This document shows positions 1-64,000 of a stretch of DNA of 64,000 bases, piece by piece. Below the pieces are notes generated by a model. It did not search any database and was not told where the DNA came from. It saw only the letters and a program-made list of their open reading frames with translations. The DNA comes from Rhodospirillales bacterium (GTDB lineage: Bacteria > Pseudomonadota > Alphaproteobacteria > Rhodospirillales > WMHbin7). Position numbers and translations under genes: made by a program. The stretch spans positions 1-64,000 of the forward strand of contig JACRJC010000005.1 in the NCBI GenBank assembly GCA_016215555.1, given 5' to 3'. Within the stretch, counting starts at the first letter, position 1. Each line of letters starts with the position of its first letter.

Positions 1-415
1 AACGATCCTTGCCCAGCGTCTTTTCGGTATGCCGGATGCTTTCGTCGATCAATCTGCCGGACAGGGCCTTGGCTTGTTTCTCATCGACAGTGATGTCGCC
101 AAGATTCTTCATGGCGGCATCCTGCCGCGCCGCGGCATCCTGCCGCGCCGCGGCATCCTTGGCGCTTGGGTTGTTCTTGGCATAGGCGAGGTCATCGAAG
201 GCCTGTTTGTGTTCTTTGGACAGCGCAATCCCCGCCGCCTTGAAATCGGCCTCGAGCTCGGGTCGCACTTTCCAAACGCCGCCCTGGCCTTTCACCACCG
301 GCGTATAGCCAACGCCGATGGTGGCGTTGTTGTGGTTATCGGGGTAGAATTTTTCCTTATGCTTCTCGATCGTCTTAAGGCTCTCAAACAGACCGTCTCT
401 CAGTTGCTCGCTCAT
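1..415 (-). CDS. Lysozyme-like protein (GH24 / phage-type muramidase), C-terminus outside window
   Basis: The gene starts at an ATG at 415 and reads leftward out of the window, so about 138 N-terminal residues are visible. The start of the protein matches the phage T4-type lysozyme active-site layout: E17, then Y24 and D26, then TIGVG at 32-36. The Glu-to-Asp spacing (9) and Asp-to-Thr spacing (6) equal those of T4 lysozyme (E11, D20, T26). No signal peptide is visible, as in phage endolysins that rely on a holin. The function would be cleavage of peptidoglycan glycan strands. A short in-frame repeat interrupts the middle. The gene lies downstream of a secreted unknown protein on the same strand but is separated from it by a terminator-like hairpin. 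It could be a prophage remnant or a domesticated lysozyme; I see no other phage gene. Confidence 0.6.
   Translation of the reverse strand, partial: MSEQLRDGLFESLKTIEKHKEKFYPDNHNNATIGVGYTPVVKGQGGVWKVRPELEADFKAAGIALSKEHKQAFDDLAYAKNNPSAKDAAARQDAAARQDAAMKNLGDITVDEKQAKALSGRLIDESIRHTEKTLGKDR
116..159. repeat. In-frame 18-bp tandem repeat inside the lysozyme-like gene
   Basis: An 18-bp unit occurs twice perfectly (116-133 and 134-151), followed by the first 8 bases of a third copy. Read on the minus strand it encodes the hexapeptide DAAARQ twice, then DAA. Because the unit is six codons, copy-number change would alter protein length without breaking the frame. Confidence 0.85.
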
Positions 416-434
416 CGTAGGTCTCCTTTGGTCA

Positions 435-465
435 ATAAAAAAGGCGGCGCACCATGCGCCGCCTT
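435..465 (-). terminator. Rho-independent terminator, minus strand
   Basis: A hairpin with a GC-rich stem (AAGGCGGCGC paired with GCGCCGCCTT, tetraloop-sized loop) spans 441-465. On the minus strand it is followed directly by a run of six T. It lies just downstream of the secreted unknown gene ending at 503 and before the lysozyme-like gene, so it would end the upstream transcript. Confidence 0.7.
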
Positions 466-502
466 GGGTAAACGTTGCCAATTCTGTTAAGGCAACGGAA
501 CT

Positions 503-1141
503 TTAGTCATCTGTATAAGGGATAAAATTGAATTGATTGCAACCGCTTTGATATCCAAAGAGGTCTTTGTCTGCAAACGTTAACTCTGCCCCTTCCAGGG
601 ACTGACATATGGCAAAGTCGGGGACACACCGCCACATCCATGAGGGTTTATTGCTCGTCGGTGGATGAGCGATAACCACATAGACGTTGTTTTCCTTCCG
701 CCAACTTGCGCCTAGATAAACGGAACGATCCAGCTTGTAGATATGCCGCTCGCGCCTCGGCAATGCGCCGCCGGGCGGAACCTCGGGCCCATATTCGCTT
801 CTCACGATTTCGTAGGGGATTTCCCCGATCTTCTCGAAAATGACGCTGTCGCCGGTAAGGACCATTCTGCCCAACCAGCCCTCACTGAAGCGATCATACG
901 GATACCACGTCCCATTCATATTGAGGCGGCAGCCCTGGTACATCCACTTCTTGTCCGGGTATTGTTTTTCTTCTTTCCCGTAGTCGATCATGCGTTGGAT
1001 ATAGGCCTTTTCGGCCTTGCTCAGCTTCGGCGGTTTGTCGCCTTCAGCCCGGGCAGATGCGGTAAAAAGCGCCATCCCCATCAGCAGCAGGCACACCAAA
1101 CCCATCCGCAGAAACATGAATCCACTGCGGCTTCGCGTCAT
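503..1141 (-). CDS. Secreted protein of unknown function
   Basis: I do not recognise this 212-residue protein. I chose the ATG at 1141 because AAAAGGA sits about nine bases upstream; an upstream in-frame TTG at 1165 would overlap that site. The N-terminus (MTRSRSGFMFLRMG) leads into a hydrophobic stretch ending near ASARA-EG, a typical Sec signal peptide with signal peptidase I cleavage. The mature part is rich in Tyr, Trp and Pro and holds four cysteines (in QGCRLN, WRCVPD, AICQS, SGCNQF), consistent with disulfides in the periplasm. A Lys/Glu-rich helix follows the signal. The gene is divergent from tolB and followed by a good terminator, so it is probably transcribed alone. A lysozyme-inhibitor or lysozyme-associated role is a guess from the neighbour only. 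Confidence 0.7.
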   Translation of the reverse strand: MTRSRSGFMFLRMGLVCLLLMGMALFTASARAEGDKPPKLSKAEKAYIQRMIDYGKEEKQYPDKKWMYQGCRLNMNGTWYPYDRFSEGWLGRMVLTGDSVIFEKIGEIPYEIVRSEYGPEVPPGGALPRRERHIYKLDRSVYLGASWRKENNVYVVIAHPPTSNKPSWMWRCVPDFAICQSLEGAELTFADKDLFGYQSGCNQFNFIPYTDD

Positions 1142-1357
1142 GACGGCGATCCTTTTCGGGCGCAATAAGGGTGGTTGCTGTTGAGACCATATCCGCCTGC
1201 GTGTGGAGCGTCAAGGATAAAATACCGTGCCGGGCAAAAAAATCGCTTCATGTGAATACTATCTACATCCCATCACGCGGGTGCTTTGGGGAAAATCGGT
1301 CTTGTCTTTTGTCCGCCCTAATCTTGCCTGATTCAGCCTTTAAACGGGGCCTGGGGC

Positions 1358-1410
1358 TTGACAGAAGCCCGGTTCCAGCCCACAAACACCCCTATATCTG
1401 GGGAGGAAAG
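1358..1410 (+). promoter_or_regulatory. Candidate tolB promoter and Shine-Dalgarno
   Basis: A perfect TTGACA lies at 1358-1363, 52 bases before the tolB ATG, in the 273-bp gap between divergent genes. The -10 at the expected distance is poor (CACAAA at 1381). A strong Shine-Dalgarno (GGGGAGGAAAG, 1400-1410) precedes the ATG at 1415 and decides the start over the in-frame codon at 1358. Nothing else is recognisable between 1142 and 1357. Confidence 0.35.
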
Positions 1411-1414
1411 CACA

Positions 1415-2725
1415 ATGCTCCGCAAGCTGTTGGTGATTGGTTTGATGTTCCTGGCGCAACCGGCCTTGGCCGAGGTGCGCATCGACATCACCCAGGGCAA
1501 TGTGAAACCCCTGCCGGTGGCCATCACCGATTTCCAGGGCGTGAAAGGTTCCGAAGGCCAGTTGGGCCAGGATATCAGCCGCGTCATCGCCGCCGATCTC
1601 GAGCGCTCGGGCCTTTTCAAGCCCATCGACAAGCGGGCCTTCATCCAGTCCGCCGAGTCGCTGGCCGTGCAGCCCCGTTTTGGCGACTGGCGCCAGATCA
1701 ACGCCCAGGCCCTGGTTCAGGGCCGGGTCGAAGTGCAGCCCGACGGACGGCTGCGCACCGAATTCCGCTTGTGGGACGTCTATGCCGAACAGCAAATGGT
1801 CGGCCAAGCCTATTTCACCTCGCCCACCAATTGGCGGCGCGTGGCCCATATCGTCGCTGACGCCATCTATAAGCGCCTGACCGGCGAAGACGGCTATTTC
1901 GACACCCAGATCGTCTATGTCGCCGAATCGGGACTGATGACAAGGCGCGTCAAGCGCCTGGCCATCATGGATCAGGACGGCGAGAATCATAAGTTCCTGA
2001 CCGACGGCTCGGATCTGGTGGTGACGCCGCGCTTCGCGCCAAATCTGCGCGAAATCACCTATCTGTCCTTCTATCGCAACACGCCGCGCGTCTATATCCT
2101 GAACATCGATACGGGACGCAGAGAAGTGGTGGGCGATTTCCCGGGCATGACCTATGCGCCGCGCTTCTCGAATGACGGCAACAAGGTCGTGATGTCGGTT
2201 TCCGTCGATGGCAATTCGGAAATCTTCGAGATGGATCTGCGCACGCGCCGCTCAATGCGCTTGACCGACCATCCGGCCATCGACACCTCGCCCAGCTATT
2301 CGCCGGACGGTTCGCAGATCACCTTCAACTCGGATCGCGGCGGCACGCAGCAGCTTTACGTGATGAACGCCGACGGCACGAATCCGCACCGCATTTCCTT
2401 CGGCGACGGGCGTTATGGCACGCCGGTCTGGTCTCCGCGCGGCGATCTCATCGCCTTCACCAAGATGAAAAGCGGCACTTTCTATATCGGCGTCATGCGG
2501 CCCGACGGTTCGGGCGAGCGCTTGCTGACCGAAGGTTATCTGGTCGAGGCCCCGACCTGGGCTCCCAATGGGCGCGTGCTGATGTTCTTCCGCCAAAGGC
2601 AGGGCAAGGGGGCGGGTGGAGACAGCTTCAAGCTCTATTCCATCGACCTGACCGGCTATAATGAACGTCAGGTGGTGACGCCCATGGATGCCTCCGATCC
2701 GGCCTGGTCGCCTCTAATCCCGTGA
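1415..2725 (+). CDS. tolB: Tol-Pal system beta-propeller protein TolB
   Basis: TolB is the periplasmic propeller that links the Tol inner-membrane complex with Pal during outer-membrane constriction. The protein has 436 residues (E. coli about 430). Residues 1-19 are a signal peptide ending in PALA-EV. An N-terminal D1 domain (about 20-165) is followed by repeated PD40/WD40-like blades carrying the signature [33 protein letters not shown]. The final WSPLIP is typical of the family. It is followed by two pal genes and cpoB on the same strand. tolQ, tolR and tolA, normally just upstream, are absent here; the upstream neighbour is divergent. The identification is secure. Confidence 0.97.
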
Positions 2726-2762
2726 TTACCCCCGAATTTATGCAATTGTGGCAAAAATTCGG

Positions 2763-2791
2763 TTGACAAATGGGGTCGGAATAGCGATTTT
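2763..2791 (+). promoter_or_regulatory. Candidate promoter upstream of the first pal
   Basis: A perfect TTGACA at 2763-2768 lies in the 158-bp gap between tolB and pal. The -10 at 17-bp spacing is weak (GATTTT). It may let pal be expressed more strongly than tolB, as needed for an abundant lipoprotein. AGGGG at 2872-2876 is the Shine-Dalgarno for the ATG at 2884. Confidence 0.35.
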
Positions 2792-2883
2792 CCCCCCACG
2801 GGTTTCGTCCGAAGGCGGGCGGCGCCCCGGTTAATCCGTTGACCCATATCAATCCATCCCGTATCCGCTGAGGGGTAAAAACA

Positions 2884-3363
2884 ATGAAGCTGCGTGTTCT
2901 GAGCCTGTTTGCGGCTCTTGCCATCCTGACCGCCTGCGAAACGGCCCCCACCACCGGTGACTCGGGCGCTGGTAAGGGTGCCCAGACGACGGTCAAGCAG
3001 GCCACTCCCGGCTCGAAGGAAGACTTCATCGCCAATGTCGGCGACCGCGTTTTCTTCGACTACGACAAGTCGGATCTGCGCGCCGACGCCAAAGGCCAGC
3101 TCGACAAGCAGGCCGAATGGCTGAAGAAGTATCCCAATGCCAAGGCCCTCGTCGAAGGTCATTGCGACGAGCGCGGCACCCGCGAATACAACTTCGGTCT
3201 GGGTGAGCGTCGCGCCAAGTCGGTCGTCGAATATCTCAAGGCCAAGGGCATCGCCGCCGCTCGCGTGCGCATGGTTTCCTATGGCAAGGAGCGTCCGGCC
3301 GTTCTCGGTTCGAACGAGGCTGCCTGGGCTCAGAATCGCCGTGGCGTGACGGTGGTCGAGTAA
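2884..3363 (+). CDS. pal: Peptidoglycan-associated lipoprotein Pal (copy 1)
   Basis: Pal is an outer-membrane lipoprotein that binds peptidoglycan and TolB. The 159-residue protein begins with a lipoprotein signal whose lipobox is LTAC with the acylated Cys at 18. A short Gly/Thr/Lys-rich linker leads to an OmpA-like domain from about residue 52 (GDRVFFDYDKSDL). It carries the diaminopimelate-binding segment GHCDERGTREYN and the ALGERRA-type helix (here GLGERRAKSV), and ends in GVTVVE. It sits directly downstream of tolB. A second, very similar pal follows 255 bp later. Either copy could be the main Pal; this one is next to tolB. Confidence 0.96.
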   Translation: MKLRVLSLFAALAILTACETAPTTGDSGAGKGAQTTVKQATPGSKEDFIANVGDRVFFDYDKSDLRADAKGQLDKQAEWLKKYPNAKALVEGHCDERGTREYNFGLGERRAKSVVEYLKAKGIAAARVRMVSYGKERPAVLGSNEAAWAQNRRGVTVVE

Positions 3364-3399
3364 GCTCGACCTCTCCACGTTAGGGGTTACTGCCAAAGT

Positions 3400-3445
3400 G
3401 CCTGGCTCTGTCTCCGGATTCGGAGACAGGCTGGGCATTTGGTTT
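3400..3445 (+). terminator. Terminator-like hairpin after the first pal
   Basis: CTGTCTCCG and CGGAGACAG form a perfect 9-bp stem around a GATT loop (3408-3429), with partial pairing extending outward. A T-rich stretch (ATTTGGTTTTTG) follows. This would end or attenuate the tolB-pal transcript before the second pal. Confidence 0.6.
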
Positions 3446-3618
3446 TTGTGCCATGATGCGGCCACAATGCGGCCCTAGCGTTCCGGTTCAAAAGTTCGAG
3501 CCGATGGCGCGGCGACACGAAGATTTAACGGGTTGACGTCTACAACTATCCTGTATCTCACACGATAATGCCGCCGAGTCTGCTTTGTCGCGGCGCCACC
3601 TTGAAGAAGGGAACCATC

Positions 3619-4140
3619 ATGAAATCCATTTCGACTTATGCCGTCATCCTCGCTTCGGCTTTGGCCCTAGCGGCCTGCTCGTCTTCGTCCGATACCGACA
3701 TGTCCGGCCAGGGCGCCGGCACCGGCCGCAGCTCGGGCTCGGGCGTTTCGTCGGGCGGCGTCGGCGCCGCTCCCAGCGTCGCTCCCGGCGGCAATCCCTT
3801 CTCGCAGGAAGGCGTTGGCGACCGCGTCTTCTTCGACACCGACAAGTCGGAACTGAACGCCGAGGCTCAGGCCGTCCTGACCCGTCAGGCCGCCTGGTTC
3901 GGCCGCAATCCGGCGGTGCGCGCCACCATCGAAGGCCATTGCGACGAGCGCGGCACCCGCGAATACAATTTCGCGCTCGGCGAGCGCCGCGCCAAGGCCG
4001 TGATCGAATTCCTGAAGGCCCGCGGCGTTGCCGCCGCCCGCTTGAAGATGGTCTCTTTCGGCAAGGAACGTCCGGCGGCGCTGGGCGCTTCCGATGACGC
4101 CTGGTCGCAGAACCGCCGTTCAGTCACGGTGGTCGAGTAA
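3619..4140 (+). CDS. pal: Pal-like OmpA-domain lipoprotein (copy 2)
   Basis: This is a tandem paralogue of the preceding pal, 173 residues from the ATG at 3619. That start is preceded by GAAGAAGGG and gives a clean lipoprotein signal with lipobox LAAC (Cys 20); an in-frame ATG at 3568 would add 17 unlikely residues. A Ser/Gly-rich low-complexity linker (about 21-65) replaces the shorter linker of copy 1. The OmpA-like domain is closely similar, including GDRVFFDTDKSEL, the identical GHCDERGTREYNF and RRSVTVVE at the end. It is expected to be anchored in the outer membrane and bind peptidoglycan. It has its own upstream gap with a TTGACG at 3533-3538, and a hairpin separates it from copy 1, so the two may be regulated separately. 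Confidence 0.93.
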   Translation: MKSISTYAVILASALALAACSSSSDTDMSGQGAGTGRSSGSGVSSGGVGAAPSVAPGGNPFSQEGVGDRVFFDTDKSELNAEAQAVLTRQAAWFGRNPAVRATIEGHCDERGTREYNFALGERRAKAVIEFLKARGVAAARLKMVSFGKERPAALGASDDAWSQNRRSVTVVE

Positions 4141-4156
4141 GACTGTTTCGGATTAT

Positions 4157-4185
4157 GCGCCCCGGCCCGAAAACGGCCGGGGCGC
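4157..4185 (+). terminator. Strong hairpin between the second pal and cpoB
   Basis: GCGCCCCGGCC (4157-4167) and GGCCGGGGCGC (4175-4185) form a perfect 11-bp GC stem with a 7-base loop. There is no T-run after it, so it may be an attenuator, an RNA-stabilising structure or a Rho-assisted terminator rather than a classical terminator. cpoB begins 31 bases later. Confidence 0.5.
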
Positions 4186-4215
4186 TGGTCCGGTTTCGTT
4201 GAAGGAACTTCTTGA

Positions 4216-5205
4216 ATGCGTCTGCTGCCCGCTTTGCTGCTTGCCGCTCCCCTGATGGCGCTGGCGGTACTGCCCGTCCAGGCTCAATCCGATATCCGCC
4301 CGCTCATCGATCGCCTGGATCGCATGGAACGCGATATGATGACGCTGCAGCGCCAGGTTTATCGCGGCGGCGGTTCTTCATCGTCTTCTTCTTCGCAGGC
4401 GGCGCCGCCCGTGGCCGGCGATTCCAGCGACGCCATCGTCTCGATCCAGGAACGGCTCGAGCGTCTCGAAGGCGAGATGCGCCGCCTGACCGGCAAGTTC
4501 GAGGAGTTGGGCCATACGCAGTTTCAGACCAACCAGCGTCTGGAACGCATGAACAAGGACAATGATCTGCGCTTCAAGGAACTCGAGCAGAAGCTGGCGG
4601 CGCAGCCGGTCTCGGAAGGGCCGCAGGCCGGTCCGGTGCCGCAGCACAATCCGCCACCCGAACTGATGCAGAATCCCAGCCCCAAGCCGGGCGAGGAGCC
4701 CATTGTGCTCAAACCGCCGGCGGGTGCCGAGGCCGGCAAAAGCGGCACCTTGCAGGCATCCTCGGCGGCCAAGCCGCCGCCGCCCTCGGGCCAGGCGTCG
4801 GCAACGCCCTCGGGCAATACGCAAGAACAGTACGACAAGGCCTATGCAGCCCTGAAGGGCGGCAACTATGCCGAGGCCGAGAAGGCTTTCGCCGCTTTTG
4901 TCAAAGCCAATCCCAATGACGCCCTGGCCGGCAACGCCCAATACTGGCTGGGCGAAAGCTTTTATGTGCGCGGCGACCATCAGAAGGCCGCCGAGACCTT
5001 CGCCGAGGGCTATCTGAAATATCCCAAAAGCGCCAAGGCTTCCGACAATCTGTTGAAGCTGGGCCTGTCGCTTGATGCCCTGGGCAAGAAAAAGGAAGCC
5101 TGCGCCAGCTACGACCGCTTGCTCAAGGAATTCAAATCCGCCGCCACCGCCGATGCCGCCAAGCGCAAGGCGACCAGTGAAATGCAGCGTTTGGGCTGCA
5201 AATAG
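4216..5205 (+). CDS. cpoB: Tol-Pal system protein YbgF / cell division coordinator CpoB
   Basis: CpoB is a periplasmic TPR protein that coordinates peptidoglycan synthesis with Tol-driven outer-membrane constriction. The 329-residue protein has a signal peptide ending near PVQA-Q (residue 23). A coiled-coil helix with heptad Leu/Met (RLDRMERDMMTLQRQV, then RLERLEGEMRRL) covers about 30-125. A long Pro/Ala/Ser-rich linker follows, then three TPR motifs from about 205 (YDKAYAALKGGNYAEAEKAF, the NAQYWLGESFYVRG region, then the DNLLKLGLSLDALGK region). It ends in EMQRLGCK, typical for the family. Its place after pal is canonical. AAGGAACTT precedes the ATG. Confidence 0.95.
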   Translation: MRLLPALLLAAPLMALAVLPVQAQSDIRPLIDRLDRMERDMMTLQRQVYRGGGSSSSSSSQAAPPVAGDSSDAIVSIQERLERLEGEMRRLTGKFEELGHTQFQTNQRLERMNKDNDLRFKELEQKLAAQPVSEGPQAGPVPQHNPPPELMQNPSPKPGEEPIVLKPPAGAEAGKSGTLQASSAAKPPPPSGQASATPSGNTQEQYDKAYAALKGGNYAEAEKAFAAFVKANPNDALAGNAQYWLGESFYVRGDHQKAAETFAEGYLKYPKSAKASDNLLKLGLSLDALGKKKEACASYDRLLKEFKSAATADAAKRKATSEMQRLGCK

Positions 5206-5239
5206 GCTTTCAGTCTTCGGCCCTCAGTCCACAGCCAAC

Positions 5240-5268
5240 AGCCCTCAGCTTTTTTCTTGCTGACGGCT
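5240..5268. repeat. Imperfect inverted repeat in the cpoB-tilS gap
   Basis: AGCCCTCAGC and GCTGACGGCT pair as a 10-bp stem with one mismatch around a T-rich loop (TTTTTTCTT). Flanking sequence on both sides keeps repeating CTCAG / CTGAG-like words (5208-5284), giving the look of a small decayed palindromic element. It fills most of the 87-bp gap and could act as a terminator for the tol-pal transcript. Confidence 0.5.
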
Positions 5269-5292
5269 GAGAGCTGATGTCTGAATGCGTCG

Positions 5293-6594
5293 ATGACCCT
5301 TTCCACCGTCTTTAGCCGCCATATGTCCGCCCTGGGCCCGTTCGAGCCCGGGCCGCATCTGGCCGTCGCCGTTTCCGGCGGTTCCGACAGTCTGGCCCTG
5401 GCCTTGCTGGCCCAATCCTGGGCGCAGGCGCAAGGCGGGCGGGTGACGGCGCTCACTGTCGATCACGGACTGCGCGACGATTCCCGAGCCGAAGCCCTGC
5501 AAGTTGGACATTGGCTGAGGAAGCGGGGCATCGCTCAGCGCATCCTGACCTGGGAGGGCGAAAAGCCGAAACAGGGCCTGATGGCGGCGGCGCGTCAAGC
5601 CCGCTACCGGTTGCTGGAAGATTGGTGCGCCCGAAAGGGGGTTCTGCATCTGCTGCTGGCCCATCAGATCGAGGATCAGGCCGAAACCCTGCTCATGCGC
5701 CTGGCCAGGGGCAGCGGCGCCGATGGGTTGGCCGGCATGGCTTCCATCGTCCATGCCAGGCAAGTGCGCCTGCTGCGCCCGCTGTTGGGCGTCAAACGTG
5801 CCAATCTGAAAGCCTATTTGCAGGGCTTGGGGCAGGCGTGGATCGACGATCCCAGCAATGAAAACCAAGTCTTCGAACGGGTGCGGCTGCGCGCCAACGC
5901 GCCGGTCTTGGCCGATTTGGGCCTGCGCGTCGAGGCCCTGGCCGCCAGCGCCGCCAAACTTGCCGCTCAAAAGCGCCATCTTGAAGCGGAAACCGCTGCC
6001 AGCCTGGCCAGGCATGTCATCGTCGATTCCCAGGGATTCGCCTGGGTCGAGCGCGCCTTGCTGGACGAACCGGTTGAAATCCGCCATCGCGGCCTGGCCC
6101 GTCTGCTGGCCTGCCTGAATGGCGAAGCCTATCTCCCCGCCATGGATCAGGTGGAAAGGCTGGGCCTGTCCATGACGGGCGGCGCTTGGCGGGGCGGCAC
6201 CCTGGCCGGCTGCCGGCTGCTTTTGCGCCAGGGCCGCATCCTGATCGTGCGCGAACCGGCGGCCTGCGCGCCGCCCTTGCGGCTGGTTTGCGGCCAATCT
6301 TGCCTGTGGGATGGGCGCTGGCGTGCGGCGACGGCAAGGGGGCGGGGACTGTTCCTGGGCGCCCTGGGCGGTCCCGAAGCCCAGGAACTGGCAAGACGGA
6401 CCCCCGGGCTTCGCGAATCGGTCCCCATTCCCTTTCCGGCCTGGGCCAGCCTGCCGGCCATCCGGGATGCAAGAGGTGTTTCCGCCGTCCCCGGACTGGG
6501 GTATAAACGAAGCCGCCAAGGTCCAGAGCCCTTGACGGAATTGAGTTTTGCGCCAAGGCGCTCCTTAACCGGTTCAAATCTGCTCTTGTCTTAG
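5293..6594 (+). CDS. tilS: tRNA(Ile)-lysidine synthase TilS
   Basis: TilS modifies C34 of the CAU-anticodon tRNA-Ile to lysidine using ATP and lysine, converting it to read AUA. The 433-residue protein carries the N-type ATP-pyrophosphatase P-loop SGGSDS at 28-33. It also has the downstream HQIEDQAET segment (usual form HH.DDQ.ET) and MRLARGSGADGLAGM, both family hallmarks. The C-terminal half is the tRNA-binding region with Leu-rich helices. The Shine-Dalgarno is weak; an in-frame ATG at 5323 is an alternative start. It sits between cpoB and ftsH, a common alphaproteobacterial order. The first His of the usual HHxxD pair appears as A-H-Q, a mild variation. Confidence 0.95.
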   Translation: MTLSTVFSRHMSALGPFEPGPHLAVAVSGGSDSLALALLAQSWAQAQGGRVTALTVDHGLRDDSRAEALQVGHWLRKRGIAQRILTWEGEKPKQGLMAAARQARYRLLEDWCARKGVLHLLLAHQIEDQAETLLMRLARGSGADGLAGMASIVHARQVRLLRPLLGVKRANLKAYLQGLGQAWIDDPSNENQVFERVRLRANAPVLADLGLRVEALAASAAKLAAQKRHLEAETAASLARHVIVDSQGFAWVERALLDEPVEIRHRGLARLLACLNGEAYLPAMDQVERLGLSMTGGAWRGGTLAGCRLLLRQGRILIVREPAACAPPLRLVCGQSCLWDGRWRAATARGRGLFLGALGGPEAQELARRTPGLRESVPIPFPAWASLPAIRDARGVSAVPGLGYKRSRQGPEPLTELSFAPRRSLTGSNLLLS

Positions 6595-6668
6595 GGCCGC
6601 GGGTGACTATCTCTTGGTAATGACGGCGGTTCAGCCGCAACCGAACGAATGACAAAAGGGTTCCTTCC

Positions 6669-8605
<1,937 letters not shown>

Positions 8606-8606
<1 letters not shown>

Positions 8607-9436
8607 TGGCGGACCAAGCGCAGCCTTTCTCTTTCGCGGGCGTTCCCCTGGAACGCCCGCTTCTCATGGGCATCGTCAACGTCACCCCCGACAGTTTTCA
8701 TGATGGCGGACGCCATCCCCTGCCCGAGCAGGCGGCGGCGCATGGGCGGCGTTTGCTGGAGGAAGGGGCGGCGATTCTGGACATCGGCGGCGAATCGACG
8801 CGCCCGGGAGCGGCACCGGTGCTGGAAAGCGTCGAGATCGAGCGCGTGGTGCCGGTGGTGCGCGGATTTGCGGGCCGTGGCGCCCTGGTTTCCATTGATA
8901 CAAGGCATCCTTCGGTGATGGTGGCCGCCATCAAGGCCGGTGCCCGCATCGTCAACGACATTGCCGGCCTGTCAGACCCGGAATCACGGCGCATCGTGCG
9001 CGAATCCGGCGTCCACGCCGTGATCATGCATATGCAGGGCGAGCCCGGCAGCATGCAGGCCGAACCCCATTACGACGATTGTCTGGCCGAGGTTTACGAC
9101 TGGCTGGCGGCCCGGCTGGCGCTGTGCGAGGCCGAGGGCATTCCCAGGGCCAGGATCGCCATCGATCCCGGCATCGGCTTTGGCAAATCGCTGGATCACA
9201 ACCTGGCCCTGTTGAAGGGGCTGCGCAAATTTCACGAACTTGGATGCCCGCTGCTGCTGGGGGCGTCGCGCAAGAGTTTCATCGCCCATCTGTGCGGCGG
9301 CATCCCTTCCGATGACCGGCTGCCCGGCTCGCTGGCGGCGGCGCTGTGGGGGGCGTCGCAGGGGGTTCACATCCTGCGCGTCCATGATGTCGCCGCAACC
9401 GCGCAGGCTCTAACTATATGGTCGCGCTTGTGCTAG
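8606..9436 (+). CDS. folP: Dihydropteroate synthase
   Basis: FolP condenses 6-hydroxymethyl-7,8-dihydropterin pyrophosphate with p-aminobenzoate in folate synthesis and is the sulfonamide target. The 276-residue TIM-barrel shows the two Pfam signatures: MGIVNVTPDSFHDGG near 23-37 and ILDIGGESTRPGA near 59-71. DPGIGFGKSLDHN and LLLGASRKSFI also match. The start overlaps ftsH. The stop codon TAG is unusual: it lies inside the terminal CTAG of a 76-bp palindromic element beginning at 9433, so the last codons or the stop may come from the insertion. glmM, which commonly follows folP, is replaced by a sugar-modification cluster. Confidence 0.96.
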
Positions 9437-9508
9437 TGTGGTGGTTTCGTAGTTCGTGCGATTATGCGGCCCCGGCAACACGAACTTCGAAACCAGAAAC
9501 CACACTAG
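9433..9508. repeat. 76-bp palindromic element A (MITE-like)
   Basis: The element starts CTAGTGTGGT and ends ACCACACTAG. Its arms (about 9433-9458 and 9479-9508) pair along nearly their whole length apart from a few small indels, so the transcript would fold into a long hairpin. The ends share CTAGTGT/ACACTAG and an internal AGTTCGT/ACGAACT word with element B. Its first bases contain the folP stop codon. It encodes no protein, has the size of a miniature inverted-repeat element, and may serve as the folP terminator. Confidence 0.8.
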
Positions 9509-9522
9509 AAATCGAATATTTG

Positions 9523-9598
9523 CTAGTGTCCCTATTGATTCGTAAGTTCGTAAATCGCCGGATTTCAAATCTCACGAACTTACGAATCAGGACACTAG
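9523..9598. repeat. 76-bp palindromic element B (MITE-like)
   Basis: This second element is exactly the same length as element A and starts 14 bp after it. It begins CTAGTGTCC and ends GGACACTAG. The arms share GATTCGTAAGTTCGT and its complement, with about five extra bases in the left arm. Together A and B fill nearly all of the gap between folP and the first radical SAM gene. The Shine-Dalgarno of that gene (AAAAGGA) lies just outside element B. Confidence 0.8.
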
Positions 9599-9629
9599 AC
9601 TCGTCTGACCTGTCAAAAGGATCCTTGCG

Positions 9630-10781
9630 ATGAACGGCTTGCCAGCGCAAAAGTCACCCATGTGCTTCGAGCCTTGGTACGAACTGAACGTCATGTATAA
9701 CGGACGCCTAGCTTGTTGTTGCTACTACAATGGCCCGGCATCCACCTTCGATCTTGACCGCTGGCCGGACCTGTTCAGCTATTGGAACGGCGACTTCATG
9801 CGCAAGGTACGTTCCGAAGTGGTGGACAACGTCCCCGAGGGCAGCGGCTGCAAAGGGTGCGTGGTTTTCAAGTATCGCAGCCACGAAGAAATGAGCCAGC
9901 TATTCCAGGGCTCTCCACAGGATATCCTGTCGCCGGCGCAATTAGAGAACCGCCAGCGAGCCATGGCAAATTTCGCCGCCGGTAAACTGGAGGTCGATCA
10001 TGTGCCGATGCGCTTTTATTTCAACTTTGGCGTATCTTGCAACATCAACTGCATCATGTGTTGCCAGACGCCCGAGCGCCCCAGCCATCAGACCCTGGAT
10101 GCGGACCGCCTGCTCGCCTGGAAGCCGCATATGGTCAAGGCGGAAACCATTTCCGTGATCGGTGGCGAACCTTTGATTCTGCCTCAGGCCATCAAGTTTA
10201 TCCGCGCCATTGTTCAGGATCAGGATTTCTCGACAGTCCGCATGGACCTGCTGACCAACGGTCTTAACCTTGACAAGTTCATAGACGAGCTGTCGGCAAA
10301 AACCCACATCAACTTCTGCATAAGCCTGGATGGCATCGGCGACAGCTACGAGCATATTCGTGCCGGCTCCAACTGGTCTCGAGTAGAAAACAACTTGCTG
10401 GCGCTCAAAGAAACCGCCGCCAGACGCAACCTGAAATGGACGGTGGTAACCGCGAACATCGTCATGAAAAGCAGCTTGGCCACGATCGACAAATTGGTGC
10501 GCTGGCATATCGAACACGATATCCATCCCAACTTTGTCGATTTCATGAATTTTTCGGGCATCGAAGACACTTATTTCAAGGAAAACATCTTTGCTTTTCC
10601 GGACCTGCTTGGCGAGGTGCCGGATTGGAACGGAAAGCTTGAGGAGGCGATCCATCTTCTAAATGAGAAAGGCTGGTTTGGCTCGGCCGACTTATTGCGA
10701 AAAATGAAATTGGACTTGATTACGCGTCTTTTTTCGCCGTTGCCAAATGAGCGGCAACAGATGTCGTGTCGCAAAGGATAG
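9630..10781 (+). CDS. Radical SAM protein with N-terminal SPASM-like cysteines (paralogue 1)
   Basis: This is a 383-residue radical SAM enzyme of unknown substrate. The cluster motif CNINCIMC (C137, C141, C144) binds the 4Fe-4S centre that cleaves S-adenosylmethionine, followed by GGEP at 178-181 and ISLDG at 231-235. The notable part is the N-terminus. C12 in MCFEPWYELN, a triple cysteine C29-C31 in LACCCYYNG, and C74/C77 in GCKGC, with an intervening W-N-G-D-F/R-x-E segment, resemble the SPASM auxiliary-cluster region that normally follows the radical SAM domain. The order therefore looks swapped. A close paralogue lies at 11653-12762, with a methyltransferase-like gene between. AAAAGGA precedes the ATG. 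A sugar, peptide or lipid modification is likely; the substrate is unknown. Confidence 0.85.
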   Translation: MNGLPAQKSPMCFEPWYELNVMYNGRLACCCYYNGPASTFDLDRWPDLFSYWNGDFMRKVRSEVVDNVPEGSGCKGCVVFKYRSHEEMSQLFQGSPQDILSPAQLENRQRAMANFAAGKLEVDHVPMRFYFNFGVSCNINCIMCCQTPERPSHQTLDADRLLAWKPHMVKAETISVIGGEPLILPQAIKFIRAIVQDQDFSTVRMDLLTNGLNLDKFIDELSAKTHINFCISLDGIGDSYEHIRAGSNWSRVENNLLALKETAARRNLKWTVVTANIVMKSSLATIDKLVRWHIEHDIHPNFVDFMNFSGIEDTYFKENIFAFPDLLGEVPDWNGKLEEAIHLLNEKGWFGSADLLRKMKLDLITRLFSPLPNERQQMSCRKG

Positions 10782-10789
10782 AGGTTAGC

Positions 10790-11656
10790 ATGCGTCTTCC
10801 CGCCCAGGCGTTCTATAATCAGCGCAACACCATCAGCGAGGATTCCGGAACCTTGCGGGCATTGGCGGACACCGTGGCCTGGCCCAATGACCTGACCCTG
10901 GCGCAGTGGTGTTCCTGGTATGCGGCCACGCTGGAATTCAAGCCGGATTTGATTATCGAACTTGGGCGGGGGATGGGAAATTCGACCACCCTGTTCACGC
11001 TTGCCGCCCATCGCATGCCGGGTGCCAAGGTGTTCAGTTTCTGCCTGAGCGAGCAGTGGGACCGCCTGACCCGCCCGAAAGTGCGGAGCTTGACCGGAGA
11101 GGAATGGTTTGCCCCCCTCTCGACATATCTGATCGACATCTGTCAGGTTGACTTTACACATCTTATCACGCCCGCCAAGCGCGTTCTGCTGCTTTGGGAC
11201 GCTCATGGCTATGTTGTGGCTGATCGCGTTCTGTCGCATATCATGCCTTTGCTGGCCCAAAAGGAGCACGTGGTGTTCTGTCATGATGTGACGGACAATC
11301 GTCTGTATGCGGATGGGCCTCGAGGCTATATGGGAAAGACCATCTGGAGAGGCATGGAGTCATACTATGCCTCGCCAGAAACCGTGGGGCGGACAAATAT
11401 TTTCTGGCTGAACACGGTTGTCGATCAGTTCATTCCCATCCTGGATTTCTGCTGGCGCAACAGGATCGAACTGCGTTCGACGGACTGGGAAATGAAGGAA
11501 GACTTTGCCAAGCATCCGCAATATTATAGCGAGTTGCAGCAGGCCGTGCCGGAAGACTGCTTCTCGATGGTCAATCATTGGGCCTATTTCACCTTGAATG
11601 AGGCGCCTGGCCCGCTGACATTTCCGGCGTCGGTGCTGAAGGCCGGCGAAAATTGA
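10790..11656 (+). CDS. SAM-dependent methyltransferase-like protein
   Basis: This 288-residue protein has a Rossmann-type SAM-binding motif, LIIELGRGMGNSTTLF, at about 54-69, near the glycine-rich motif I of class I methyltransferases. LLLWDAHGYV and VVFCHDVTDN, further along, resemble the acidic and metal-site strands of cephalosporin hydroxylase/CmcI-like methyltransferases. The ATG at 10790 follows AGAGG and starts eight bases after the upstream radical SAM stop; an earlier in-frame codon at 10766 would overlap that gene. Its stop overlaps the TTG start of the next radical SAM gene. Being sandwiched between two paralogous radical SAM genes in one operon suggests that all three act on one product. 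The substrate is unknown; a cephalosporin hydroxylase-like fold is only a possibility. Confidence 0.7.
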   Translation: MRLPAQAFYNQRNTISEDSGTLRALADTVAWPNDLTLAQWCSWYAATLEFKPDLIIELGRGMGNSTTLFTLAAHRMPGAKVFSFCLSEQWDRLTRPKVRSLTGEEWFAPLSTYLIDICQVDFTHLITPAKRVLLLWDAHGYVVADRVLSHIMPLLAQKEHVVFCHDVTDNRLYADGPRGYMGKTIWRGMESYYASPETVGRTNIFWLNTVVDQFIPILDFCWRNRIELRSTDWEMKEDFAKHPQYYSELQQAVPEDCFSMVNHWAYFTLNEAPGPLTFPASVLKAGEN

Positions 11657-12762
11657 TCGCGCAAGCGACAGGCCAGGGCCCTGCGTGCCCGGTTCCCTGG
11701 TACGAACTCAATATCATGTATAACCGCCGCGTCGGTTGTTGCTGCTATTACAACGGCTATGTTCTGTCCTGGAACAACCGCCAAGCTGCAGACATGTTTT
11801 ATTACTGGAATGGCGCTTTCATCTCGCAAATCCGCTCCGAAGTGGTGCGGGGAGTTATGGATTCCGGATGCTCGGGCTGCGGATTCTACCGGTTCAAGGA
11901 TGATGGCGCCGTCTATGCGACTTTCGATCCGCCACCGGAATCGACGCCTGAACAAATAGCCAATCTGCAACGCGCCAGAGAAAATTTTAACCTTGGCTCG
12001 GTCACGGTCGATCATGTGCCGATACGCTTCTATTTCAATTTCGGCGTTGGATGCAATTTAAACTGCATCATGTGCGGTCAGACCTCGGAGCGTCCTGACG
12101 AGACGAGCCTTGACGCCGATCTGTTGTGGCAATGGCTTCCGCATTTCAAGAAATCGCTTTGCCTGTCCCTGATCGGGGGCGAGCCTCTGGTTCTACCGCA
12201 GGCGCTTTCCTTCATTCGCAAGGTTGTTTCCGAGAAGGAATTGGAAGCCGTTCAACTCGACCTTTATACCAACGGGGCCGTCCTCGACAAACATATGGAT
12301 TTGCTTGAACGCAAGAACAGACTTTCCATTTGCGTCAGTCTTGACGGAGTCGGGCCAACCTATGAGCGGATCAGAAAGGGCGGCAATTGGGCCCGAGTCG
12401 AGCGCAATCTATTGGATTTCAAGGAAACGTCTGTCAGGAAGGGGCTGCGCTGGAGTCTGACCACTGCCAATCTGATCATGAAAACCAGCCTGGCGGGTCT
12501 TGAAAGATTGGTCGATTGGCACATTGCCCAGGACATCACGCCGAATTTTTCGGACTTTTCGTTGGCGCCGGGGATCGAGAAAACATTTTTGGAAGAGAAT
12601 GTTTTTGAATTCCCTCATTTGCTGGCGGAGGTGCCGGACTGGACGCATCAGTTCGACGCATCGATACAAAAGCTCGAGGGGAAAGGGTGGTGGAGTGTTG
12701 CCGCCATTCTTCGCAACATGAAGCTTGATTTGGTCCACAGGCTGTTCAAGCCGTTTCCTTAA
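11653..12762 (+). CDS. Radical SAM protein with N-terminal SPASM-like cysteines (paralogue 2)
   Basis: This 369-residue paralogue of the 9630-10781 protein is similar end to end. It has C12 (ACPVPWYELN), triple cysteine C29-C31 (GCCCYYNG), C73/C76 (GCSGC), and the radical SAM triad C134, C138, C141 (CNLNCIMC), followed by IGGEP and VSLDG. The start is a TTG overlapping the stop of the methyltransferase-like gene. The two paralogues share the DHVPxRFYFNFGV segment just before the cluster and a Trp-rich end (VPDW...GW...LRNMKLDL). Divergence is spread evenly, so they may act on different positions of the same molecule or form a heterodimer. The gene converges on a transferase-like gene and overlaps it by 17 bp. 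Confidence 0.85.
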   Translation: MIAQATGQGPACPVPWYELNIMYNRRVGCCCYYNGYVLSWNNRQAADMFYYWNGAFISQIRSEVVRGVMDSGCSGCGFYRFKDDGAVYATFDPPPESTPEQIANLQRARENFNLGSVTVDHVPIRFYFNFGVGCNLNCIMCGQTSERPDETSLDADLLWQWLPHFKKSLCLSLIGGEPLVLPQALSFIRKVVSEKELEAVQLDLYTNGAVLDKHMDLLERKNRLSICVSLDGVGPTYERIRKGGNWARVERNLLDFKETSVRKGLRWSLTTANLIMKTSLAGLERLVDWHIAQDITPNFSDFSLAPGIEKTFLEENVFEFPHLLAEVPDWTHQFDASIQKLEGKGWWSVAAILRNMKLDLVHRLFKPFP

Positions 12763-13978
12763 GGATGGTTTCTCTGAGCGAAAACGGCGCCAGTCCCCAA
12801 GACTGGTCGTTGAAGGAAGCCTTTGCCCCAAGCACGCTGAATTGCCTGACGCTTGCTTCCACTTCTTCCCAAAGCAGAAATGGAATCCCCTGTTTAGCCA
12901 ATCTTTCAAACAATTGCCGTTCCCCTTCCGGCGTGAATCCGGAACCGGCGCTGTGTTCAATGTGATAATGCGCCATCGGATACTCCAGAATTTCTTCTCG
13001 CACCCGCTCGCTTGCGATGCTGCACAGAAGAAGCAGGCTGTCGATATGCATCGAATAGCCCTCGTATTCGGGATAGCCCTGAATGGAAAACCAGCTATCC
13101 CGATCCATAAGTTCGAAGTCGCCGCAGGCATTGGTGTGCCCGGGAACAGCCTGTTTGACCTTGGTTATGGCCTGGGTGGTGTTCCTTATTGTGTCCAGAA
13201 AGTACTCTGTCACGCCATGCCATGCGGTTCCGACGATGGATTTGGCGAGATCATGGTTCCCCGCGGCCATGTGCCGGCAAGCCAGAACCACCGCTCTTGC
13301 AAGCTTGGGGGCGGTTTTTCCAAGATAAATGATTGTTTGGTTTGCCCAGCCAATCCAGGCGGCAGTGGGTGTTGTTGTGATGGCGAACAAATTGCCGTCG
13401 CGCATGTCCAAGGTCCAAGAAGCACCATTGATGCGGATGACGTTCTTTTTGCACCAAGCCATAAGTTCGCCTGTCGGGACGTCAGGCAGTTCCATGGGGA
13501 CGTCCAGCCGCTCATTCCGGTAGATGACACCTTTCTCCAATTTTCTTTCAGCAAGAAAGGCGAACAACTCGTCGGAAAAAAGGATGTCGATGTTGCTGGT
13601 TAGGATAAAGGGAGCGCGGGCGCGCCGGATCCCGGCATTCTTGGCAATGAACTGATAAAGGGGCAGGCGGTCCGCGCAGCCGAAGCGCTTGTGCAATTCC
13701 TCGGGCACTTCGATCAGGCGCAGCCGGCAGGGGCCACGATCTTGAGGCCAGCGCAGGGAATCGATCAGCCGGGGGCGCTCGGCGGGGGGGTTCCATTCCA
13801 CGAAAACAAGTTCCGACGGTAGGTTGTACTTTGCCGTCTGAAAGAACCAGCCATCCACAAAAGTCTGCATCCTCTGTTGGATATTGAGGCCATGATTGTC
13901 GTTGCGGCTGGTGACCACCAGCGACAAATAGGGGGCGGGTTCCTGGATGGTTGGGGGGGGGGGAGGGGGCGCAGTCAT
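12746..13978 (-). CDS. Glycosyltransferase-like protein (family paralogue 1), poly-C tract near start
   Basis: This protein of about 410 residues opens, after a proline run, with a GT-A-like strand (YLSLVVTSRND), followed by VFVEWNPP, AKNAGIRRARAPFILTSNIDILF and GDFELMDRDSWFSIQGYPEYEGYS. This resembles small family-2-type transferases that read a donor with an internal D-x-D-like NID element. It has a clear paralogue at 15115-16251 sharing the N-x-GIRR, GDF-L-DR-W-G-PEY-G and Q-S/D-WGL segments. I used the ATG at 13978; a TTG at 14008 is possible. Codons 4-9 are a poly-C stretch (C5 T C10), a feature of phase-variable surface genes. The gene is alone on the minus strand, opposing the twin radical SAM operon. 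The enzyme activity is not proven. Confidence 0.7.
   Translation of the reverse strand: MTAPPPPPPTIQEPAPYLSLVVTSRNDNHGLNIQQRMQTFVDGWFFQTAKYNLPSELVFVEWNPPAERPRLIDSLRWPQDRGPCRLRLIEVPEELHKRFGCADRLPLYQFIAKNAGIRRARAPFILTSNIDILFSDELFAFLAERKLEKGVIYRNERLDVPMELPDVPTGELMAWCKKNVIRINGASWTLDMRDGNLFAITTTPTAAWIGWANQTIIYLGKTAPKLARAVVLACRHMAAGNHDLAKSIVGTAWHGVTEYFLDTIRNTTQAITKVKQAVPGHTNACGDFELMDRDSWFSIQGYPEYEGYSMHIDSLLLLCSIASERVREEILEYPMAHYHIEHSAGSGFTPEGERQLFERLAKQGIPFLLWEEVEASVRQFSVLGAKASFNDQSWGLAPFSLRETILKETA
13954..13969 (-). repeat. Poly-C tract C5-T-C10 at the 5' end of the transferase-like gene
   Basis: The plus strand reads ten G, one A, five G. On the coding strand this is C5 T C10 within the first ten codons, giving a run of six prolines. 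Gain or loss of one C would shift the frame of the whole protein. A second C7 run lies in the same gene at 13784-13790. Confidence 0.85.
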
Positions 13979-14002
13979 GTCCCTATGATGCACGTCCCGG
14001 CC

Positions 14003-14033
14003 TTGCAAGGGAAGATGCCCCTTGAGCTATAAT
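14003..14033 (+). promoter_or_regulatory. Candidate promoter of the epimerase operon
   Basis: A consensus TATAAT at 14028-14033 lies 19 bp after TTGCAA (14003-14008), in the 132-bp gap between divergent genes. Transcription would begin near 14040, leaving a leader of about 70 bases with an AAGGGGA Shine-Dalgarno before the ATG at 14111. The -35 matches four of six bases and the spacing is slightly long. Confidence 0.5.
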
Positions 14034-14110
14034 CCCAGTGCTGCCACAATATCTACGATAGCAGCGCCAGAACGGTGCTGAATGTGGATTGCCAAGGGGA
14101 CGTTTTAGCT

Positions 14111-15118
14111 ATGGATAAGAATGATCTGATCGTCGTCACCGGTGCCGGCGGCTTCATTGGCGGGCATCTGCTTGCCGACTTGCGTTCTCAAGGCTATCGC
14201 CGTTTGCGCGGTGTGGACATCAAGCCGCTTGATGTCTGGTTTCAAAGCTTTCCAGATGTGGATAATCAGGTCGCCGATTTGAAGGAATTGGCCGCCTGCC
14301 GGGCCGCCGCCAAGGAAGCCTCCTATGTCTTTAATTTTGCTTGCGACATGGGGGGGATGGGGTTCATCGAAACCCACAAGGCCGAATGCATGCTTTCGGT
14401 CCTGATCAACACCCATATGTTGATGGCGGCCAGGGAAGTTGGCGCCAAGCGCTTCTTCTATTCCTCCTCGGCTTGCGTTTATGCCGCCGGCAAACAGCTT
14501 GACGAGCATGTGACGGCGCTTCGGGAAAGCGACGCCTATCCGGCCATGCCCGAAGATGGCTATGGCTGGGAAAAGCTGTTCAGCGAGCGGATGTGCCGCC
14601 ATTTCACCGAGGATTTCGCGCTAACAACGCGCGTCGTGCGCTTCCATAATGTTTACGGTCCCTGGGGAACCTTCGACGGCGGTCGCGAGAAGGCCCCGGC
14701 GGCGATATGCCGCAAGGTGCTGCGCGCCAAGGATAGTGGGGTTCATGAGATTGAGATTTGGGGCGACGGGCATCAGACCCGAAGCTTTATGTATATTGAT
14801 GACGCCCTGCATGGCGTCAAAGCCGTCATGATGAGCGACAGTATCCTGGATCCGATTAATCTTGGCTCTGCCGAGTTGGTCAGCATCAATCAGCTTGTGG
14901 ATATTGTCGAGGAAATCGCCGGCCTCAAGCTGAAGCGAAGCTACAACCTCGCGGCCCCAAAGGGGGTTCGGGGGCGGAACAGCGATAACACATTGATTCG
15001 TTCGCATCTGGGGTGGGAGCCGTCCACCCGGCTTAAAGATGGCCTGGCCAAGACCTATGCTTGGATCCATGACATGCAGACTGGCGGGCGTGATTTTGCG
15101 CGGTTCGTCAGGCCGTGA
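14111..15118 (+). CDS. NAD-dependent epimerase, GDP-mannose 3,5-epimerase-like
   Basis: This is an extended short-chain dehydrogenase of 335 residues. The nucleotide-binding GAGGFIG is at 11-17, SSSACVY at 118-124 holds the catalytic Ser/Cys region, and YGWEK at 151-155 gives the Tyr/Lys pair. Segments CDMGGMGFIE, RFHNVYGPWGTFDGGREKAPAA and GDGHQTRSFMYIDD follow plant GDP-mannose 3,5-epimerase closely, including the active-site Cys. Such enzymes convert GDP-D-mannose to GDP-L-galactose or GDP-L-gulose. The ATG at 14111 follows AAGGGGA; an in-frame ATG at 14075 is upstream. The stop overlaps the GTG of the next gene. The context suggests it feeds an unusual sugar nucleotide into the local glycan; a related epimerase specificity is possible. 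Confidence 0.82.
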   Translation: MDKNDLIVVTGAGGFIGGHLLADLRSQGYRRLRGVDIKPLDVWFQSFPDVDNQVADLKELAACRAAAKEASYVFNFACDMGGMGFIETHKAECMLSVLINTHMLMAAREVGAKRFFYSSSACVYAAGKQLDEHVTALRESDAYPAMPEDGYGWEKLFSERMCRHFTEDFALTTRVVRFHNVYGPWGTFDGGREKAPAAICRKVLRAKDSGVHEIEIWGDGHQTRSFMYIDDALHGVKAVMMSDSILDPINLGSAELVSINQLVDIVEEIAGLKLKRSYNLAAPKGVRGRNSDNTLIRSHLGWEPSTRLKDGLAKTYAWIHDMQTGGRDFARFVRP

Positions 15119-16251
15119 CCTCTGGCCGTCCCAGGCTGTCCCTTGTTCTGGCATCGCGGAATGCCGACGAAGAGTCGTTGCTGGCCTTGAAGGGAACGCT
15201 GAATGCGTGGGATCGGTTCGCACGGACTTGTTCCGATTGCCTTGAAATTATCGTTGTCGAATTGCCCCCCCCCTCTTCGCGGCCCAGTTTGCGGCAGTCG
15301 CTAAGGAAAATGGATCTGGGTCTGATGGTCAGACTTTTTTCTTTCCCAGAGAAATTGGACCATCTGCATGGCCGATCCCTGGCTTTGCCGCACCTTGAAC
15401 ATCTTGCTTGGAATGTTGGCATCAGAAGATCGAATGCCGATTATATCCTTGTCACCAGGCCGGGTGTTCACCCAACGCCGGAATTAGCCGATTTTGTCCT
15501 CAGGGGAAGGCTCGTCCCCGGAAAGCTTTACCGGGCGGATGTGTATGAAATGTCCGGCGAGGGCGTCGATGCGCCGTTTCTGGCGGCAAAGGCCAACCGC
15601 ATTCACCTGGCCCGCGAAACGCTGGATCTTGCCCAACGAAAAACGATTATGCGTTTCCAGGAAAGTTTTGCGGTTTGGGGGGAGCCGATCTCGACGGGCC
15701 TGATGTTCTTGCTGACGCATATTCTGCTGTTCTGTTCGTTGTTGTTCCATTCCTTGCTTGCGGCAAAGACGTCGAATCTCAGATATCTGCCCCATTTTGG
15801 AAAAGTGTTGGCCAGGGATTTCAGCCAGGCTGCCTATTTATACCGCGTTCGACGCTCTGCCTGGCTATTCTTCCGCTCGCTGCATCTGAACGCCGCCGGT
15901 GATTTTCTTTTGGCGGACAGAGAACGCTGGATGGGGTGGAGGGGGGTGCCGGAGTATCAAGGCCATTCATTCCTGGTCGATGCGATGTTTGTTCTGGCCG
16001 CCGTCGGCTCTGGCAGTGCGCGGGAAAAGCGGCTGGTGTGGCCGATGGCCGTGCTTCGCACGACTCCTTTGGATATTGAGGGGCCAGCCGCTGATGAAGA
16101 ATTGCCGGTCCTGACTCCCCTTGCGGCGGCTAGGCAAGCGGATGGCTGGCGGCTAAGTGGGCCTTCATTCTCGTTCAATCTGCAAGATTGGGGGCTGGGC
16201 GAACTGGAGCTTTTGGAAAATGTCTTTGGCGGAAAGGCATCTCTGGCATGA
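15115..16251 (+). CDS. Glycosyltransferase-like protein (family paralogue 2)
   Basis: This 378-residue protein starts at a GTG overlapping the previous stop codon. It begins with a GT-A-like strand (RLSLVLASRNADEE) and contains VVELPPPSSRPSL, WNVGIRRSNADYILVTRPG, and AGDFLLADRERWMGWRGVPEYQGHSF. These align in order with the protein at 12746-13978, so the two form a small family. A hydrophobic stretch at about 198-220 (TGLMFLLTHILLFCSLLF) may be a membrane-dipping helix, at the place where the paralogue has a milder hydrophobic region. A C9 run lies at codons 51-53. The operon partners are the epimerase, the nucleotide-sugar dehydrogenase and a FkbM-type methyltransferase, which supports transfer of an activated sugar. 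The exact donor is unknown. Confidence 0.65.
   Translation: MTSGRPRLSLVLASRNADEESLLALKGTLNAWDRFARTCSDCLEIIVVELPPPSSRPSLRQSLRKMDLGLMVRLFSFPEKLDHLHGRSLALPHLEHLAWNVGIRRSNADYILVTRPGVHPTPELADFVLRGRLVPGKLYRADVYEMSGEGVDAPFLAAKANRIHLARETLDLAQRKTIMRFQESFAVWGEPISTGLMFLLTHILLFCSLLFHSLLAAKTSNLRYLPHFGKVLARDFSQAAYLYRVRRSAWLFFRSLHLNAAGDFLLADRERWMGWRGVPEYQGHSFLVDAMFVLAAVGSGSAREKRLVWPMAVLRTTPLDIEGPAADEELPVLTPLAAARQADGWRLSGPSFSFNLQDWGLGELELLENVFGGKASLA
15265..15273 (+). repeat. C9 homopolymer in the second transferase-like gene
   Basis: Nine consecutive C encode three prolines in VELPPPSSRP. The homologous position in the paralogue (13784-13790, opposite strand) is a C7 run. A one-base slip here would truncate the protein after about 50 residues and could also affect the overlapping downstream operon. 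Confidence 0.8.
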
Positions 16252-16267
16252 TGGAGGAAATCGTTCG

Positions 16268-17593
16268 ATGAAGTTGTCAGTGATTGGATTGGGAAAGCTG
16301 GGCGCCCCCTTGGCGGCGGTCATGGCCAGCAAGGGGTTCGAGGTTCTTGGCGCTGATTTAAGGCGGGATTTTGTCGATTCGATCAATGCCGGCCAGGCGC
16401 CAGTCGTCGAACCGCGTCTTCAGGAGCTGATCGATGCGTCAAAGGGGCGGCTACGCGCAACGACGGATGTCGAGGAAGCTGTGCGCGAGACGGACGCCAG
16501 CTTCGTTATTGTTCCCACGCCGACCGGCCCCGATGGCATCTTCCTTCTCGATTATGTGATGGCCTGCGCCAAGCCGATTGGCCAGGCCATTGCCAAGAAA
16601 TCAAGCTACCACCTTGTCGTCATCACCAGCACGGTCATGCCCGGCGATACGGGAACGAAGCTGGTGCCGGCGCTGGAAGAAGCATCCGGAAAGCGCTGCG
16701 GCACCGACTTCGGTGTCTGTTACAATCCGGAGTTCATCGCACTTGGCAGCGTCGTGTACAATATGCTCAACCCGGATTTTATTTTGGTTGGCGAATCTGA
16801 CGCCAAAGCCGGCGCGATGCTAGAGACGATCTATCGTCAAAGCTGCGATAAGCCCCCGCACTTTGCGCATATGAACTTCGTGAATGCCGAGCTGGCGAAG
16901 ATATCGGTGAACAGCTTTGTCACCATGCGCATTTCATTTGCCAATCAGTTGGCCAGGATTTGCGACTTCATTTCCGGCGCCGACGTCGATGTGATTACCA
17001 GCGCCATTGGCTTGGATACCCGCATCGGCAGGAAATATTTGAAGGGCGCCGTCAGTTTTGGCGGCCCATGTTTTCCACGTGACAATGTGGCCTTCGCCAA
17101 GATGGCGGCCGGCTTGGGAACGGAAGCGCCAATGGCGCTGGCAACCGATAAGATGAACAACGACTATCTCGACCATTTGGCGGCAAAAATATTGCGCCTT
17201 CTTCCTCGTGGGGGCGTTGCCGGGTTGCTGGGCATGTCCTATAAGCCGGATACCGGCGTTATCGATGCGTCGCCCAGCGTCGAACTGGCGCGCAGGCTTC
17301 TTGAGAAATCCTGTCAGGTCATCGCCCACGACCCGCTGGCCATTCCCGAGGCCCGGGCAAAGCTGGGCGAGCACATCGTATGGGCGGCCACTATGAGTGA
17401 ATGCGCAAGAGAAGCGGATGTCCTGATCATTTTGGTGCCTTGGCCTGAATATGCCGGATTGAAGCCGGGCGTGTTGAAAAACGGAGGCAAAGGCGTCTCC
17501 GTGCTAGATTGCTGGCGCCAGTTGCCGTCGGAACAGTTTGCCGGGATATGCCACTATGAATTGATAGGTTGCCCCAATTCTGCGCAGGGATGA
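16268..17593 (+). CDS. Nucleotide-sugar dehydrogenase (UDP-glucose/GDP-mannose dehydrogenase family)
   Basis: Enzymes of this family oxidise the C6 hydroxyl of a UDP- or GDP-hexose to a uronic acid in two NAD-dependent steps. The 441-residue protein has the N-terminal GLGKLG (7-12), substrate-domain motif NPEF, KISVNSF with the catalytic Lys region, and GGPCFPRD with catalytic C268. The C-terminal domain (GLLGMSYKPDTGVIDASPS) matches the family. The ATG at 16268 is preceded by GGAGGAAA. The specificity (UDP-Glc, UDP-GlcNAc or GDP-Man) cannot be read from sequence. In this cluster it could make the uronic acid precursor for the 3-acetamido sugar set at 28-31.7 kb, or act with the adjacent epimerase. 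Confidence 0.9.
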   Translation: MKLSVIGLGKLGAPLAAVMASKGFEVLGADLRRDFVDSINAGQAPVVEPRLQELIDASKGRLRATTDVEEAVRETDASFVIVPTPTGPDGIFLLDYVMACAKPIGQAIAKKSSYHLVVITSTVMPGDTGTKLVPALEEASGKRCGTDFGVCYNPEFIALGSVVYNMLNPDFILVGESDAKAGAMLETIYRQSCDKPPHFAHMNFVNAELAKISVNSFVTMRISFANQLARICDFISGADVDVITSAIGLDTRIGRKYLKGAVSFGGPCFPRDNVAFAKMAAGLGTEAPMALATDKMNNDYLDHLAAKILRLLPRGGVAGLLGMSYKPDTGVIDASPSVELARRLLEKSCQVIAHDPLAIPEARAKLGEHIVWAATMSECAREADVLIILVPWPEYAGLKPGVLKNGGKGVSVLDCWRQLPSEQFAGICHYELIGCPNSAQG

Positions 17594-17596
17594 CAG

Positions 17597-18814
17597 GTGA
17601 CAAACTCAAACGCAGTCCAGAATCCTGCCTTTGCAGCCTTTCTTGTCCGTAGTGGCTGGCTTGAAAAGGAGCCATTCGTTCTTGCTGATGTCGGCGTCGG
17701 CGGAGGGATACATGAGTGTTGGAACGTGTTTGGCGATGCTTTGCATGTTTGGGGATTTGATCCCCTGGAAGGTGAAGTGGAAATCCTGAACAGAGAAAAC
17801 CATGGCGGCCGCCATCATTATACCGCGGCAAAGGTCGGTTCTTCTGACTTCAAGCGCGTTGAGCAATTGAACGAGAATGGTGTCTCGCTTCGGAACGACC
17901 ACTGTTGGGACCGGCTTGCCACAATGCGCGCGCTTAGACTTTTGGATGCCTTCGGAATGGAACGCTATGACCGTTCCGGACTTTGCAAGATATCAGACCT
18001 TACAGTGTCGCTAGACGATTTTTTTCTTGATCAGCATAGGCCGCCTCCAAATTTTGTTAAAATCGATACGGACGGTTTCGATATTGAAGTGCTGCATGGA
18101 AGCAGGCGCCTGCTGGACGATGGCAGATTGCTTGGTCTTTCCGTCGAGTCGCAATTCGTTGGCAACATTGGCCCGACGGCCAATGTTTTTTCCAATATCG
18201 ACACGCTTTTGAGAAACCATGGTTTCACGCTGTTCGATCTTGATCCGATCCGTTATTCACGGGGCAATCTGCCGATGCCTTTCACGGCGCCGGCCCCCGT
18301 TCAATCCCATGGCGGTCAATTGATCTGGGGCGAAGCGCTGTATTTTCGTGATTTCACGCATGCTGACTATGAAGCGATGTGGGGCATTTCGCCAAGCGAC
18401 AATGACATAATTAAACTTTGCTGCCTGTTCGATATTTTTGCGCTTCCGGACTGCGCTGCGGATCTGCTTGTGAAATACAGAGACCGGTTCTTGCCGGACT
18501 TCGTCAACCAGTGTTTGGATAGGCTAACTCCAACCCTTAACGGAAGAAAAGTATCTTACAGCGAATATATTTCCGCCTTTGAGGCCTATGTCCAGTCAGG
18601 ATACGACGAGAAATTATTTGAGGTGCCGCTTCTGACGGCAAGGCAAGTCACTTCAAGTGAGTGGCACTCGGTGCAGGAATCCCTGCGCCTTCGAGACGAA
18701 ATCATCGCCTCGCTGAAGGGAATTGTTTCAGTGCACGAGGAGACAATCAAGCGCATGCAGGAGCGCGAGGCGGAGCGGATGCGCCAAGAAATGAAAGCGA
18801 AAGGACTGCTGTAA
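17597..18814 (+). CDS. FkbM-type methyltransferase with C-terminal coiled coil
   Basis: The 405-residue protein starts at GTG 17597, three bases after the dehydrogenase stop. The N-terminal half has the FkbM layout: LADVGVGGG (motif I), WGFDPLEGE (acidic end of the second strand), and FVKIDTDGFDIEVLHGS (metal-free FkbM signature). FkbM proteins O-methylate sugars or polyketide rings. After about residue 240 the protein has no clear relative, and it ends in a charged helix (HEETIKRMQEREAERMRQ) likely to form a coiled coil for oligomerisation. The local DNA is less GC-rich than its neighbours, a possible sign of transfer. It converges on a minus-strand operon 14 bp away. Confidence 0.8.
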   Translation: MTNSNAVQNPAFAAFLVRSGWLEKEPFVLADVGVGGGIHECWNVFGDALHVWGFDPLEGEVEILNRENHGGRHHYTAAKVGSSDFKRVEQLNENGVSLRNDHCWDRLATMRALRLLDAFGMERYDRSGLCKISDLTVSLDDFFLDQHRPPPNFVKIDTDGFDIEVLHGSRRLLDDGRLLGLSVESQFVGNIGPTANVFSNIDTLLRNHGFTLFDLDPIRYSRGNLPMPFTAPAPVQSHGGQLIWGEALYFRDFTHADYEAMWGISPSDNDIIKLCCLFDIFALPDCAADLLVKYRDRFLPDFVNQCLDRLTPTLNGRKVSYSEYISAFEAYVQSGYDEKLFEVPLLTARQVTSSEWHSVQESLRLRDEIIASLKGIVSVHEETIKRMQEREAERMRQEMKAKGLL

Positions 18815-18828
18815 TTCAATAATGCTTT

Positions 18829-20139
18829 CTATTGCAGGCTGGAATATGCCTTCTGCTGGAATTCAAGAAGCTGGTTGGCGCTTAGCTGGGGGTGACGCCA
18901 GGGAACATTTCCATAATAGCCGAAATTGTCGTAGAAGGGATCGGTCGTCAGGCGGCCTTCCATTCTCGCGCGCTCGTAAAGCTGTGTTCCGGGATAGGGG
19001 ATGGCAATCGAAAACTGGGATACGTCGCAGCTTAATTCGCTGGCGAGGTCTAGGGTTGACTGGCAACTGGCCGCATCATCAAGATAGTGGCCGAACATGA
19101 AATTGCCCACCGTGCGGATGCCATGCCGCTTCGTCGCCGCGACGGCTTGTCGCGCCATGTCGGTCGTCGTGTTCTTGCCGATTTCCTTCAGAATTCTGTC
19201 GTTTCCAGATTCTATGCCGTAGGTCGCCATAAAGCATCCCGCATCGGCCAAGGCGCCCAGCAATCCATCATTGACGGTGTCGGTCCTGGCCGTAATCATG
19301 AACGGCATCTCGAGAGCGTTCGCTTTCAGCCGGCTGGCGATTTCAAGGCAACGGCTTGGTTTGACGGTGAAAGTGTCGTCATTGAAGACAAGGTACCTGG
19401 CGCCAAGCCGTTTCAGACGCTCCACTTCCTCCAACACCCGGTCAAGTCCATGGTAGCGCAATTTCCCCCAGCTTTCTTGGCCGCTGGCGCAGAATTCGCA
19501 AGTGTAAGGGCAGCCGCGCGTCGTGATGAGCACGCCCATCTGCAATTCGTCCGTCCCCCAAATGTCGCTGGTATATCTCGTAAGCGGGTAAAGATCGATG
19601 GCGGGAAGAGGGTAGTCGTCCAGATTGCGGATTTGCCCAATCGGCTGCTTCTGTGAGAAATGAATGACGCCATTCCGATCACGGAATACCAAGCTTGGCA
19701 CTTGATCCAAGGGCAACCCCTCCTCAAGGCGGTTTGCCAAGGCGACGGCGGCATCCTCGCCCTCTCCGCGAACAAGGGAATCAGCGCCTTTCAATAGCTC
19801 CAACGTTTCCTGAGGCAGGGCGGTGGCGTGGACACCGCCAAGCGTTATATGGCCACTCCAGCCGGACTGGCGGACGGCGCTTACCAGGCTGGCCGCCTCA
19901 AAAAACATGGGGGTGGTAAATGAGATGCCGATGACATCCGGCCGCTCGGCAAGAAGTGCTTTGCTGGCATCAACGGCGGTCAGGTCCAGGGCGTCCGCAT
20001 CGAGATAGAAAACCTGATGCCCCATATTCCTGAGGGCTGCCGCGATATAAGCTGGTCCCAGCATTGGTTGGCGCTTCGAAGAACGCCGGATGTTCCTGTA
20101 GACGCGGTGTGCGGACGGCGAGACAAGACAAACCCGCAA
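18829..20139 (-). CDS. B12-binding-domain radical SAM protein
   Basis: The 436-residue protein has an N-terminal cobalamin-binding-type Rossmann domain (about 1-140). It is followed by a radical SAM domain with CPYTCEFC (C210, C214, C217), FNDDTFT and YGIESGNDRILK. The order matches B12-dependent radical SAM methylases and related enzymes that alkylate unactivated carbon or phosphorus centres. The usual cobalamin ligand motif D-x-H-x-x-G is not obvious at the N-terminus; VSPSAHRVYRN and GGVHATALP are the only His-bearing loops, so cobalamin binding may be base-off. It is the last gene of a minus-strand operon after the FkbM-like and fucosyltransferase genes. A C-methylation of a sugar or lipid is the simplest reading. 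Confidence 0.85.
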   Translation of the reverse strand: MRVCLVSPSAHRVYRNIRRSSKRQPMLGPAYIAAALRNMGHQVFYLDADALDLTAVDASKALLAERPDVIGISFTTPMFFEAASLVSAVRQSGWSGHITLGGVHATALPQETLELLKGADSLVRGEGEDAAVALANRLEEGLPLDQVPSLVFRDRNGVIHFSQKQPIGQIRNLDDYPLPAIDLYPLTRYTSDIWGTDELQMGVLITTRGCPYTCEFCASGQESWGKLRYHGLDRVLEEVERLKRLGARYLVFNDDTFTVKPSRCLEIASRLKANALEMPFMITARTDTVNDGLLGALADAGCFMATYGIESGNDRILKEIGKNTTTDMARQAVAATKRHGIRTVGNFMFGHYLDDAASCQSTLDLASELSCDVSQFSIAIPYPGTQLYERARMEGRLTTDPFYDNFGYYGNVPWRHPQLSANQLLEFQQKAYSSLQ

Positions 20140-20148
20140 GATATGCTC

Positions 20149-21423
20149 CTATACCGCGAGACGAAGAACTTGCCATTCCGGCGGGCTACGCTCGTCTTGG
20201 CGGTAATGCGCACCAAGGACGCCGGTTCCCTGTTCGGCGGGCGGAACGACGACCCTTTGTCCAGTCTTGGAACCAAGCCAGGCCGCCCACCAACCAAATG
20301 AACTGACGGATAGGATGTGGTGATCGCACTCGATCATCAGCGCCAGATCGAAAAGAAAGGAATGCGCCTCTGAAAACACGACCTTGGCATTTTGCTTTAG
20401 ATTTAATTTCTCGCGGCACCATTCAAGATCGAGATTCGTGTCGCTGAAGACCATGAAAACGCAATCTGGAGGAAAAGACTTGGCGGCCATTCGGTAATAG
20501 GTGGGAGGATGCAGAGAATAGCTGTTGCGGTTATAGGCAAGGGTATTGTCGCCACGGCGCACATGAACGGCGACAACCGGTCCATGCTTACGCAGGTCGC
20601 CAACCGTCGCCTTTGCGTATTGGGCAATATGGGGATTGCGGAAGGTGAAATGGCGACTGACCAGATTTGAGACTCCCTCGAAGTAGACGTGACTCGGCCA
20701 AAAGCCGGACAGGTAGACGTCGCCTTGCCCGCCAAGAAATTCCAGGTCAAGACGGGTCAAGTCTTGAATATGCTTGCGCCCATCGACCCGGGACAAATCT
20801 TCTTCTGAGGCCTCGACAAGTTCGGTATTGAACTGATGCAGCCAGAACCGGCGGTCTTCACGCTGGACGTCACGGTAGAAGCGGGTATCGATGCGCAGTT
20901 CGGCGCCAGAACGTTTGGCCCAATCCAGGCCGGCGGCGTATTGAAACATCTGACTTCCCAAACCGCCGGTCAGGCCGAGGACCGCCAGGGGCCTGTCGCC
21001 AGCGCGCTTGAACGCTAACGGCATTGACGCTTGACCGTCGGAATGAAGACTGTCGAGGCGAGAAGCAAAACCAACCCAGTTCGCCCCCATCCATTCTGCT
21101 GATTCCAAAATAGCCCCATTCCTGAACCAACGTTTAACGAAACTTGTCGCTGCCAAAGCCTGCGCCAGCGGCGGCATCAAAGCATCAAGGAATGATTGGT
21201 TCCATGTCATACCTAGATAGGTTGATATGTTTTTGGCCGCTGAAGGTCTGCCTTCGGCGAGAAAAACGAATATGCTTAGGATGAGCGCTTCGCAAAGTTC
21301 CGAGCCAATGCCGTTTTGCAAGACAAAGTCTGTTTTTTCACGCGCGTCTCGCGTGCGTTCCGCCATTAGGTCGCCGACGGCCATGCGCAGAAGCTCTTTC
21401 GGAGATACGGCCTGAATGGTCAT
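20149..21423 (-). CDS. Alpha-1,2-fucosyltransferase-like protein (GT11) with N-terminal extension
   Basis: The C-terminal part of this 424-residue protein is a GT11 transferase: LTGGLGSQMFQYAAG at 151-165, VHVRRGDN at 286-293 (GDP-fucose binding) and SVSSFGWWAAWLG near the end. GT11 enzymes transfer L-fucose, or sometimes L-galactose, from GDP. GDP-L-galactose is a product of the GDP-mannose 3,5-epimerase family represented at 14111, so that link is worth noting. Residues 1-145 are an extra helical region of unknown function, absent from standard GT11 proteins of about 290 residues. The start overlaps the stop of the preceding FkbM-like gene (ATGA). Confidence 0.88.
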   Translation of the reverse strand: MTIQAVSPKELLRMAVGDLMAERTRDAREKTDFVLQNGIGSELCEALILSIFVFLAEGRPSAAKNISTYLGMTWNQSFLDALMPPLAQALAATSFVKRWFRNGAILESAEWMGANWVGFASRLDSLHSDGQASMPLAFKRAGDRPLAVLGLTGGLGSQMFQYAAGLDWAKRSGAELRIDTRFYRDVQREDRRFWLHQFNTELVEASEEDLSRVDGRKHIQDLTRLDLEFLGGQGDVYLSGFWPSHVYFEGVSNLVSRHFTFRNPHIAQYAKATVGDLRKHGPVVAVHVRRGDNTLAYNRNSYSLHPPTYYRMAAKSFPPDCVFMVFSDTNLDLEWCREKLNLKQNAKVVFSEAHSFLFDLALMIECDHHILSVSSFGWWAAWLGSKTGQRVVVPPAEQGTGVLGAHYRQDERSPPEWQVLRLAV

Positions 21424-22238
21424 CCGCCCATTTTCCTTAAGTGGTGCGGTAACGGCTGAATATCCTCTGGGTCAATCGTCAGCATGTTTTTCCAGATCAG
21501 TTTGTTGTTCCCGGCCAGGAAGAGCGTGCCGTCGTATCCCTGGAATATCCAGCTCCACCAAGCTTCATTGAAGTACATCGAGTCGATGCCGTTGTCATCG
21601 ATCTTGAAGTCGCCAAACAACTCGCCGACCACGAAAAAGGCGTTGGTAATAGTCGTGGCGACGAGCTCATAGCCTTTCTGGCGGCCAAGCTCAATGAAAG
21701 CGCGCAGTGACGATCCCTGGTTGAGGGATGGATTGGGGTCTTGAATGAACAAGACGTCGTTTGGAACCGTGTGATTGAATTCGACGACAACAACAAGCGG
21801 ACGGCAAACCATCGAACTCCAGATATGCCAATCCATGCCATCGACATCGATCACCATCATGTCCGGGGTTGGAAGGTCCGCCGATCCAAGCAAGTTGTCG
21901 ATGCGGTTTTCTCCTTCCAATTCGACCTGCTTGTTAAGGGCGCGCACCCCTGGTTGATTGGCGTAGCGGGCGGCCAATTCTGCGAAACGGGTCTTGTCCG
22001 CTTCGATCAGCATGGCATTCCAGCCCAGGCGCTGGATCAACTGCCAGCTATTGCTGCCGGAAAGGCCGTCATGCGCTCCGAATTCGACGCATAGCTTGTG
22101 TCGCGGTTGAATGATGTTGAATATTTCGGCGATGATTCCGTCTTCGCCGTCCTGGGAGGTCACGTTGGCGGCTTGGCGCGACAGCCATAAGCTGCCTGCC
22201 TTTCGGCGGTCTGTGGCTTGGACTTCAAGAACGGGCAT
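21420..22238 (-). CDS. FkbM-like methyltransferase-fold protein
   Basis: This 272-residue protein starts at the ATG at 22238, directly after a very strong purine-rich Shine-Dalgarno (AAAGGGGGGGAG). In-frame codons upstream give improbable sequence and overlap a divergent gene. Its core reads QDGEDGIIAEIF, LCVEFGAHDGLSGSNSW (motif I-like), AMLIEADKTRF, and PDMMVIDVDGMDWHIW, the pattern of FkbM-type methyltransferases (D-V-D-G in place of D-V-E-G). FNEAWWSWIFQGYDGTLFLAG is unusual. It opens an operon followed by the GT11 fucosyltransferase and the B12-type radical SAM gene. The acceptor is probably a sugar hydroxyl; methyltransferase activity is inferred from fold only. Confidence 0.72.
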   Translation of the reverse strand: MPVLEVQATDRRKAGSLWLSRQAANVTSQDGEDGIIAEIFNIIQPRHKLCVEFGAHDGLSGSNSWQLIQRLGWNAMLIEADKTRFAELAARYANQPGVRALNKQVELEGENRIDNLLGSADLPTPDMMVIDVDGMDWHIWSSMVCRPLVVVVEFNHTVPNDVLFIQDPNPSLNQGSSLRAFIELGRQKGYELVATTITNAFFVVGELFGDFKIDDNGIDSMYFNEAWWSWIFQGYDGTLFLAGNNKLIWKNMLTIDPEDIQPLPHHLRKMGG

Positions 22239-22329
22239 CTCCCCCCCTTTGAACAGCGGCCCCTGATCATATAACATGTTGATCCTGGGCTGAAGATATC
22301 TGTTGGGCCCTGTTCGATGGGATTGGCTT

Positions 22330-23640
22330 ATGACCTTGCCGCCAAATGTCCGCAGAATTGCCGTAACCCGCCCCCCTGCGGTTTGGGGGAGGGATTTGCA
22401 GGCAGCCAAGCTCGCCTGGTCGGTGATGGAAGGGCTGGGGCTGGAACTCTTCGAACTGGACATCGATCTCCTGTTGAACGGCTCTGCCCAGGAGATTGGA
22501 ACGCATATTTCAGAACTTCTTTCATTCCGGCCGCAGTTGGCCGTGGCGACGCCCAATGCCGGTTATCTTTTCAATGCGGTCATAAGCTCGGCTAAGTCTC
22601 GGCCCAATGTCTTTCTTGACGTTCTTGCCATTCCCTGCCTACTAACCTGGGATAGCGTCGTTCAGTTCCCGTCGCAGCTTCCTCACATCAACAGATCCTG
22701 CTGTCCGGATGAGACTAGCCGGGGTGTACTGCAATCTCTAAAATCAGCGCTTGACCACCCGCTGCTTTTCCATGTCGCCTACGACAAAGGGCAGATTGAC
22801 GCCATGGTGGGGCTTGGCATACTGCCGGCGGGGCGCGTCCTGCACAAACCGGTTTTTGCCTATCAGGCCTTTGTCGATTTCGGCCGCGCTGAGGCTGCTT
22901 CGGTGCGCCAAGACGAGCGTGTGGCCTTTACCGGAACGCTTAGGGTGGATGCCTTGCCCAGTCCTTATGAAAGCCTTGCTTTTTTTCCAGAACTTGACAG
23001 ACAGGTCGTGTCCGACCGCCCTTTGTCCCAACCGGTTTGGAATAGCCTTATCGAATTCATTGCCGGCCTGTCCGCTCAGGAGAGAGAGACTTTTGGTCTC
23101 GGGCCAGACTCAGGATGTTTCTGGGGCCTGGCCGATTATATCGTTTCATATCGGGCAAACATTCTTGATCGCTTGCGCGTTATCGAAGGGATAGCTCGGC
23201 CAGTCACTTTCTATGGAAACGTCGTTGAAAAGGGTGTGTCTGCGTTCCGGCTTCCTCCCAACATGACGATGGGGGGAGATCAGGACATGATTTCGCGTTT
23301 GCCGAAATTGAATGCCGGAACGGCGATTACGGTCGATGTGGTCAATCGAATCTTCGGCAGTGGCTATACGGCCAAGATCGCCAGTTGCTTGGCGGCTGGC
23401 GGCTTTTGTCTGTTCGACTGGCGTCCGGAGTTTATTGACGCTTTTGGCGATGACGGTGGACAGGTGATGTTTCGGACCATTGACGAAATGAATACGAAAA
23501 TAGATATCTTCCTAGGAAATCCTGCGTATCGCCGTGCATTGGCCGACTACTTCAAAGGCGAAATCGCGCAGCGCCACTCGGCCAAGGAATTCTACAGGTC
23601 TTTGCTTTCACAGATGGCCGTCAACTACAAGATTACCTGA
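22330..23640 (+). CDS. CgeB-like glycosyltransferase (family 1 type)
   Basis: The 436-residue protein resembles CgeB/DUF3880 glycosyltransferases. The C-terminal domain has NRIFGSGYTAKIASCLAAGG, CLFDWRPEF, a segment like EMNTKIDIFLGNPAYRRALA, and a His-containing tail (RHSAKEFYRSLL), as in that family. The N-terminal half (about 10-200) is the acceptor-side Rossmann domain. The ATG at 22330 is the likely start; a TTG at 22303 lies in frame. The gene is divergent from the FkbM-like gene with a gap of about 90 bp and overlaps the convergent methyltransferase-TPR gene by 8 bp. The donor sugar is unknown. Confidence 0.72.
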   Translation: MTLPPNVRRIAVTRPPAVWGRDLQAAKLAWSVMEGLGLELFELDIDLLLNGSAQEIGTHISELLSFRPQLAVATPNAGYLFNAVISSAKSRPNVFLDVLAIPCLLTWDSVVQFPSQLPHINRSCCPDETSRGVLQSLKSALDHPLLFHVAYDKGQIDAMVGLGILPAGRVLHKPVFAYQAFVDFGRAEAASVRQDERVAFTGTLRVDALPSPYESLAFFPELDRQVVSDRPLSQPVWNSLIEFIAGLSAQERETFGLGPDSGCFWGLADYIVSYRANILDRLRVIEGIARPVTFYGNVVEKGVSAFRLPPNMTMGGDQDMISRLPKLNAGTAITVDVVNRIFGSGYTAKIASCLAAGGFCLFDWRPEFIDAFGDDGGQVMFRTIDEMNTKIDIFLGNPAYRRALADYFKGEIAQRHSAKEFYRSLLSQMAVNYKIT

Positions 23641-24622
23641 CCGAAGGATTGGCGAGCAGTGGGGCAAGGCCCTCGGCATGGGCCGCGTTGGGATCGGCGG
23701 CGAAAGCCCATTGGGCGGCTGCCCTCGCTTCATCTTGATAGCCCTGAAGTGCAAGCGCTTGCGCCAACTCGGCATGATAAGTGAACTCAGTCGGGGCCAG
23801 GCGGCATGCTTGTCTCAACTGGCTCAAGGCCGTCTGCGCATCGCCGGCGGCCAGTAACGACCGTCCCATAAGGGAGGCGAATTGCGCCACGCCATCAAAA
23901 TCTGCCAGTCCCTGTTTTGCCAACTGGCTGGCTTCGAGACTATTGCCGATGGCTAGTGCCGTCTCGGCGGCCTTTAAAATAAGCTGCGCTTCGGCAGACA
24001 GGGACGGCGGAGAGCGCAGGGGGGATTCTGAATGAAGGGTGTCTTGAAGCTGCAGATAGTTGCGAACCAGTTCGGCTTGAGAAGGTGGAGGGACGATCAG
24101 GACATCTTCGAACAGAAAGAACTCGGACCTGTCGAGTTTCTCGAGGTATCTCGTCAAAGCGGGAAGAGACGGCCATGATGACGCAGGATGCGGCAAGGCA
24201 GGGGGAGCGCAAAATAGGCGGGCGTCGTCGATCAGAAGCATATGGGGCAAGGATGACCGCAGAATGATGTCCAACTCGCGCAGCAAGGGGCAGGGATCGT
24301 TTTCACCGGCGGTTTCACCCAGACTCCAGTGCGCGTCCAGCCAGAACAATGCGGGCTGTTTCAAGCGTCCGATAAGGTTGGCGAGGTGGATGCCGGTATC
24401 GCCTTGCAACAGCACCAGATTGCCGTGTTGCTGAAGGCGCAATGCCGCTCGGCGGTGCAATTCGGGCGACAGTTCGATGGAGTAGACTTCGTCAAATATC
24501 CCGCAAGCCCAATTGGCGGTGTCGCCGTGGAAGGTTCCGGTCTCGACGAAAATGGTGAAATTTAAGGCTGCCTTAAGGAAATTGCTTAACCCTGGCGGGG
24601 GACCGGGATGTATAATGCCCAT
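23633..24622 (-). CDS. Methyltransferase-like protein with C-terminal TPR repeats
   Basis: The 329-residue protein begins at the ATG at 24622; reading further upstream in frame gives low-complexity sequence antisense to the next gene. The N-terminal domain has FVETGTFHGDTANWA (SAM motif I-like), VYSIELSPELHRRA, LLQGDTGIHL and FWLDAHWS, the pattern of small class I methyltransferases. About residues 225-320 form two to three TPR-like helical pairs (SQLAKQGLADFDGVAQFASL, GRSLLAAGDAQTALSQLRQA, AQALALQGYQDEARAAAQWA). The domain combination suggests a scaffolded methyltransferase of glycan clusters. It diverges from the membrane methyltransferase at 24722. Confidence 0.75.
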   Translation of the reverse strand: MGIIHPGPPPGLSNFLKAALNFTIFVETGTFHGDTANWACGIFDEVYSIELSPELHRRAALRLQQHGNLVLLQGDTGIHLANLIGRLKQPALFWLDAHWSLGETAGENDPCPLLRELDIILRSSLPHMLLIDDARLFCAPPALPHPASSWPSLPALTRYLEKLDRSEFFLFEDVLIVPPPSQAELVRNYLQLQDTLHSESPLRSPPSLSAEAQLILKAAETALAIGNSLEASQLAKQGLADFDGVAQFASLMGRSLLAAGDAQTALSQLRQACRLAPTEFTYHAELAQALALQGYQDEARAAAQWAFAADPNAAHAEGLAPLLANPSVR

Positions 24623-24675
24623 GGCAAGTAATTCCTGATCGTGAGTCTGGCCTAGATTAACAGACTGGGGAGATG

Positions 24676-24720
24676 ATGCCAGTCTTATTAGACCATTGTT
24701 TTGGCTTCGGAATTTCATAG
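24676..24720 (+). other. Possible 14-codon leader ORF
   Basis: Two adjacent ATG codons (24673, 24676) follow a good Shine-Dalgarno (CTGGGGAG). The reading frame encodes MPVLLDHCFGFGIS and stops with TAG at 24718-24720, one base before the ATG of the downstream methyltransferase. This could couple translation of the following gene, which has no strong site of its own. It may also be chance. Confidence 0.25.
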
Positions 24721-24721
24721 C

Positions 24722-26041
24722 ATGCTGGGATTGTTGATCACTGTGGGCACTGTGCTGCTGGTGGCAATCTATGCCTATGCCATTTTGCCTTTTCCCTATT
24801 TCACGCCCCATATGGGGGCGGGCCCAGTCAAAGATGAAAGCAATAAACGCCTTACCCTGCTTACTCTGCTGAAGGCATTGCGCCATCCGCGCCCCAGATG
24901 GGAAATGGACCATGCCGAGATCAGTCGTATGATGTCCCTTTTCCGGGAACCGGAAAGGCCCTATGTGTCTTGGCGCAATAGCAGCGGTTATTACGATTTG
25001 CAGGCTGGGAGCCAGGATTCTGCGACCCAGTCTTGTCTGGTTTTCAGGTCGCGCCTCTTCTTGGTGCTGCTTTGGCCTAGATTGATGCTGGATCGCCCGT
25101 TGTCTTGGTTTCTGAACAGGCTCAATCTTGCCGCCTTCTGCTTGGTCATAGCCTTGTCCTACATTCTGATGCGGTTGAGCGCCTTGCGCAACAAACAACG
25201 AATCAAAAATATCTCCGAGCCCCTAAAATATCGCTTGAGCGCCCACTTCACCCAGCATCTGGAGGCTTTCGTTCCAGCCGAAGGGCGTGGCGAACTTTCC
25301 ATCTTTGCCGAGCCGGGATATTTCTTTTTCAAACTGGCGGAGGGCAGGTTGTTTCGTCAGGCCTTGTCCTGTTTTCCGCCCAAGGGGCCTTCCTTGGACA
25401 TCGGTCCGGATGACGGCGTCATATCGCTTCTCCACCTGGCGCCTGTTCTCTTTATCGATTACGGGCTGAATACGTCGGACTACGCTTTTTCTGGCGCCGC
25501 AAGATCGAAATACGGGGCGATAAAAAAGGGCTTCATCGAAGACGACATCTTTCCAAACGGCAGTTTCTCCAGCATCTTCATGATTCACGTCGTGGACCAC
25601 ATCCCAGATCTCGAAGGGGCGCTGAAGCATCTGGCCAGCTTGCTTAAGCCGGGCGGGCGGCTGTATTTCAGCGGCCTGTCGCACGATTTCAACGGCTGGT
25701 GGCTGGAAAGGATATGCGCGGCAGGGGCGGTTTGGAATAATAGGCCGATCACCTGGTACCGCGATCTGTGCGCCCGCCAGGGCCTGGAAACCCTCCATGC
25801 CTCCTATTGCCAGGCCGTGCCAGGAAATATGGTTTGGAAGGCGACCTATGCATTCGCCATGAAAACTGCCGCGTGGCGGCAACTGGCCCGCTGGTTGGGG
25901 GCCACAAGTTCACGGCGGCGGAAATGGGCATCGTTCTTGACGTCGATGTGGATGACGGCCTTTCTTCTTGACGAGGAACTGGCTGTCGATCGGGGTTTGA
26001 ATTTCATGATGGTGGTTCAAAAAGCCGACCAGAGCGCGTAG
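24722..26041 (+). CDS. Membrane-anchored SAM-dependent methyltransferase
   Basis: The 439-residue protein starts at ATG 24722 (a TTG at 24701 is in frame). It begins with a membrane segment (LGLLITVGTVLLVAIYAYAI). A second hydrophobic block at about 135-155 (LAAFCLVIALSYILMRL) follows. A class I methyltransferase domain begins near 225, with SLDIGPDDGVISLL as motif I, FSSIFMIHVVDHIPDLEGAL as the usual mid-domain segment, and LASLLKPGGRLYFSG as the late strand (Methyltransf_11 type). Between the anchors is a globular region of unknown role. A membrane-bound acceptor such as a lipid-linked glycan is plausible. A radical SAM/SPASM gene follows 27 bp downstream. Confidence 0.78.
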   Translation: MLGLLITVGTVLLVAIYAYAILPFPYFTPHMGAGPVKDESNKRLTLLTLLKALRHPRPRWEMDHAEISRMMSLFREPERPYVSWRNSSGYYDLQAGSQDSATQSCLVFRSRLFLVLLWPRLMLDRPLSWFLNRLNLAAFCLVIALSYILMRLSALRNKQRIKNISEPLKYRLSAHFTQHLEAFVPAEGRGELSIFAEPGYFFFKLAEGRLFRQALSCFPPKGPSLDIGPDDGVISLLHLAPVLFIDYGLNTSDYAFSGAARSKYGAIKKGFIEDDIFPNGSFSSIFMIHVVDHIPDLEGALKHLASLLKPGGRLYFSGLSHDFNGWWLERICAAGAVWNNRPITWYRDLCARQGLETLHASYCQAVPGNMVWKATYAFAMKTAAWRQLARWLGATSSRRRKWASFLTSMWMTAFLLDEELAVDRGLNFMMVVQKADQSA

Positions 26042-26068
26042 ACTCGGCAGGAAACAAGGTGTGTGCGG

Positions 26069-27034
26069 ATGGAATACGGTTTCGATTCGTCCAGAACGCG
26101 GGAATTTCCCCCCATGGTGGTGGTCAGCATCACCAACCGCTGTAATCAGCGCTGCGTTCATTGTCATTGGCCGGCCTTTTCGCAAAAAGATGGCTATCAC
26201 CCTACGGACATGCCTCGGGAAGTTTGGGCCAGGATCATCGATGAAATGGCGCTTTATCCTTGGTCGATCCTGAATTTGGGGACGGATGGCGAGCCCTTGT
26301 TGCACCGGCAGTTCGACGAGATGATGCGCTACGCCAAGACAAAGATGATTCCCTTAATCAATCTCACCACGAATGGCGTGCTGCTGACCCGGGAAAAGAG
26401 CCGTCGGCTGCTGGAAGAGCGGCTGATCGATGTTTTCAACATCAGTTTCGATGCCCATGACGAGGAAACCTATAGAAAAATCAGGGGAACGGGCCATTTC
26501 CCGCGCGTGCGCGAGAATGTGCAGTCGCTTCTGGACATGCGCAGCGAATTGAGCGCGCCCGCCAAAATTCAGGTCAATATCATCGACCAACCGGAATCAC
26601 ACGCTGAAATCGACGCTTTCAAGGAGTACTGGGGGCCCAGGGTCGATAATGTTCTGGTTCGGACCTATTACGACGCCACACATGTGCTGGGAAAACCGGG
26701 GCCTGATATGACGGGCAAGCAAGCTCCATTCGAGCCGGTCGAAAGATGGCCTTGCCAACAGTTTTGGCGGCGCATGAACATAGCCGAGGATGGAACGGTC
26801 AGATATTGCGTCGACGATTGGTACAATCAAAGCCGCATCGGCCATGTCTTCGAGAAAAGCCTGAAGGAAATTTGGCATGGACCCGAATATGAAAAATATC
26901 GCCGCCTGCACCTTGAACGCCGATTTGCCGAGAATCCATTCTGCGCCGACTGCACGGAATGGCAGGGCATGCGCTGGGACTACGATTATTTTGTCGCCAT
27001 GGAAAAGATGTTTGACAAGAATTTGCTGAAATGA
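26069..27034 (+). CDS. Radical SAM/SPASM protein
   Basis: This 321-residue enzyme has the canonical cluster CNQRCVHC (C25, C29, C32) and a standard C-terminal SPASM segment: PCQQFWRRMNIAEDGTVRYC, then CVDDW, IGHVFEKSLKEIWHG and NPFCADC. SPASM enzymes carry auxiliary Fe-S clusters and modify peptides, or sugars and cyclitols. I chose ATG 26069 because AAGG lies eight bases upstream; GTG 26063 is also possible. The stop overlaps the FemAB-like gene start by 4 bp (ATGA), so the two are translated together. No precursor-peptide gene is seen nearby. The contrast with the 9630 and 11653 proteins, where similar cysteines precede the radical SAM domain, is notable. Confidence 0.88.
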   Translation: MEYGFDSSRTREFPPMVVVSITNRCNQRCVHCHWPAFSQKDGYHPTDMPREVWARIIDEMALYPWSILNLGTDGEPLLHRQFDEMMRYAKTKMIPLINLTTNGVLLTREKSRRLLEERLIDVFNISFDAHDEETYRKIRGTGHFPRVRENVQSLLDMRSELSAPAKIQVNIIDQPESHAEIDAFKEYWGPRVDNVLVRTYYDATHVLGKPGPDMTGKQAPFEPVERWPCQQFWRRMNIAEDGTVRYCVDDWYNQSRIGHVFEKSLKEIWHGPEYEKYRRLHLERRFAENPFCADCTEWQGMRWDYDYFVAMEKMFDKNLLK

Positions 27035-28116
27035 AGCTTCACGTTGCCGCCCTGACGCAGAAGGATGAAGCGCTTCTGGCGCGGTATGACGCCTTTTTCG
27101 AATCATGCCCGAACGCTTTTATCCAGCAATCGACGGATTGGGCGCGGGTGATCGCCCCTCTGGGGCCCGATCATCCATACTTTCTGCTGTGCGAGGATGA
27201 GATGGGGCCAGTTGGAGGACTGCCGCTTTATCATTTCATTGGACCAGCTGGAGGCGTGCTGACCTCGGTCCCGCAGGCTGGGCCGTTGGGCGGCGTATTT
27301 TTGCGCCCCGGTCAGGAAGGCAATGAGGCGGTTTTCAAGGCGCTTTTCAACGAGGCGACGAACCTGGCGGATAGGCTAGATTGCAGCATCCTGACCATGA
27401 TCACGAATTTTCTCACCAATGACGCTGGGATATACGAGCGATGTCTGCCTGCCGGCCTCGTGTTTGAAAATTTTACGCAATGGATTTTGTTGTCCGATTG
27501 CGTAAAGGACGGACATTTAAATATTTCGGGAACGGTCGGCAACAATGTGCGAGCCTCGCATCGAAAGGGGGTTCGGGTACGCCGGGCCGCAAGAGGCGAT
27601 TTTGATGTCTGGCATGCCATTCACCGCAGACGCCACCGGGAGCTGGGCATTTCTCCGCTTCCAGAAAATCTGCTGGTAGGCCTGCTTTCCGGGTTGGAGG
27701 GCAAGGGAAAGGCCTGGCTTGAGGTTGCGGAATTCGAGGGAGAAATCATTTCCGGATGCGTATGCGTGCGGCATCGCAATATCTGCGACGCTTTCATCAT
27801 GAGCATGGACAGCCGATTTGCGCATCTTGACCCGAATTACGCCTTGACGGCGCATATTCTGGAGAATCTGTCCCTTGCCGGCGGCGCCATTTTCAACTGG
27901 CAGTCGTCGGCGGCCAGGAGCAATGGCGTCTACAATTTTAAAAAAGGGTGGCGCGCCAGAGAGGCGGCCTATTCGATCGTCAGCAAATTGCTAAAGCCGA
28001 TTGATCCATTTCTGGCCTTGGGGAGAGAAGGTCTGGCGAAAGGCTATGCAGGGCATTATGCCCTCCCCTTCGGTCTGTTTGACGCCCCCGCCTGCCGCCG
28101 TTTTGCCAAACCCTGA
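27031..28116 (+). CDS. FemAB-like GNAT acyltransferase
   Basis: The 361-residue protein has the double-GNAT layout of FemAB-type aminoacyl/acyl transferases. An N-terminal domain (FIQQSTDWARVIAPLG, LPLYHFIGPAGG) is followed by a second GNAT domain with VGNNVRASHRKGVRVRRA (a charged nucleic acid/CoA-binding-like turn), the SGLEGKGKAWLEVAEFEGE segment, SGCVCVRH and FNWQSSAARSNGVYNFKKGW. Members attach amino acids to peptidoglycan or acyl/amino groups to exopolysaccharide intermediates; FemAB-like proteins also occur in exosortase-linked polysaccharide loci. It is translationally coupled to the radical SAM/SPASM gene, suggesting both modify one molecule. Its stop abuts the convergent epimerase gene. 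Confidence 0.78.
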   Translation: MKLHVAALTQKDEALLARYDAFFESCPNAFIQQSTDWARVIAPLGPDHPYFLLCEDEMGPVGGLPLYHFIGPAGGVLTSVPQAGPLGGVFLRPGQEGNEAVFKALFNEATNLADRLDCSILTMITNFLTNDAGIYERCLPAGLVFENFTQWILLSDCVKDGHLNISGTVGNNVRASHRKGVRVRRAARGDFDVWHAIHRRRHRELGISPLPENLLVGLLSGLEGKGKAWLEVAEFEGEIISGCVCVRHRNICDAFIMSMDSRFAHLDPNYALTAHILENLSLAGGAIFNWQSSAARSNGVYNFKKGWRAREAAYSIVSKLLKPIDPFLALGREGLAKGYAGHYALPFGLFDAPACRRFAKP

Positions 28117-29085
28117 TCAAGCCCTTCCGCTGGACCACCACCAACCGACAAGTTCGCGCAGCCCTTCTTCCAGACAAATCGAGGGCTGATAGCCGAGGTC
28201 ACGCTCTGCGGCGCCAATATCGGCTAAACGCCGGGGGACCGGATTGACGCTGCGCTGCGGGGCGTATTCGATCGAAAGGTCGGTCCTTCCCATCACGGTC
28301 AGCAAGGCTTTGGCCAAATCAAGCAGCGATGTCTCCCGTTGGACGCCGACATTATAGACCCGGTCGCTGACCTCGGCGCGCAGAGCCAATATGTTCGCCC
28401 TGGCGACATCCTTGACATGGACGAAATCCATGGTCTGCGTGCCGTCTCCGAAAATGATCGGCGGTTGCCCCGCTTTGATGCGATCCATCCAGCGGACCAG
28501 AACTTCGGTATATTTGCCATGAATGTCCATGCGAGAGCCATAGACGTTGAAGTATCGCAAAGCCACGTAGGGAAGGCCCGCAATGTCGTTGTACGAGCGC
28601 AGCATACCCTCAAGGAACAGTTTGGCGGCGCCATAAAAGGTCCGATTGTCGTAAGGATGATGCTTCTCGTTGGTCGGAAATTCTTCGGCCAATCCGTAAA
28701 CCGATGCCGAGGAAGCGGCGACGATACGTTTGATTTTGTGGCGGACACAGCTTTCAAGCAGATTGAAAGAAGCCTTGGCCATGACGTCGAAACCGGCGCG
28801 CGGAAGTTCTGCGCAATGGGTGATTCTTAGGGCAGCCTGGTGCAGGACGTAATCAGACTGTGCAACCAGGGAATCAAGCAGCGCTTCGTCGCAAATGTCC
28901 CCCTCGATCAGTTCGACGGGGCCTTTGGCCAGGGCAGCGTCTAGATTCTCGCGCCGTCCTCTCAGCAGATTGTCGATGACGATGATCCGCCCACATCCCT
29001 CAGCGACCAATAGATCGACAATGTGCGAGCCGACGAAGCCCGCTCCTCCTGTAACCAGAACGCACTTTCCTTGAAGATCTGTCAT
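28117..29085 (-). CDS. NAD-dependent sugar epimerase/dehydratase
   Basis: The 322-residue extended SDR has GGAGFVG at 13-19 (NAD binding), SSASVYG, and the YGAAK catalytic Tyr/Lys, with a C-terminal substrate domain (RYFNVYGSRMD, GDGTQTMDFVHVKDVA). It resembles UDP-glucose 4-epimerase and UDP-GlcNAc 4-epimerase-type enzymes. The start overlaps the stop of the aminotransferase gene by 4 bp (ATGA). As the last gene of the acetyltransferase-oxidoreductase-aminotransferase-epimerase operon, it may epimerise the 3-acetamido sugar nucleotide or supply its precursor. Confidence 0.88.
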   Translation of the reverse strand: MTDLQGKCVLVTGGAGFVGSHIVDLLVAEGCGRIIVIDNLLRGRRENLDAALAKGPVELIEGDICDEALLDSLVAQSDYVLHQAALRITHCAELPRAGFDVMAKASFNLLESCVRHKIKRIVAASSASVYGLAEEFPTNEKHHPYDNRTFYGAAKLFLEGMLRSYNDIAGLPYVALRYFNVYGSRMDIHGKYTEVLVRWMDRIKAGQPPIIFGDGTQTMDFVHVKDVARANILALRAEVSDRVYNVGVQRETSLLDLAKALLTVMGRTDLSIEYAPQRSVNPVPRRLADIGAAERDLGYQPSICLEEGLRELVGWWWSSGRA

Positions 29086-30173
29086 TTGTAAGCCTTGATC
29101 GCATCGATTACGGTTTCGCATTGCTGGTCGGTCATTTCCGGGAAAAGGGGCAAGGAAAGGAATTCGTCCACCAGGCTTTCGGATACAGGAAAATCACCCG
29201 CTTTGAGCGCCAGGGAGGCAAACATCGGTTGAAGATGAGCGGGGATGGGATAGTGACAGCCGGACGCGATGTGCCGGTCTTGAAGGAAGTGGCGCAACCT
29301 ATCCCTATTCTTCGCGCGAATCGAAAAAACATGCCAGGCGTGGCCTGGATGGCTGAGGGGCAAGCCGACAGTTCCATCCAATGCCATAAGATATTTTTCG
29401 GCCAGGCGCCTTCTTGCCGCAAGCCAAGCATCAAGCCGCCGCAGCTTTAGGGTCAGAATGGCGCCTTGAATCGCATCCATGCGGAAATTGCCGCAACCGG
29501 GCATGTCGTGGCGGTACCGTTGGCTCTGTCCCCAGTCGCGCAGCAAGCGCAATTTTTCGGCCAGTTCATCGTCGTTGGTTGCGATTGCGCCGCCCTCGCC
29601 GCAGGCGCCGAGATTCTTGGCCGGATAGAAGCTGAAGCACCCCATAACGCCAAGGGTACCCGCCATTTGTGTGCCGATTGTCGCGCCGTGCGCTTGCGCA
29701 GCGTCCTCGATGACGGCAATTCCGGCCTGCCTGGCAATCCTGGAGATAGCCTGCATGTTGGCTGGACGGCCGTGAAGATGTACCGGGATCACGGCTTTCG
29801 TTCTCGGGGTTATGGCTTTCTCGAATCCATCAGGGTCAAGAGTCCATTCATTCTGGGTCACATCGGCCAGAACCGGTTTTGCTCCCGTGGCGACGATGGC
29901 CGTCACCGTCGCCACAAAAGTCATGGTCGTGGTAATCACTTCGTCACCGGGGCCAATGCCGATGGCGCGCAGGGCGAGTTCCAGGGCTGACGTGCCGCTG
30001 TTGACGGCGACGACGTGCTTGACGCCCAGATAGGTTGCGAAATCTTGTTCGAAGCCCTCAACCTCGGGGCCAAGGATGAATGTGCCGCTGTCCAGAATGC
30101 GGCTGACGGCATCCAAGATTTCCTGTTTCAGAGTTGAATGGTGAAGTTTCAAATCGACGAAAGGAACGGGCAT
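29082..30173 (-). CDS. DegT/DnrJ/EryC1/StrS sugar aminotransferase (WbpE-like)
   Basis: These PLP enzymes transaminate a keto-sugar nucleotide. The 363-residue protein has NSGTSALELAL (PLP phosphate), IEDAAQAHGA with D157, and CFSFYPAKNLGACGEGG with Schiff-base K186. It lies between an oxidoreductase and an epimerase in one operon, the arrangement in which WbpB oxidises C3 of a UDP-GlcNAcA-type sugar and WbpE aminates it. The 3-keto assignment follows from the operon; the sequence alone does not fix the position. Confidence 0.9.
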   Translation of the reverse strand: MPVPFVDLKLHHSTLKQEILDAVSRILDSGTFILGPEVEGFEQDFATYLGVKHVVAVNSGTSALELALRAIGIGPGDEVITTTMTFVATVTAIVATGAKPVLADVTQNEWTLDPDGFEKAITPRTKAVIPVHLHGRPANMQAISRIARQAGIAVIEDAAQAHGATIGTQMAGTLGVMGCFSFYPAKNLGACGEGGAIATNDDELAEKLRLLRDWGQSQRYRHDMPGCGNFRMDAIQGAILTLKLRRLDAWLAARRRLAEKYLMALDGTVGLPLSHPGHAWHVFSIRAKNRDRLRHFLQDRHIASGCHYPIPAHLQPMFASLALKAGDFPVSESLVDEFLSLPLFPEMTDQQCETVIDAIKAYK

Positions 30174-30179
30174 CGTTGG

Positions 30180-31196
30180 TTATCCAAGAAGTGGGACGGA
30201 TTGTCCCTGCCGGGTGAGGGATTGCTGAGCGGTTTCGAGGATTCTCACGACCTCCAGCCCCTCGGGCCCTCCCGTCTCGGGTTTGCAGCCCGATCTGATG
30301 CAATCGCGGAAATGCGAGACAACCCGGGTCAGCGCTTCGGTTCTGTCCAGGGCTGGTATGGCGATGTCGCCTGTGCGGTAATCCACTTTTTTTTCCGTGG
30401 GCAACCTGGGCGCGGTCTGAATGCTGACGCCGCGGTCGTAAATCTTCACCTTCTCGTCCGGGTCCAGGTCGTCATAGATCACCATGCGCCTGTCTCCGCC
30501 GATCAAGGTGCGGCGCAGCTTGACGGGGGACAGCCAGTTGACATGAGTGTGCGCAATCAGCCCATCTTCGAATAGCATGGTCAGGTAGGCCATGTTGGTC
30601 GGCGTGTTCTCGAAATGCCGTTGACCGATGCAAGAAACGGTCGATGGCGATTTGCCGATCAAATAGCTCATGATCGAGATGTCGTGAGCGGCAAGATCCC
30701 ATAAGACATCGACATCGCTTTGGAACAAGCCCAGATTGATCCGGACCGAGTCGTAGTACAGCAGTTTACCAAGGTGGTCTTGGTCAAGAAGCTGGCGAAT
30801 CTTCCGGATCGCTCCATGGTAGACGAAAGTATGATCCACCATCAGCGTCAACTGGCGCTTGTCTGCCTCCTCGATCAGAAGAAGCGCATCCTCTGACTTC
30901 GTCACCATAGGCTTTTCGACAAGAACGTGCCGACCCGACCTTAGGGCGGCAAGCGCGTGCTCGGCATGACGATGGACAGGAGAGGCGATGACGATCGCAT
31001 CAACGCCCCTGCCTTCAATCAATTCATTGGCTCCGGAAAGGATTTGTGTCTGCGGCCATGCCGCGGCGGCACGTTCTTGCGATGAGGGATCGCAATCGGC
31101 AATGGCCGCCAGCCGCAGCCCGTCCGTGGCCTGAATATTGCGGGCAAGATTTGGTCCCCAATAGCCGTAACCGATCAGGCCAACATTGATGGTCAT
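30180..31196 (-). CDS. Gfo/Idh/MocA-family oxidoreductase (WbpB-like)
   Basis: This 338-residue NAD(P)-dependent sugar dehydrogenase has the N-terminal GLIGYGYWGPNL, VIASPVHRHAEHA and the family's EKP motif (VLVEKPMVTK), with WDLAAHDISIMSYL in the catalytic domain (Asp/His pair). In the WbpB pathway such an enzyme oxidises the C3 hydroxyl of a UDP-N-acetylglucosaminuronate. Its start overlaps the acetyltransferase stop by 4 bp, and the aminotransferase begins 6 bp downstream. Confidence 0.88.
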   Translation of the reverse strand: MTINVGLIGYGYWGPNLARNIQATDGLRLAAIADCDPSSQERAAAAWPQTQILSGANELIEGRGVDAIVIASPVHRHAEHALAALRSGRHVLVEKPMVTKSEDALLLIEEADKRQLTLMVDHTFVYHGAIRKIRQLLDQDHLGKLLYYDSVRINLGLFQSDVDVLWDLAAHDISIMSYLIGKSPSTVSCIGQRHFENTPTNMAYLTMLFEDGLIAHTHVNWLSPVKLRRTLIGGDRRMVIYDDLDPDEKVKIYDRGVSIQTAPRLPTEKKVDYRTGDIAIPALDRTEALTRVVSHFRDCIRSGCKPETGGPEGLEVVRILETAQQSLTRQGQSVPLLG

Positions 31197-31696
31197 CCGT
31201 CCTGCCTTTCGCTTTCGTATCCTCCGCCGCCGGCTCGGTCCAGAATTTCGGCGGGAACGCCCGCGACTCTTGCATTTTCTGGTACGTTCTTCGTAACCAC
31301 AGCGCCAGCGCCGACCAGGGCGTTCCGGCCTATCGTAACGCCGGGCAAAATCGTGGCCCCGCTTCCGACCGAGGCGCCCTTGCCGACATGTGTGGTTTCA
31401 AGCTTCCAGTCGGCTGCCGTTTTCAGGCTGCCGTTGGGATTGGCGGCCTTGGGGAAACGGTCATTGGTGAACATCACGCCGTGGCCGATGAACACTTCGT
31501 CTTCGATCATGACGCCGGTGCAAAGAAAGGAATGAGATGAAATCTTGCAGCGGGCGCCGATCACAACCCCTTCCTGGATTTCGACAAAGGGGCCAATGAT
31601 GCAATCATCGCCAATCGAACAGCCGTACAAATTGACCAGTTCCGGATGAACGATTTTAACGCCGCGTCCAAGCTTGACGTTGGCAGAAACTGGCAT
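31193..31696 (-). CDS. Hexapeptide-repeat sugar N-acetyltransferase (WbpD-like)
   Basis: The 167-residue left-handed beta-helix protein is built of hexapeptide repeats (IVHPELVNLYGCSIGDDC, then IGPFVEIQEGVVIGARC). It has the diagnostic loop FIGHGVMFTNDRFP with the catalytic His-bearing turn and the end AGVPAEIL. This loop is seen in WbpD, WlbB and FdtC, which acetylate a 3-amino sugar nucleotide. It is the first gene of the operon, so its divergent promoter in 31697-31801 probably drives all four genes. That gap is AT-rich; I see no clear -35/-10. Confidence 0.88.
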   Translation of the reverse strand: MPVSANVKLGRGVKIVHPELVNLYGCSIGDDCIIGPFVEIQEGVVIGARCKISSHSFLCTGVMIEDEVFIGHGVMFTNDRFPKAANPNGSLKTAADWKLETTHVGKGASVGSGATILPGVTIGRNALVGAGAVVTKNVPENARVAGVPAEILDRAGGGGYESERQDG

Positions 31697-31801
31697 TGTC
31701 GCTTCGCTTGCTCCCTAGTTTTACACTAATTACACGATTCCTTACTTACAGGCAATCCCGCTAGGGGTTATCATCTTCTTCAAGCAGTCAGGAACCACCC
31801 T

Positions 31802-32977
31802 ATGGATGCCAGTCAAATGGAGCCCATACCGATAACCCGGCCCTTATTGGGGCCTGAAGAAGAGGCCGCCGCCGTTCGCGTGTTGCGGTCCGGATGGCTG
31901 ACGCAGGGCCGCGAGGTTGCAGCCTTTGAAAGCGAGTTCGGGGCGCTGGTCAAGGCGCCGTACGCTTGCGCCGTTTCCAGTTGTACGGCTGCCTTGCATC
32001 TGGCCCTGGTTGGGCTGGGGATAGGCCCCGGCGACGAAGTCGTCACGGTCAGCCACAGTTTTATCGCCGCCGCGAACGTTATTCGTTCCTGTGGGGCGAC
32101 TCCAGTTTTTGTCGATGTTGATCGAACTACTCAGGGCATGGATGCCGATCTGGTCGAGCGGTCGATCAACCCGCGAGCCAAGGCGCTGCTGGTTGTTCAC
32201 CAAATCGGCATGCCCTGCGATTTGACCCGGCTGCTGCTGATCGCCAAGCGCCACAATCTGCACGTTGTCGAGGACGCCGCCTGTGCCCTTGGCTCGGAGT
32301 TCCTGATCGATGGCGCCTGGGAGTGGATTGGCCGTCCTCGGGGCAGTGTGGCGTGCTTTTCCTTTCATCCGCGAAAGATCATCAGCTGCGGAGAAGGTGG
32401 CATGCTGACGACGCAAGATAGCGGACTGGATCGAAAATTCCGGCGTCTGCGCCAGCACGGCATGGATGTTTCCGATACGGTGCGCCATGGCGCGGCACAG
32501 GTCGTCTTTGAAACCTATTTAGAGCCGGGGTTCAATTACCGTATGACCGATCTGCAGGCTGCGGTTGGGCGGGAACAGTTGAAACGCCTGCCCTTTATTC
32601 TTGAAAGACGCCGCGCCCTTGCGGAACGCTATCGTACTCTTCTTGCGGAGCTTCATGGTGTTCAGTCCCCGCCGGAGCCGGCCTGGGCAAGATCCAATTG
32701 GCAAAGCTACGCGGTTGCCTTGCCCGATGGGGCGAACCAGAAGGAGGTTATGCAGCGGATGCTCGATTTGGGCATCGCCACACGGCGCGGCATCATGAAC
32801 GCCCACCGCGAGCAGCCCTACCGTGCAAGCAGCCACGCGCTTCCGGTCTCGGAGTGGCTGCAGGACCGGACGATATTGCTGCCCTTGTTTCCGGACATGA
32901 CCTCCGACGAGCAAGATCGGGTCGTTGCCGCCCTCGGGGAAGCGATAACTTGTGGTGCCGCTCTTTCTACTGCTTGA
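31802..32977 (+). CDS. DegT/DnrJ/EryC1/StrS aminotransferase (second)
   Basis: The 391-residue PLP enzyme has SSCTAALHLAL, VEDAACALGSE and CFSFHPRKIISCGEGG with K192 as the Schiff base. The N-terminus (PITRPLLGPEEEAAAVRVL, then GWLTQGREVAAFE) is typical of perosamine synthase/PglE-like sugar aminotransferases. It diverges from the acetyltransferase operon across a 105-bp gap and overlaps convergent paaY by 11 bp. It may make a second amino sugar or be a stand-alone glycan-locus gene at the island edge. It is preceded by AGGAACC. Confidence 0.9.
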   Translation: MDASQMEPIPITRPLLGPEEEAAAVRVLRSGWLTQGREVAAFESEFGALVKAPYACAVSSCTAALHLALVGLGIGPGDEVVTVSHSFIAAANVIRSCGATPVFVDVDRTTQGMDADLVERSINPRAKALLVVHQIGMPCDLTRLLLIAKRHNLHVVEDAACALGSEFLIDGAWEWIGRPRGSVACFSFHPRKIISCGEGGMLTTQDSGLDRKFRRLRQHGMDVSDTVRHGAAQVVFETYLEPGFNYRMTDLQAAVGREQLKRLPFILERRRALAERYRTLLAELHGVQSPPEPAWARSNWQSYAVALPDGANQKEVMQRMLDLGIATRRGIMNAHREQPYRASSHALPVSEWLQDRTILLPLFPDMTSDEQDRVVAALGEAITCGAALSTA

Positions 32978-33554
32978 TATGCTTATAGGGCGGCATGCGC
33001 TTGCGCCCATCGTCCAAGGCGGTCAGCGCCTCGGTCGCTTGCAGGCTGGCTTTGCAGCGCCGGGTCAGTTCCTGATATTCCCGCGTGCCTTGAATCTTGC
33101 GTTCAAGTCTTTCTGGCGACAATTCGCCGACAATCTTGGCCGGAATGCCGGTGACCAGGGTGCGGGGCGGCACCACAAAGCCCGATTTCAGGAAGGATTT
33201 CGCGCCAACCATGGCCGACTCGCCGATTTCCGCCTTGTCCATCACCACGGCGCCGATGCCGACCAGGGCATTCCTGCGCACGAAGCAGCAATGCAAAACG
33301 GCGCTGTGACCGATATGGCCGTTCTCTTCGACCAGCGTGTCCCAACCCGGATCGGTATGGATGACCACATTGTCTTGGATGTTCGATCCCTGCTCGATGA
33401 CGAGACGGCCGAAATCGCCCCGCAGGCAAGCACCCGGACCGATATAACAGTTGGCGGCGATGATGACGTCGCCGATCAAGACGGCGGTGGGGTGAAGGAA
33501 ACTGGTTGGATCGACGACCGGGGTGATTCCATCCAGGGCAAAGACTTGCAGCAT
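32967..33554 (-). CDS. paaY: Gamma-carbonic-anhydrase-fold protein PaaY
   Basis: PaaY belongs to the phenylacetate catabolon and is a hexapeptide-fold thioesterase/carbonic anhydrase homologue that removes dead-end CoA esters. The 195-residue protein follows E. coli PaaY along its length: DGITPVV, HPTAVLIGDV, RGDFGRLVI, GANIQDN-like (GSNIQDNVVIH), HIGHSAVLHCC, RRNALVG and KIQGTREYQ. The metal His residues are present. I chose ATG 33554, eight bases after AAGGAG; GTG 33563 overlaps that site. It diverges from the hydratase gene over a dyad-bearing gap. Confidence 0.93.
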   Translation of the reverse strand: MLQVFALDGITPVVDPTSFLHPTAVLIGDVIIAANCYIGPGACLRGDFGRLVIEQGSNIQDNVVIHTDPGWDTLVEENGHIGHSAVLHCCFVRRNALVGIGAVVMDKAEIGESAMVGAKSFLKSGFVVPPRTLVTGIPAKIVGELSPERLERKIQGTREYQELTRRCKASLQATEALTALDDGRKRMPPYKHIKQ

Positions 33555-33571
33555 CACGGGCACTCCTTACA

Positions 33572-33610
33572 ACCTGTAATATGTCTAATAATTATTATGC
33601 ATTTACAGGT
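33572..33610. promoter_or_regulatory. 39-bp dyad, candidate operator between paaY and the hydratase gene
   Basis: ACCTGTAA (33572-33579) and TTACAGGT (33603-33610) are exact inverted repeats centred within half a base of a perfect 12-bp palindrome TAATAATTATTA (33586-33597). A further CACCTGTCAA occurs at 33634-33643. The whole gap 33555-33737 is strikingly AT-rich for this genome. It lies just upstream of paaY and could bind a repressor of the catabolic genes; the regulator itself is not in the window. Confidence 0.6.
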
Positions 33611-33737
33611 AATATAGAAATCTCTCAAGCGATCACCTGTCAAGGCGAAATAATCACTGACTTCTTTCCTTGAAAGGGTGATGATTAATGCAAGTTCATC
33701 GCGCACTGATGGAAAATTCATGACAGGGGAGGGGGAA

Positions 33738-34595
33738 ATGCAAAGAATTACCCTGGCGATCTTTCTCGGATTACTCGTGGGATTGGCTTTGCCGGTCCAG
33801 GCCGCATGCCCCGGACCCGAGGCGCTGGCTGCCTATGCCGCCGAATTCGGAGCGGCCAAGAAAAGCCAAGGCTTTGGAAAGCAAATCACCGAAGCCGAAG
33901 CCGAATGCGCCCGCAACCGCCTGGCCGAGGCCTTGATGCCGGTGATGGGGGCGCCGGTCGGTTACAAGGCCGTGTTTACCAATCCCGACGCGCAGAAGCG
34001 CTTCGGCGTTTCCGGTCCCGCCTGGGGCACCATGTATGGCCGCTGGATGTTCCGCGACGGCGTCCGCTTGCCCAAGGGCTTCGGCGCCCTGCAGCGCTTC
34101 GAAGCCGATTTCATGGTCGTGGTCAAGGATGGCGGCCTGGCCGAGGCCAAAACCCCGCTCGAGGCCCTCAAACATATCGACTTTATCGTCCCCTTCATCG
34201 AATTGCCCGACTTGATGCTGGAGGGCAAGATCACCGGCCCCGAATTGATCGCCACCAATTCGGCCTTTCGCGGCGGGGTGATGGGCGAGCCGATCGCCGT
34301 CAAACCCAGCCCGGCCCTGCTGGCGGCCTTGGCCGAGATGGAGGTCATCGTCGTCAACGAAACAGACGGCAAGGAGATCGGTCGCGAAAAGGGCAGCGTG
34401 CTGATGGATCAACCCCTCAATGCCGCCATCTGGTTGGCCAACGCCTTGAAAAAGGACGGCATCAAGCTGAAGCAAGGCGATTTGTTGAGCTTGGGCGGCT
34501 ATCTGGGTTCGAAACCCATCATTCCCGGAGGAAGGGCCTCGGTCATCTATAAGGGCCTGCCCGGCGATCCCAAAGTTACGGTCAGCTTTGAATAG
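33738..34595 (+). CDS. 2-keto-4-pentenoate hydratase-family protein with signal peptide
   Basis: The mature part resembles the MhpD/HpcG hydratases that add water to 2-hydroxydienoates in ring-cleavage pathways: GAPVGYKAVFTNPDAQKRFG, FEADFMVVV, IELPDLMLEGKITGPELIA, NSAFRGGVMG and LSLGGYLG with its acidic metal residues. The 285-residue protein starts at ATG 33738 after a strong GGGGAGGGGGAA. It carries a clear signal peptide (MQRITLAIFLG through ALPVQA-AC), which is unexpected for a hydratase that is normally cytoplasmic. The residue after the site is Cys, but it lacks a clear lipobox. It is therefore probably periplasmic, with a hydratase or related lyase activity. It is upstream of paaG by 77 bp. 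Confidence 0.8.
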   Translation: MQRITLAIFLGLLVGLALPVQAACPGPEALAAYAAEFGAAKKSQGFGKQITEAEAECARNRLAEALMPVMGAPVGYKAVFTNPDAQKRFGVSGPAWGTMYGRWMFRDGVRLPKGFGALQRFEADFMVVVKDGGLAEAKTPLEALKHIDFIVPFIELPDLMLEGKITGPELIATNSAFRGGVMGEPIAVKPSPALLAALAEMEVIVVNETDGKEIGREKGSVLMDQPLNAAIWLANALKKDGIKLKQGDLLSLGGYLGSKPIIPGGRASVIYKGLPGDPKVTVSFE

Positions 34596-34672
34596 ACGGG
34601 CTTTTCCAGGTCTTTGACAGGCAATTCGGTAAACCGGTATCATAAGGCCGCTTTGTGTTTGGAGAAGACCTT

Positions 34673-35464
34673 ATGAGCCAGCCCGCCGTTACCTTGGCGA
34701 TCAGCGATGCCGTTGCCACCGTCACCTTGAACCGTCCCGACAAGCTGAACAGCTTTACCGAGACCATGCATGCCGAGATGCTGTCCATCGTCCATCAGGT
34801 GGCGGCGGACAAAAGCGTGCGCGCCGTGTTGCTGACCGGGGCCGGGCGCGGCTTTTGTGCCGGCCAGGATTTGAGCGATCCCGTGATGCGCACCGGCCCG
34901 GGGGCTGCCGACATGGGCGACACCATCGACCGCCTGTACAACCGTTTGATCCGGGCCATCAAGATGATCGAGGCGCCGGTGGTTTGCGCCGTCAACGGCG
35001 TGGCGGCGGGGGCGGGGGCCAATCTGGCCCTGGCCTGCGACATCGTGCTCGCCGCCAGATCCGCCAGCTTCATCCAGGCCTTTTGCAAGATCGGGCTGGT
35101 TCCCGATTCCGGCGGCACCTGGTTCCTGCCGCGCCTGGTCGGTGGGCCGCGGGCCATGGCGCTGTCGCTGCTGGGCGAGAAAATTTCCGCCGAGCAAGCC
35201 CAAGCCTGGGGCATGATCTGGAAATGCCTCGACGACGACAAGCTGATGACGGAAGCCCATGCGCTGGCCAAGCATCTAGCCTCGCAACCCACCAAGATCC
35301 TGGGCATGATTAAGAAGGCCTTGAACGAAAGCTGGGCCAACGATTTGGATCGGCAGCTTGATCTCGAGCGCGATTTGCAGCGCGAAGCCTCGCAAAGCGC
35401 CGATTATGCTGAAGGCGTTGCCGCCTTCATGGCCAAGCGCGCCCCCCATTTTTCCGGAAATTAG
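34673..35464 (+). CDS. paaG: PaaG: 2-(1,2-epoxy-1,2-dihydrophenyl)acetyl-CoA isomerase
   Basis: PaaG isomerises ring-1,2-epoxyphenylacetyl-CoA to the oxepin form. The 263-residue crotonase-fold protein closely follows E. coli PaaG: LTGAGRGFCAGQDL, VCAVNGVAAGAGANLALACDIV, KIGLVPDSGGTW (acidic catalytic residue region), LLGEKISAEQAQAWGMIW, and the end AFMAKRAPHFSGN. ATG 34673 follows GGAGAAGA; a GTG at 34655 lies in frame. It is 12 bp upstream of paaJ. Confidence 0.95.
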   Translation: MSQPAVTLAISDAVATVTLNRPDKLNSFTETMHAEMLSIVHQVAADKSVRAVLLTGAGRGFCAGQDLSDPVMRTGPGAADMGDTIDRLYNRLIRAIKMIEAPVVCAVNGVAAGAGANLALACDIVLAARSASFIQAFCKIGLVPDSGGTWFLPRLVGGPRAMALSLLGEKISAEQAQAWGMIWKCLDDDKLMTEAHALAKHLASQPTKILGMIKKALNESWANDLDRQLDLERDLQREASQSADYAEGVAAFMAKRAPHFSGN

Positions 35465-35476
35465 GAGAATTCGATC

Positions 35477-36679
35477 ATGTCGGAAGCCTTCATCTGCGAC
35501 GCCGTGCGCACCCCCATCGGCCGCCATGCCGGCGTTTTGTCGCCGGTGCGCACCGACGATCTGGCCGCCATTCCGGTCAAGGCGCTGATCGAGCGCAATC
35601 CGGGCATTGACTGGTCGAGGCTGGACGAACTGCTGATGGGTTGCGCCAATCAGGCCGGCGAGGATAATCGCAATGTCGCCCGCATGGCCGTGCTGTTGTC
35701 GGGTCTGCCCGATGCCGTGGCCGGGGCCACCATCAACCGCCTGTGTGGATCGGGCATGGATGCGGTGGGCACGGCGGCGCGCGCCATCAAGCTGGGCGAG
35801 ATCGACATCGCCATCGCCGGCGGCGTCGAAAGCATGAGCCGCGCTCCTTTCGTGATTCCGAAATCGGATGCCGCCTGGTCGCGCGATGCCGCCATCTATG
35901 ACACCACCATCGGCTGGCGTTTCGTCAATCCGCTGATCAAGGCGCAGTATGGCATCGATTCCATGCCCGAGACCGCCGAGAACGTCGCCTCGGAATGGAA
36001 AATCAGCCGCGAAGACCAGGATATTTTCGCGCAACGCAGCCAGCAGAAGGCGGGAGCGGCGATGGCGTCCGGGCGCTTCAAGCACGAGATCGTGCCGGTG
36101 GTCATCAAGGGCCGCAAGGGCGACACTGTGATCGAGGTTGACGAGCATCCGCGTCCCGATACCACGCTGGAACAACTGGCCAAGCTGAAGGCGCCGTTCC
36201 GCCAGGGCGGATCGGTGACGGCGGGCAATGCGTCTGGCGTCAATGACGGCGCTGCGGCTCTGGTCATTGCCGGCGAGGCGGCGGTAAAGGCCTATGGCCT
36301 GACGCCCAAGGCCCGTGTGCTGGGCCTGGCGACGGCAGGCGTTCCAGCCCGCATCATGGGCATCGGCCCGGTCCCCGCCACCCAGAAATTGCTGGCCCGC
36401 CTGAAGCTGACCCTTGCCGATTTCGACGTCATCGAACTGAATGAAGCTTTCGCCGCGCAAGGCTTGGCCTGCATGCGCGATCTGGGCATCGCCGACGATG
36501 ACGACCGCGTCAATCCGAATGGCGGCGCCATCGCGCTTGGCCATCCCTTGGGCATGACCGGGGCGCGTCTGGCCGGCACGGCGGCTTGGCAATTGCAGCT
36601 ATCGGGTGGAAAGCGCGCCCTTTGCACCATGTGCATCGGCGTCGGCCAGGGGATTGCGTTGGCGATTGAAGGGGTTTGA
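35477..36679 (+). CDS. paaJ: 3-oxoadipyl-CoA / 3-oxo-5,6-dehydrosuberyl-CoA thiolase
   Basis: This thiolase cleaves beta-ketoadipyl-CoA to succinyl-CoA and acetyl-CoA and is shared by phenylacetate and protocatechuate routes. The 400-residue protein has the nucleophile C90 (NRLCGSGMDA), GGVESMSRAPFV, NGGAIALGHPLG and the second catalytic Cys in CTMCIGVGQG. AICDAVRTPIGR-like MSEAFICDAVRTP is the PaaJ/PcaF N-terminus. GGAGAATTC precedes the ATG. The neighbouring paaG and paaY favour the phenylacetate role; pcaF is the alternative. The ring-epoxidase genes paaABCDE, paaK and paaZ are not in the window. Confidence 0.93.
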   Translation: MSEAFICDAVRTPIGRHAGVLSPVRTDDLAAIPVKALIERNPGIDWSRLDELLMGCANQAGEDNRNVARMAVLLSGLPDAVAGATINRLCGSGMDAVGTAARAIKLGEIDIAIAGGVESMSRAPFVIPKSDAAWSRDAAIYDTTIGWRFVNPLIKAQYGIDSMPETAENVASEWKISREDQDIFAQRSQQKAGAAMASGRFKHEIVPVVIKGRKGDTVIEVDEHPRPDTTLEQLAKLKAPFRQGGSVTAGNASGVNDGAAALVIAGEAAVKAYGLTPKARVLGLATAGVPARIMGIGPVPATQKLLARLKLTLADFDVIELNEAFAAQGLACMRDLGIADDDDRVNPNGGAIALGHPLGMTGARLAGTAAWQLQLSGGKRALCTMCIGVGQGIALAIEGV

Positions 36680-36683
36680 TTCA

Positions 36684-36762
36684 GCCGCCATTGCGGCGGC
36701 GGCCAAGCGCCCGCAAGGGCGCGCAAGGCCGAGGGGCAAAATAAAGTCATTGCTTTAGCAAT
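36684..36762 (+). terminator. Cluster of hairpins between convergent paaJ and radical SAM genes
   Basis: Three stems lie in this 97-bp gap: GCCGCC/GGCGGC (36684-36700), GCGCCC-GCAA-GGGCGC (36707-36722) and ATTGCT-TT-AGCAAT (36749-36762). The first two follow the paaJ stop at once and could end its transcript; no T-run follows, so termination in either direction is only inferred. Confidence 0.45.
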
Positions 36763-36776
36763 AGAGAAGGTCTGAT

Positions 36777-37856
36777 CTACATCCGGATCTGCATGCGCTT
36801 GGCGCCCCAATTGCCGGGTTTGGCCTGGAAGTGACCGGCGATCTTGTGGCCGCAGAATTTGCACGCGGCATTCGCGGTCAGATTCCATTCGCCCAGCACA
36901 TACCAGTCGCGTTCGATCAGAAGCTTGCCGCAGCCGGGACACCAGGTGCTGCCGCCCTTGGGGTCGTGGACATTGCCGGTATAGACGTAATGCAGTCCTT
37001 CGCTGAGTGCTAAGTCGCGGGCCCGGGTCAAGGTGGCGGGCGGGGTGTTGGGTAGATCGGTCATCTTCCAGTCGGGATGGAAGGCGCTGAAATGCAACGG
37101 CACGTCGGGCCCCAATTCCTTGGCCACCCAGCCCGACAGGGCCTTCAATTCGTCGTCGCCGTCATTCTGGCCGGGAATGAGCAGCGTCGTGATTTCGACC
37201 CAGACGCCGCTTTCGCGCTTCAGCCATTTCAACGTGTCCAGCACCGGCTGCAGATGGCCGGTGCACAGGCGGTGATAGAAATCCTCCGAGAAGGCTTTCA
37301 GATCGACATTGGCGGCATCCATATGCTGGTAAAAGTCGGGCCGCGCTTGGTCGGTGATATAGCCCGCCGTCACCGCCACCGTCTTGATGCCCAGATCGTG
37401 GCAGGCCTTGGCGGCATCGACGGCATATTCTAAGAACACCACCGGATCGTTATATGTAAAGGCCACCGACGAGCAGCCGCTTTCCCTAGCGGCCATGGCA
37501 ATCCGTTCCGGGGTGGCCCGGCTGGTCAGCTTGTCGAACTCCTTGGCCTTTGAAATGTCCCAGTTCTGGCAGAATTTGCAGGTCAGGTTGCAGCCCGCCG
37601 TGCCGAAGGACAGGATGGGGGTGCCGGGCAGGAAGTGGTTGAGCGGCTTCTTCTCGATGGGATCGATGCAAAAACCCGAAGAGCGCCCGTAAGTGGCTAG
37701 AACCATGCCGTTTTCATCGGCGGCCCGCACGAAACAGACGCCCCTTTGTCCGGGCTTCAGGGTGCAGGCCCTGGGGCAGACGTCGCAGCGGAAACGACCA
37801 TCGTCAAGGCGCGTCCAGTGCCGGGCCGGCACCGTATCCAGCGGCATTGTTTCCAT
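36777..37856 (-). CDS. amrS: AmmeMemoRadiSam system radical SAM enzyme
   Basis: The 359-residue protein shows the family pattern. An N-terminal Cys motif (RCDVCPRACTLKPGQRGVC; C24, C27, C31, C41) is followed by the radical SAM cluster CNLTCKFC (C89, C93, C96), TAGYIT, and VDLKAFSEDFY. A C-terminal zinc-type pair closes it (CPGCGK, CKFCGH). It resembles pyruvate formate-lyase-activating-type enzymes, but its substrate is unknown. It is divergent from the Memo- and AMMECR1-domain genes across a 96-bp gap, giving the complete triad at one locus. It could install a radical or modify a small molecule or protein; no evidence favours one. Confidence 0.92.
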   Translation of the reverse strand: METMPLDTVPARHWTRLDDGRFRCDVCPRACTLKPGQRGVCFVRAADENGMVLATYGRSSGFCIDPIEKKPLNHFLPGTPILSFGTAGCNLTCKFCQNWDISKAKEFDKLTSRATPERIAMAARESGCSSVAFTYNDPVVFLEYAVDAAKACHDLGIKTVAVTAGYITDQARPDFYQHMDAANVDLKAFSEDFYHRLCTGHLQPVLDTLKWLKRESGVWVEITTLLIPGQNDGDDELKALSGWVAKELGPDVPLHFSAFHPDWKMTDLPNTPPATLTRARDLALSEGLHYVYTGNVHDPKGGSTWCPGCGKLLIERDWYVLGEWNLTANAACKFCGHKIAGHFQAKPGNWGAKRMQIRM

Positions 37857-37952
37857 GACTTAATTTTAACCAAGTTTGACCGAAGAGTCATCATCCTGAG
37901 ATTGAAGATTGATTCTTGGAGGAGAATAATAAGGGGAAGGGAAAGGTGCGCC

Positions 37953-38759
37953 ATGATCGATGTGCGAACACCAGCCGTAGCGGGAGTGTTTTATCCAGGC
38001 GATGCCGCCGAGCTTGGCCGCGCCGTGAAGGCTTATCTGTCCAAGGCCGCCGCCGACAGCGAGGCTGCGCCCAAAGCCTTGATCGCGCCGCATGCCGGCT
38101 ATATCTATTCCGGCCCCATCGCCGCCAGCGCCTATGCGCAATTGGCGCCCTTGAAGGGGCGGATCAGGCGCGTCGTGCTGATCGGGCCCTCGCATCGCGT
38201 GGGTTTCAATGGGCTGGCCCTGAGCACGGCCGGCGCCTATGCCATGCCGGGACGATTGATTTCCATCGACCGCGAGCTTGCGGCCAAGCTCGGCGCTCTT
38301 CCCGGCGTTCGCCTTTTGGATCAGGCGCATCTGTCGGAACATAGTTTGGAAGTCCATCTGCCCTTTCTGGTCGAGGCCCTGGGCGATTTCGCGTTGGTGC
38401 CGATCGTGGCGGGGGCCGCGTCGCCCGGCCTTGTCGCCGATCTGTTGGAAGCGGCCTGGGGCGGCGATGAAACGCTGATCGTCGTCAGTACCGATCTGTC
38501 GCATTATCACGATTACGACACGGCCCAGCGCATCGACGCCACGACGGTCAAGGCCATCGAACGGCTGGATGCGAATTTCCTGGACGGCGACCATGCCTGC
38601 GGCGCTGTGCCGGTGGCCGGTCTGCTGGAAGTGGCCAGGCGCAAGTCGCTGGCCGTCAAAACGCTGGATGTGCGCAATTCTGGCGACACTGCCGGACCCA
38701 AGGACCGGGTGGTCGGTTATGGCGCCTGGGCATTCTACGAGGAGGGGGCGAATGGATGA
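37953..38759 (+). CDS. amrB: AmmeMemoRadiSam system protein B (Memo domain)
   Basis: The 268-residue protein belongs to the MEMO family, whose fold resembles non-haem iron dioxygenases (LigB type). It shows PHAGYIYSG with H47, IGPSHRVG with H81, STDLSHYHDY and a Cys in HACGAVPVAG, corresponding to the human MEMO1 metal-site residues. The ATG at 37953 follows GGGAAAGG; upstream in-frame sequence is antisense to the radical SAM gene. It overlaps the AMMECR1 gene by 8 bp. Family members bind iron or copper; the reaction is unknown. Confidence 0.92.
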   Translation: MIDVRTPAVAGVFYPGDAAELGRAVKAYLSKAAADSEAAPKALIAPHAGYIYSGPIAASAYAQLAPLKGRIRRVVLIGPSHRVGFNGLALSTAGAYAMPGRLISIDRELAAKLGALPGVRLLDQAHLSEHSLEVHLPFLVEALGDFALVPIVAGAASPGLVADLLEAAWGGDETLIVVSTDLSHYHDYDTAQRIDATTVKAIERLDANFLDGDHACGAVPVAGLLEVARRKSLAVKTLDVRNSGDTAGPKDRVVGYGAWAFYEEGANG

Positions 38760-39315
38760 AGGTTTGGGGCGGATTCTGATCGATCTGGCAAGGAAATCCA
38801 TCGAACAGGGGCTGACGGGAAATCGTTTCGACGATGCGGCGCTGGCGGGTCTGCCCAAGGATTTTGATCGGCCCGGCGCCGTCTTCGTCACGTTGAAGAA
38901 GAAAGGCGATCTGCGCGGCTGCATCGGCTCGCCCCTGGCCTGGCGGCCCTTGGGCCAGGATGTGATCGAGAACGCCTATAAGGCGGCCTTCGAGGATCCG
39001 CGCTTTCCGCCGCTGGCCGAATCGGAATGGAAGGATGTCGATCTGTCGGTGTCGGTGCTGACGCCGCCCAAGCCGATGAGCTTCAAGGACGAGGCCGATC
39101 TGCTTTCTCAATTGCGGCCCGGCATCGACGGCCTCATCATCGAGGACGGCGGTCGCCGCGCCCTGTTCCTGCCCTCGGTGTGGGAGGCCTTGCCCGATCC
39201 CAAGACCTTCCTGGCCCATTTGAAGGTCAAGGCGGGCTTGCCTTCGGCGCACTGGTCGCCCAATTTCAAGGCCAACCGCTTCGAGGCGGTGGAAGTGGAG
39301 GCCGGCAAGGAATGA
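38752..39315 (+). CDS. amrA: AmmeMemoRadiSam system protein A (AMMECR1 domain)
   Basis: The 187-residue protein has the invariant LRGCIGS motif at 54-60, VLTPPKPMSF, and GLIIEDGGRRALFLPSVW, as in AMMECR1. It begins inside the Memo gene (8-bp overlap) and its stop overlaps the next gene's ATG pair, so the genes are translated as a unit. The role is unknown across the family. Conservation of the Memo/AMMECR1/radical SAM triad in distant bacteria and archaea points to one shared reaction. Confidence 0.92.
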   Translation: MDEGLGRILIDLARKSIEQGLTGNRFDDAALAGLPKDFDRPGAVFVTLKKKGDLRGCIGSPLAWRPLGQDVIENAYKAAFEDPRFPPLAESEWKDVDLSVSVLTPPKPMSFKDEADLLSQLRPGIDGLIIEDGGRRALFLPSVWEALPDPKTFLAHLKVKAGLPSAHWSPNFKANRFEAVEVEAGKE

Positions 39316-40307
39316 TGATTCGATCCGTGATGATTTTTTGCCTGCTGGCGTCGGTTGTCCCAGCGGCAAAGGCCGAGCCGTTCGACTTCGCTTCCCGCAC
39401 CTATGCCGGGATGCCGCAATTGCTGCGCGGCGAGGCGGGGGCGGAAATCACGGTCAAGGGCATTTTGCAAGTGCCGGAGGGTTCGGGGCCGCATCCCGCC
39501 TTGGTGGTGGCGCATAGCTGCGGCGGCTGGACGGCCAGCGGCCATGGCGAGGAAAAAATCATCGAGGCGGCGCGCAAAGCCGGTTTCGCCACGCTGGTCT
39601 ATGACAGTTTCGACCCCAGGAATTGGCAGAATGTCTGCACGGGCACGGCCGGTCCCGCGGGAACGCCGTCGGTGGTCGCCGACGCGTTCGCGGCCTTGTC
39701 AGCCCTGGCCAAGGACAGCCGCATCAAGAAGGACGCCATCTTCATCGCCGGCGCCTCGATGGGTGGCATGACCAGTTGGTATACGGCGCTGGAACCCTTG
39801 CGCAGGAAATTAGTTCCCGGCGATATCCGCTTTGCCGGCCATAGTTCCTTTTACCCATCAGGCGATCATGGCGTCATCGCCGACAAGGCCTTTGCCGGCG
39901 GCCCGGCGCTGGTCATGTTCGGCCTGCAAGACGATTGGACGCCGCCCAAGCGCCTGCGCCTGATGATGGAGCGCCAGAAAAGTTTCAGCAAGGAGCCGGC
40001 GCCAGAGATTCGTTTTGTCGATTACGAGCAAGCCCGCCACGGCTGGCTGAATGTCGAGATTCGATCTCCGAAATATCTGTCGATGGCCTCGTCGCGCCTC
40101 AATTGTCCGCTGGTCTTTTATGGCAAGTCCGACGCCAATCATCTGGTCTGGGTCGATGGGCGGGAAATGGACGTACCCTTTTCCGAAACCATCAAGCATT
40201 TGACCGGCTGCAACACTTCCGGCGTGACGATGGAGGGCAGCGTCTCCACCACTGAAAAATCCCTGGCCGAGATGACGGCGTTCATGAAGCGGGTTCTTGG
40301 CCAATAG
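39312..40307 (+). CDS. Secreted dienelactone hydrolase-family protein
   Basis: The 331-residue alpha/beta hydrolase has a signal peptide (MMIRSVMIFCLLASVVPAAKA), then VVAHSCGGWT, the nucleophile elbow FIAGASMGGMTS (Ser), MFGLQDDWTPPKRL with the acid, and a late His in YEQARHGWLN. The expected catalytic triad is present. Start ATG at 39312 overlaps the AMMECR1 stop (ATGA), so it is translated with the triad. Substrates are small esters or lactones in the family; export to the periplasm fits the cleaved leader. Whether it belongs functionally to the triad is unknown. Confidence 0.85.
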   Translation: MMIRSVMIFCLLASVVPAAKAEPFDFASRTYAGMPQLLRGEAGAEITVKGILQVPEGSGPHPALVVAHSCGGWTASGHGEEKIIEAARKAGFATLVYDSFDPRNWQNVCTGTAGPAGTPSVVADAFAALSALAKDSRIKKDAIFIAGASMGGMTSWYTALEPLRRKLVPGDIRFAGHSSFYPSGDHGVIADKAFAGGPALVMFGLQDDWTPPKRLRLMMERQKSFSKEPAPEIRFVDYEQARHGWLNVEIRSPKYLSMASSRLNCPLVFYGKSDANHLVWVDGREMDVPFSETIKHLTGCNTSGVTMEGSVSTTEKSLAEMTAFMKRVLGQ

Positions 40308-40309
40308 AC

Positions 40310-41206
40310 ATGTACGAGGATCCGGTCGGCTTCGATTATGATTACCCTTTGTGGCGTCCGCCGTCGGAAGGCGACAATCTTATCATCCAGGCGACGCTGG
40401 GCTGCAGTTGGAACCGCTGCCGCTTCTGCTCGATGTACCGGGCCAAGACATTCACCGCCCGTCCGCTGGAAACCGTGTTTGCCGAAATCGACGCTTGGGG
40501 CCAAAGCTGGCCCACGGCCAGGCGCGTCTTTTTGGCCGATGGCGACGCGATGGCCCTGCCTGGCGAACATTTGCTGGCGATCTTGGAGAGGCTGGCATCC
40601 GCCTTTTTGGATTTGAACCGCGTGTCTTGCTATGCCCTGCCCGGCAATCTGCTGCGCAAAAGCGTTGATGATCTGGCGGCCTTGAGAGCGGCCAAACTGT
40701 CGCTGGTTTATGTCGGCATCGAAAGCGGTTCGCCCGGCATCTTGAAGCGCATCGCCAAGGGCGTCACCCAGCGCCAGATGGTCGAGGCGCTGGGAAAACC
40801 CCGGCAGGCCGGGATCAAAGTATCGGCCACGCTGGTGCTGGGCGTCGGCGGCCAACGTCATTGGCAGGACCATATCGACGGCAGCGTCGCCGTGGTCAAC
40901 GCGGCGCCGCCGGAATTCCTGTCCACCCTGCAATTGGGCGTGGCGGCGGACGTGGCGAGTGACTTCGCCAAAGCCTATCCCGACGGGTTCGAATTCCAGG
41001 ACGATCTCGGCATGCTGGCCGAACAAGAGCGACTGATCGCGGGACTTGATCCGCAGCGCCCCGTCATCTTCCGCTCGAACCATGCCTCGAACGCGCTGGC
41101 CCTGGCCGGCAATCTGCCCAAGGACAAGGATCGGCTGCTGGCGCAATTGGCCGAGGCAAGACAGGGACTGAAACCATTGAGAGCCCGATTTCTACGGGGG
41201 CTTTAG
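40310..41206 (+). CDS. Radical SAM protein with CX4CX2C cluster
   Basis: This 298-residue radical SAM protein has the cluster in GCSWNRCRFCSMY (C32, C37, C40), spaced CX4CX2C rather than CX3CX2C, as in one branch of the Elp3/MiaB/NifB-like superfamily. FLADGDAMALP, YVGIESGSPGILKRI and TLVLGVGGQRHW are typical of this branch. It begins 2 bp after the hydrolase and ends overlapping a convergent zinc-ribbon gene by 3 bp. The substrate is unknown. It is the sixth radical SAM gene in the window and may join the AmmeMemo cluster. Confidence 0.85.
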   Translation: MYEDPVGFDYDYPLWRPPSEGDNLIIQATLGCSWNRCRFCSMYRAKTFTARPLETVFAEIDAWGQSWPTARRVFLADGDAMALPGEHLLAILERLASAFLDLNRVSCYALPGNLLRKSVDDLAALRAAKLSLVYVGIESGSPGILKRIAKGVTQRQMVEALGKPRQAGIKVSATLVLGVGGQRHWQDHIDGSVAVVNAAPPEFLSTLQLGVAADVASDFAKAYPDGFEFQDDLGMLAEQERLIAGLDPQRPVIFRSNHASNALALAGNLPKDKDRLLAQLAEARQGLKPLRARFLRGL

Positions 41207-41499
41207 AATCGCCTTTCCCGCCCGCAGGTGTCGCATTTGACGCGGGTGGCGCTGCTTTTCAGCGTGTATTTGCCGCAAGCCGGGCAGGGCTGGCCCTCAT
41301 AGCCTTGGGCGTGGGCCTGATCGGCCTGTTTGGCGATGAAGGCGTCCAGGCGGCGCAGGGCCAAGGCTTCCATATCCTTGCGGCTGCTTCTGGCCGGGCA
41401 GATGAGCGAAATCTCGGTCAGGGTCGGCGTGTCGGTGGCGGTGACCTTGACCGAGTTGCCCATGCGGATGAATTCGAACAGAACTTCCCTTGTCGCCAT
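41203..41499 (-). CDS. Small protein, DUF6898-like N-terminus with zinc ribbon
   Basis: The 98-residue protein starts at ATG 41499; a TTG at 41526 would overlap the acyl-CoA dehydrogenase end. The first part (EVLFEFIRMGNSVKVTATDT, then TEISLICPA) resembles the short alphaproteobacterial DUF6898 family. The rest is a zinc ribbon: CPACGKYTLKS and VKCDTC. It follows the acyl-CoA dehydrogenase gene directly and is probably co-transcribed. The DUF match is from memory of the family pattern, so treat it as tentative. Confidence 0.65.
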   Translation of the reverse strand: MATREVLFEFIRMGNSVKVTATDTPTLTEISLICPARSSRKDMEALALRRLDAFIAKQADQAHAQGYEGQPCPACGKYTLKSSATRVKCDTCGRERRF

Positions 41500-41506
41500 C
41501 TGTTTT

Positions 41507-43291
41507 CTAGAAATCCTCCTCCTCAAGTCCCATCACGGCATCCTTGCCGGCCATGGCCGCGGTTTTCAGCGCGTGGGCCTGGGTCAGGTATTGTTCGGCG
41601 AAGAAGCGCGCCGTCAATGATTTGGCATGCAGGAATTTCGGATTGCCGTTTTTTTGCGCCTCGGCGGCCAACACGCCCCGTGCCAGCAGCCAGCCGCCGG
41701 CGACGATGCCCCACAGATTGAGATAGGCGAAGGAACCGGCGGCGGTGGCGACGGGATCGCCGGCATAGGTTTCGGCGACCCAGTCGGTGGCCGCCGACAG
41801 AGCTTCCAATCCTTCGGCCAGGCGGTCGCGCAGGATATGACAGGTCTGGCTGTTGCTGGCTTCCAGCGCCGACACGGTCGTCCACATGCGGGTAATCATG
41901 GCCCTGGCCGCAGCGCCCTTGTCTCGGCCCACCTTGCGACCCACCAGATCGTTGGCCTGGATGCCGTTGGTGCCTTCATAGATGGCGGTGATGCGGGCGT
42001 CGCGCAGATATTGCGCGGCTCCGGCCTCTTCGATAAAGCCCATGCCGCCATGCACCTGCACGCCCTGATTGGCGACATGGATGCCGGTTTCCGAACACCA
42101 GCCCTTGACGACGGGAATCATCAGATCGACGACGTTTTGCCATTCGGCGCGTTCGTGCGCGCTGTCTTGATGATGGGCGCGGTCGATGGCCGCTGCGGCG
42201 TAATAGGCCAGGGCTCGCGCGGCTTCTGTTCTGCTGCGCATATCCATCAGCATGCGCCGGACATCGGCATGAGCGATGATGGCGGCGCCCGGCTTGGCCG
42301 TTCCCCCCAGGGGTTTGCTTTGTACGCGCTCGCGGGCGTAATCGACGGCCCTCTGATAGGCGCGTTCGGCGATGGCCACTCCTTCCAGCCCCACGGCCAG
42401 ACGGGCGTTGTTCATCATCGTGAACATATATTCCAGGCCGCGATTTTCCTCGCCGACCAGGAAACCGACGGCGCCGTCATGGTCGCCGAACGACATCACG
42501 CAGGTCGGACTGGCATGGATGCCCAGCTTGTGTTCCAGCGACACGCAGCGGGCGTCGTTGCGTTCGCCGGGCGTGCCGTCGGCCTTGGGCAGGAATTTGG
42601 GCACGATGAACAGCGAGATGCCCTTGACGCCGGTCGGCGCATCGGGCAGGCGGGCCAGCACGAAATGGACGATGTTCTCGGCCATCTCATGGTCGCCATA
42701 GGTGATGAAGATTTTCTGGCCCGAGATGCGATAGCTGCCGTCGGCGATATTGACCGCCTTGGCCCGCACTTGCGACAGATCGGAACCGGCTGCGGGCTCG
42801 GTCAGATTCATGGTTCCCGTCCACTGGCCGGAAATCAGGTTGGGCAGATAGACGTCTTTCTGTTGCTTCGAGCCGTGCGCCGACAGCAATTCCACCGTGC
42901 CCTTGGTCAGCAGCGGGCACAGTCCGAAAGCCATGTTGGCGGAATCGGTCACTTCCTGCACGGCGATGGCCACCAGCCAGGGCAGGCCCTGGCCGCCATA
43001 GTCGGGATCGAAGGGCAGGGTGCACCAGCCGCCGTCGCGGTATTGTTCCCAGGCTTCCTTCCAGCCGGTGGGCGTGCGCACGATGCCGTTCTCGAGATGC
43101 GAGCCCTGGCGGTCGCCGACTACGTTCAAGGGATCGAGGACGCCGCTGGCCAGTTTTCCGGCCTCGGTCAGGACGGCTGAAACCAGATCGGGCGTCGCCT
43201 CGGCGAAAATCGGCAGGGCGGCGATGTCCGGCAGGCCGGCTACTTCATTCATGACGAAGAGCATTTCCTCGACGGGGGCGCGATAGGCCAT
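41507..43291 (-). CDS. Acyl-CoA dehydrogenase (DmdC-type long form)
   Basis: The 594-residue flavoprotein has the long N-terminal AcylCoA_DH_N extension, TMNLTEPAAGSDLSQVRAKA (FAD/acyl contact), the middle domain with ISGQKIFITYGDHE, and QVHGGMGFIEEAGAAQYLRD. IYEGTNGIQANDLVGRK carries the catalytic base region. The length and extra C-terminal helical part fit the AcdB/DmdC group (3-methylmercaptopropionyl-CoA or medium/long acyl-CoA dehydrogenases). It oxidises an acyl-CoA at C2-C3. The substrate is not fixed by sequence. Confidence 0.9.
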   Translation of the reverse strand: MAYRAPVEEMLFVMNEVAGLPDIAALPIFAEATPDLVSAVLTEAGKLASGVLDPLNVVGDRQGSHLENGIVRTPTGWKEAWEQYRDGGWCTLPFDPDYGGQGLPWLVAIAVQEVTDSANMAFGLCPLLTKGTVELLSAHGSKQQKDVYLPNLISGQWTGTMNLTEPAAGSDLSQVRAKAVNIADGSYRISGQKIFITYGDHEMAENIVHFVLARLPDAPTGVKGISLFIVPKFLPKADGTPGERNDARCVSLEHKLGIHASPTCVMSFGDHDGAVGFLVGEENRGLEYMFTMMNNARLAVGLEGVAIAERAYQRAVDYARERVQSKPLGGTAKPGAAIIAHADVRRMLMDMRSRTEAARALAYYAAAAIDRAHHQDSAHERAEWQNVVDLMIPVVKGWCSETGIHVANQGVQVHGGMGFIEEAGAAQYLRDARITAIYEGTNGIQANDLVGRKVGRDKGAAARAMITRMWTTVSALEASNSQTCHILRDRLAEGLEALSAATDWVAETYAGDPVATAAGSFAYLNLWGIVAGGWLLARGVLAAEAQKNGNPKFLHAKSLTARFFAEQYLTQAHALKTAAMAGKDAVMGLEEEDF

Positions 43292-43366
43292 GGCTTATTC
43301 TTCCTGTTTTCTGGGTGCGTTGGAAGAAACTGTATCAGGAGCCCCCGGGCGCTTCAATCTCGCCCT

Positions 43367-43975
43367 TCACTCCCGGACATAGCGGATTTCCGAACCGTCG
43401 CGGGCGGTAAAGCGCACGCCTTGCAGCAAGCCGCTCTCGTCGTAGCGCAGTTCGCGTTTTAACTCGCCTGAAAGTGTGAAATAGCCGCCCCTGGCCTCGC
43501 CGTCGATATCCAGCCTTTTTCCGGTCGAAGTATCGACCAGGACGTCGGCCTTGTAGGTGGCGGGGTTCCACAGGCTGGCTGGCATGGTCGCCTGGTCCAG
43601 ACGCTCGGTCTTGCCGTTCAGCGTCGCCAGCACGCCGCCCTCGGTGGCCTTGACGTCCAGGTCCAAGTTCTTGCCGTCGTCATTGGTTTTCGACGACATG
43701 GTCTGAAAGCGCCCCTGCGACCAGACCTCGGTCGAGTCATGCTCATAGCGATAAAGGGGAAGGCTCAGCAGCGTGTAAAGAATACGCGATCTGATGCGCA
43801 CGATGATGTGCGAGGCCTGGCTTTCAAAGCTGAACTGAATATTGCCGATCGGACTGCCGTTGCGCAGGACGGTAAAATCCATCTGTCCGTCGTCCGGCAC
43901 GCCCGGCATGCCGGCCAGCGCCGGAAGGGTCAGAAAGCTTGCCGCCGCGACGAATGCGCAAAGAAAGGATTTCAT
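43367..43975 (-). CDS. Secreted DUF6134-like protein
   Basis: The 202-residue protein has a signal peptide ([21 protein letters not shown]) and a mostly beta-strand mature part with DFTVLRNGSPIGNIQFSFE and RYDESGLLQGVRFTARDGS. This matches the DUF6134 pattern of periplasmic beta proteins of unknown role. It overlaps the flavin oxidoreductase stop by 4 bp (ATGA), an arrangement that suggests co-expression. No catalytic residue is recognisable. Confidence 0.72.
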   Translation of the reverse strand: MKSFLCAFVAAASFLTLPALAGMPGVPDDGQMDFTVLRNGSPIGNIQFSFESQASHIIVRIRSRILYTLLSLPLYRYEHDSTEVWSQGRFQTMSSKTNDDGKNLDLDVKATEGGVLATLNGKTERLDQATMPASLWNPATYKADVLVDTSTGKRLDIDGEARGGYFTLSGELKRELRYDESGLLQGVRFTARDGSEIRYVRE

Positions 43976-45381
43976 TCGACGACCTTGCCGGGATTGAAAA
44001 GATGTCCGGGGTCGATGGCCTGCTTCAGCCGCTTCAACAGGTCACGTTCGACATCGCTTTTATAACGCGCCATATCCGGCAGTTTCAAAAGCCCCACCCC
44101 ATGCTCGGCCGAGAAACTGCCGCCCAGGTTCTGCACGATGTCGTGGACGGTTTGGGAAACACGCTCGCGGTTGGCCAGATAGGCCTGCTTGTCCATGCCC
44201 ATGGGCTGGGTCAGGTTGTAATGCAGATTGCCGTCGCCGACATGGCCGAAGGGGCAGGGGCGGATGCCGGGAATCAGCGCCTCCACCACCCGGGTGGCGC
44301 GGTCCAGAAATTCCGGAATGGCCGAGATGGGCACCGAAATATCGTGTTTCAGGCTGCCGCCTTCATGTTTCTGGGCTTCGGGAATGGATTCGCGCAGCTT
44401 CCACAGCTTCTCGCGTTGGGACAGCGAGGCGGCGATGACGCCATCCTCGGCCAAACCCTCCTCGATGGCGCTTGCCAATTCGCGCTCCATCAAGGCTTCA
44501 AGTCCGGCATCGGCGCGCGACGTCGTCATCTCGGCCAACAGATACCAGGGATACGCGGCGCTTAACGGATCCTGCGTGCCGGGAATATGCCGCAGCACGA
44601 AATCAAGGCTGGATCTCGCCATCATCTCGAAGCCGGTCACCTGGTCGCCGGATGCGTCTTGAAGACGCGCCAGCAATCGCAGCGCCGCCGCCGGCGAGGC
44701 GATGCCCAGCAGCGCGGTCACGGTTTCCCTGGGCTTGGCGTACATTTTCAGGCTGGCCGCCGTGATGATGCCCAGCGTGCCTTCGGAACCCAGAAAAAGC
44801 TGTTTCAGGTCATAGCCGGTATTGTCCTTGCGCAGGGCTTTCAGGCCGTTCCAGATTTGACCATCGGCCAGCACCACTTCCAGGCCGAGCACGAATTCCT
44901 TGGCGTTGCCGTAGCGCAGAACCGCCGTGCCGCCGGCATTGGTGGACAGATTGCCGCCGATCTGGCACGAGCCTTCCGAGGCCATGCTGAGGGGAAAGTG
45001 CAACCCGGCTTCCTCGGCCGCCGTTTGAATCCGGGCCAGCGTGCAGCCGGCCTCGACGGTCAGGGCGCGGTTGGCGGGATCGATGGCGCGCAGGCGGTTC
45101 ATGCGGCCCAGGGAGAGGATGATTTGATCGCCACGGGATACGGCGCCGCCCACCAGACCCGTATTGCCGCCCTGGGGGACGATGGAGACATTGGCCTGGG
45201 CGCAGGCCTTGACGATGGCGGCGACGTCTTCAACCGTGTCCGGGCGCGCCACCGCCAGAGCCCAGCTTTCGTAAGTGCCGCGTTCTTCGCGCAGAAAGGG
45301 GGCCATGTCGGCGGGATCGGTCAGAACATGATTGGTGCCGATCAGTTGCTGAAGCGCTGCAACGAGGGAGGTTGCGGTCAT
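43972..45381 (-). CDS. FAD-linked D-2-hydroxyacid dehydrogenase (GlcD / D2HGDH type)
   Basis: The 469-residue VAO-type flavoprotein has [14 protein letters not shown] (FAD pyrophosphate), [17 protein letters not shown] and [16 protein letters not shown]. The D-2-hydroxyglutarate/D-lactate dehydrogenase site is [20 protein letters not shown] and FSAEHGVGL with the zinc/acid residues. It oxidises a D-2-hydroxyacid and passes electrons to an acceptor. Its start overlaps the rsmA stop. Assignment between D-2-hydroxyglutarate, D-lactate and glycolate is not possible from sequence alone. Confidence 0.9.
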
Positions 45382-46202
45382 GGCGTCGTCGTCCGTTCCT
45401 GAAGCGCCCTGGCCAGGGCCGCAAATCCAGCATAGCCGATTTCCTCGGCCCGCGCCGTAGGCTCGATGCCGGCCTGGGTCAACAGGGTTTCGGCGTCTCC
45501 AAGGGATTTCAGGCTCGAGCGCAGCATCTTGCGCCTTTGCCCGAAGGCGCTTGCCGTCACGCGCTCGAACAGGGCGAAGTCGGCCGGTTCCGTGACAGGT
45601 TTGGGGGTCAGGCGCACGACGCTGGAAGACACTTTGGGGGGCGGCGTAAAGGCCGCCGGCGGCAGATCAAACAGTTTCTTGACCTCGCACTGCCATTGAA
45701 CCAGGGCCGACAATCGGCCATAGGCCGGGCTGCGCACGGGAGCAGCCATCCGGTCGGCGACTTCCTTCTGGAACATCAAGGTCAGGCTTTCGAAGGAACG
45801 AATTGATTTGAGCCAGCCGATCAGCAAAGGCGTGCCGACATTATAGGGCAGATTGGCGACGATGCGCCGGGGCGCCACGCCCAGATGCGCCGCCTCGATT
45901 TTCAAGGCGTCGCCCTCGATCACCTGCAGGCGTCCGGGATAGGCGGCCTCGACTTCGGACAGCGCCTCGCGGCAGCGCCTGTCCTTTTCGATGGCGATGA
46001 CCTGGGCGGCACCGTTTTCCAGAAGCGCTCGGGTCAGGCCGCCCGGTCCCGGTCCCACTTCGATGGTCGTGCCCTGGGTTAGATCGCCGGCCAGGCGAGC
46101 GATTTTGCCGGTCAGGTTGAGGTCGAACAGGAAGTGCTGGCCCAGCGATTTCTGAGCCAGCAAGCCATACCGGGTGACGATTTCCTTAAGCGGCGCCAGC
46201 AC
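45378..46202 (-). CDS. rsmA: 16S rRNA dimethyladenosine transferase RsmA (KsgA)
   Basis: RsmA dimethylates two adjacent adenines (A1518, A1519) at the 3' end of 16S rRNA. The 274-residue enzyme has [24 protein letters not shown] (SAM motif I), IAIEKD and the catalytic [11 protein letters not shown]. It sits downstream of pdxA (overlapping by 17 bp), a very common proteobacterial order, and upstream of the D-2-hydroxyacid dehydrogenase. The identification is secure. Confidence 0.97.
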
Positions 46203-47190
46203 GGGCGTTCGCCATGAATGCGGCCATGCGAAGCGCGGCCATCAAGCTTCTGGGATCGGCCTTGCCGCTGCCGGCCAGGGACAGCGCGGTTCCGTGGTCG
46301 GGCGAAGTGCGCACGAAGGGAAGGCCCAGCGTCGCGTTCACCCCTTCCCAGAAACCCAGCATCTTCAGGGGAATCAGGGCCTGATCGTGATACATGCACA
46401 GCACGGCGTCATAGCCCTTGCGGGCCTCGTCATGAAACAGCGTGTCGGCGGGCAGGGGGCCGAAAGCATTGATGCCTTGGGCGCAGAGGGCCTGAATGGC
46501 GGGGCGGATGATGGCCTCTTCCTCGGTGCCCAGCACGCCTTCCTCGCCGGCATGGGGATTCAAGCCGGCGACGGCGATGCGTGGGGCGGCCACGGCGAAA
46601 TCGCGTTTTAATGATTCGGCCAGAATGATGCCCTGACGCAGGATCGCGTCGGCGGTCAGCCGCTTCGGCACGTCGCAAAGCGGGATATGCACGGTGACCG
46701 GCACCACGCGCAAGCCCGGCGCCGCCAGCATCATGACCGGCAAGGCGCCTTGGGCCAATTCGGCCAGATATTCGGTGTGTCCGGGATGCTTGAATCCGGC
46801 CGCAGCCAGCGTCGCCTTGTGAATGGGATTGGTCACGACGGCCAGCGCCTGACCCGAGGCGGCAAGTTCAACGGCGCGCGCGATGGAGCCGATGACCGCA
46901 GCGGCATTGCCCGGATCGGGCTGTCCGGGTTGGCTGGCGACCGCCGACGCCAAGGGCAGGACGGGAAGCGCGGTCGCGAAATGAAGAATTGCCTGGCTGG
47001 GCTCGGCAATGGTGCGGATCGGAACCGGCCAGCCGAATTGCCGGGCCAAGAATTCCAGACGCTCCGGCACGTCAATGAGAAAGAAGGGGGGAAGGCCGGC
47101 CTGTTCGCGCTGCATCCAGGCCAGCAGGGCAATTTCGCCGCCGATGCCGGAAGGCTCGCCCATCGTCAGCGCGAGCGGCATTTTGGGCAT
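46186..47190 (-). CDS. pdxA: 4-hydroxythreonine-4-phosphate dehydrogenase PdxA
   Basis: PdxA oxidises 4-phosphohydroxy-L-threonine in the DXP-dependent pyridoxal phosphate route. The 334-residue protein has [24 protein letters not shown] with the metal His, [30 protein letters not shown] and [15 protein letters not shown], with the three metal His residues. [14 protein letters not shown] is the C-terminal signature. It follows surA by two bases and overlaps rsmA. Confidence 0.97.
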
Positions 47191-47192
47191 TG

Positions 47193-48467
47193 TTAAATCC
47201 GAACGTCGATGATGGCCGTGCGCCGAAGGTCGCGCATGATGCGCCTGGCTTGGATATCCAGCCGTTCCATTTCAAGCCTCGAGCTGATGTCCTCTCGCGA
47301 CGGTATAGCGCTTTCATCTTGGCGCGAACAGACCATATAGGCGGCGATGCCGCCGGCATTCTTGACGACAGGCGTCACCTTGCCGGCGGGCAGATCGGCC
47401 AACACGGCTTGCAGATTGGCGGGCAGGGATCCGACCGACACTTTGCCGACGCGGGGGTTCTGCGGCGAGTTCAGTTCCTTGGCAAGCCTGGCCATGTCGT
47501 CGCAATTCTCGGCGGCGCTAGCTGCCGTCTGCACCAGGCCGGCCTGAATGCGCGCTTCTTCGGGGCGCATGTTCTGGGGGATGGGCATGAATATCTGCGC
47601 CAGATCGAGAACCGAATTGCTTTTGTCTTGTTGGCCGCCGCTGCGTCGGTTGCGCAGATGAACGATATGGTATCCCGTCAAGGTCTTGATCGGATTGCTG
47701 GTTTGAGCGGGCTGCAGCGATTTGACGGTGGCTTCGATTTCGGCGGGCAACTGGCCTTCATAGATCCAGCCGATGTCGCCGCCGACGGCGGCGCTGGCGG
47801 CCTGCGAGAACTGCCTGGCCAGGGCGGAGAAGGGGGCGCCTTGCCGGGTCTGCAAGACGATGCGGTCGGCCAGGGCGCGGACCTCTTCTTCCTGGCTGGC
47901 GCTGTCATTGCTTAGAAAGATCTCGGCCAGGAGATATTGCGGGCGGTTCAGATTCGACTTGATGATGGCGAGCTGGCTATCGATTTCGGCGTCGCTAATG
48001 CGGATCGATCCCGAATATCTGGTCCTGATCAGCTTCAACCAGGCCAGTTCGACCTTGATTTGGTTGAGCAGGGAATTGAAGTCGATGCCGTCTCGCCGCG
48101 ACATCGCCTCCAATCCGCCCGGGGGCAGCCGGTTCTGCTCTTCAACATTGCGAAGCGTCCTGGCGATTTCCGCCTCGGTGAGGTTGACGCCCTGGCGGGT
48201 GGCCTCCTGCCACTGCAACCGCTCCTCGACCAGCTTGCGCAGCACCTGCGGCACGAAACGCCGGCGCATTTCGGGACTGTTCTCAACCCTGGAATTGATG
48301 ATGGCCATTTTCAGGCGCTCTTCCAGGTCGCGCATGGAAACGATATCGTCATTGACGACGGCGGCGATGCGCTCGCCTTCCTGCGCGGCGACATTCGCCG
48401 TCATGGCGCCGCCCAGCATGAGCAGGGCAGCCGCCATCATCGTCTTGACTGTCTTTCCGACCTTCAT
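47193..48467 (-). CDS. surA: Periplasmic chaperone / peptidyl-prolyl isomerase SurA
   Basis: SurA escorts outer-membrane proteins such as LptD through the periplasm. The 424-residue protein has a Lys-rich signal peptide, then the SurA N-domain (ERIAAVVNDDIVSMRDLEERL) and parvulin-type segments (YLLAEIFLSND, SQAASAAVGGDIGWIYEGQL, YHIVHLRNRR). I chose the ATG at 48467; ATGs at 48485 and 48494 give longer n-regions and overlap less well with a Shine-Dalgarno. It lies between lptD and pdxA, as in many Gram-negative bacteria. Confidence 0.93.
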   Translation of the reverse strand: MKVGKTVKTMMAAALLMLGGAMTANVAAQEGERIAAVVNDDIVSMRDLEERLKMAIINSRVENSPEMRRRFVPQVLRKLVEERLQWQEATRQGVNLTEAEIARTLRNVEEQNRLPPGGLEAMSRRDGIDFNSLLNQIKVELAWLKLIRTRYSGSIRISDAEIDSQLAIIKSNLNRPQYLLAEIFLSNDSASQEEEVRALADRIVLQTRQGAPFSALARQFSQAASAAVGGDIGWIYEGQLPAEIEATVKSLQPAQTSNPIKTLTGYHIVHLRNRRSGGQQDKSNSVLDLAQIFMPIPQNMRPEEARIQAGLVQTAASAAENCDDMARLAKELNSPQNPRVGKVSVGSLPANLQAVLADLPAGKVTPVVKNAGGIAAYMVCSRQDESAIPSREDISSRLEMERLDIQARRIMRDLRRTAIIDVRI

Positions 48468-48497
48468 GTTCTTGTCTCGTCCCATGACGTTCATCCG

Positions 48498-50645
48498 CTA
48501 TTCGGCGCTGGCTTGGAATTCGCCAAGCGTTTTCAAGGTAAAGCGGAAAAGGAAATACTGGCCGCCGACATAGTCGCGGTCATAGGTGAATTTATGGAGA
48601 TAGTTGGCGGATAGGGCGAAACATTCGTCCTCGTAGACCAACTGCGTATTGTAGGAAAGCGGCTCGATATCCTTGCCAAGATTGTAGACGGTTCCGGCGT
48701 TGGCGCTCCAGTAACGGGTCAGCCTTGACGAGACGTTCAAGTTCAACTGTTCACGATCAGGATAGCCCGAGACGCTGTTCCTATCGACGAAAATGTAATT
48801 TGCCGAGACGTTGAAAGCCTTGGGGCCGGCCTGAACGCCGATCTCGTTGCGCCTTGCCTCCAGCGAATCCTTGTCGAGACGGAAACGGTACAGCATTTTC
48901 AGATTGCCGGTCGGGCTGTAATCGACGCGTCCGACGTAATCGGACAGATTGTCCTGAAGGCCGGATTCCTTGGCGAAGGTTTCATCGACATGCGCCCTGT
49001 AGCTTTGTCCCAGCATGGCGGTCATGCCGCCCGGCTTGCGTCCAAAAGCGCTCCATTTGACGCCATAGGCGACGCGAGGTCCGCCTTCGACGCGGTCCAA
49101 GCCGGTGAAGCGTTGCGGACGGAACAGGTTGGTTTCGTCAAATTCGAAGTCGAGACTGTCTTCGTTGGGGATGCGGCCCGGATTCATGCCGTTGGGGCTG
49201 ACGGTGCCGACGACGATCGGTTCGATGATGTCGGTGAATTTCTCACCGTTGCGGACGAAGGGATAGCGCCAGTCCAGCGACAGTTGCGGCACGGCGCGCC
49301 CGGTCAGGCCATTCTCTTCCTTGTCGTAACGTTGGTAGTCGGAGACGTGATAGCCTTCGCCGCGCACTTCCGCCGTCAATTTATAGACGTCGCCTGCGGG
49401 AGCGGTATAGGGCAGGTTCCAGGCGACGCGAGACGACAAGCGCCTTGTGTCGGTGCCCTCGCCCCGGTAGATATCCAGGGCTCCGGCGTCGAAGCTCCAA
49501 TATTGGCCTTGGCTGCCGGCATCGCCGACGCGGTGGAGTTCAGCCACCGGCAGCACGACGGGGGCCTTGCCGGGGTCATCCTTGGCGCTCAGCCCCTGAT
49601 AGAGATAGGATTCCATCCGGGCGTAATTGCGGCCTGCAAAGCCTTCGACATAGGGATGGGTTTCCAGCCAGCGGTCGGAGCTGCGAAAACCGTAGCGGCG
49701 TTGATAGGTGTCGTCGCTGGCCCGTTCGACCTGATAGCCGGCCCGCCAGGTTTCGTCGATGTCGTAAAGGCCGGTCCCCTTGATATGCCCCTTGACCCGG
49801 CTTTTCGAGTCCGCGGTCAGACTGGCCTGGGTGTCGGACTTGCCCTTGCTCATGCGCTTGCGGTGCTCGCCGATCAGAACGGCGTTTTCCTTGCCGGTCA
49901 CCATGGTCGAGACGGTGGCGTCCTCGTTGTTGGAAATCGCCCAGTAATAGGGAACGGTCACGGCGCCGCCCAACTGGCTGGAGCCGCCGAAGGTCGGGGG
50001 AAGGAAGCCGCTGCGCCGCTTGACCCTGGGATCGGCATGTTTGAAATAGGGCGTGTAGGCGACGGGGATGCCGGCGACCTCCAGCCAGGCGTCGCGGTAT
50101 TCCAGCGTCTGATTCTTCTCGTCGTTGGTGACCTTCATGGCCTTGACCTGCCACAGCGGCGCCTTTTGGGGGTCGTCCTTGCAGGGCTCGCAGGCGGAAT
50201 AGACGGCCTTTTCCATGTGGTTCTTGTCGCCGGCGACGCGCGTGCTTTTCGCCGCCGCCATGCGGGTGCGATTGGCCATCAGAATGCGCAGATTCTTGCC
50301 CGTCGCTTCCTTCATGTCGCCGGAAATTTCGAAATAGTCGGCGAAAATCACATCGCCCGACGGCTCTAGCAGACTGACATTGCCCGAGGCCGAGATGATG
50401 TCCTGGCGCGTGTTGTAGGCGATCTGATCGGCCAGCAACACCCGTCCCTGATAGGAAATCTCGACATGGCCGCGGGCGGTCATGATGCCCAGCTCCTTGT
50501 CCTGATTGACTTCGTCGGCAGAGAAATAGACCTGTTCGTCGTCGAAGCGCGGCGTTTGAATCTTGGGCTCGGCGGCCAGAAGTCCACCCGGCAGGCCAAG
50601 CGCCAGGGCGGCCAGAATCAAGAATATCTTCAAAAGCGGACGCAT
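48498..50645 (-). CDS. lptD: LPS-assembly outer-membrane protein LptD
   Basis: LptD is the beta-barrel that inserts lipopolysaccharide into the outer leaflet. The 715-residue protein starts at ATG 50645, overlapping the lptF stop by one base; upstream in-frame sequence is not a real N-terminus. A signal peptide (LLKIFLILAALALGLPGGLLAA) is followed by an OstA/LptA-like jellyroll (FDDEQVYFSADEVNQDKELG, TARGHVEISYQGRVLLADQI). The disulfide region contains CEPCKDD, and a long amphipathic strand-rich barrel ends near SANYLHKFTYDRDYVG. The final residues EFQASAE are short of the usual aromatic end, which is acceptable for the family. Confidence 0.93.
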   Translation of the reverse strand: MRPLLKIFLILAALALGLPGGLLAAEPKIQTPRFDDEQVYFSADEVNQDKELGIMTARGHVEISYQGRVLLADQIAYNTRQDIISASGNVSLLEPSGDVIFADYFEISGDMKEATGKNLRILMANRTRMAAAKSTRVAGDKNHMEKAVYSACEPCKDDPQKAPLWQVKAMKVTNDEKNQTLEYRDAWLEVAGIPVAYTPYFKHADPRVKRRSGFLPPTFGGSSQLGGAVTVPYYWAISNNEDATVSTMVTGKENAVLIGEHRKRMSKGKSDTQASLTADSKSRVKGHIKGTGLYDIDETWRAGYQVERASDDTYQRRYGFRSSDRWLETHPYVEGFAGRNYARMESYLYQGLSAKDDPGKAPVVLPVAELHRVGDAGSQGQYWSFDAGALDIYRGEGTDTRRLSSRVAWNLPYTAPAGDVYKLTAEVRGEGYHVSDYQRYDKEENGLTGRAVPQLSLDWRYPFVRNGEKFTDIIEPIVVGTVSPNGMNPGRIPNEDSLDFEFDETNLFRPQRFTGLDRVEGGPRVAYGVKWSAFGRKPGGMTAMLGQSYRAHVDETFAKESGLQDNLSDYVGRVDYSPTGNLKMLYRFRLDKDSLEARRNEIGVQAGPKAFNVSANYIFVDRNSVSGYPDREQLNLNVSSRLTRYWSANAGTVYNLGKDIEPLSYNTQLVYEDECFALSANYLHKFTYDRDYVGGQYFLFRFTLKTLGEFQASAE

Positions 50646-51763
50646 CACGAAGACCTGCCGGTTTGAAGACGGAACATGCGCAACAGGCCGGGAGGACTTA
50701 ACAGCACGAGCAGGCTGAGGACAACCGGCACGACGGGCACGACATAGATCAAGGGCGCCAGCCGGAGCGATTTGACGACCAGCCCGGCGACGCCAAGCTG
50801 CGCCGCTTCGACGGCGACCATCAGGGCGATGGCCAGGCCGACTTTCTTCGACATGCCATGACGCGAAAATGAACCGGACAGCAGGCATGCCAAAGCCACG
50901 AAGGCAAAGGCCAGATGATAAAGCGGGCTCGAGAGCCGCTGATGCGCCTCTACTCTGAAGCGCGCGAAATCGACGGGGCCGATTTCTGCCGGGGTCACGG
51001 AAAACAATTCCGACAACGGACGCTCGCGGGCGTCGCGGAAACGAGATTCGGTGTTTTCAAGATTGGTCATTTCAACGGTATAGCTGTCGAAATAGAGCAA
51101 GGAGAGTTGGCCGCTGTCGTGGATCAGTTCCTGGCGGTTGCCGTTGATCAGCAGCACGCGCGGCCCGCCGTCGGAACGCACCAGGGCGCCGCGTTCGGCC
51201 ATCATGGTGACGTCCTTGTCCTTCTTGCGGGTGTCGTGGACCAGCACGTCCAGAAGTTCGCCCTCGCCGGTGCGCGAGCGCACATAGATGGTGACGCCGT
51301 CGGCGATGTTGTTGAACGTCCCTTCCTGCAACAGAACGCGCGAAATGTCGTTGCGGATTTCCCATTGCATTTCGCGGAAGGTCTTGACCGAAACCGGACC
51401 CAATTGCAGCGTCATCAAGAATCCGATGGCGGTCAACAGCGCCGCCACCAGCAGGGCCGGGCGGGCCAGCGCCATCTGGCTTAGGCCGGCCGAGCGCATC
51501 ACCACCATCTCGCGATCCGTGTCCAGGCGGTTATAGGTGAACAACAGCACGGCGAACAACGCGATGGGCGTTATCATGGTCAGGAAATTGGGCATCAAAA
51601 GCATGGTCAGGTACAAGAATCCGCCGATCGAGAGGCCCTTGTTAATGATGAGCTCGACCAGACGCAAGGACTGGCTTAGCCAGATCACACAGGTCAATCC
51701 CACCGTCACCAGCAGGGTGCCGACCAGGATCTGGCGCAAGATGTACATCGTGATCCGTCCCAA
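50645..51763 (-). CDS. lptF: LPS export ABC permease LptF
   Basis: LptF is one half of the inner-membrane permease that extracts LPS with LptB ATPase. The 372-residue protein has six membrane segments; the first ones include TLLVTVGLTCVIWLSQSLR and LMPNFLTMITPIALFAVLLF. NRLDTDREMVVMRSAGLSQMAL is the coupling helix contacting LptB, and the periplasmic jellyroll domain runs from about 120 to 255. The IWLSQSLR-VELI and FTYNRL segments match LptF rather than LptG. LptD follows immediately; lptG, usually between the two, is absent here. Confidence 0.9.
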   Translation of the reverse strand: MGRITMYILRQILVGTLLVTVGLTCVIWLSQSLRLVELIINKGLSIGGFLYLTMLLMPNFLTMITPIALFAVLLFTYNRLDTDREMVVMRSAGLSQMALARPALLVAALLTAIGFLMTLQLGPVSVKTFREMQWEIRNDISRVLLQEGTFNNIADGVTIYVRSRTGEGELLDVLVHDTRKKDKDVTMMAERGALVRSDGGPRVLLINGNRQELIHDSGQLSLLYFDSYTVEMTNLENTESRFRDARERPLSELFSVTPAEIGPVDFARFRVEAHQRLSSPLYHLAFAFVALACLLSGSFSRHGMSKKVGLAIALMVAVEAAQLGVAGLVVKSLRLAPLIYVVPVVPVVLSLLVLLSPPGLLRMFRLQTGRSS

Positions 51764-51837
51764 CGGTCACTTCCCCTGTGGAAAACTTTTTGGGAATAGA
51801 CCTGTAAACCATCCCCGGGCGGCCTGTAAAGCATTGA

Positions 51838-51858
51838 GAAAGCGTTAAGACCGCTTTC
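51838..51858. repeat. Perfect 7-bp inverted repeat in the lptF-cysQ gap
   Basis: GAAAGCG (51838-51844) and CGCTTTC (51852-51858) flank TTAAGAC in the 170-bp divergent gap, 76 bases before the cysQ ATG. It may be an operator for the divergent genes or a weak terminator on the plus strand (TTT follows). A promoter is not clear. Confidence 0.35.
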
Positions 51859-51933
51859 TTTGCCGCCTCGCTAAGGGGCCTGATTCCTGCTACAGTGCCG
51901 TCTTGGAATCATACCTACGAGGCCTAGTGGTTC

Positions 51934-52728
51934 ATGCCCTCTCATACCCCGATAGATGGGAAATCGCCCCCGTCTTTGTTACAGGAATTAGCCGCCATCG
52001 CCGTTCTGGCCGGACAGGCGATTCTAAAGATTTATGCCCAGGATTTCGCCGTGCGCCGGAAATCCGACGAATCGCCGGTGACCGAGGCCGATGAAGCGGC
52101 GGAAGCCATAATCTTAGAACGATTAAAAAAGATGGATCCGACGACCCCGATCGTCTCCGAGGAAGCGGCGGCCAACTGCCATCTGGCCGACCGCAGCGGG
52201 AGGCGATTCTGGCTGGTCGATCCCTTGGACGGCACCAAGGAATTCGTGAAACGCTCGGGCGAGTTCACGGTCAATATCGGATTGATCGAGGACGGCCTTC
52301 CCGTGCAGGGCGTAGTTCTGGCGCCGGTGTTGAATCTGCTTTTCGCCGGCGGGCGCGATGGGGCTTGGAAGAAGGAGGGCGACGGACCCTGGATGCCGAT
52401 TGCCTGCCGTCTTGTTCCCGATGACGGGCTTTCGGTGGTGGCCAGCCGCTCGCATGGCGATCCCGACAAGATCAACGCCTATCTGGCCGGGCGCAGGATC
52501 GCGCAACTGGTCAAGGCCGGCAGTTCCTTAAAAATCTGCCGCATCGCCGAGGGCACAGCCGATGTCTATCCCCGTTTCGGCCCCACCAGCGAATGGGATA
52601 CGGCGGCAGGGCATGCGGTGTTGCTGGGTGCGGGCGGACGCTTGGAAACGCTGGATGGCCAGCCCTTGCGCTATGGCAAGGACAGCATCCTCAATCCCGA
52701 TTTCGTGGCCTGGGGATTGGGCCGTTAA
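51934..52728 (+). CDS. cysQ: 3'(2'),5'-bisphosphate nucleotidase CysQ
   Basis: CysQ removes the 3'-phosphate from PAP/PAPS, recycling sulfate-assimilation by-products. The 264-residue inositol monophosphatase-fold protein has SPVTEADEAAEAII, the metal site WLVDPLDGTKEFVKR, GAPVLNLLFAGG-like APVLNLLF, and SEWDTAAGHAVLLGAGG with the second metal Asp. The signature DPLDGTKEF is specific for the CysQ group. It is two bases upstream of tsaC and probably shares a promoter with it. Confidence 0.94.
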   Translation: MPSHTPIDGKSPPSLLQELAAIAVLAGQAILKIYAQDFAVRRKSDESPVTEADEAAEAIILERLKKMDPTTPIVSEEAAANCHLADRSGRRFWLVDPLDGTKEFVKRSGEFTVNIGLIEDGLPVQGVVLAPVLNLLFAGGRDGAWKKEGDGPWMPIACRLVPDDGLSVVASRSHGDPDKINAYLAGRRIAQLVKAGSSLKICRIAEGTADVYPRFGPTSEWDTAAGHAVLLGAGGRLETLDGQPLRYGKDSILNPDFVAWGLGR

Positions 52729-52730
52729 TC

Positions 52731-53672
52731 GTGCCGCGCCTGTTGACGCCATCGCTGGAAAGTCTGGACGAAGCGGTGCGCATCTTGCGCGATGGCGGTC
52801 TGGTCGCCTTTCCGACGGAAACCGTCTACGGGTTGGGCGCCGATGCCGGCAATGATGAAGCGGTGGCCCGTATTTTCGCGGCCAAGGGCCGGCCCAGCTT
52901 CAATCCGCTGATCGCCCATGTCGCCGATATTGCGGCGGCCCAGAAGATCGCCTCCTTCGACGAGACGGCCTTGGACTTGGCCAAGCGTTTCTGGCCGGGA
53001 CCGTTGACGCTGGTGCTGCCCAGATCGGCCCAGGGCTCGGTTTCGCTGTTGGCGACGGCGGGGCTGGAAACGGTGGCGGTGCGCGTTCCCAATCATCCGG
53101 TGGCGCTGGATTTGCTGCGGCGGTTCGGCGGGCCGGTGGCCGCCCCCAGCGCCAATCCGTCGGGCCGCTTAAGCCCCACCACCGCCAGCCATGTCGCCGA
53201 GGGTCTGGGCAAAAAGGCGCAATTGGTGCTGGATGGCGGGCCTTGCCAGGTCGGGCTGGAAAGCACGGTCCTGTCCTTGGCCGGGGGCAAGCCGGCGCTG
53301 CTGCGCCCGGGCGGTATCTCATTGGAAAAGCTTGAAGAATGCCTGGGTCCGGTGGCGCTTGCCAGCGAGGGCGGGGCTATCTCGTCGCCCGGCCAGTTGG
53401 CAAGCCATTATGCCCCACGGGCCACCGTGCGCCTGAATGCCCCCGCTGCCGAACCCGGCGAAGTTCTGCTGGCCTTCGGACCCGCTGCGCCTTCTGATGC
53501 CTTGAATCTCAGCCCAACCGGCGATCTGGTCGAGGCGGCTTCGCATCTGTTCTCCTATCTGCGCCGTTTGGACGAGCCCGGCATCAAGACCATCGCCGTG
53601 CAACCCATTCCCAAGCACGGGCTGGGCCTGGCCATCAACGACCGGCTGAAACGGGCAGCGGCGGAAAAGTGA
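52731..53672 (+). CDS. tsaC: L-threonylcarbamoyladenylate synthase (Sua5/TsaC)
   Basis: This enzyme makes threonylcarbamoyl-AMP for t6A37 of ANN-decoding tRNAs. The 313-residue protein starts at GTG 52731. It has FPTETVYGLGADA, the KGRPSFNPLIAH substrate loop, WPGPLTLVL, VRVPNHPVAL and APSANPSGRLSPTTA. A C-terminal Sua5 domain (SPGQLASHYAPRATVRL onward) makes it the long Sua5 type rather than the short TsaC form. It converges on arfB with no gap. Confidence 0.95.
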   Translation: MPRLLTPSLESLDEAVRILRDGGLVAFPTETVYGLGADAGNDEAVARIFAAKGRPSFNPLIAHVADIAAAQKIASFDETALDLAKRFWPGPLTLVLPRSAQGSVSLLATAGLETVAVRVPNHPVALDLLRRFGGPVAAPSANPSGRLSPTTASHVAEGLGKKAQLVLDGGPCQVGLESTVLSLAGGKPALLRPGGISLEKLEECLGPVALASEGGAISSPGQLASHYAPRATVRLNAPAAEPGEVLLAFGPAAPSDALNLSPTGDLVEAASHLFSYLRRLDEPGIKTIAVQPIPKHGLGLAINDRLKRAAAEK

Positions 53673-54089
53673 TCAATCCGAAGGTGTGCCGCGCAGGCTT
53701 TTGATCGCCGAACGCTGCTTCTTCGATTCCAGCCGCCGCTTTTTCGAGCCCAGGGTCGGTTTGGTAGGCCTGCGCGGGATGGGCGGCGGCACGGCTTTCT
53801 GGATCAGTTCGATCAGGCGGTCCAGCCCATCTTGGCGATTGCGTTCCTGGGTGCGGTGGCGCTGGGCGTTGATGACCAGCACGCCGTCTTGCGTCATCCG
53901 CCGTCCGGCCAGTTTTTCCAGCCGTTCCTTGACGCCGTCGGGCAGCGAGGGCGAATTCTTGACATCGAAGCGCAATTGAACGGCGGTCGCCAATTTATTG
54001 ACATTCTGGCCGCCGGGGCCGCTGGAACGCACGAAACGCTCCTCGATTTCGGACTCGTCGATAGCCAGCCTGGGCGTTATGCGGATCAT
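53673..54089 (-). CDS. arfB: Alternative ribosome-rescue factor ArfB
   Basis: ArfB (YaeJ) is a stop-codon-independent peptidyl-tRNA hydrolase that frees stalled ribosomes. The 138-residue protein has SSGPGGQNVNKLAT with the catalytic GGQ at 26-28 and the positively charged tail KKRRLESKKQRSAIKS that enters the mRNA channel. Both features define the family. I chose ATG 54089 after AGAGGTT; in-frame codons upstream give an unsupported extension. It lies downstream of gmk on the same strand, with a 131-bp gap in which I see nothing else. Confidence 0.94.
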   Translation of the reverse strand: MIRITPRLAIDESEIEERFVRSSGPGGQNVNKLATAVQLRFDVKNSPSLPDGVKERLEKLAGRRMTQDGVLVINAQRHRTQERNRQDGLDRLIELIQKAVPPPIPRRPTKPTLGSKKRRLESKKQRSAIKSLRGTPSD

Positions 54090-54220
54090 CGAAAACCTCT
54101 TTCGGCAGACCAGCCTTACCTTTGGGCGCAAGTGCTCCCGCGCGCACTCCGCTTCGCGGACAATCATTGGGCCTGCATTGCAGGCGTGGCGCGGATCCAG
54201 AATGCGACGCATCCCCAATA

Positions 54221-54856
54221 TCAAGCGCCGCGCAGCTTGTTGACGAAATCGGCCATGCCGACCTGGCGGACGCGCTTCAAGCGCTCGGCATGCAGGATCG
54301 AGCGCACCGAAGCGATGCTGACATCCAGATCGCGGTTGACGATGACGTAATCATATTCCGGCCAGTGGCTCATCTCGTCGGCGGCCTTGCTCATGCGTTT
54401 CTGGATCACCTCTTCGGGGTCCTGGGCGCGCCCGCGCAGGCGACGCTCCAACTCCTCGACCGAGGGCGGCAGCACGAAAACGGTGACCAGATCCGGCCTG
54501 GCATTGGCCGCCACCTGCTGGGTGCCCTGCCAATCGATGTCGAACAGCACATCCTTGCCCGAGGCCAGGGCGGCCTCGACCGGCGCCCTGGGCGTGCCAT
54601 AGTAATTGTCGAAGACCTTGGCATGTTCCAGGAACTCGCCCTGGTCGATCATGCCCTTCATGCGCTCGAGCGCGATAAAGTGATAATCCTTGCCATCCAC
54701 TTCGCCGGGGCGCGGGGTGCGGGTGGTGGCGGAAACCGACATCGCCAACTGCGGTTCGGCTTGCAAAAGCGCCTTCGAGATCGTCGACTTGCCCGCCCCC
54801 GAGGGCGAGGACAGGACCAGCATCAAGCCTCGGCGGTGAATGGCGGCGTCGTTCAT
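54221..54856 (-). CDS. gmk: Guanylate kinase
   Basis: Gmk phosphorylates GMP to GDP. The 211-residue enzyme has the P-loop SSPSGAGKST at 16-25, the GMP-binding SATTRTPRPGEVDGKDYHF, FLEHAKVFDNYYGTP, and DIDWQGTQQV. The length is normal. It is followed on the same strand by arfB and preceded by yicC with a repeat-containing 139-bp gap. The gmk-yicC neighbourhood is common in proteobacteria. Confidence 0.96.
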   Translation of the reverse strand: MNDAAIHRRGLMLVLSSPSGAGKSTISKALLQAEPQLAMSVSATTRTPRPGEVDGKDYHFIALERMKGMIDQGEFLEHAKVFDNYYGTPRAPVEAALASGKDVLFDIDWQGTQQVAANARPDLVTVFVLPPSVEELERRLRGRAQDPEEVIQKRMSKAADEMSHWPEYDYVIVNRDLDVSIASVRSILHAERLKRVRQVGMADFVNKLRGA

Positions 54857-54879
54857 AAGATGGCTCCAACAACGGCCCC

Positions 54880-54918
54880 CACCCTTCGAGACAGCCGCTC
54901 TGCGGCTTCCTCAGGGTG
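54880..54918. repeat. Palindromic intergenic repeat, copy 1
   Basis: CACCCTTCGAGACAGC leads into CCTCAGGGTGAGG, so CACCCT (54880-54885) pairs with AGGGTG (54913-54918). It resembles the small CTTCGAGAC...CCTCAGG intergenic palindromes common in alphaproteobacteria. A related copy lies 16 bp away. Confidence 0.65.
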
Positions 54919-54933
54919 AGGGCGAAAGTTTCT

Positions 54934-54970
54934 CCTCATCCTGAGGAGCAAAGCGTCTCGAAGGATGAGG
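54934..54970. repeat. Palindromic intergenic repeat, copy 2
   Basis: CCTCATCCT (54934-54942) pairs exactly with AGGATGAGG (54962-54970), enclosing GAGGAGCAAAGCGTCTCGA. It shares GAGGAG/CTCCTC and CGTCTCGAAGG words with copy 1 in opposite orientation. Together they occupy most of the yicC-gmk gap and may terminate or stabilise the RNA. Confidence 0.7.
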
Positions 54971-54995
54971 AGCGCTAAGGATAATTTCAAGAACT

Positions 54996-55886
54996 CTATT
55001 CGATGTTCTGCACTTGCTCGCGGAACTGTTCGATGACGGCCTTCAGGCTAAGCCCGATGCGCGTCAAATCGACGTCCGACGATTTCGAACACAGCGTGTT
55101 GGACTCGCGGTTGAATTCCTGGCAGAGAAAATCAAGGCGCCGCCCCACCGGGTCGGTGGCGGCCAGCATTTCGCGGGCGGCCTGGACATGGGCGCCCAGC
55201 CGGTCCAATTCCTCGCGCACATCGCCCTTGGCGATCAGCAGCGCCAGTTCTTGGGCCAGCCGGTCCTCGGCCAGCGGGGGCTGGGACTCCAGCAATTCAT
55301 CCAGTTGGGCCTTGAAACGGGTTCCGATGGCCTCGGGTCGCAGCGCCGCCGTTTCGCGGGCGGCCAGGGCCAGGCGCTCGATTTCGGCCAGTTCATCGGT
55401 CAGCACCTGGGCCATTCGGGTTCCCTCGGCCTTGCGCATGGCCCCCAGGCCCAACAGCGCCTCGTCGAGCGAGGACAGCAGCAGGGCGTCGCGCTCCTTA
55501 AGCCCGGCCTCGTCCAGCGTGGCTTCCTCGCTGCTTTCGATGACGCCCCGCAGCCCCATCACCCCTTCGGCCGAGGGGGCGGGCAGGCCATGTTCGCGGG
55601 CCAACTCGACGGCCAGGGCCAGATAGCTGTCCAGAAGCGCGCGGTTGATGGCCGGCGTTGCCGCTTGCGCCTGGCGCAAGACATTCAAGGACAGATTGAT
55701 ATTGCCCCGCTTGGCGGCTTTGGCCACCCGTTCGCGGGCCGGAATTTCCAGGGAATCGAAGCCCGGCGGCAGGCGCAGGCGAACTTCCAGCCCCTTGCCG
55801 TTGACGCTTTTGGCCTCCCATATCCACGAGAATTGGGGGCTGGCGCCCTGGGCGCGGGCATATCCGGTCATGCTGATGATCGACAT
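54996..55886 (-). CDS. yicC: YicC-family endoribonuclease
   Basis: YicC proteins are single-strand RNA endonucleases linked to small-RNA turnover. The 296-residue protein begins with MSIISMTGYARAQG and shows EAKSVNGKGLEVRLRLPPGF and KAAKRGNINLSLNV. The C-terminal domain contains GRRLDFLCQEFNRESNTLCSKSSD, the family's most conserved segment. ATG 55886 is preceded by AGAAAAG. It diverges from the MntA-HepT pair and is followed by gmk. Confidence 0.94.
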   Translation of the reverse strand: MSIISMTGYARAQGASPQFSWIWEAKSVNGKGLEVRLRLPPGFDSLEIPARERVAKAAKRGNINLSLNVLRQAQAATPAINRALLDSYLALAVELAREHGLPAPSAEGVMGLRGVIESSEEATLDEAGLKERDALLLSSLDEALLGLGAMRKAEGTRMAQVLTDELAEIERLALAARETAALRPEAIGTRFKAQLDELLESQPPLAEDRLAQELALLIAKGDVREELDRLGAHVQAAREMLAATDPVGRRLDFLCQEFNRESNTLCSKSSDVDLTRIGLSLKAVIEQFREQVQNIE

Positions 55887-55952
55887 GCCACTTTTCTGGC
55901 CGGTCCCGGTCCTTCTGGCAAGCGAAAAGCGCCTGTTGCCTGCGATTAAGCG

Positions 55953-56390
55953 ATGGGCTATCCCAGAATGATGAGCCCGAAACAGGATCGAGAGCGGCGA
56001 AGGCGCGGACTGGTCGATGTGACCGTCTGGGTGCCGGCGCACAAGACCGAAGCCGTGCGCCGCCTGGTCAGGCGGATGGAGCGCCGCCAGCCCATCCGCC
56101 GGGCCGATGTGTTGGAACGCCTGCAAGGATCTCAGGAGGATCTGGCCCGCTTCGGGGTGGCGGGCTTGTCGCTGTTCGGATCGGTGGGGCGCGACGAGGC
56201 CTCGCCCAAATCCGACATCGACCTGTTGGTCGAATTCAAGCCGGGGCGCCCCACCGGCATGTTCGAATTGATCGATCTGAAACGTTGGCTGGAAGGGCAT
56301 CTGGGACATCCCGCCGACATCGTCACGCCAAGCAGCCTGAAACCGCGCCTGAAGGGGCGCATCCTGCGCGAAGCGATTAGGATTTTCTGA
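55953..56390 (+). CDS. mntA: MntA-type nucleotidyltransferase antitoxin
   Basis: MntA neutralises HepT by polyadenylating a tyrosine (type VII toxin-antitoxin). The 145-residue protein has the minimal nucleotidyltransferase core LFGSVGRDEASPKSDIDLLVEF: Gly-Ser at 76-77 and metal Asp at 88 and 90. Before it is a basic helical region (RERRRRGLVDVTVWVPAHK), likely DNA- or RNA-binding and giving autoregulation. Alternative ATGs at 55968 and 55971 are in frame. It overlaps hepT by one base. Confidence 0.88.
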   Translation: MGYPRMMSPKQDRERRRRGLVDVTVWVPAHKTEAVRRLVRRMERRQPIRRADVLERLQGSQEDLARFGVAGLSLFGSVGRDEASPKSDIDLLVEFKPGRPTGMFELIDLKRWLEGHLGHPADIVTPSSLKPRLKGRILREAIRIF

Positions 56391-56743
56391 TGACAATCAA
56401 GGATTGGCGGGTCAGTCTGGCGGATATCGTGGAGGCGATCGAGCGCATCCACCGCTATGTGAAGGGCATGGATCGCGACGATTTTTGCGAGGACGAGCGC
56501 ACCCAGGACGCGGTGGCCAGGAATCTGGAAATCATGGGCGAGGCGGTGCGCCATCTGCCGCAGGAGATCACGCACCGCTATGCCGACATTCCCTGGTCGA
56601 AGCTGGCCGAGATGCGCAACATTCTGGTTCACGAATATCATTCCGTGGCGTCAGAACTCTTGTGGCGGACCTTGCTGGGCGACATATTGCCCTTGGAAGC
56701 AAGATTGCGCGCCGTTCTCAACGCCGAGGACAAGGAACAATGA
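56390..56743 (+). CDS. hepT: HepT-type HEPN toxin (RNase)
   Basis: The 117-residue DUF86/HEPN protein has the RNase motif RNILVHEY at 76-83 (R76, H81 and the AMPylation-target Tyr 83). Together with the preceding MntA it forms a HEPN/MNT toxin-antitoxin pair. Its product would cleave RNA, possibly tRNA, when not modified. Its stop overlaps the SDR gene start, so the toxin is translationally linked to the following metabolic operon, which is unusual. Confidence 0.9.
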   Translation: MTIKDWRVSLADIVEAIERIHRYVKGMDRDDFCEDERTQDAVARNLEIMGEAVRHLPQEITHRYADIPWSKLAEMRNILVHEYHSVASELLWRTLLGDILPLEARLRAVLNAEDKEQ

Positions 56744-57498
56744 TCGAGCCCAGAACCATCCTGATCACCGGGGCCTCCAGCGGCTTGGGGGCGGCCCTGG
56801 CGCTTCACTATGCCCGGCCCGGCATTGCGCTGTATTTATCGGGACGTAATCCCGACCGCCTGGAACAGGTGGCCGCCGATTGCCGGGGGCGCGGCGCCAA
56901 GGCCGAGCGGGCGGTGCTGGACGTTACCGACCGCATGGCCATGGAAGCCTGGATTCTGGCGGTCGATGCGCAGAAACCCATCGATCTGGCCATCGCCAAT
57001 GCCGGCATTTCTTCGGGCTCGCACAAGGGAGAGGAGGAAAGCTCGGAGCTGATGCGGGCCGTCTTCGCCACCAATGTCGATGGCGTCCTGAACACCATCC
57101 TGCCGCTTTTGCCCCGCATGCAGGAACGAGGGCGCGGCCAGATCGCCATCATGTCCTCGCTGGCCGGCTTTCGCGGCTTCGGCCAGTCGCCGGCCTATTG
57201 CGCCAGCAAGGCCGCCGAGCGCGTGCTGGGCGAAGGATTGCGCCTGAAGATGCAACCGCACGGCGTCAAGGTGTCGGTCATTTGCCCCGGCTTCGTCAGA
57301 ACGCCGATGACCGACCGCAACAAGTTTCGCATGCCCTTTTTGATGGACGCCAGGCAGGCGGCGCAGGTCATCGGCCTGGGCCTGGCGCTCGACAAGGGGC
57401 GGATCAGCTTTCCCATGCCGCTGGCCTTCGCGGTCTGGCTGCTGTCCTTCCTGCCGGTGGGCATGTCCGACATTCTGCTGGGAATCCGCAAAAGATGA
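56740..57498 (+). CDS. Short-chain dehydrogenase/reductase
   Basis: The 252-residue classical SDR has ITGASSGLGAALA (NAD(P) binding), ANAGIS, the catalytic Ser in IMSSLAG and YCASK. A Trp/Leu-rich tail (FAVWLLSFLPVGMSDILLG) could be a membrane-associating helix, as in SDRs that act on lipids. It starts inside hepT and overlaps the glycosyltransferase gene by 4 bp. The substrate is unknown. Confidence 0.88.
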   Translation: MIEPRTILITGASSGLGAALALHYARPGIALYLSGRNPDRLEQVAADCRGRGAKAERAVLDVTDRMAMEAWILAVDAQKPIDLAIANAGISSGSHKGEEESSELMRAVFATNVDGVLNTILPLLPRMQERGRGQIAIMSSLAGFRGFGQSPAYCASKAAERVLGEGLRLKMQPHGVKVSVICPGFVRTPMTDRNKFRMPFLMDARQAAQVIGLGLALDKGRISFPMPLAFAVWLLSFLPVGMSDILLGIRKR

Positions 57499-58745
57499 AG
57501 GGCCGGCGCTTGAAGATTGGCGTGCTGGTCGATCTGGAACGCCGGCCTACCGCCGGCGGGCATGTGAAATGCTGGGAACGCCTGGCCCGCGCCGCCGTCC
57601 TGCGCGACGACATCGACATGACCGTGCATGTGCAGAACGCCCATGAGGGCGTGGAAACTTTGTCCGACCATGTCCGCTTCATCAGCCATCGCCCGGTCTT
57701 CTCCACCGAGCGCCTTTCCTGGCTGCTGGGCAATATTCCCGACCATACCGACCTGTCGCCTTGGCATCCCGCCATCGCCCGGGCCCTTCCCGGCTATGAC
57801 GTCGTCCATACCACCGACGCCTTCTTCTCGATGGCGGCGACGGCGCTGTCGGTTTGCAAGCGCAAAGCGGTTCCCCTGGTCAATTCCGTCCATACCGACA
57901 CGCCGGGCTATACGCGCCTTTACGCAAGGCGCACCATCGAGCGGATGTTCACGTCCGCCTGGATGCGCCATCTGTTGCTGGATGTTCTCAACTTCGACCG
58001 CTGCCAGGAAACCATCATGCGCCACAAGCTGGCCCGGCATCAGAAGGCCGCGCGTTTCTGCCTGGATTCCGATCCGCAGGCCCTCTTGGAATTGGGGCGA
58101 AGATTCGGTCGCGAGCATGTCGGCATGCTCAGGCGCGGCATCGACAAGGACTTCTTCCACCCCAGGCATCGCGACCGGACCTGGCTTTTGGAACGTTTCG
58201 GCATTCCGCAAGGGCGGACGGTGGTTTTGTTCGTCGGTCGCGTCAATGCCGGCAAGAATGTGATGACGGCGGTGGAAGCGGTGGCGAAGCTGGTCGCCAA
58301 GGGCCATGACCTGCACTTCCTGGCCGCCGGCGAGGGCGAGGAAATTCCCCTTATCCGCAAGATGCTGGGCGAACGGGCCAGCCTGCCCGGCTCGTTTCCG
58401 GCTGACGAGATGAACAAGCTTTACGCCAGCGCCGACATCTTCGCCTTCCCCTCGATGCTGGAGGTTTTGGCCAATGTGGTGATGGAGGCCCTGGCCTCGG
58501 GCCTGCCGGTACTGGTCAATGAAAGATCGGGGCTAGAGCGCCATCTGGAGCCTGGCGTCAGCGGCCTGGTGGTTTCCGGCGACGGTTGGGCTTCGGCTAT
58601 CGAAGCGTTGCATCTGTCGCCGGAACGCCGCTTGGCGCTCGGGGCGGCGGCCAGAAGTCATGCCGAGGCGACCCTGCCCGATTGGGATGACGTGCTGGCC
58701 TTGGATCTGCTGCCGTTCTGGAAGAAGGCGGCGGGGTGGGAATGA
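57495..58745 (+). CDS. Glycosyltransferase family 4-like
   Basis: The 416-residue GT-B protein has TAGGHVKCWERLARA near the start (acceptor domain), VLFVGRVNAGKNVMTAVEAV (beta of the C-terminal domain), and FAFPSMLEVLANVVMEALASGLPVL with the E-x7-E donor motif (EVLANVVME). It transfers a nucleotide-activated sugar to an unknown acceptor. It sits between an SDR and a PIG-L deacetylase with overlapping ends, so the three act as a unit. Confidence 0.88.
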   Translation: MKGRRLKIGVLVDLERRPTAGGHVKCWERLARAAVLRDDIDMTVHVQNAHEGVETLSDHVRFISHRPVFSTERLSWLLGNIPDHTDLSPWHPAIARALPGYDVVHTTDAFFSMAATALSVCKRKAVPLVNSVHTDTPGYTRLYARRTIERMFTSAWMRHLLLDVLNFDRCQETIMRHKLARHQKAARFCLDSDPQALLELGRRFGREHVGMLRRGIDKDFFHPRHRDRTWLLERFGIPQGRTVVLFVGRVNAGKNVMTAVEAVAKLVAKGHDLHFLAAGEGEEIPLIRKMLGERASLPGSFPADEMNKLYASADIFAFPSMLEVLANVVMEALASGLPVLVNERSGLERHLEPGVSGLVVSGDGWASAIEALHLSPERRLALGAAARSHAEATLPDWDDVLALDLLPFWKKAAGWE

Positions 58746-59488
58746 GCGGCTCCGGCAAAGTCTTGTTGCTGGCGCCGCATCCCGACGACGAATTGGTGGG
58801 GGCCGCCATCGCCCTGGCGCGCGCCAGGGCGCAGGGTGTGGCGGTTTCCGTGCTGTTCCTGACCACCGGCATTCCCCAGGAATGCTGGCCGTGGGAAGGT
58901 AGCACTTATGCCAACCGCGTCCAGAAGCGGCGAGAAGAAGCCGGGAAAGTGGCCGAGCGGCTGGGCTTCGACATCGAGACCGCGCTGGAGATTCCCAGCC
59001 GCCGCCTGATCGGCCATCTCGACGGCTTGCGGGCCGTGCTCTCGAAGCTGAAGGCGGATCAGTTGTGGGTGCCGGCCTATGAAGGGGCTCATCAGGACCA
59101 TGACGCCGCAAACGCCTTGGGCTTCTCGTTAAGAAGCCAGTTCGAGGTCATCGAATTCGCCGAATATAATTTCGCGGGCGGAGGCGTGATCGCCAACCGC
59201 TTTCCCGATGGCGACGGCGAGATTCTGGCGCTGACCCGGGAAGAAATGGACTTGAAGCGGCAACTGCTTGGCCTGTACGAAAGCGAGCGCGGCAATTTGG
59301 ATTATGTCGGCTGCGTTCAGGAATGCCGGCGCCCTTTGGCTTTGTATGATTACGCTAGACCCGCGCATGAGGGCCGGCTGTTCCGCGAACGCTTCCATTG
59401 GGTACCTTTCCGCCATCCCAGAATCGATTGGATGGCGCAGGCCAACATCAACGCGGCGCTGTCGAAATTCACGTCGCGCTTTGCTTGA
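58742..59488 (+). CDS. PIG-L family deacetylase
   Basis: The 248-residue zinc hydrolase has [13 protein letters not shown] with PHPDDE at 12-17 and a downstream His in [12 protein letters not shown]. The motif defines the GlcNAc deacetylases of the LmbE/MshB/BshB group. It overlaps the glycosyltransferase by 4 bp and a convergent panB by 20 bp. A glycosyltransferase plus PIG-L deacetylase is the pattern of bacillithiol and mycothiol synthesis and of lipid or polysaccharide GlcNAc processing; here the acceptor is unknown. The ATG at 58742 is used; GTG 58736 is close. Confidence 0.88.
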
Positions 59489-60296
59489 CGCCAAAGCAAT
59501 GTTCCATGGCCGGGAAGGTTCTGGCCTGAACCTCGCTTTGATAGGCGGCGAAGGCTGTTTCCACTGAAGGGGACAGTTCGGCGAAACGCTTCACGAAGCG
59601 CGGCTTGAAGGCGGCGAACAGGCCGACGGCGTCGTCGGCGACCAGGATCTGGCCGTCGCAGGCCGGCGAGGCGCCGATGCCGATGGTGGGGACGTTGACT
59701 TCCTTGGTGATGCGCCGGGCCAGTTCCTCGACCACGCCTTCGATGACCATGGCGAAGGCCCCGGCCTCGTCGATGGCCAGCGCGTCTTCATGGATGCGGC
59801 TGGCTTCCGACGAATCGCGGCCATGGGCGCGGAAGCCGCCGGCCACGTTCACCGCCTGCGGCAGCAGGCCGACATGACCCATGACCGGAATGCCGCGCCG
59901 GGCCAGGAATTCGACGGTGGCGGCCATGGCGACGCCGCCCTCGATCTTGACGCCATGGGCACCGGTTTCGGCCATGACGCGCGCCGCCGAGGCAAAGGCC
60001 TGTTCGGGCGAGGCCTCATAGGTTCCGAAGGGCAGGTCGACGATGACGCAAGAACCCGGCGCGCCGCGCCGCACCGCCTTGCCGTGCTCGATCATCATGT
60101 CGAGGCTGACGCCCAGCGTGCTGTCCATGCCGTAAAGGACCATGCCGACGGAATCGCCGACCAGCAGGAAATCGCAATAGGGGGCGGCCAGGCGCGCTTG
60201 CGGCGCCGTATAGAGCGATAGGCTGACGATGGGGGTTTTGCCCTTCATGGCCCGGATATCGGACGGCATCAGCCGCTTGGATGCTTTTTCGCTCAT
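59469..60296 (-). CDS. panB: 3-methyl-2-oxobutanoate hydroxymethyltransferase
   Basis: PanB makes ketopantoate from 3-methyl-2-oxobutanoate and methylene-tetrahydrofolate in pantothenate synthesis. The 275-residue enzyme has [47 protein letters not shown] and [16 protein letters not shown], the family signatures with metal-binding Asp. The C-terminal 20 bases overlap the convergent PIG-L gene. panC is not adjacent. Confidence 0.96.
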
Positions 60297-60332
60297 ATAG
60301 ACCTCCGCTGCTTCCAGAGGTTATCTCGCATT

Positions 60333-60482
60333 TCAGCCTGGTCCGCAACCCGGACAGGCCTTGCACTTGTCCTTGCCTTCGGCATTTCTTTGGGCGCGGA
60401 TGCAGCGCATGCGCCATAATTTACGGGCGAGCATGGCGACGGCGGCCAGGACGATCAATCCGACGACGATGTTCTCAACCAT
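60333..60482 (-). CDS. FeoB-associated Cys-rich membrane protein
   Basis: This 49-residue protein begins with ATG 60482, 4 bases after the feoB stop. A single membrane segment (ENIVVGLIVLAAVAMLARKL) is followed by a basic stretch and a Cys-rich tail (CKACPGCGPG). This is the layout of the small FeoB-associated Cys-rich family, often placed at the feoB 3' end; the cysteines may bind iron or an Fe-S cluster. It was missed by longer-ORF criteria and is supported by position and motif. Confidence 0.75.
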   Translation of the reverse strand: MVENIVVGLIVLAAVAMLARKLWRMRCIRAQRNAEGKDKCKACPGCGPG

Positions 60483-60486
60483 CTCA

Positions 60487-62382
60487 TCAGCCTCCGAAAA
60501 ACGCCGTGGCGGCGCGGAAGGTGGCGAACGACGCGACATAGGCCAGCGTCGTCAGGAAGAAGAACATGATGAACGGCCACAGCCAGGAATTCAATTCACG
60601 TTTGACCACGCCCAGCGTGGCCATGCATTGCGGCGCGAAGACAAACCAGGCCAGAAGCGACAAGGCCGTCGGCAGGCTCCAAGATTGGGCCAGCACGCTG
60701 GCCAGCGAGCTTTGCAGCGCGTCTCCGGAATCGGACAGGGCATAGATGGTGCCGAGAACGCCCACCGCCACTTCGCGGGCCGCCATGCCCGGCACCAGGG
60801 CCATGGCGATCTGCCAGTTGAAGCCGATGGGGGCCAGAATGGGTTCCAGCGCATGGCCGATCATGCCGGCAATGGAATAGTTGATGGCCGGTTCGGTCGC
60901 ATCCAAGGGCGCCGCCGGAAATGTGCCCAGGAACCAGACGATGATCATCAGGGCGAAAATGGTGGTGCCGGCCCGGGTCAGGAAGGCCTTGGCGCGGTCG
61001 TAAAGCCCCAGCGCCACATTGCGCGGGCGCGGCAGACGATAGGCGGGCAGCTCCATCAGCAAGGGTTCGCGGGCTCCCTTCAAGATGGTCTGCTTGAGAA
61101 GCAGGGCCACCAGCAGCGCCGACAGGATGCCCGCCGCGTAAAGGCCGAACATGACCAGGCCGGGCAGGCCGATCCAGCCGCCCATGACATTCTGGTTGGG
61201 CACGAAAGCGGCGATGATGAGCGTATAGACCGGCAGGCGGGCCGAGCAGGTCATCAGGGGGGCGATCATGATGGTGGCGATGCGGTCGGCGCGGTTCTCG
61301 ATGGTGCGCGCCGCCATGATGCCGGGCACGGCGCAGGCGAAACTGGACAGCAGCGGAATGAAGGCGCGGCCATGCAGCCCGACGCCGCCCATCATCTTGT
61401 CGAGCAGAAAGGCGGCCCTGGCCATATAGCCGGAATCTTCCAGCAATTGGATGAACAAGAACAGAACCAGGATCTGCGGCAGGAAGATGACGACGCTGCC
61501 GACGCCGGCGATCACGCCATCGACGATCAGGCTTTTCAAGGCGCCGTCGGGCAACAGGCTGTTGATGGCCTCGGTCAAAAGGCCGATGCCGCCGTCGATC
61601 AGGTCCATCGGCCAGGCCGCCCAACTGAACACGGCCTGGAAGACGAAGAAAAGCAGGGCGAACAAGATGAACAGCCCCGCCGCCGGATGCAGCAGCAGCT
61701 TGTCCAGGCGGTGCGTCGCCGTATGGGGGCGGGCCGGCTTGCTGATGGCCTGGGCCAGAATGGCCTCGACCTCTCGGTGATAGTCGCGTAGATCGTGCGA
61801 GCTGGGCTCGGTCCATTCGCAAGCGCCATGATGCGGAATCAGGCCCTCGACCTCGGCAATGGGCAGGGTGCGGTCAATCTGGTTGACCAGACCCTGGATG
61901 CCTTCCTTGCGGATGGCGATGGTGGGCACGACCGGCACGCCCAGCGCCGCCGACAGTTCCGAAGCATCGACAGCCATGCCCAGCTTTTCCGCCTCGTCCA
62001 TCATGTTCAGGGCCAGAATGATGGGCAGGCCCAGCTTCTTCATTTCCAGAACCAGGCGCAGGTTCAAGCGCAGATTGGTGGCGTCGGCGACGCAGATGAT
62101 GGCGTCGGGAACGGCCTCGTCCTCCATCTTGCCCAGGACGACGTCGCGCGTCACTTCCTCGTCGGGCGAGCGGGCGCGCAGCGAATAGGTGCCGGGCAGA
62201 TCGACCAGCTTGACCTTGGTGCCGGCGGGGCTGATGAACAGGCCTTCCTTGCGCTCGACCGTGACCCCGGCATAGTTGGCGACCTTCTGGCGCGACCCGG
62301 TCAGGGCGTTGAACAGCGCCGTCTTGCCGCAATTGGGATTGCCGACCAGGGCGACTTTGGGACTTAGTCTTTTCTTTTTCAT
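60487..62382 (-). CDS. feoB: Ferrous iron transporter FeoB
   Basis: FeoB is the GTPase-linked Fe(II) permease of the inner membrane. The 631-residue protein has the G1 box GNPNCGKT at 14-21, G3 DLPGTYSL, G4 NMMD, and a transmembrane domain with two Gate motifs (including LFLFIQLLEDSGYMARAAF and CAVPGIMAAR). It is shorter than E. coli FeoB (773), lacking part of the C-terminal region, as in many alphaproteobacteria. The start overlaps the feoA stop by 4 bp. Confidence 0.96.
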   Translation of the reverse strand: MKKKRLSPKVALVGNPNCGKTALFNALTGSRQKVANYAGVTVERKEGLFISPAGTKVKLVDLPGTYSLRARSPDEEVTRDVVLGKMEDEAVPDAIICVADATNLRLNLRLVLEMKKLGLPIILALNMMDEAEKLGMAVDASELSAALGVPVVPTIAIRKEGIQGLVNQIDRTLPIAEVEGLIPHHGACEWTEPSSHDLRDYHREVEAILAQAISKPARPHTATHRLDKLLLHPAAGLFILFALLFFVFQAVFSWAAWPMDLIDGGIGLLTEAINSLLPDGALKSLIVDGVIAGVGSVVIFLPQILVLFLFIQLLEDSGYMARAAFLLDKMMGGVGLHGRAFIPLLSSFACAVPGIMAARTIENRADRIATIMIAPLMTCSARLPVYTLIIAAFVPNQNVMGGWIGLPGLVMFGLYAAGILSALLVALLLKQTILKGAREPLLMELPAYRLPRPRNVALGLYDRAKAFLTRAGTTIFALMIIVWFLGTFPAAPLDATEPAINYSIAGMIGHALEPILAPIGFNWQIAMALVPGMAAREVAVGVLGTIYALSDSGDALQSSLASVLAQSWSLPTALSLLAWFVFAPQCMATLGVVKRELNSWLWPFIMFFFLTTLAYVASFATFRAATAFFGG

Positions 62383-62669
62383 CGCTGGGGCTCGCTCAGC
62401 TTGTGAACGAGAATGGCGTCGGCCTCGGCGCGGCGCAGCGCCACCGTGCTGGTCCCGGCCCGCACAGCGATGGGATCGCGCTTGGGAAAGCCTTCATGCA
62501 GGATTTCGACCTCTGTGCCCTCGACCAGTCCCATTTCGATCAGTCGGCGCTCCAACTCGCCCTTGCGCAGGGTGGTTTTGATGCCGGTTTCGTCAAGACC
62601 GACGATTTCGGCTTTGGCGCCCTTATGCAGGCTTCCCAGGGGTACGGGCTTTTGCTGAAGTTTCGGCAT
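62379..62669 (-). CDS. feoA: Ferrous iron transport protein FeoA
   Basis: FeoA is a small SH3-like cytoplasmic partner of FeoB. The 96-residue protein shows GAKAEIVGLDE, LERRLIEMGLVEGTEVEILHEG and DPIAVRAGTSTVALRRAEA, the whole-family pattern. It heads the feoA-feoB-small protein operon. A Fur-like dyad overlapping a TTGACA lies within 40 bases upstream, and no Shine-Dalgarno is evident. Confidence 0.94.
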   Translation of the reverse strand: MPKLQQKPVPLGSLHKGAKAEIVGLDETGIKTTLRKGELERRLIEMGLVEGTEVEILHEGFPKRDPIAVRAGTSTVALRRAEADAILVHKLSEPQR

Positions 62670-62677
62670 GGGCGCAT

Positions 62678-62704
62678 TTGCGAATTACTTGCAACCGATG
62701 TCAA
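62678..62704 (-). promoter_or_regulatory. Candidate feo promoter with Fur/Mur-like box
   Basis: On the minus strand TTGACA (62704-62699) is followed by the imperfect dyad TTGCAAGTAATTCGCAA (62694-62678). TTGC and GCAA half-sites fit the TGCAA-type boxes described for alphaproteobacterial Fur/Mur regulators. The dyad overlaps the expected -10, as an iron repressor site would. The weak -10 (GCAAAT) would put the start of transcription almost at the feoA ATG. The regulator assignment is inference. Confidence 0.45.
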
Positions 62705-62734
62705 TTGAAAAAACGCCTATCCAAGCCTCGTCTT

Positions 62735-63385
62735 TCACAAGTCCTTGTTGATGAAACATTTTTCCATCCTGAGCCGGCGTCCGCACATCCAAGCGACGAT
62801 GGGCCGGGAATGGGCCACGAGCAGGAATGACAGGCCGTGGGTTTGGCGGATATGGTCCAGCAAGGCCAAAATCTCGGCCTGGACGGTCATGTCCAGGGCG
62901 CTGGTCGGCTCGTCCAACAACAGTAATTTCGGATTTGTCATCAAGGCTCTGGCAATAACCACGCGTTGGCGCTGGCCGCCAGATAGCTGGTGCGGATAGC
63001 GGTTCAGCAAATCCAAAGGTAGGCCGACGCTGTCCATGGCTTCCTGGATGCGCGTTTGCGGATTCGCCAGCCGATGAACGATCAGGGGTTCGGCCAATGC
63101 CCTGGCCACCGAATGGCGGGGATGAAGGGCGCCGTAGGGGTCCTGGAAGACCATGTTGAGAATCTTGCTGCGCTCCAATCCCGACAGGCTTTTCAGATCG
63201 CGGCCCTCGAAACGAATCTCGCCTTCATAGTCGATCAGTCCGGCGATGGCCCTTAAGATTGTGCTTTTGCCCGAGCCCGAAGGGCCGACCAGGCCCAGGC
63301 TTTCGCCGTCGTCGATGTCAAGGCACACCCGATCAACCAGCCTGCGGCCATCGATGCTGACGGAAAGGTTCCTGACGCTCAGCAT
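62735..63385 (-). CDS. ABC transporter ATP-binding protein (DppF/NikE-like)
   Basis: The 216-residue ATPase has Walker A GPSGSGKST, Q-loop VFQDPYGALHPR, signature LSGGQRQRV and Walker B LLLLDEPTSAL. The H-loop reads VAHSRPI instead of the usual SHDL, and the oligopeptide-type C-terminal domain is missing. It pairs with a second ATPase just upstream; together they would power a peptide or metal-chelate importer whose permeases lie outside the window. The start is ATG 63385, inside the end of the partner gene. Confidence 0.87.
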   Translation of the reverse strand: MLSVRNLSVSIDGRRLVDRVCLDIDDGESLGLVGPSGSGKSTILRAIAGLIDYEGEIRFEGRDLKSLSGLERSKILNMVFQDPYGALHPRHSVARALAEPLIVHRLANPQTRIQEAMDSVGLPLDLLNRYPHQLSGGQRQRVVIARALMTNPKLLLLDEPTSALDMTVQAEILALLDHIRQTHGLSFLLVAHSRPIVAWMCGRRLRMEKCFINKDL

Positions 63386-64000
63386 GGCATCCTCGGGATC
63401 GAGGCGATCAGGCGTTGGGTGAAGGGATGCAAAGGCGTTGCATCCGCCAACAGTTCCTCGACGATACGTCCTTCCTGCATGACCAGAATGCGGGGGCAAT
63501 GCTCCAGCGCCAGGTCGATATCATGGGTGATGAGCAGCAGCGCCATGCCCTGCGCGCCGGCTTGGCGTTCGATCAAATCCATCACCTGGGCGGCCAGGTC
63601 GGGATCAAGCGCGCTGGTCGGTTCGTCGGCGATGAGAAGAAGGGGCGATTGGGCCAGCGTCATGGCCAGATAGGCCCGCTGTCCCTGGCCGCCCGACAAT
63701 TGATGCGGATAGCGCGCGGCGATATCCGGGGCCAGGCCGACCTCGGCAAGCAGTTCCTCGACCGGCCTGGCTGTGATCTCGCCGATCTGTTGGCGAATGG
63801 TCATGGTCGGGTGCAGCGAATAGCGGGGATCTTGCAGCATCAGGCCGATCTTGCGTCCGCGCAGGCGTCGCCAATCGGCTTGTTTGGCGTTGCGCATGTC
63901 ATGGCCGTCGATCTCGAACTTGTCAAAGGCGACGATGCCAGGCCCAGCCACCAGCCCCATCAGTGCCCGGCCCAGCGTGCTTTTGCCCGAGCCCGATTCG
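63379..64000 (-). CDS. ABC transporter ATP-binding protein (DppD/NikD-like), N-terminus outside window
   Basis: Only the C-terminal about 207 residues are inside the window. Reading in from the right edge gives ESGSGKSTLGRAL (Walker A), then MLQDPRYSLHPTMTIRQQI, the signature LSGGQGQRAYLA (Q-G instead of Q-R), Walker B LLLIADEPTSALDPDL and switch His ITHDID. PHQLSGGQ and HPFTQRLIASIP near the end match the peptide/nickel group. It overlaps the DppF-like gene by 7 bp and is expressed with it. Confidence 0.87.
   Translation of the reverse strand, partial: ESGSGKSTLGRALMGLVAGPGIVAFDKFEIDGHDMRNAKQADWRRLRGRKIGLMLQDPRYSLHPTMTIRQQIGEITARPVEELLAEVGLAPDIAARYPHQLSGGQGQRAYLAMTLAQSPLLLIADEPTSALDPDLAAQVMDLIERQAGAQGMALLLITHDIDLALEHCPRILVMQEGRIVEELLADATPLHPFTQRLIASIPRMPC

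Follow-up and report, generated by a model that had tools for sequence, protein, structure and literature searches.

Twin radical SAM proteins with a predicted twitch block ahead of the core, encoded beside nucleotide-sugar genes in a Rhodospirillales bacterium

Organization of the locus

The window, a 64,000-nucleotide stretch of Rhodospirillales contig JACRJC010000005.1, contains two genes for radical SAM proteins (here called the twins) that are separated by a single ORF (Table 1). The order of motifs is the same in both twins: a cysteine block, then (D)HVPxRFYFNF, and then CNxNCIMC, the last belonging to a canonical CX3CX2C radical SAM core that also contains a GGE motif. This layout, described in an earlier note made from the nucleotide sequence, agrees with the ORFs and the alignment, and the gene duplication proposed there is upheld by the 51% identity of the two proteins, which are paralogues. 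The junctions between the three ORFs overlap or almost touch, and the stop codon of the sandwiched gene and the TTG start codon of protein 2 have nucleotides in common; with such spacing, as in an operon, the twins and the intervening gene probably form a single transcription unit. The same three genes are found in identical order downstream of folP in the Rhodospirillaceae bacterium LM-1, where the proteins are 72 to 77% identical to those of the window, and this conservation indicates that the three ORFs are real genes. No match to the trio was found in two further members of the genus.

In the window, a palindromic element of ~100 bp (9500 to 9601) separates folP from the first radical SAM gene. 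Nine additional copies of it (82 to 98% identity) are present in the genome. Because LM-1 has almost no gap at this position, the element looks like a MITE-type insertion.

Table 1. Features of the twin radical SAM locus and its neighbours
Feature	Position	Strand	Basis and remarks
Radical SAM protein 1, 383 aa	9630..10781	+	ORF; predicted twitch block ~10-80, radical SAM core ~125-305, helical C-terminus
Predicted N-terminal twitch block, protein 1 residues 12-78 (C12, C30, C31, WN 52-53, C74, C77)	9663..9863	+	Invariant columns, profile match
CX3CX2C radical SAM cluster motif, protein 1 (C137, C141, C144)	10038..10061	+	Invariant across aligned relatives
Sandwiched gene, 296-codon ORF, weakly Methyltransf_24/CmcI-like	10766..11656	+	Sub-threshold Pfam; D145-A-H147, H173-D174
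Radical SAM protein 2, 369 aa, paralogue of protein 1	11653..12762	+	ORF, NF033640 and Radical_SAM matches
GDP-mannose 3,5-epimerase-like gene	14075..15118	+	PDB sequence match, E 2.6e-90
Nucleotide-sugar 6-dehydrogenase gene	16271..17593	+	TIGR03026 over cutoff
FkbM-family methyltransferase gene	about 17597..18814	+	Pfam 31.9 bits, over threshold; recurrent neighbour of the radical SAM subfamily

The true start of the sandwiched gene is probably an ATG at ~10790. The description of its product as methyltransferase-like stands in part: a DAH...HD pattern recalls Methyltransf_24, but the matches to methyltransferase families of Pfam (PF13578 or PF04989; E values of 0.04 and 0.07) stay below threshold, with 15.2 bits against 26.3, and those of the LM-1 copy (14.5 and 12.1 bits) are likewise sub-threshold. 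An AlphaFold model of the protein, built from two sequences, had a pLDDT of 35, too low for the model to be of use. Among the genomes of the order that were searched, the only other copy of the gene was that of LM-1 (77% identity), and it was absent from plasmid records and from all other loci of the radical SAM subfamily, including the tandem pairs in genomes G529 and G552.

The N-terminal cysteine block and the radical SAM core

Residues C12, C30, C31, W52, C74, and C77 of protein 1 are invariant in an alignment of 12 relatives from the order, as are the radical SAM cysteines C137, C141, and C144, and C12, C30, N53, and C74 persist even across 11 far more diverse proteins. The triple cysteine noted at residues 29 to 31 is thus conserved at C30 and C31 but not at C29, since most homologues outside the genus carry CC only. 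The C-x2-C pair noted near residues 73 to 77 is present, its exact position in protein 1 being C74/C77. Four to five conserved cysteines suggest a single-cluster (twitch) site and not a full SPASM domain.

The proposal that these cysteines are of the SPASM/twitch type was supported by profile comparison. The profile of the N-terminal blocks aligned over its full length with a profile of C-terminal SPASM/twitch blocks, which came mostly from loci retrieved through their resemblance in the radical SAM core, not in the block (hhalign probability, 96%; pairwise E value, 2.6e-9). All 12 N-terminal blocks scored 18 to 30 bits against the C-terminal profile, whereas the best of 1,188 scored shuffles, in which the cysteine positions were fixed and the other residues shuffled, reached 11.8 bits; the match therefore exceeds what cysteine spacing alone provides. 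It is also in full register, comprising the WN(G/S) helix motif and both cysteine pairs. The Pfam SPASM model (PF13186) aligned to residues 12 to 77 of protein 1 with 17.3 bits, under the gathering threshold of 21.5, and to the N termini of several relatives in full register, also sub-threshold; no such match was listed for protein 2 in the Pfam scan. Two other proteins encoded by the same genome carry a SPASM domain N-terminal to the core with scores (46.3 and 33.5 bits) above that threshold. For comparison, the protein encoded at 26063 in the window has its SPASM domain after the radical SAM domain, as had been noted (Pfam, residues 231 to 298, 53 bits), and this C-terminal domain matches positions 5 to 71 of the N_Twi profile considered below. 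We are highly confident that the N-terminal block of the twins is a twitch-type block, and it is predicted to bind one auxiliary [4Fe-4S] cluster.

The radical SAM core was recognized by Pfam (PF04055) in both proteins, with 46.4 bits for protein 1 and 61.6 bits for protein 2 against a threshold of 29.5. In an AlphaFold model of protein 1 built from 11 sequences, the core is confident and the N-terminal block forms a hairpin followed by helices (residues 18 to 65); pLDDT values are below 50 at residues 31 to 36 and 69 to 83, the loops that contain C31, C74, and C77. The top fold matches of the core included BlsE, MoaA, SkfB, and SuiB, with E values down to 8.8e-9; the search covered essentially the core, so that the absence of a twitch match is uninformative. 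The best of these was BlsE, a cytosylglucuronate decarboxylase (7vob; Foldseek E value, 8.8e-9; VIA Z, 13.3 over 217 residues with 4.4 A rmsd), but the comparison concerns the core alone and the identity is only 16 to 20%. A BlsE-like decarboxylase role, prompted by the nearby NDP-sugar dehydrogenase gene, was considered and rejected because the match is limited to the shared core.

Relatives and recurrent gene neighbours

The earlier note knew of no described system with this arrangement, but the order with the twitch block N-terminal is already described, as NCBIfam models it in NF033640 (N_Twi_rSAM). The twins resemble this family in that a single continuous alignment runs in each through the N-terminal block and the core (profile positions 3 to 311 and 4 to 301 of 398; residues 10 to 304 of protein 1). 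Their scores of 123 bits (protein 1) and 125.6 bits (protein 2) are below the curated cutoff of 170, so they are divergent relatives of N_Twi_rSAM and not certified members, forming a subfamily that is found mostly within the same bacterial order and occurs in tandem copies. NF033640 also aligned to relatives in Azospirillum, G529, G410, and G552, and two viral-contig proteins with the same domain order exceeded the cutoff (220 and 316 bits). The block-before-core order occurs in viral contigs, in several phyla, and in two more proteins of this genome. In LipA and the MiaB/RimO families, the ligands of an auxiliary Fe-S cluster are also N-terminal to the radical SAM core; these auxiliary domains are unrelated to SPASM/twitch. 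In a review, the SPASM and twitch domains are presented as extensions at the C terminus (PMC9012708). The phrase "N-terminal SPASM" was absent from the papers searched, and no functional study of N-terminal-twitch enzymes was found in the same literature.

One of the two other proteins with this order in the genome (L030, 8784 to 10421, contig C35) has an extra N-terminal region in addition to an over-threshold SPASM domain before the core. The other (L031, 7427 to 14251, minus strand, contig C25) is a single chain of 2,274 residues with sulfotransferase-like, family-2 and group-1 glycosyltransferase, N-terminal-twitch radical SAM, and B12-binding radical SAM domains. Viral contig L035 contains two different N_Twi radical SAM genes (4599 to 6116 and 8824 to 10143), between which lie an apparent gp46-type recombination gene and a third radical SAM-like gene with a CX3CX2C motif.

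When 317 genomes of the order were scanned, 11 close members of the subfamily were identified in seven genomes. One further member is located on an Azospirillum plasmid, the only informative one of five weakly matching plasmid records. Protein 1 had no tblastn match in phage genome records and, as a lone query, none in viral contigs; with the family alignment as the query, four viral-contig loci were found. Tandem radical SAM pairs are also present in G529 and G552. The tree indicated with strong support that the window/LM-1 and G552 duplications were separate events, and it did not settle the position of the G529 pair; a lineage-specific duplication most likely gave rise to the twins. An additional C-terminal region of ~130 to 170 residues, present in the other relatives, is missing from the window and LM-1 proteins.

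A constant methyltransferase partner had been suggested in the sandwiched position. As the sandwiched gene is restricted in the order to this species and LM-1, it is not that partner; instead, an FkbM-type gene recurs and fits the role better. Homologues of the FkbM-type gene of the window are rare in the order, being found in 5 of the 317 genomes at an E value of 1e-30, and in four of these five, representing three genera, the distance between the gene and the radical SAM genes ranges from 50 bp to 5.7 kb. Co-occurrence with the subfamily gave hypergeometric values of 4e-7 by genome and 2e-5 by genus, figures that ignore shared ancestry. The Azospirillum plasmid locus also encodes an FkbM homologue (33% identity).

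A surface-polymer setting, as had been proposed, is supported by the nucleotide-sugar, glycosyltransferase, and FkbM genes around the twins. Genes for GDP-mannose-3,5-epimerase-like proteins and NDP-sugar dehydrogenases recur at the window, LM-1, Azospirillum, and G529 loci, and glycosyltransferase and sugar-aminotransferase genes are also near the twins. However, eight loci were examined, and in those of G552 (which is at a contig edge), G532, and G527 neither an FkbM homologue nor obvious glycan genes were found near the radical SAM genes; a glycan role may therefore not extend to the whole subfamily. In G410 (L065, 277 to 9583), the radical SAM and FkbM genes are beside apparent flagellar motor and hook genes, which hints at a flagellar and not a capsule glycan there. 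Two related proteins of the window (12746 to 14008, minus strand, and 15115 to 16251, plus strand), which are 28% identical and glycosyltransferase-looking, matched no Pfam or NCBIfam family. Farther downstream (28117 to 31696), genes for an epimerase, a DegT-type aminotransferase, a UDP-GlcNAc-3-dehydrogenase-like protein, and a hexapeptide acyltransferase are clustered, and together they resemble a pathway for making a diamino or amino sugar.

Possible function and alternative explanations

We favor the reading, with a probability of about 0.6, that the twins arose by a lineage-specific duplication and are BtrN/BlsE-like radical SAM enzymes of the N-terminal-twitch type, acting on a surface-glycan sugar. 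BtrN (PMC9012708, which discusses the role of its auxiliary cluster) and BlsE (PMC3715490) are sugar-acting mechanistic relatives. Like BtrN and MoaA, the twins would combine a radical SAM core with a single auxiliary cluster site, here a predicted one, and the substrate of BtrN is a sugar-like cyclitol; the twitch domain of BtrN and MoaA follows the core, whereas that of the twins precedes it. In the proposed mechanism, the N-terminal block would fold back and hold one auxiliary [4Fe-4S] cluster beside the active site. The SAM cluster would generate a 5'-deoxyadenosyl radical that abstracts hydrogen from a sugar, sugar-nucleotide, or glycan, while the auxiliary cluster could bind the substrate or accept the second electron, in line with what has been suggested for enzymes of the BtrN type. 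The product would be an oxidized, epimerized, or decarboxylated sugar destined for the surface glycan, with the twins performing successive or alternative steps, and it might then be methylated by the FkbM-type methyltransferase and perhaps also by the sandwiched protein. That the twins act on a surface-glycan component is probable, but the choice of any single specific reaction would be speculation and unlikely to be correct.

The alternatives concern the substrate, the metal site, and the assembly of the proteins. Peptides are the substrates of many SPASM/twitch radical SAM enzymes, SkfB and SuiB are among the top fold matches, and the viral-contig relatives sit between phage recombination genes, outside any glycan locus; the twins could accordingly have a twitch domain by true descent and still be RiPP-like peptide or protein maturases, with their substrate encoded elsewhere and the glycan setting incidental. 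We consider this unlikely, since the twins match no RiPP family beyond the common radical SAM core, a casual look revealed no conserved short precursor, and the bacterial neighbourhoods repeatedly contain nucleotide-sugar genes. A likeness to SPASM that is confined to the sequence, with the cysteines binding zinc or forming a structural site in place of an Fe-S cluster, would be in line with the low-confidence cysteine loops of the AlphaFold model and with the sub-threshold SPASM scores of the twins. Such a site is very improbable, however, given the full-register match that includes the WN(G/S) helix motif and both cysteine pairs, goes beyond cysteine spacing, and has over-threshold counterparts of the same domain order in this genome.

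The third possibility is an obligate complex of three proteins, the twins plus the sandwiched protein, for a sequence of radical and methyl-transfer reactions. The gene order and overlaps are kept in two species, and both twins are retained there (72 to 76% identical to their LM-1 counterparts), but all other subfamily loci, the G529 and G552 tandem pairs included, do without the sandwiched gene, and its product resembles a methyltransferase only below threshold. Such a complex is therefore improbable, although slightly less so than a zinc or structural site.

Returning to the surface-glycan reading, a more far-reaching version of it is that the twins and the FkbM-type methyltransferase, perhaps with the sandwiched one, are a working set for an undescribed radical sugar modification in a surface glycan, the auxiliary cluster being supplied to the barrel from its N-terminal side. 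We regard this as tentative and on balance doubtful, if somewhat more credible than a peptide substrate. In the literature searched, no paper was found that combined radical SAM with FkbM and polysaccharide or with O-antigen and SPASM. Should this version prove true, surface-glycan tailoring would be added to the scope of radical chemistry. The cassette conserved in LM-1, together with a candidate constant partner, offers a concrete entry to the function of N-terminal-twitch enzymes.
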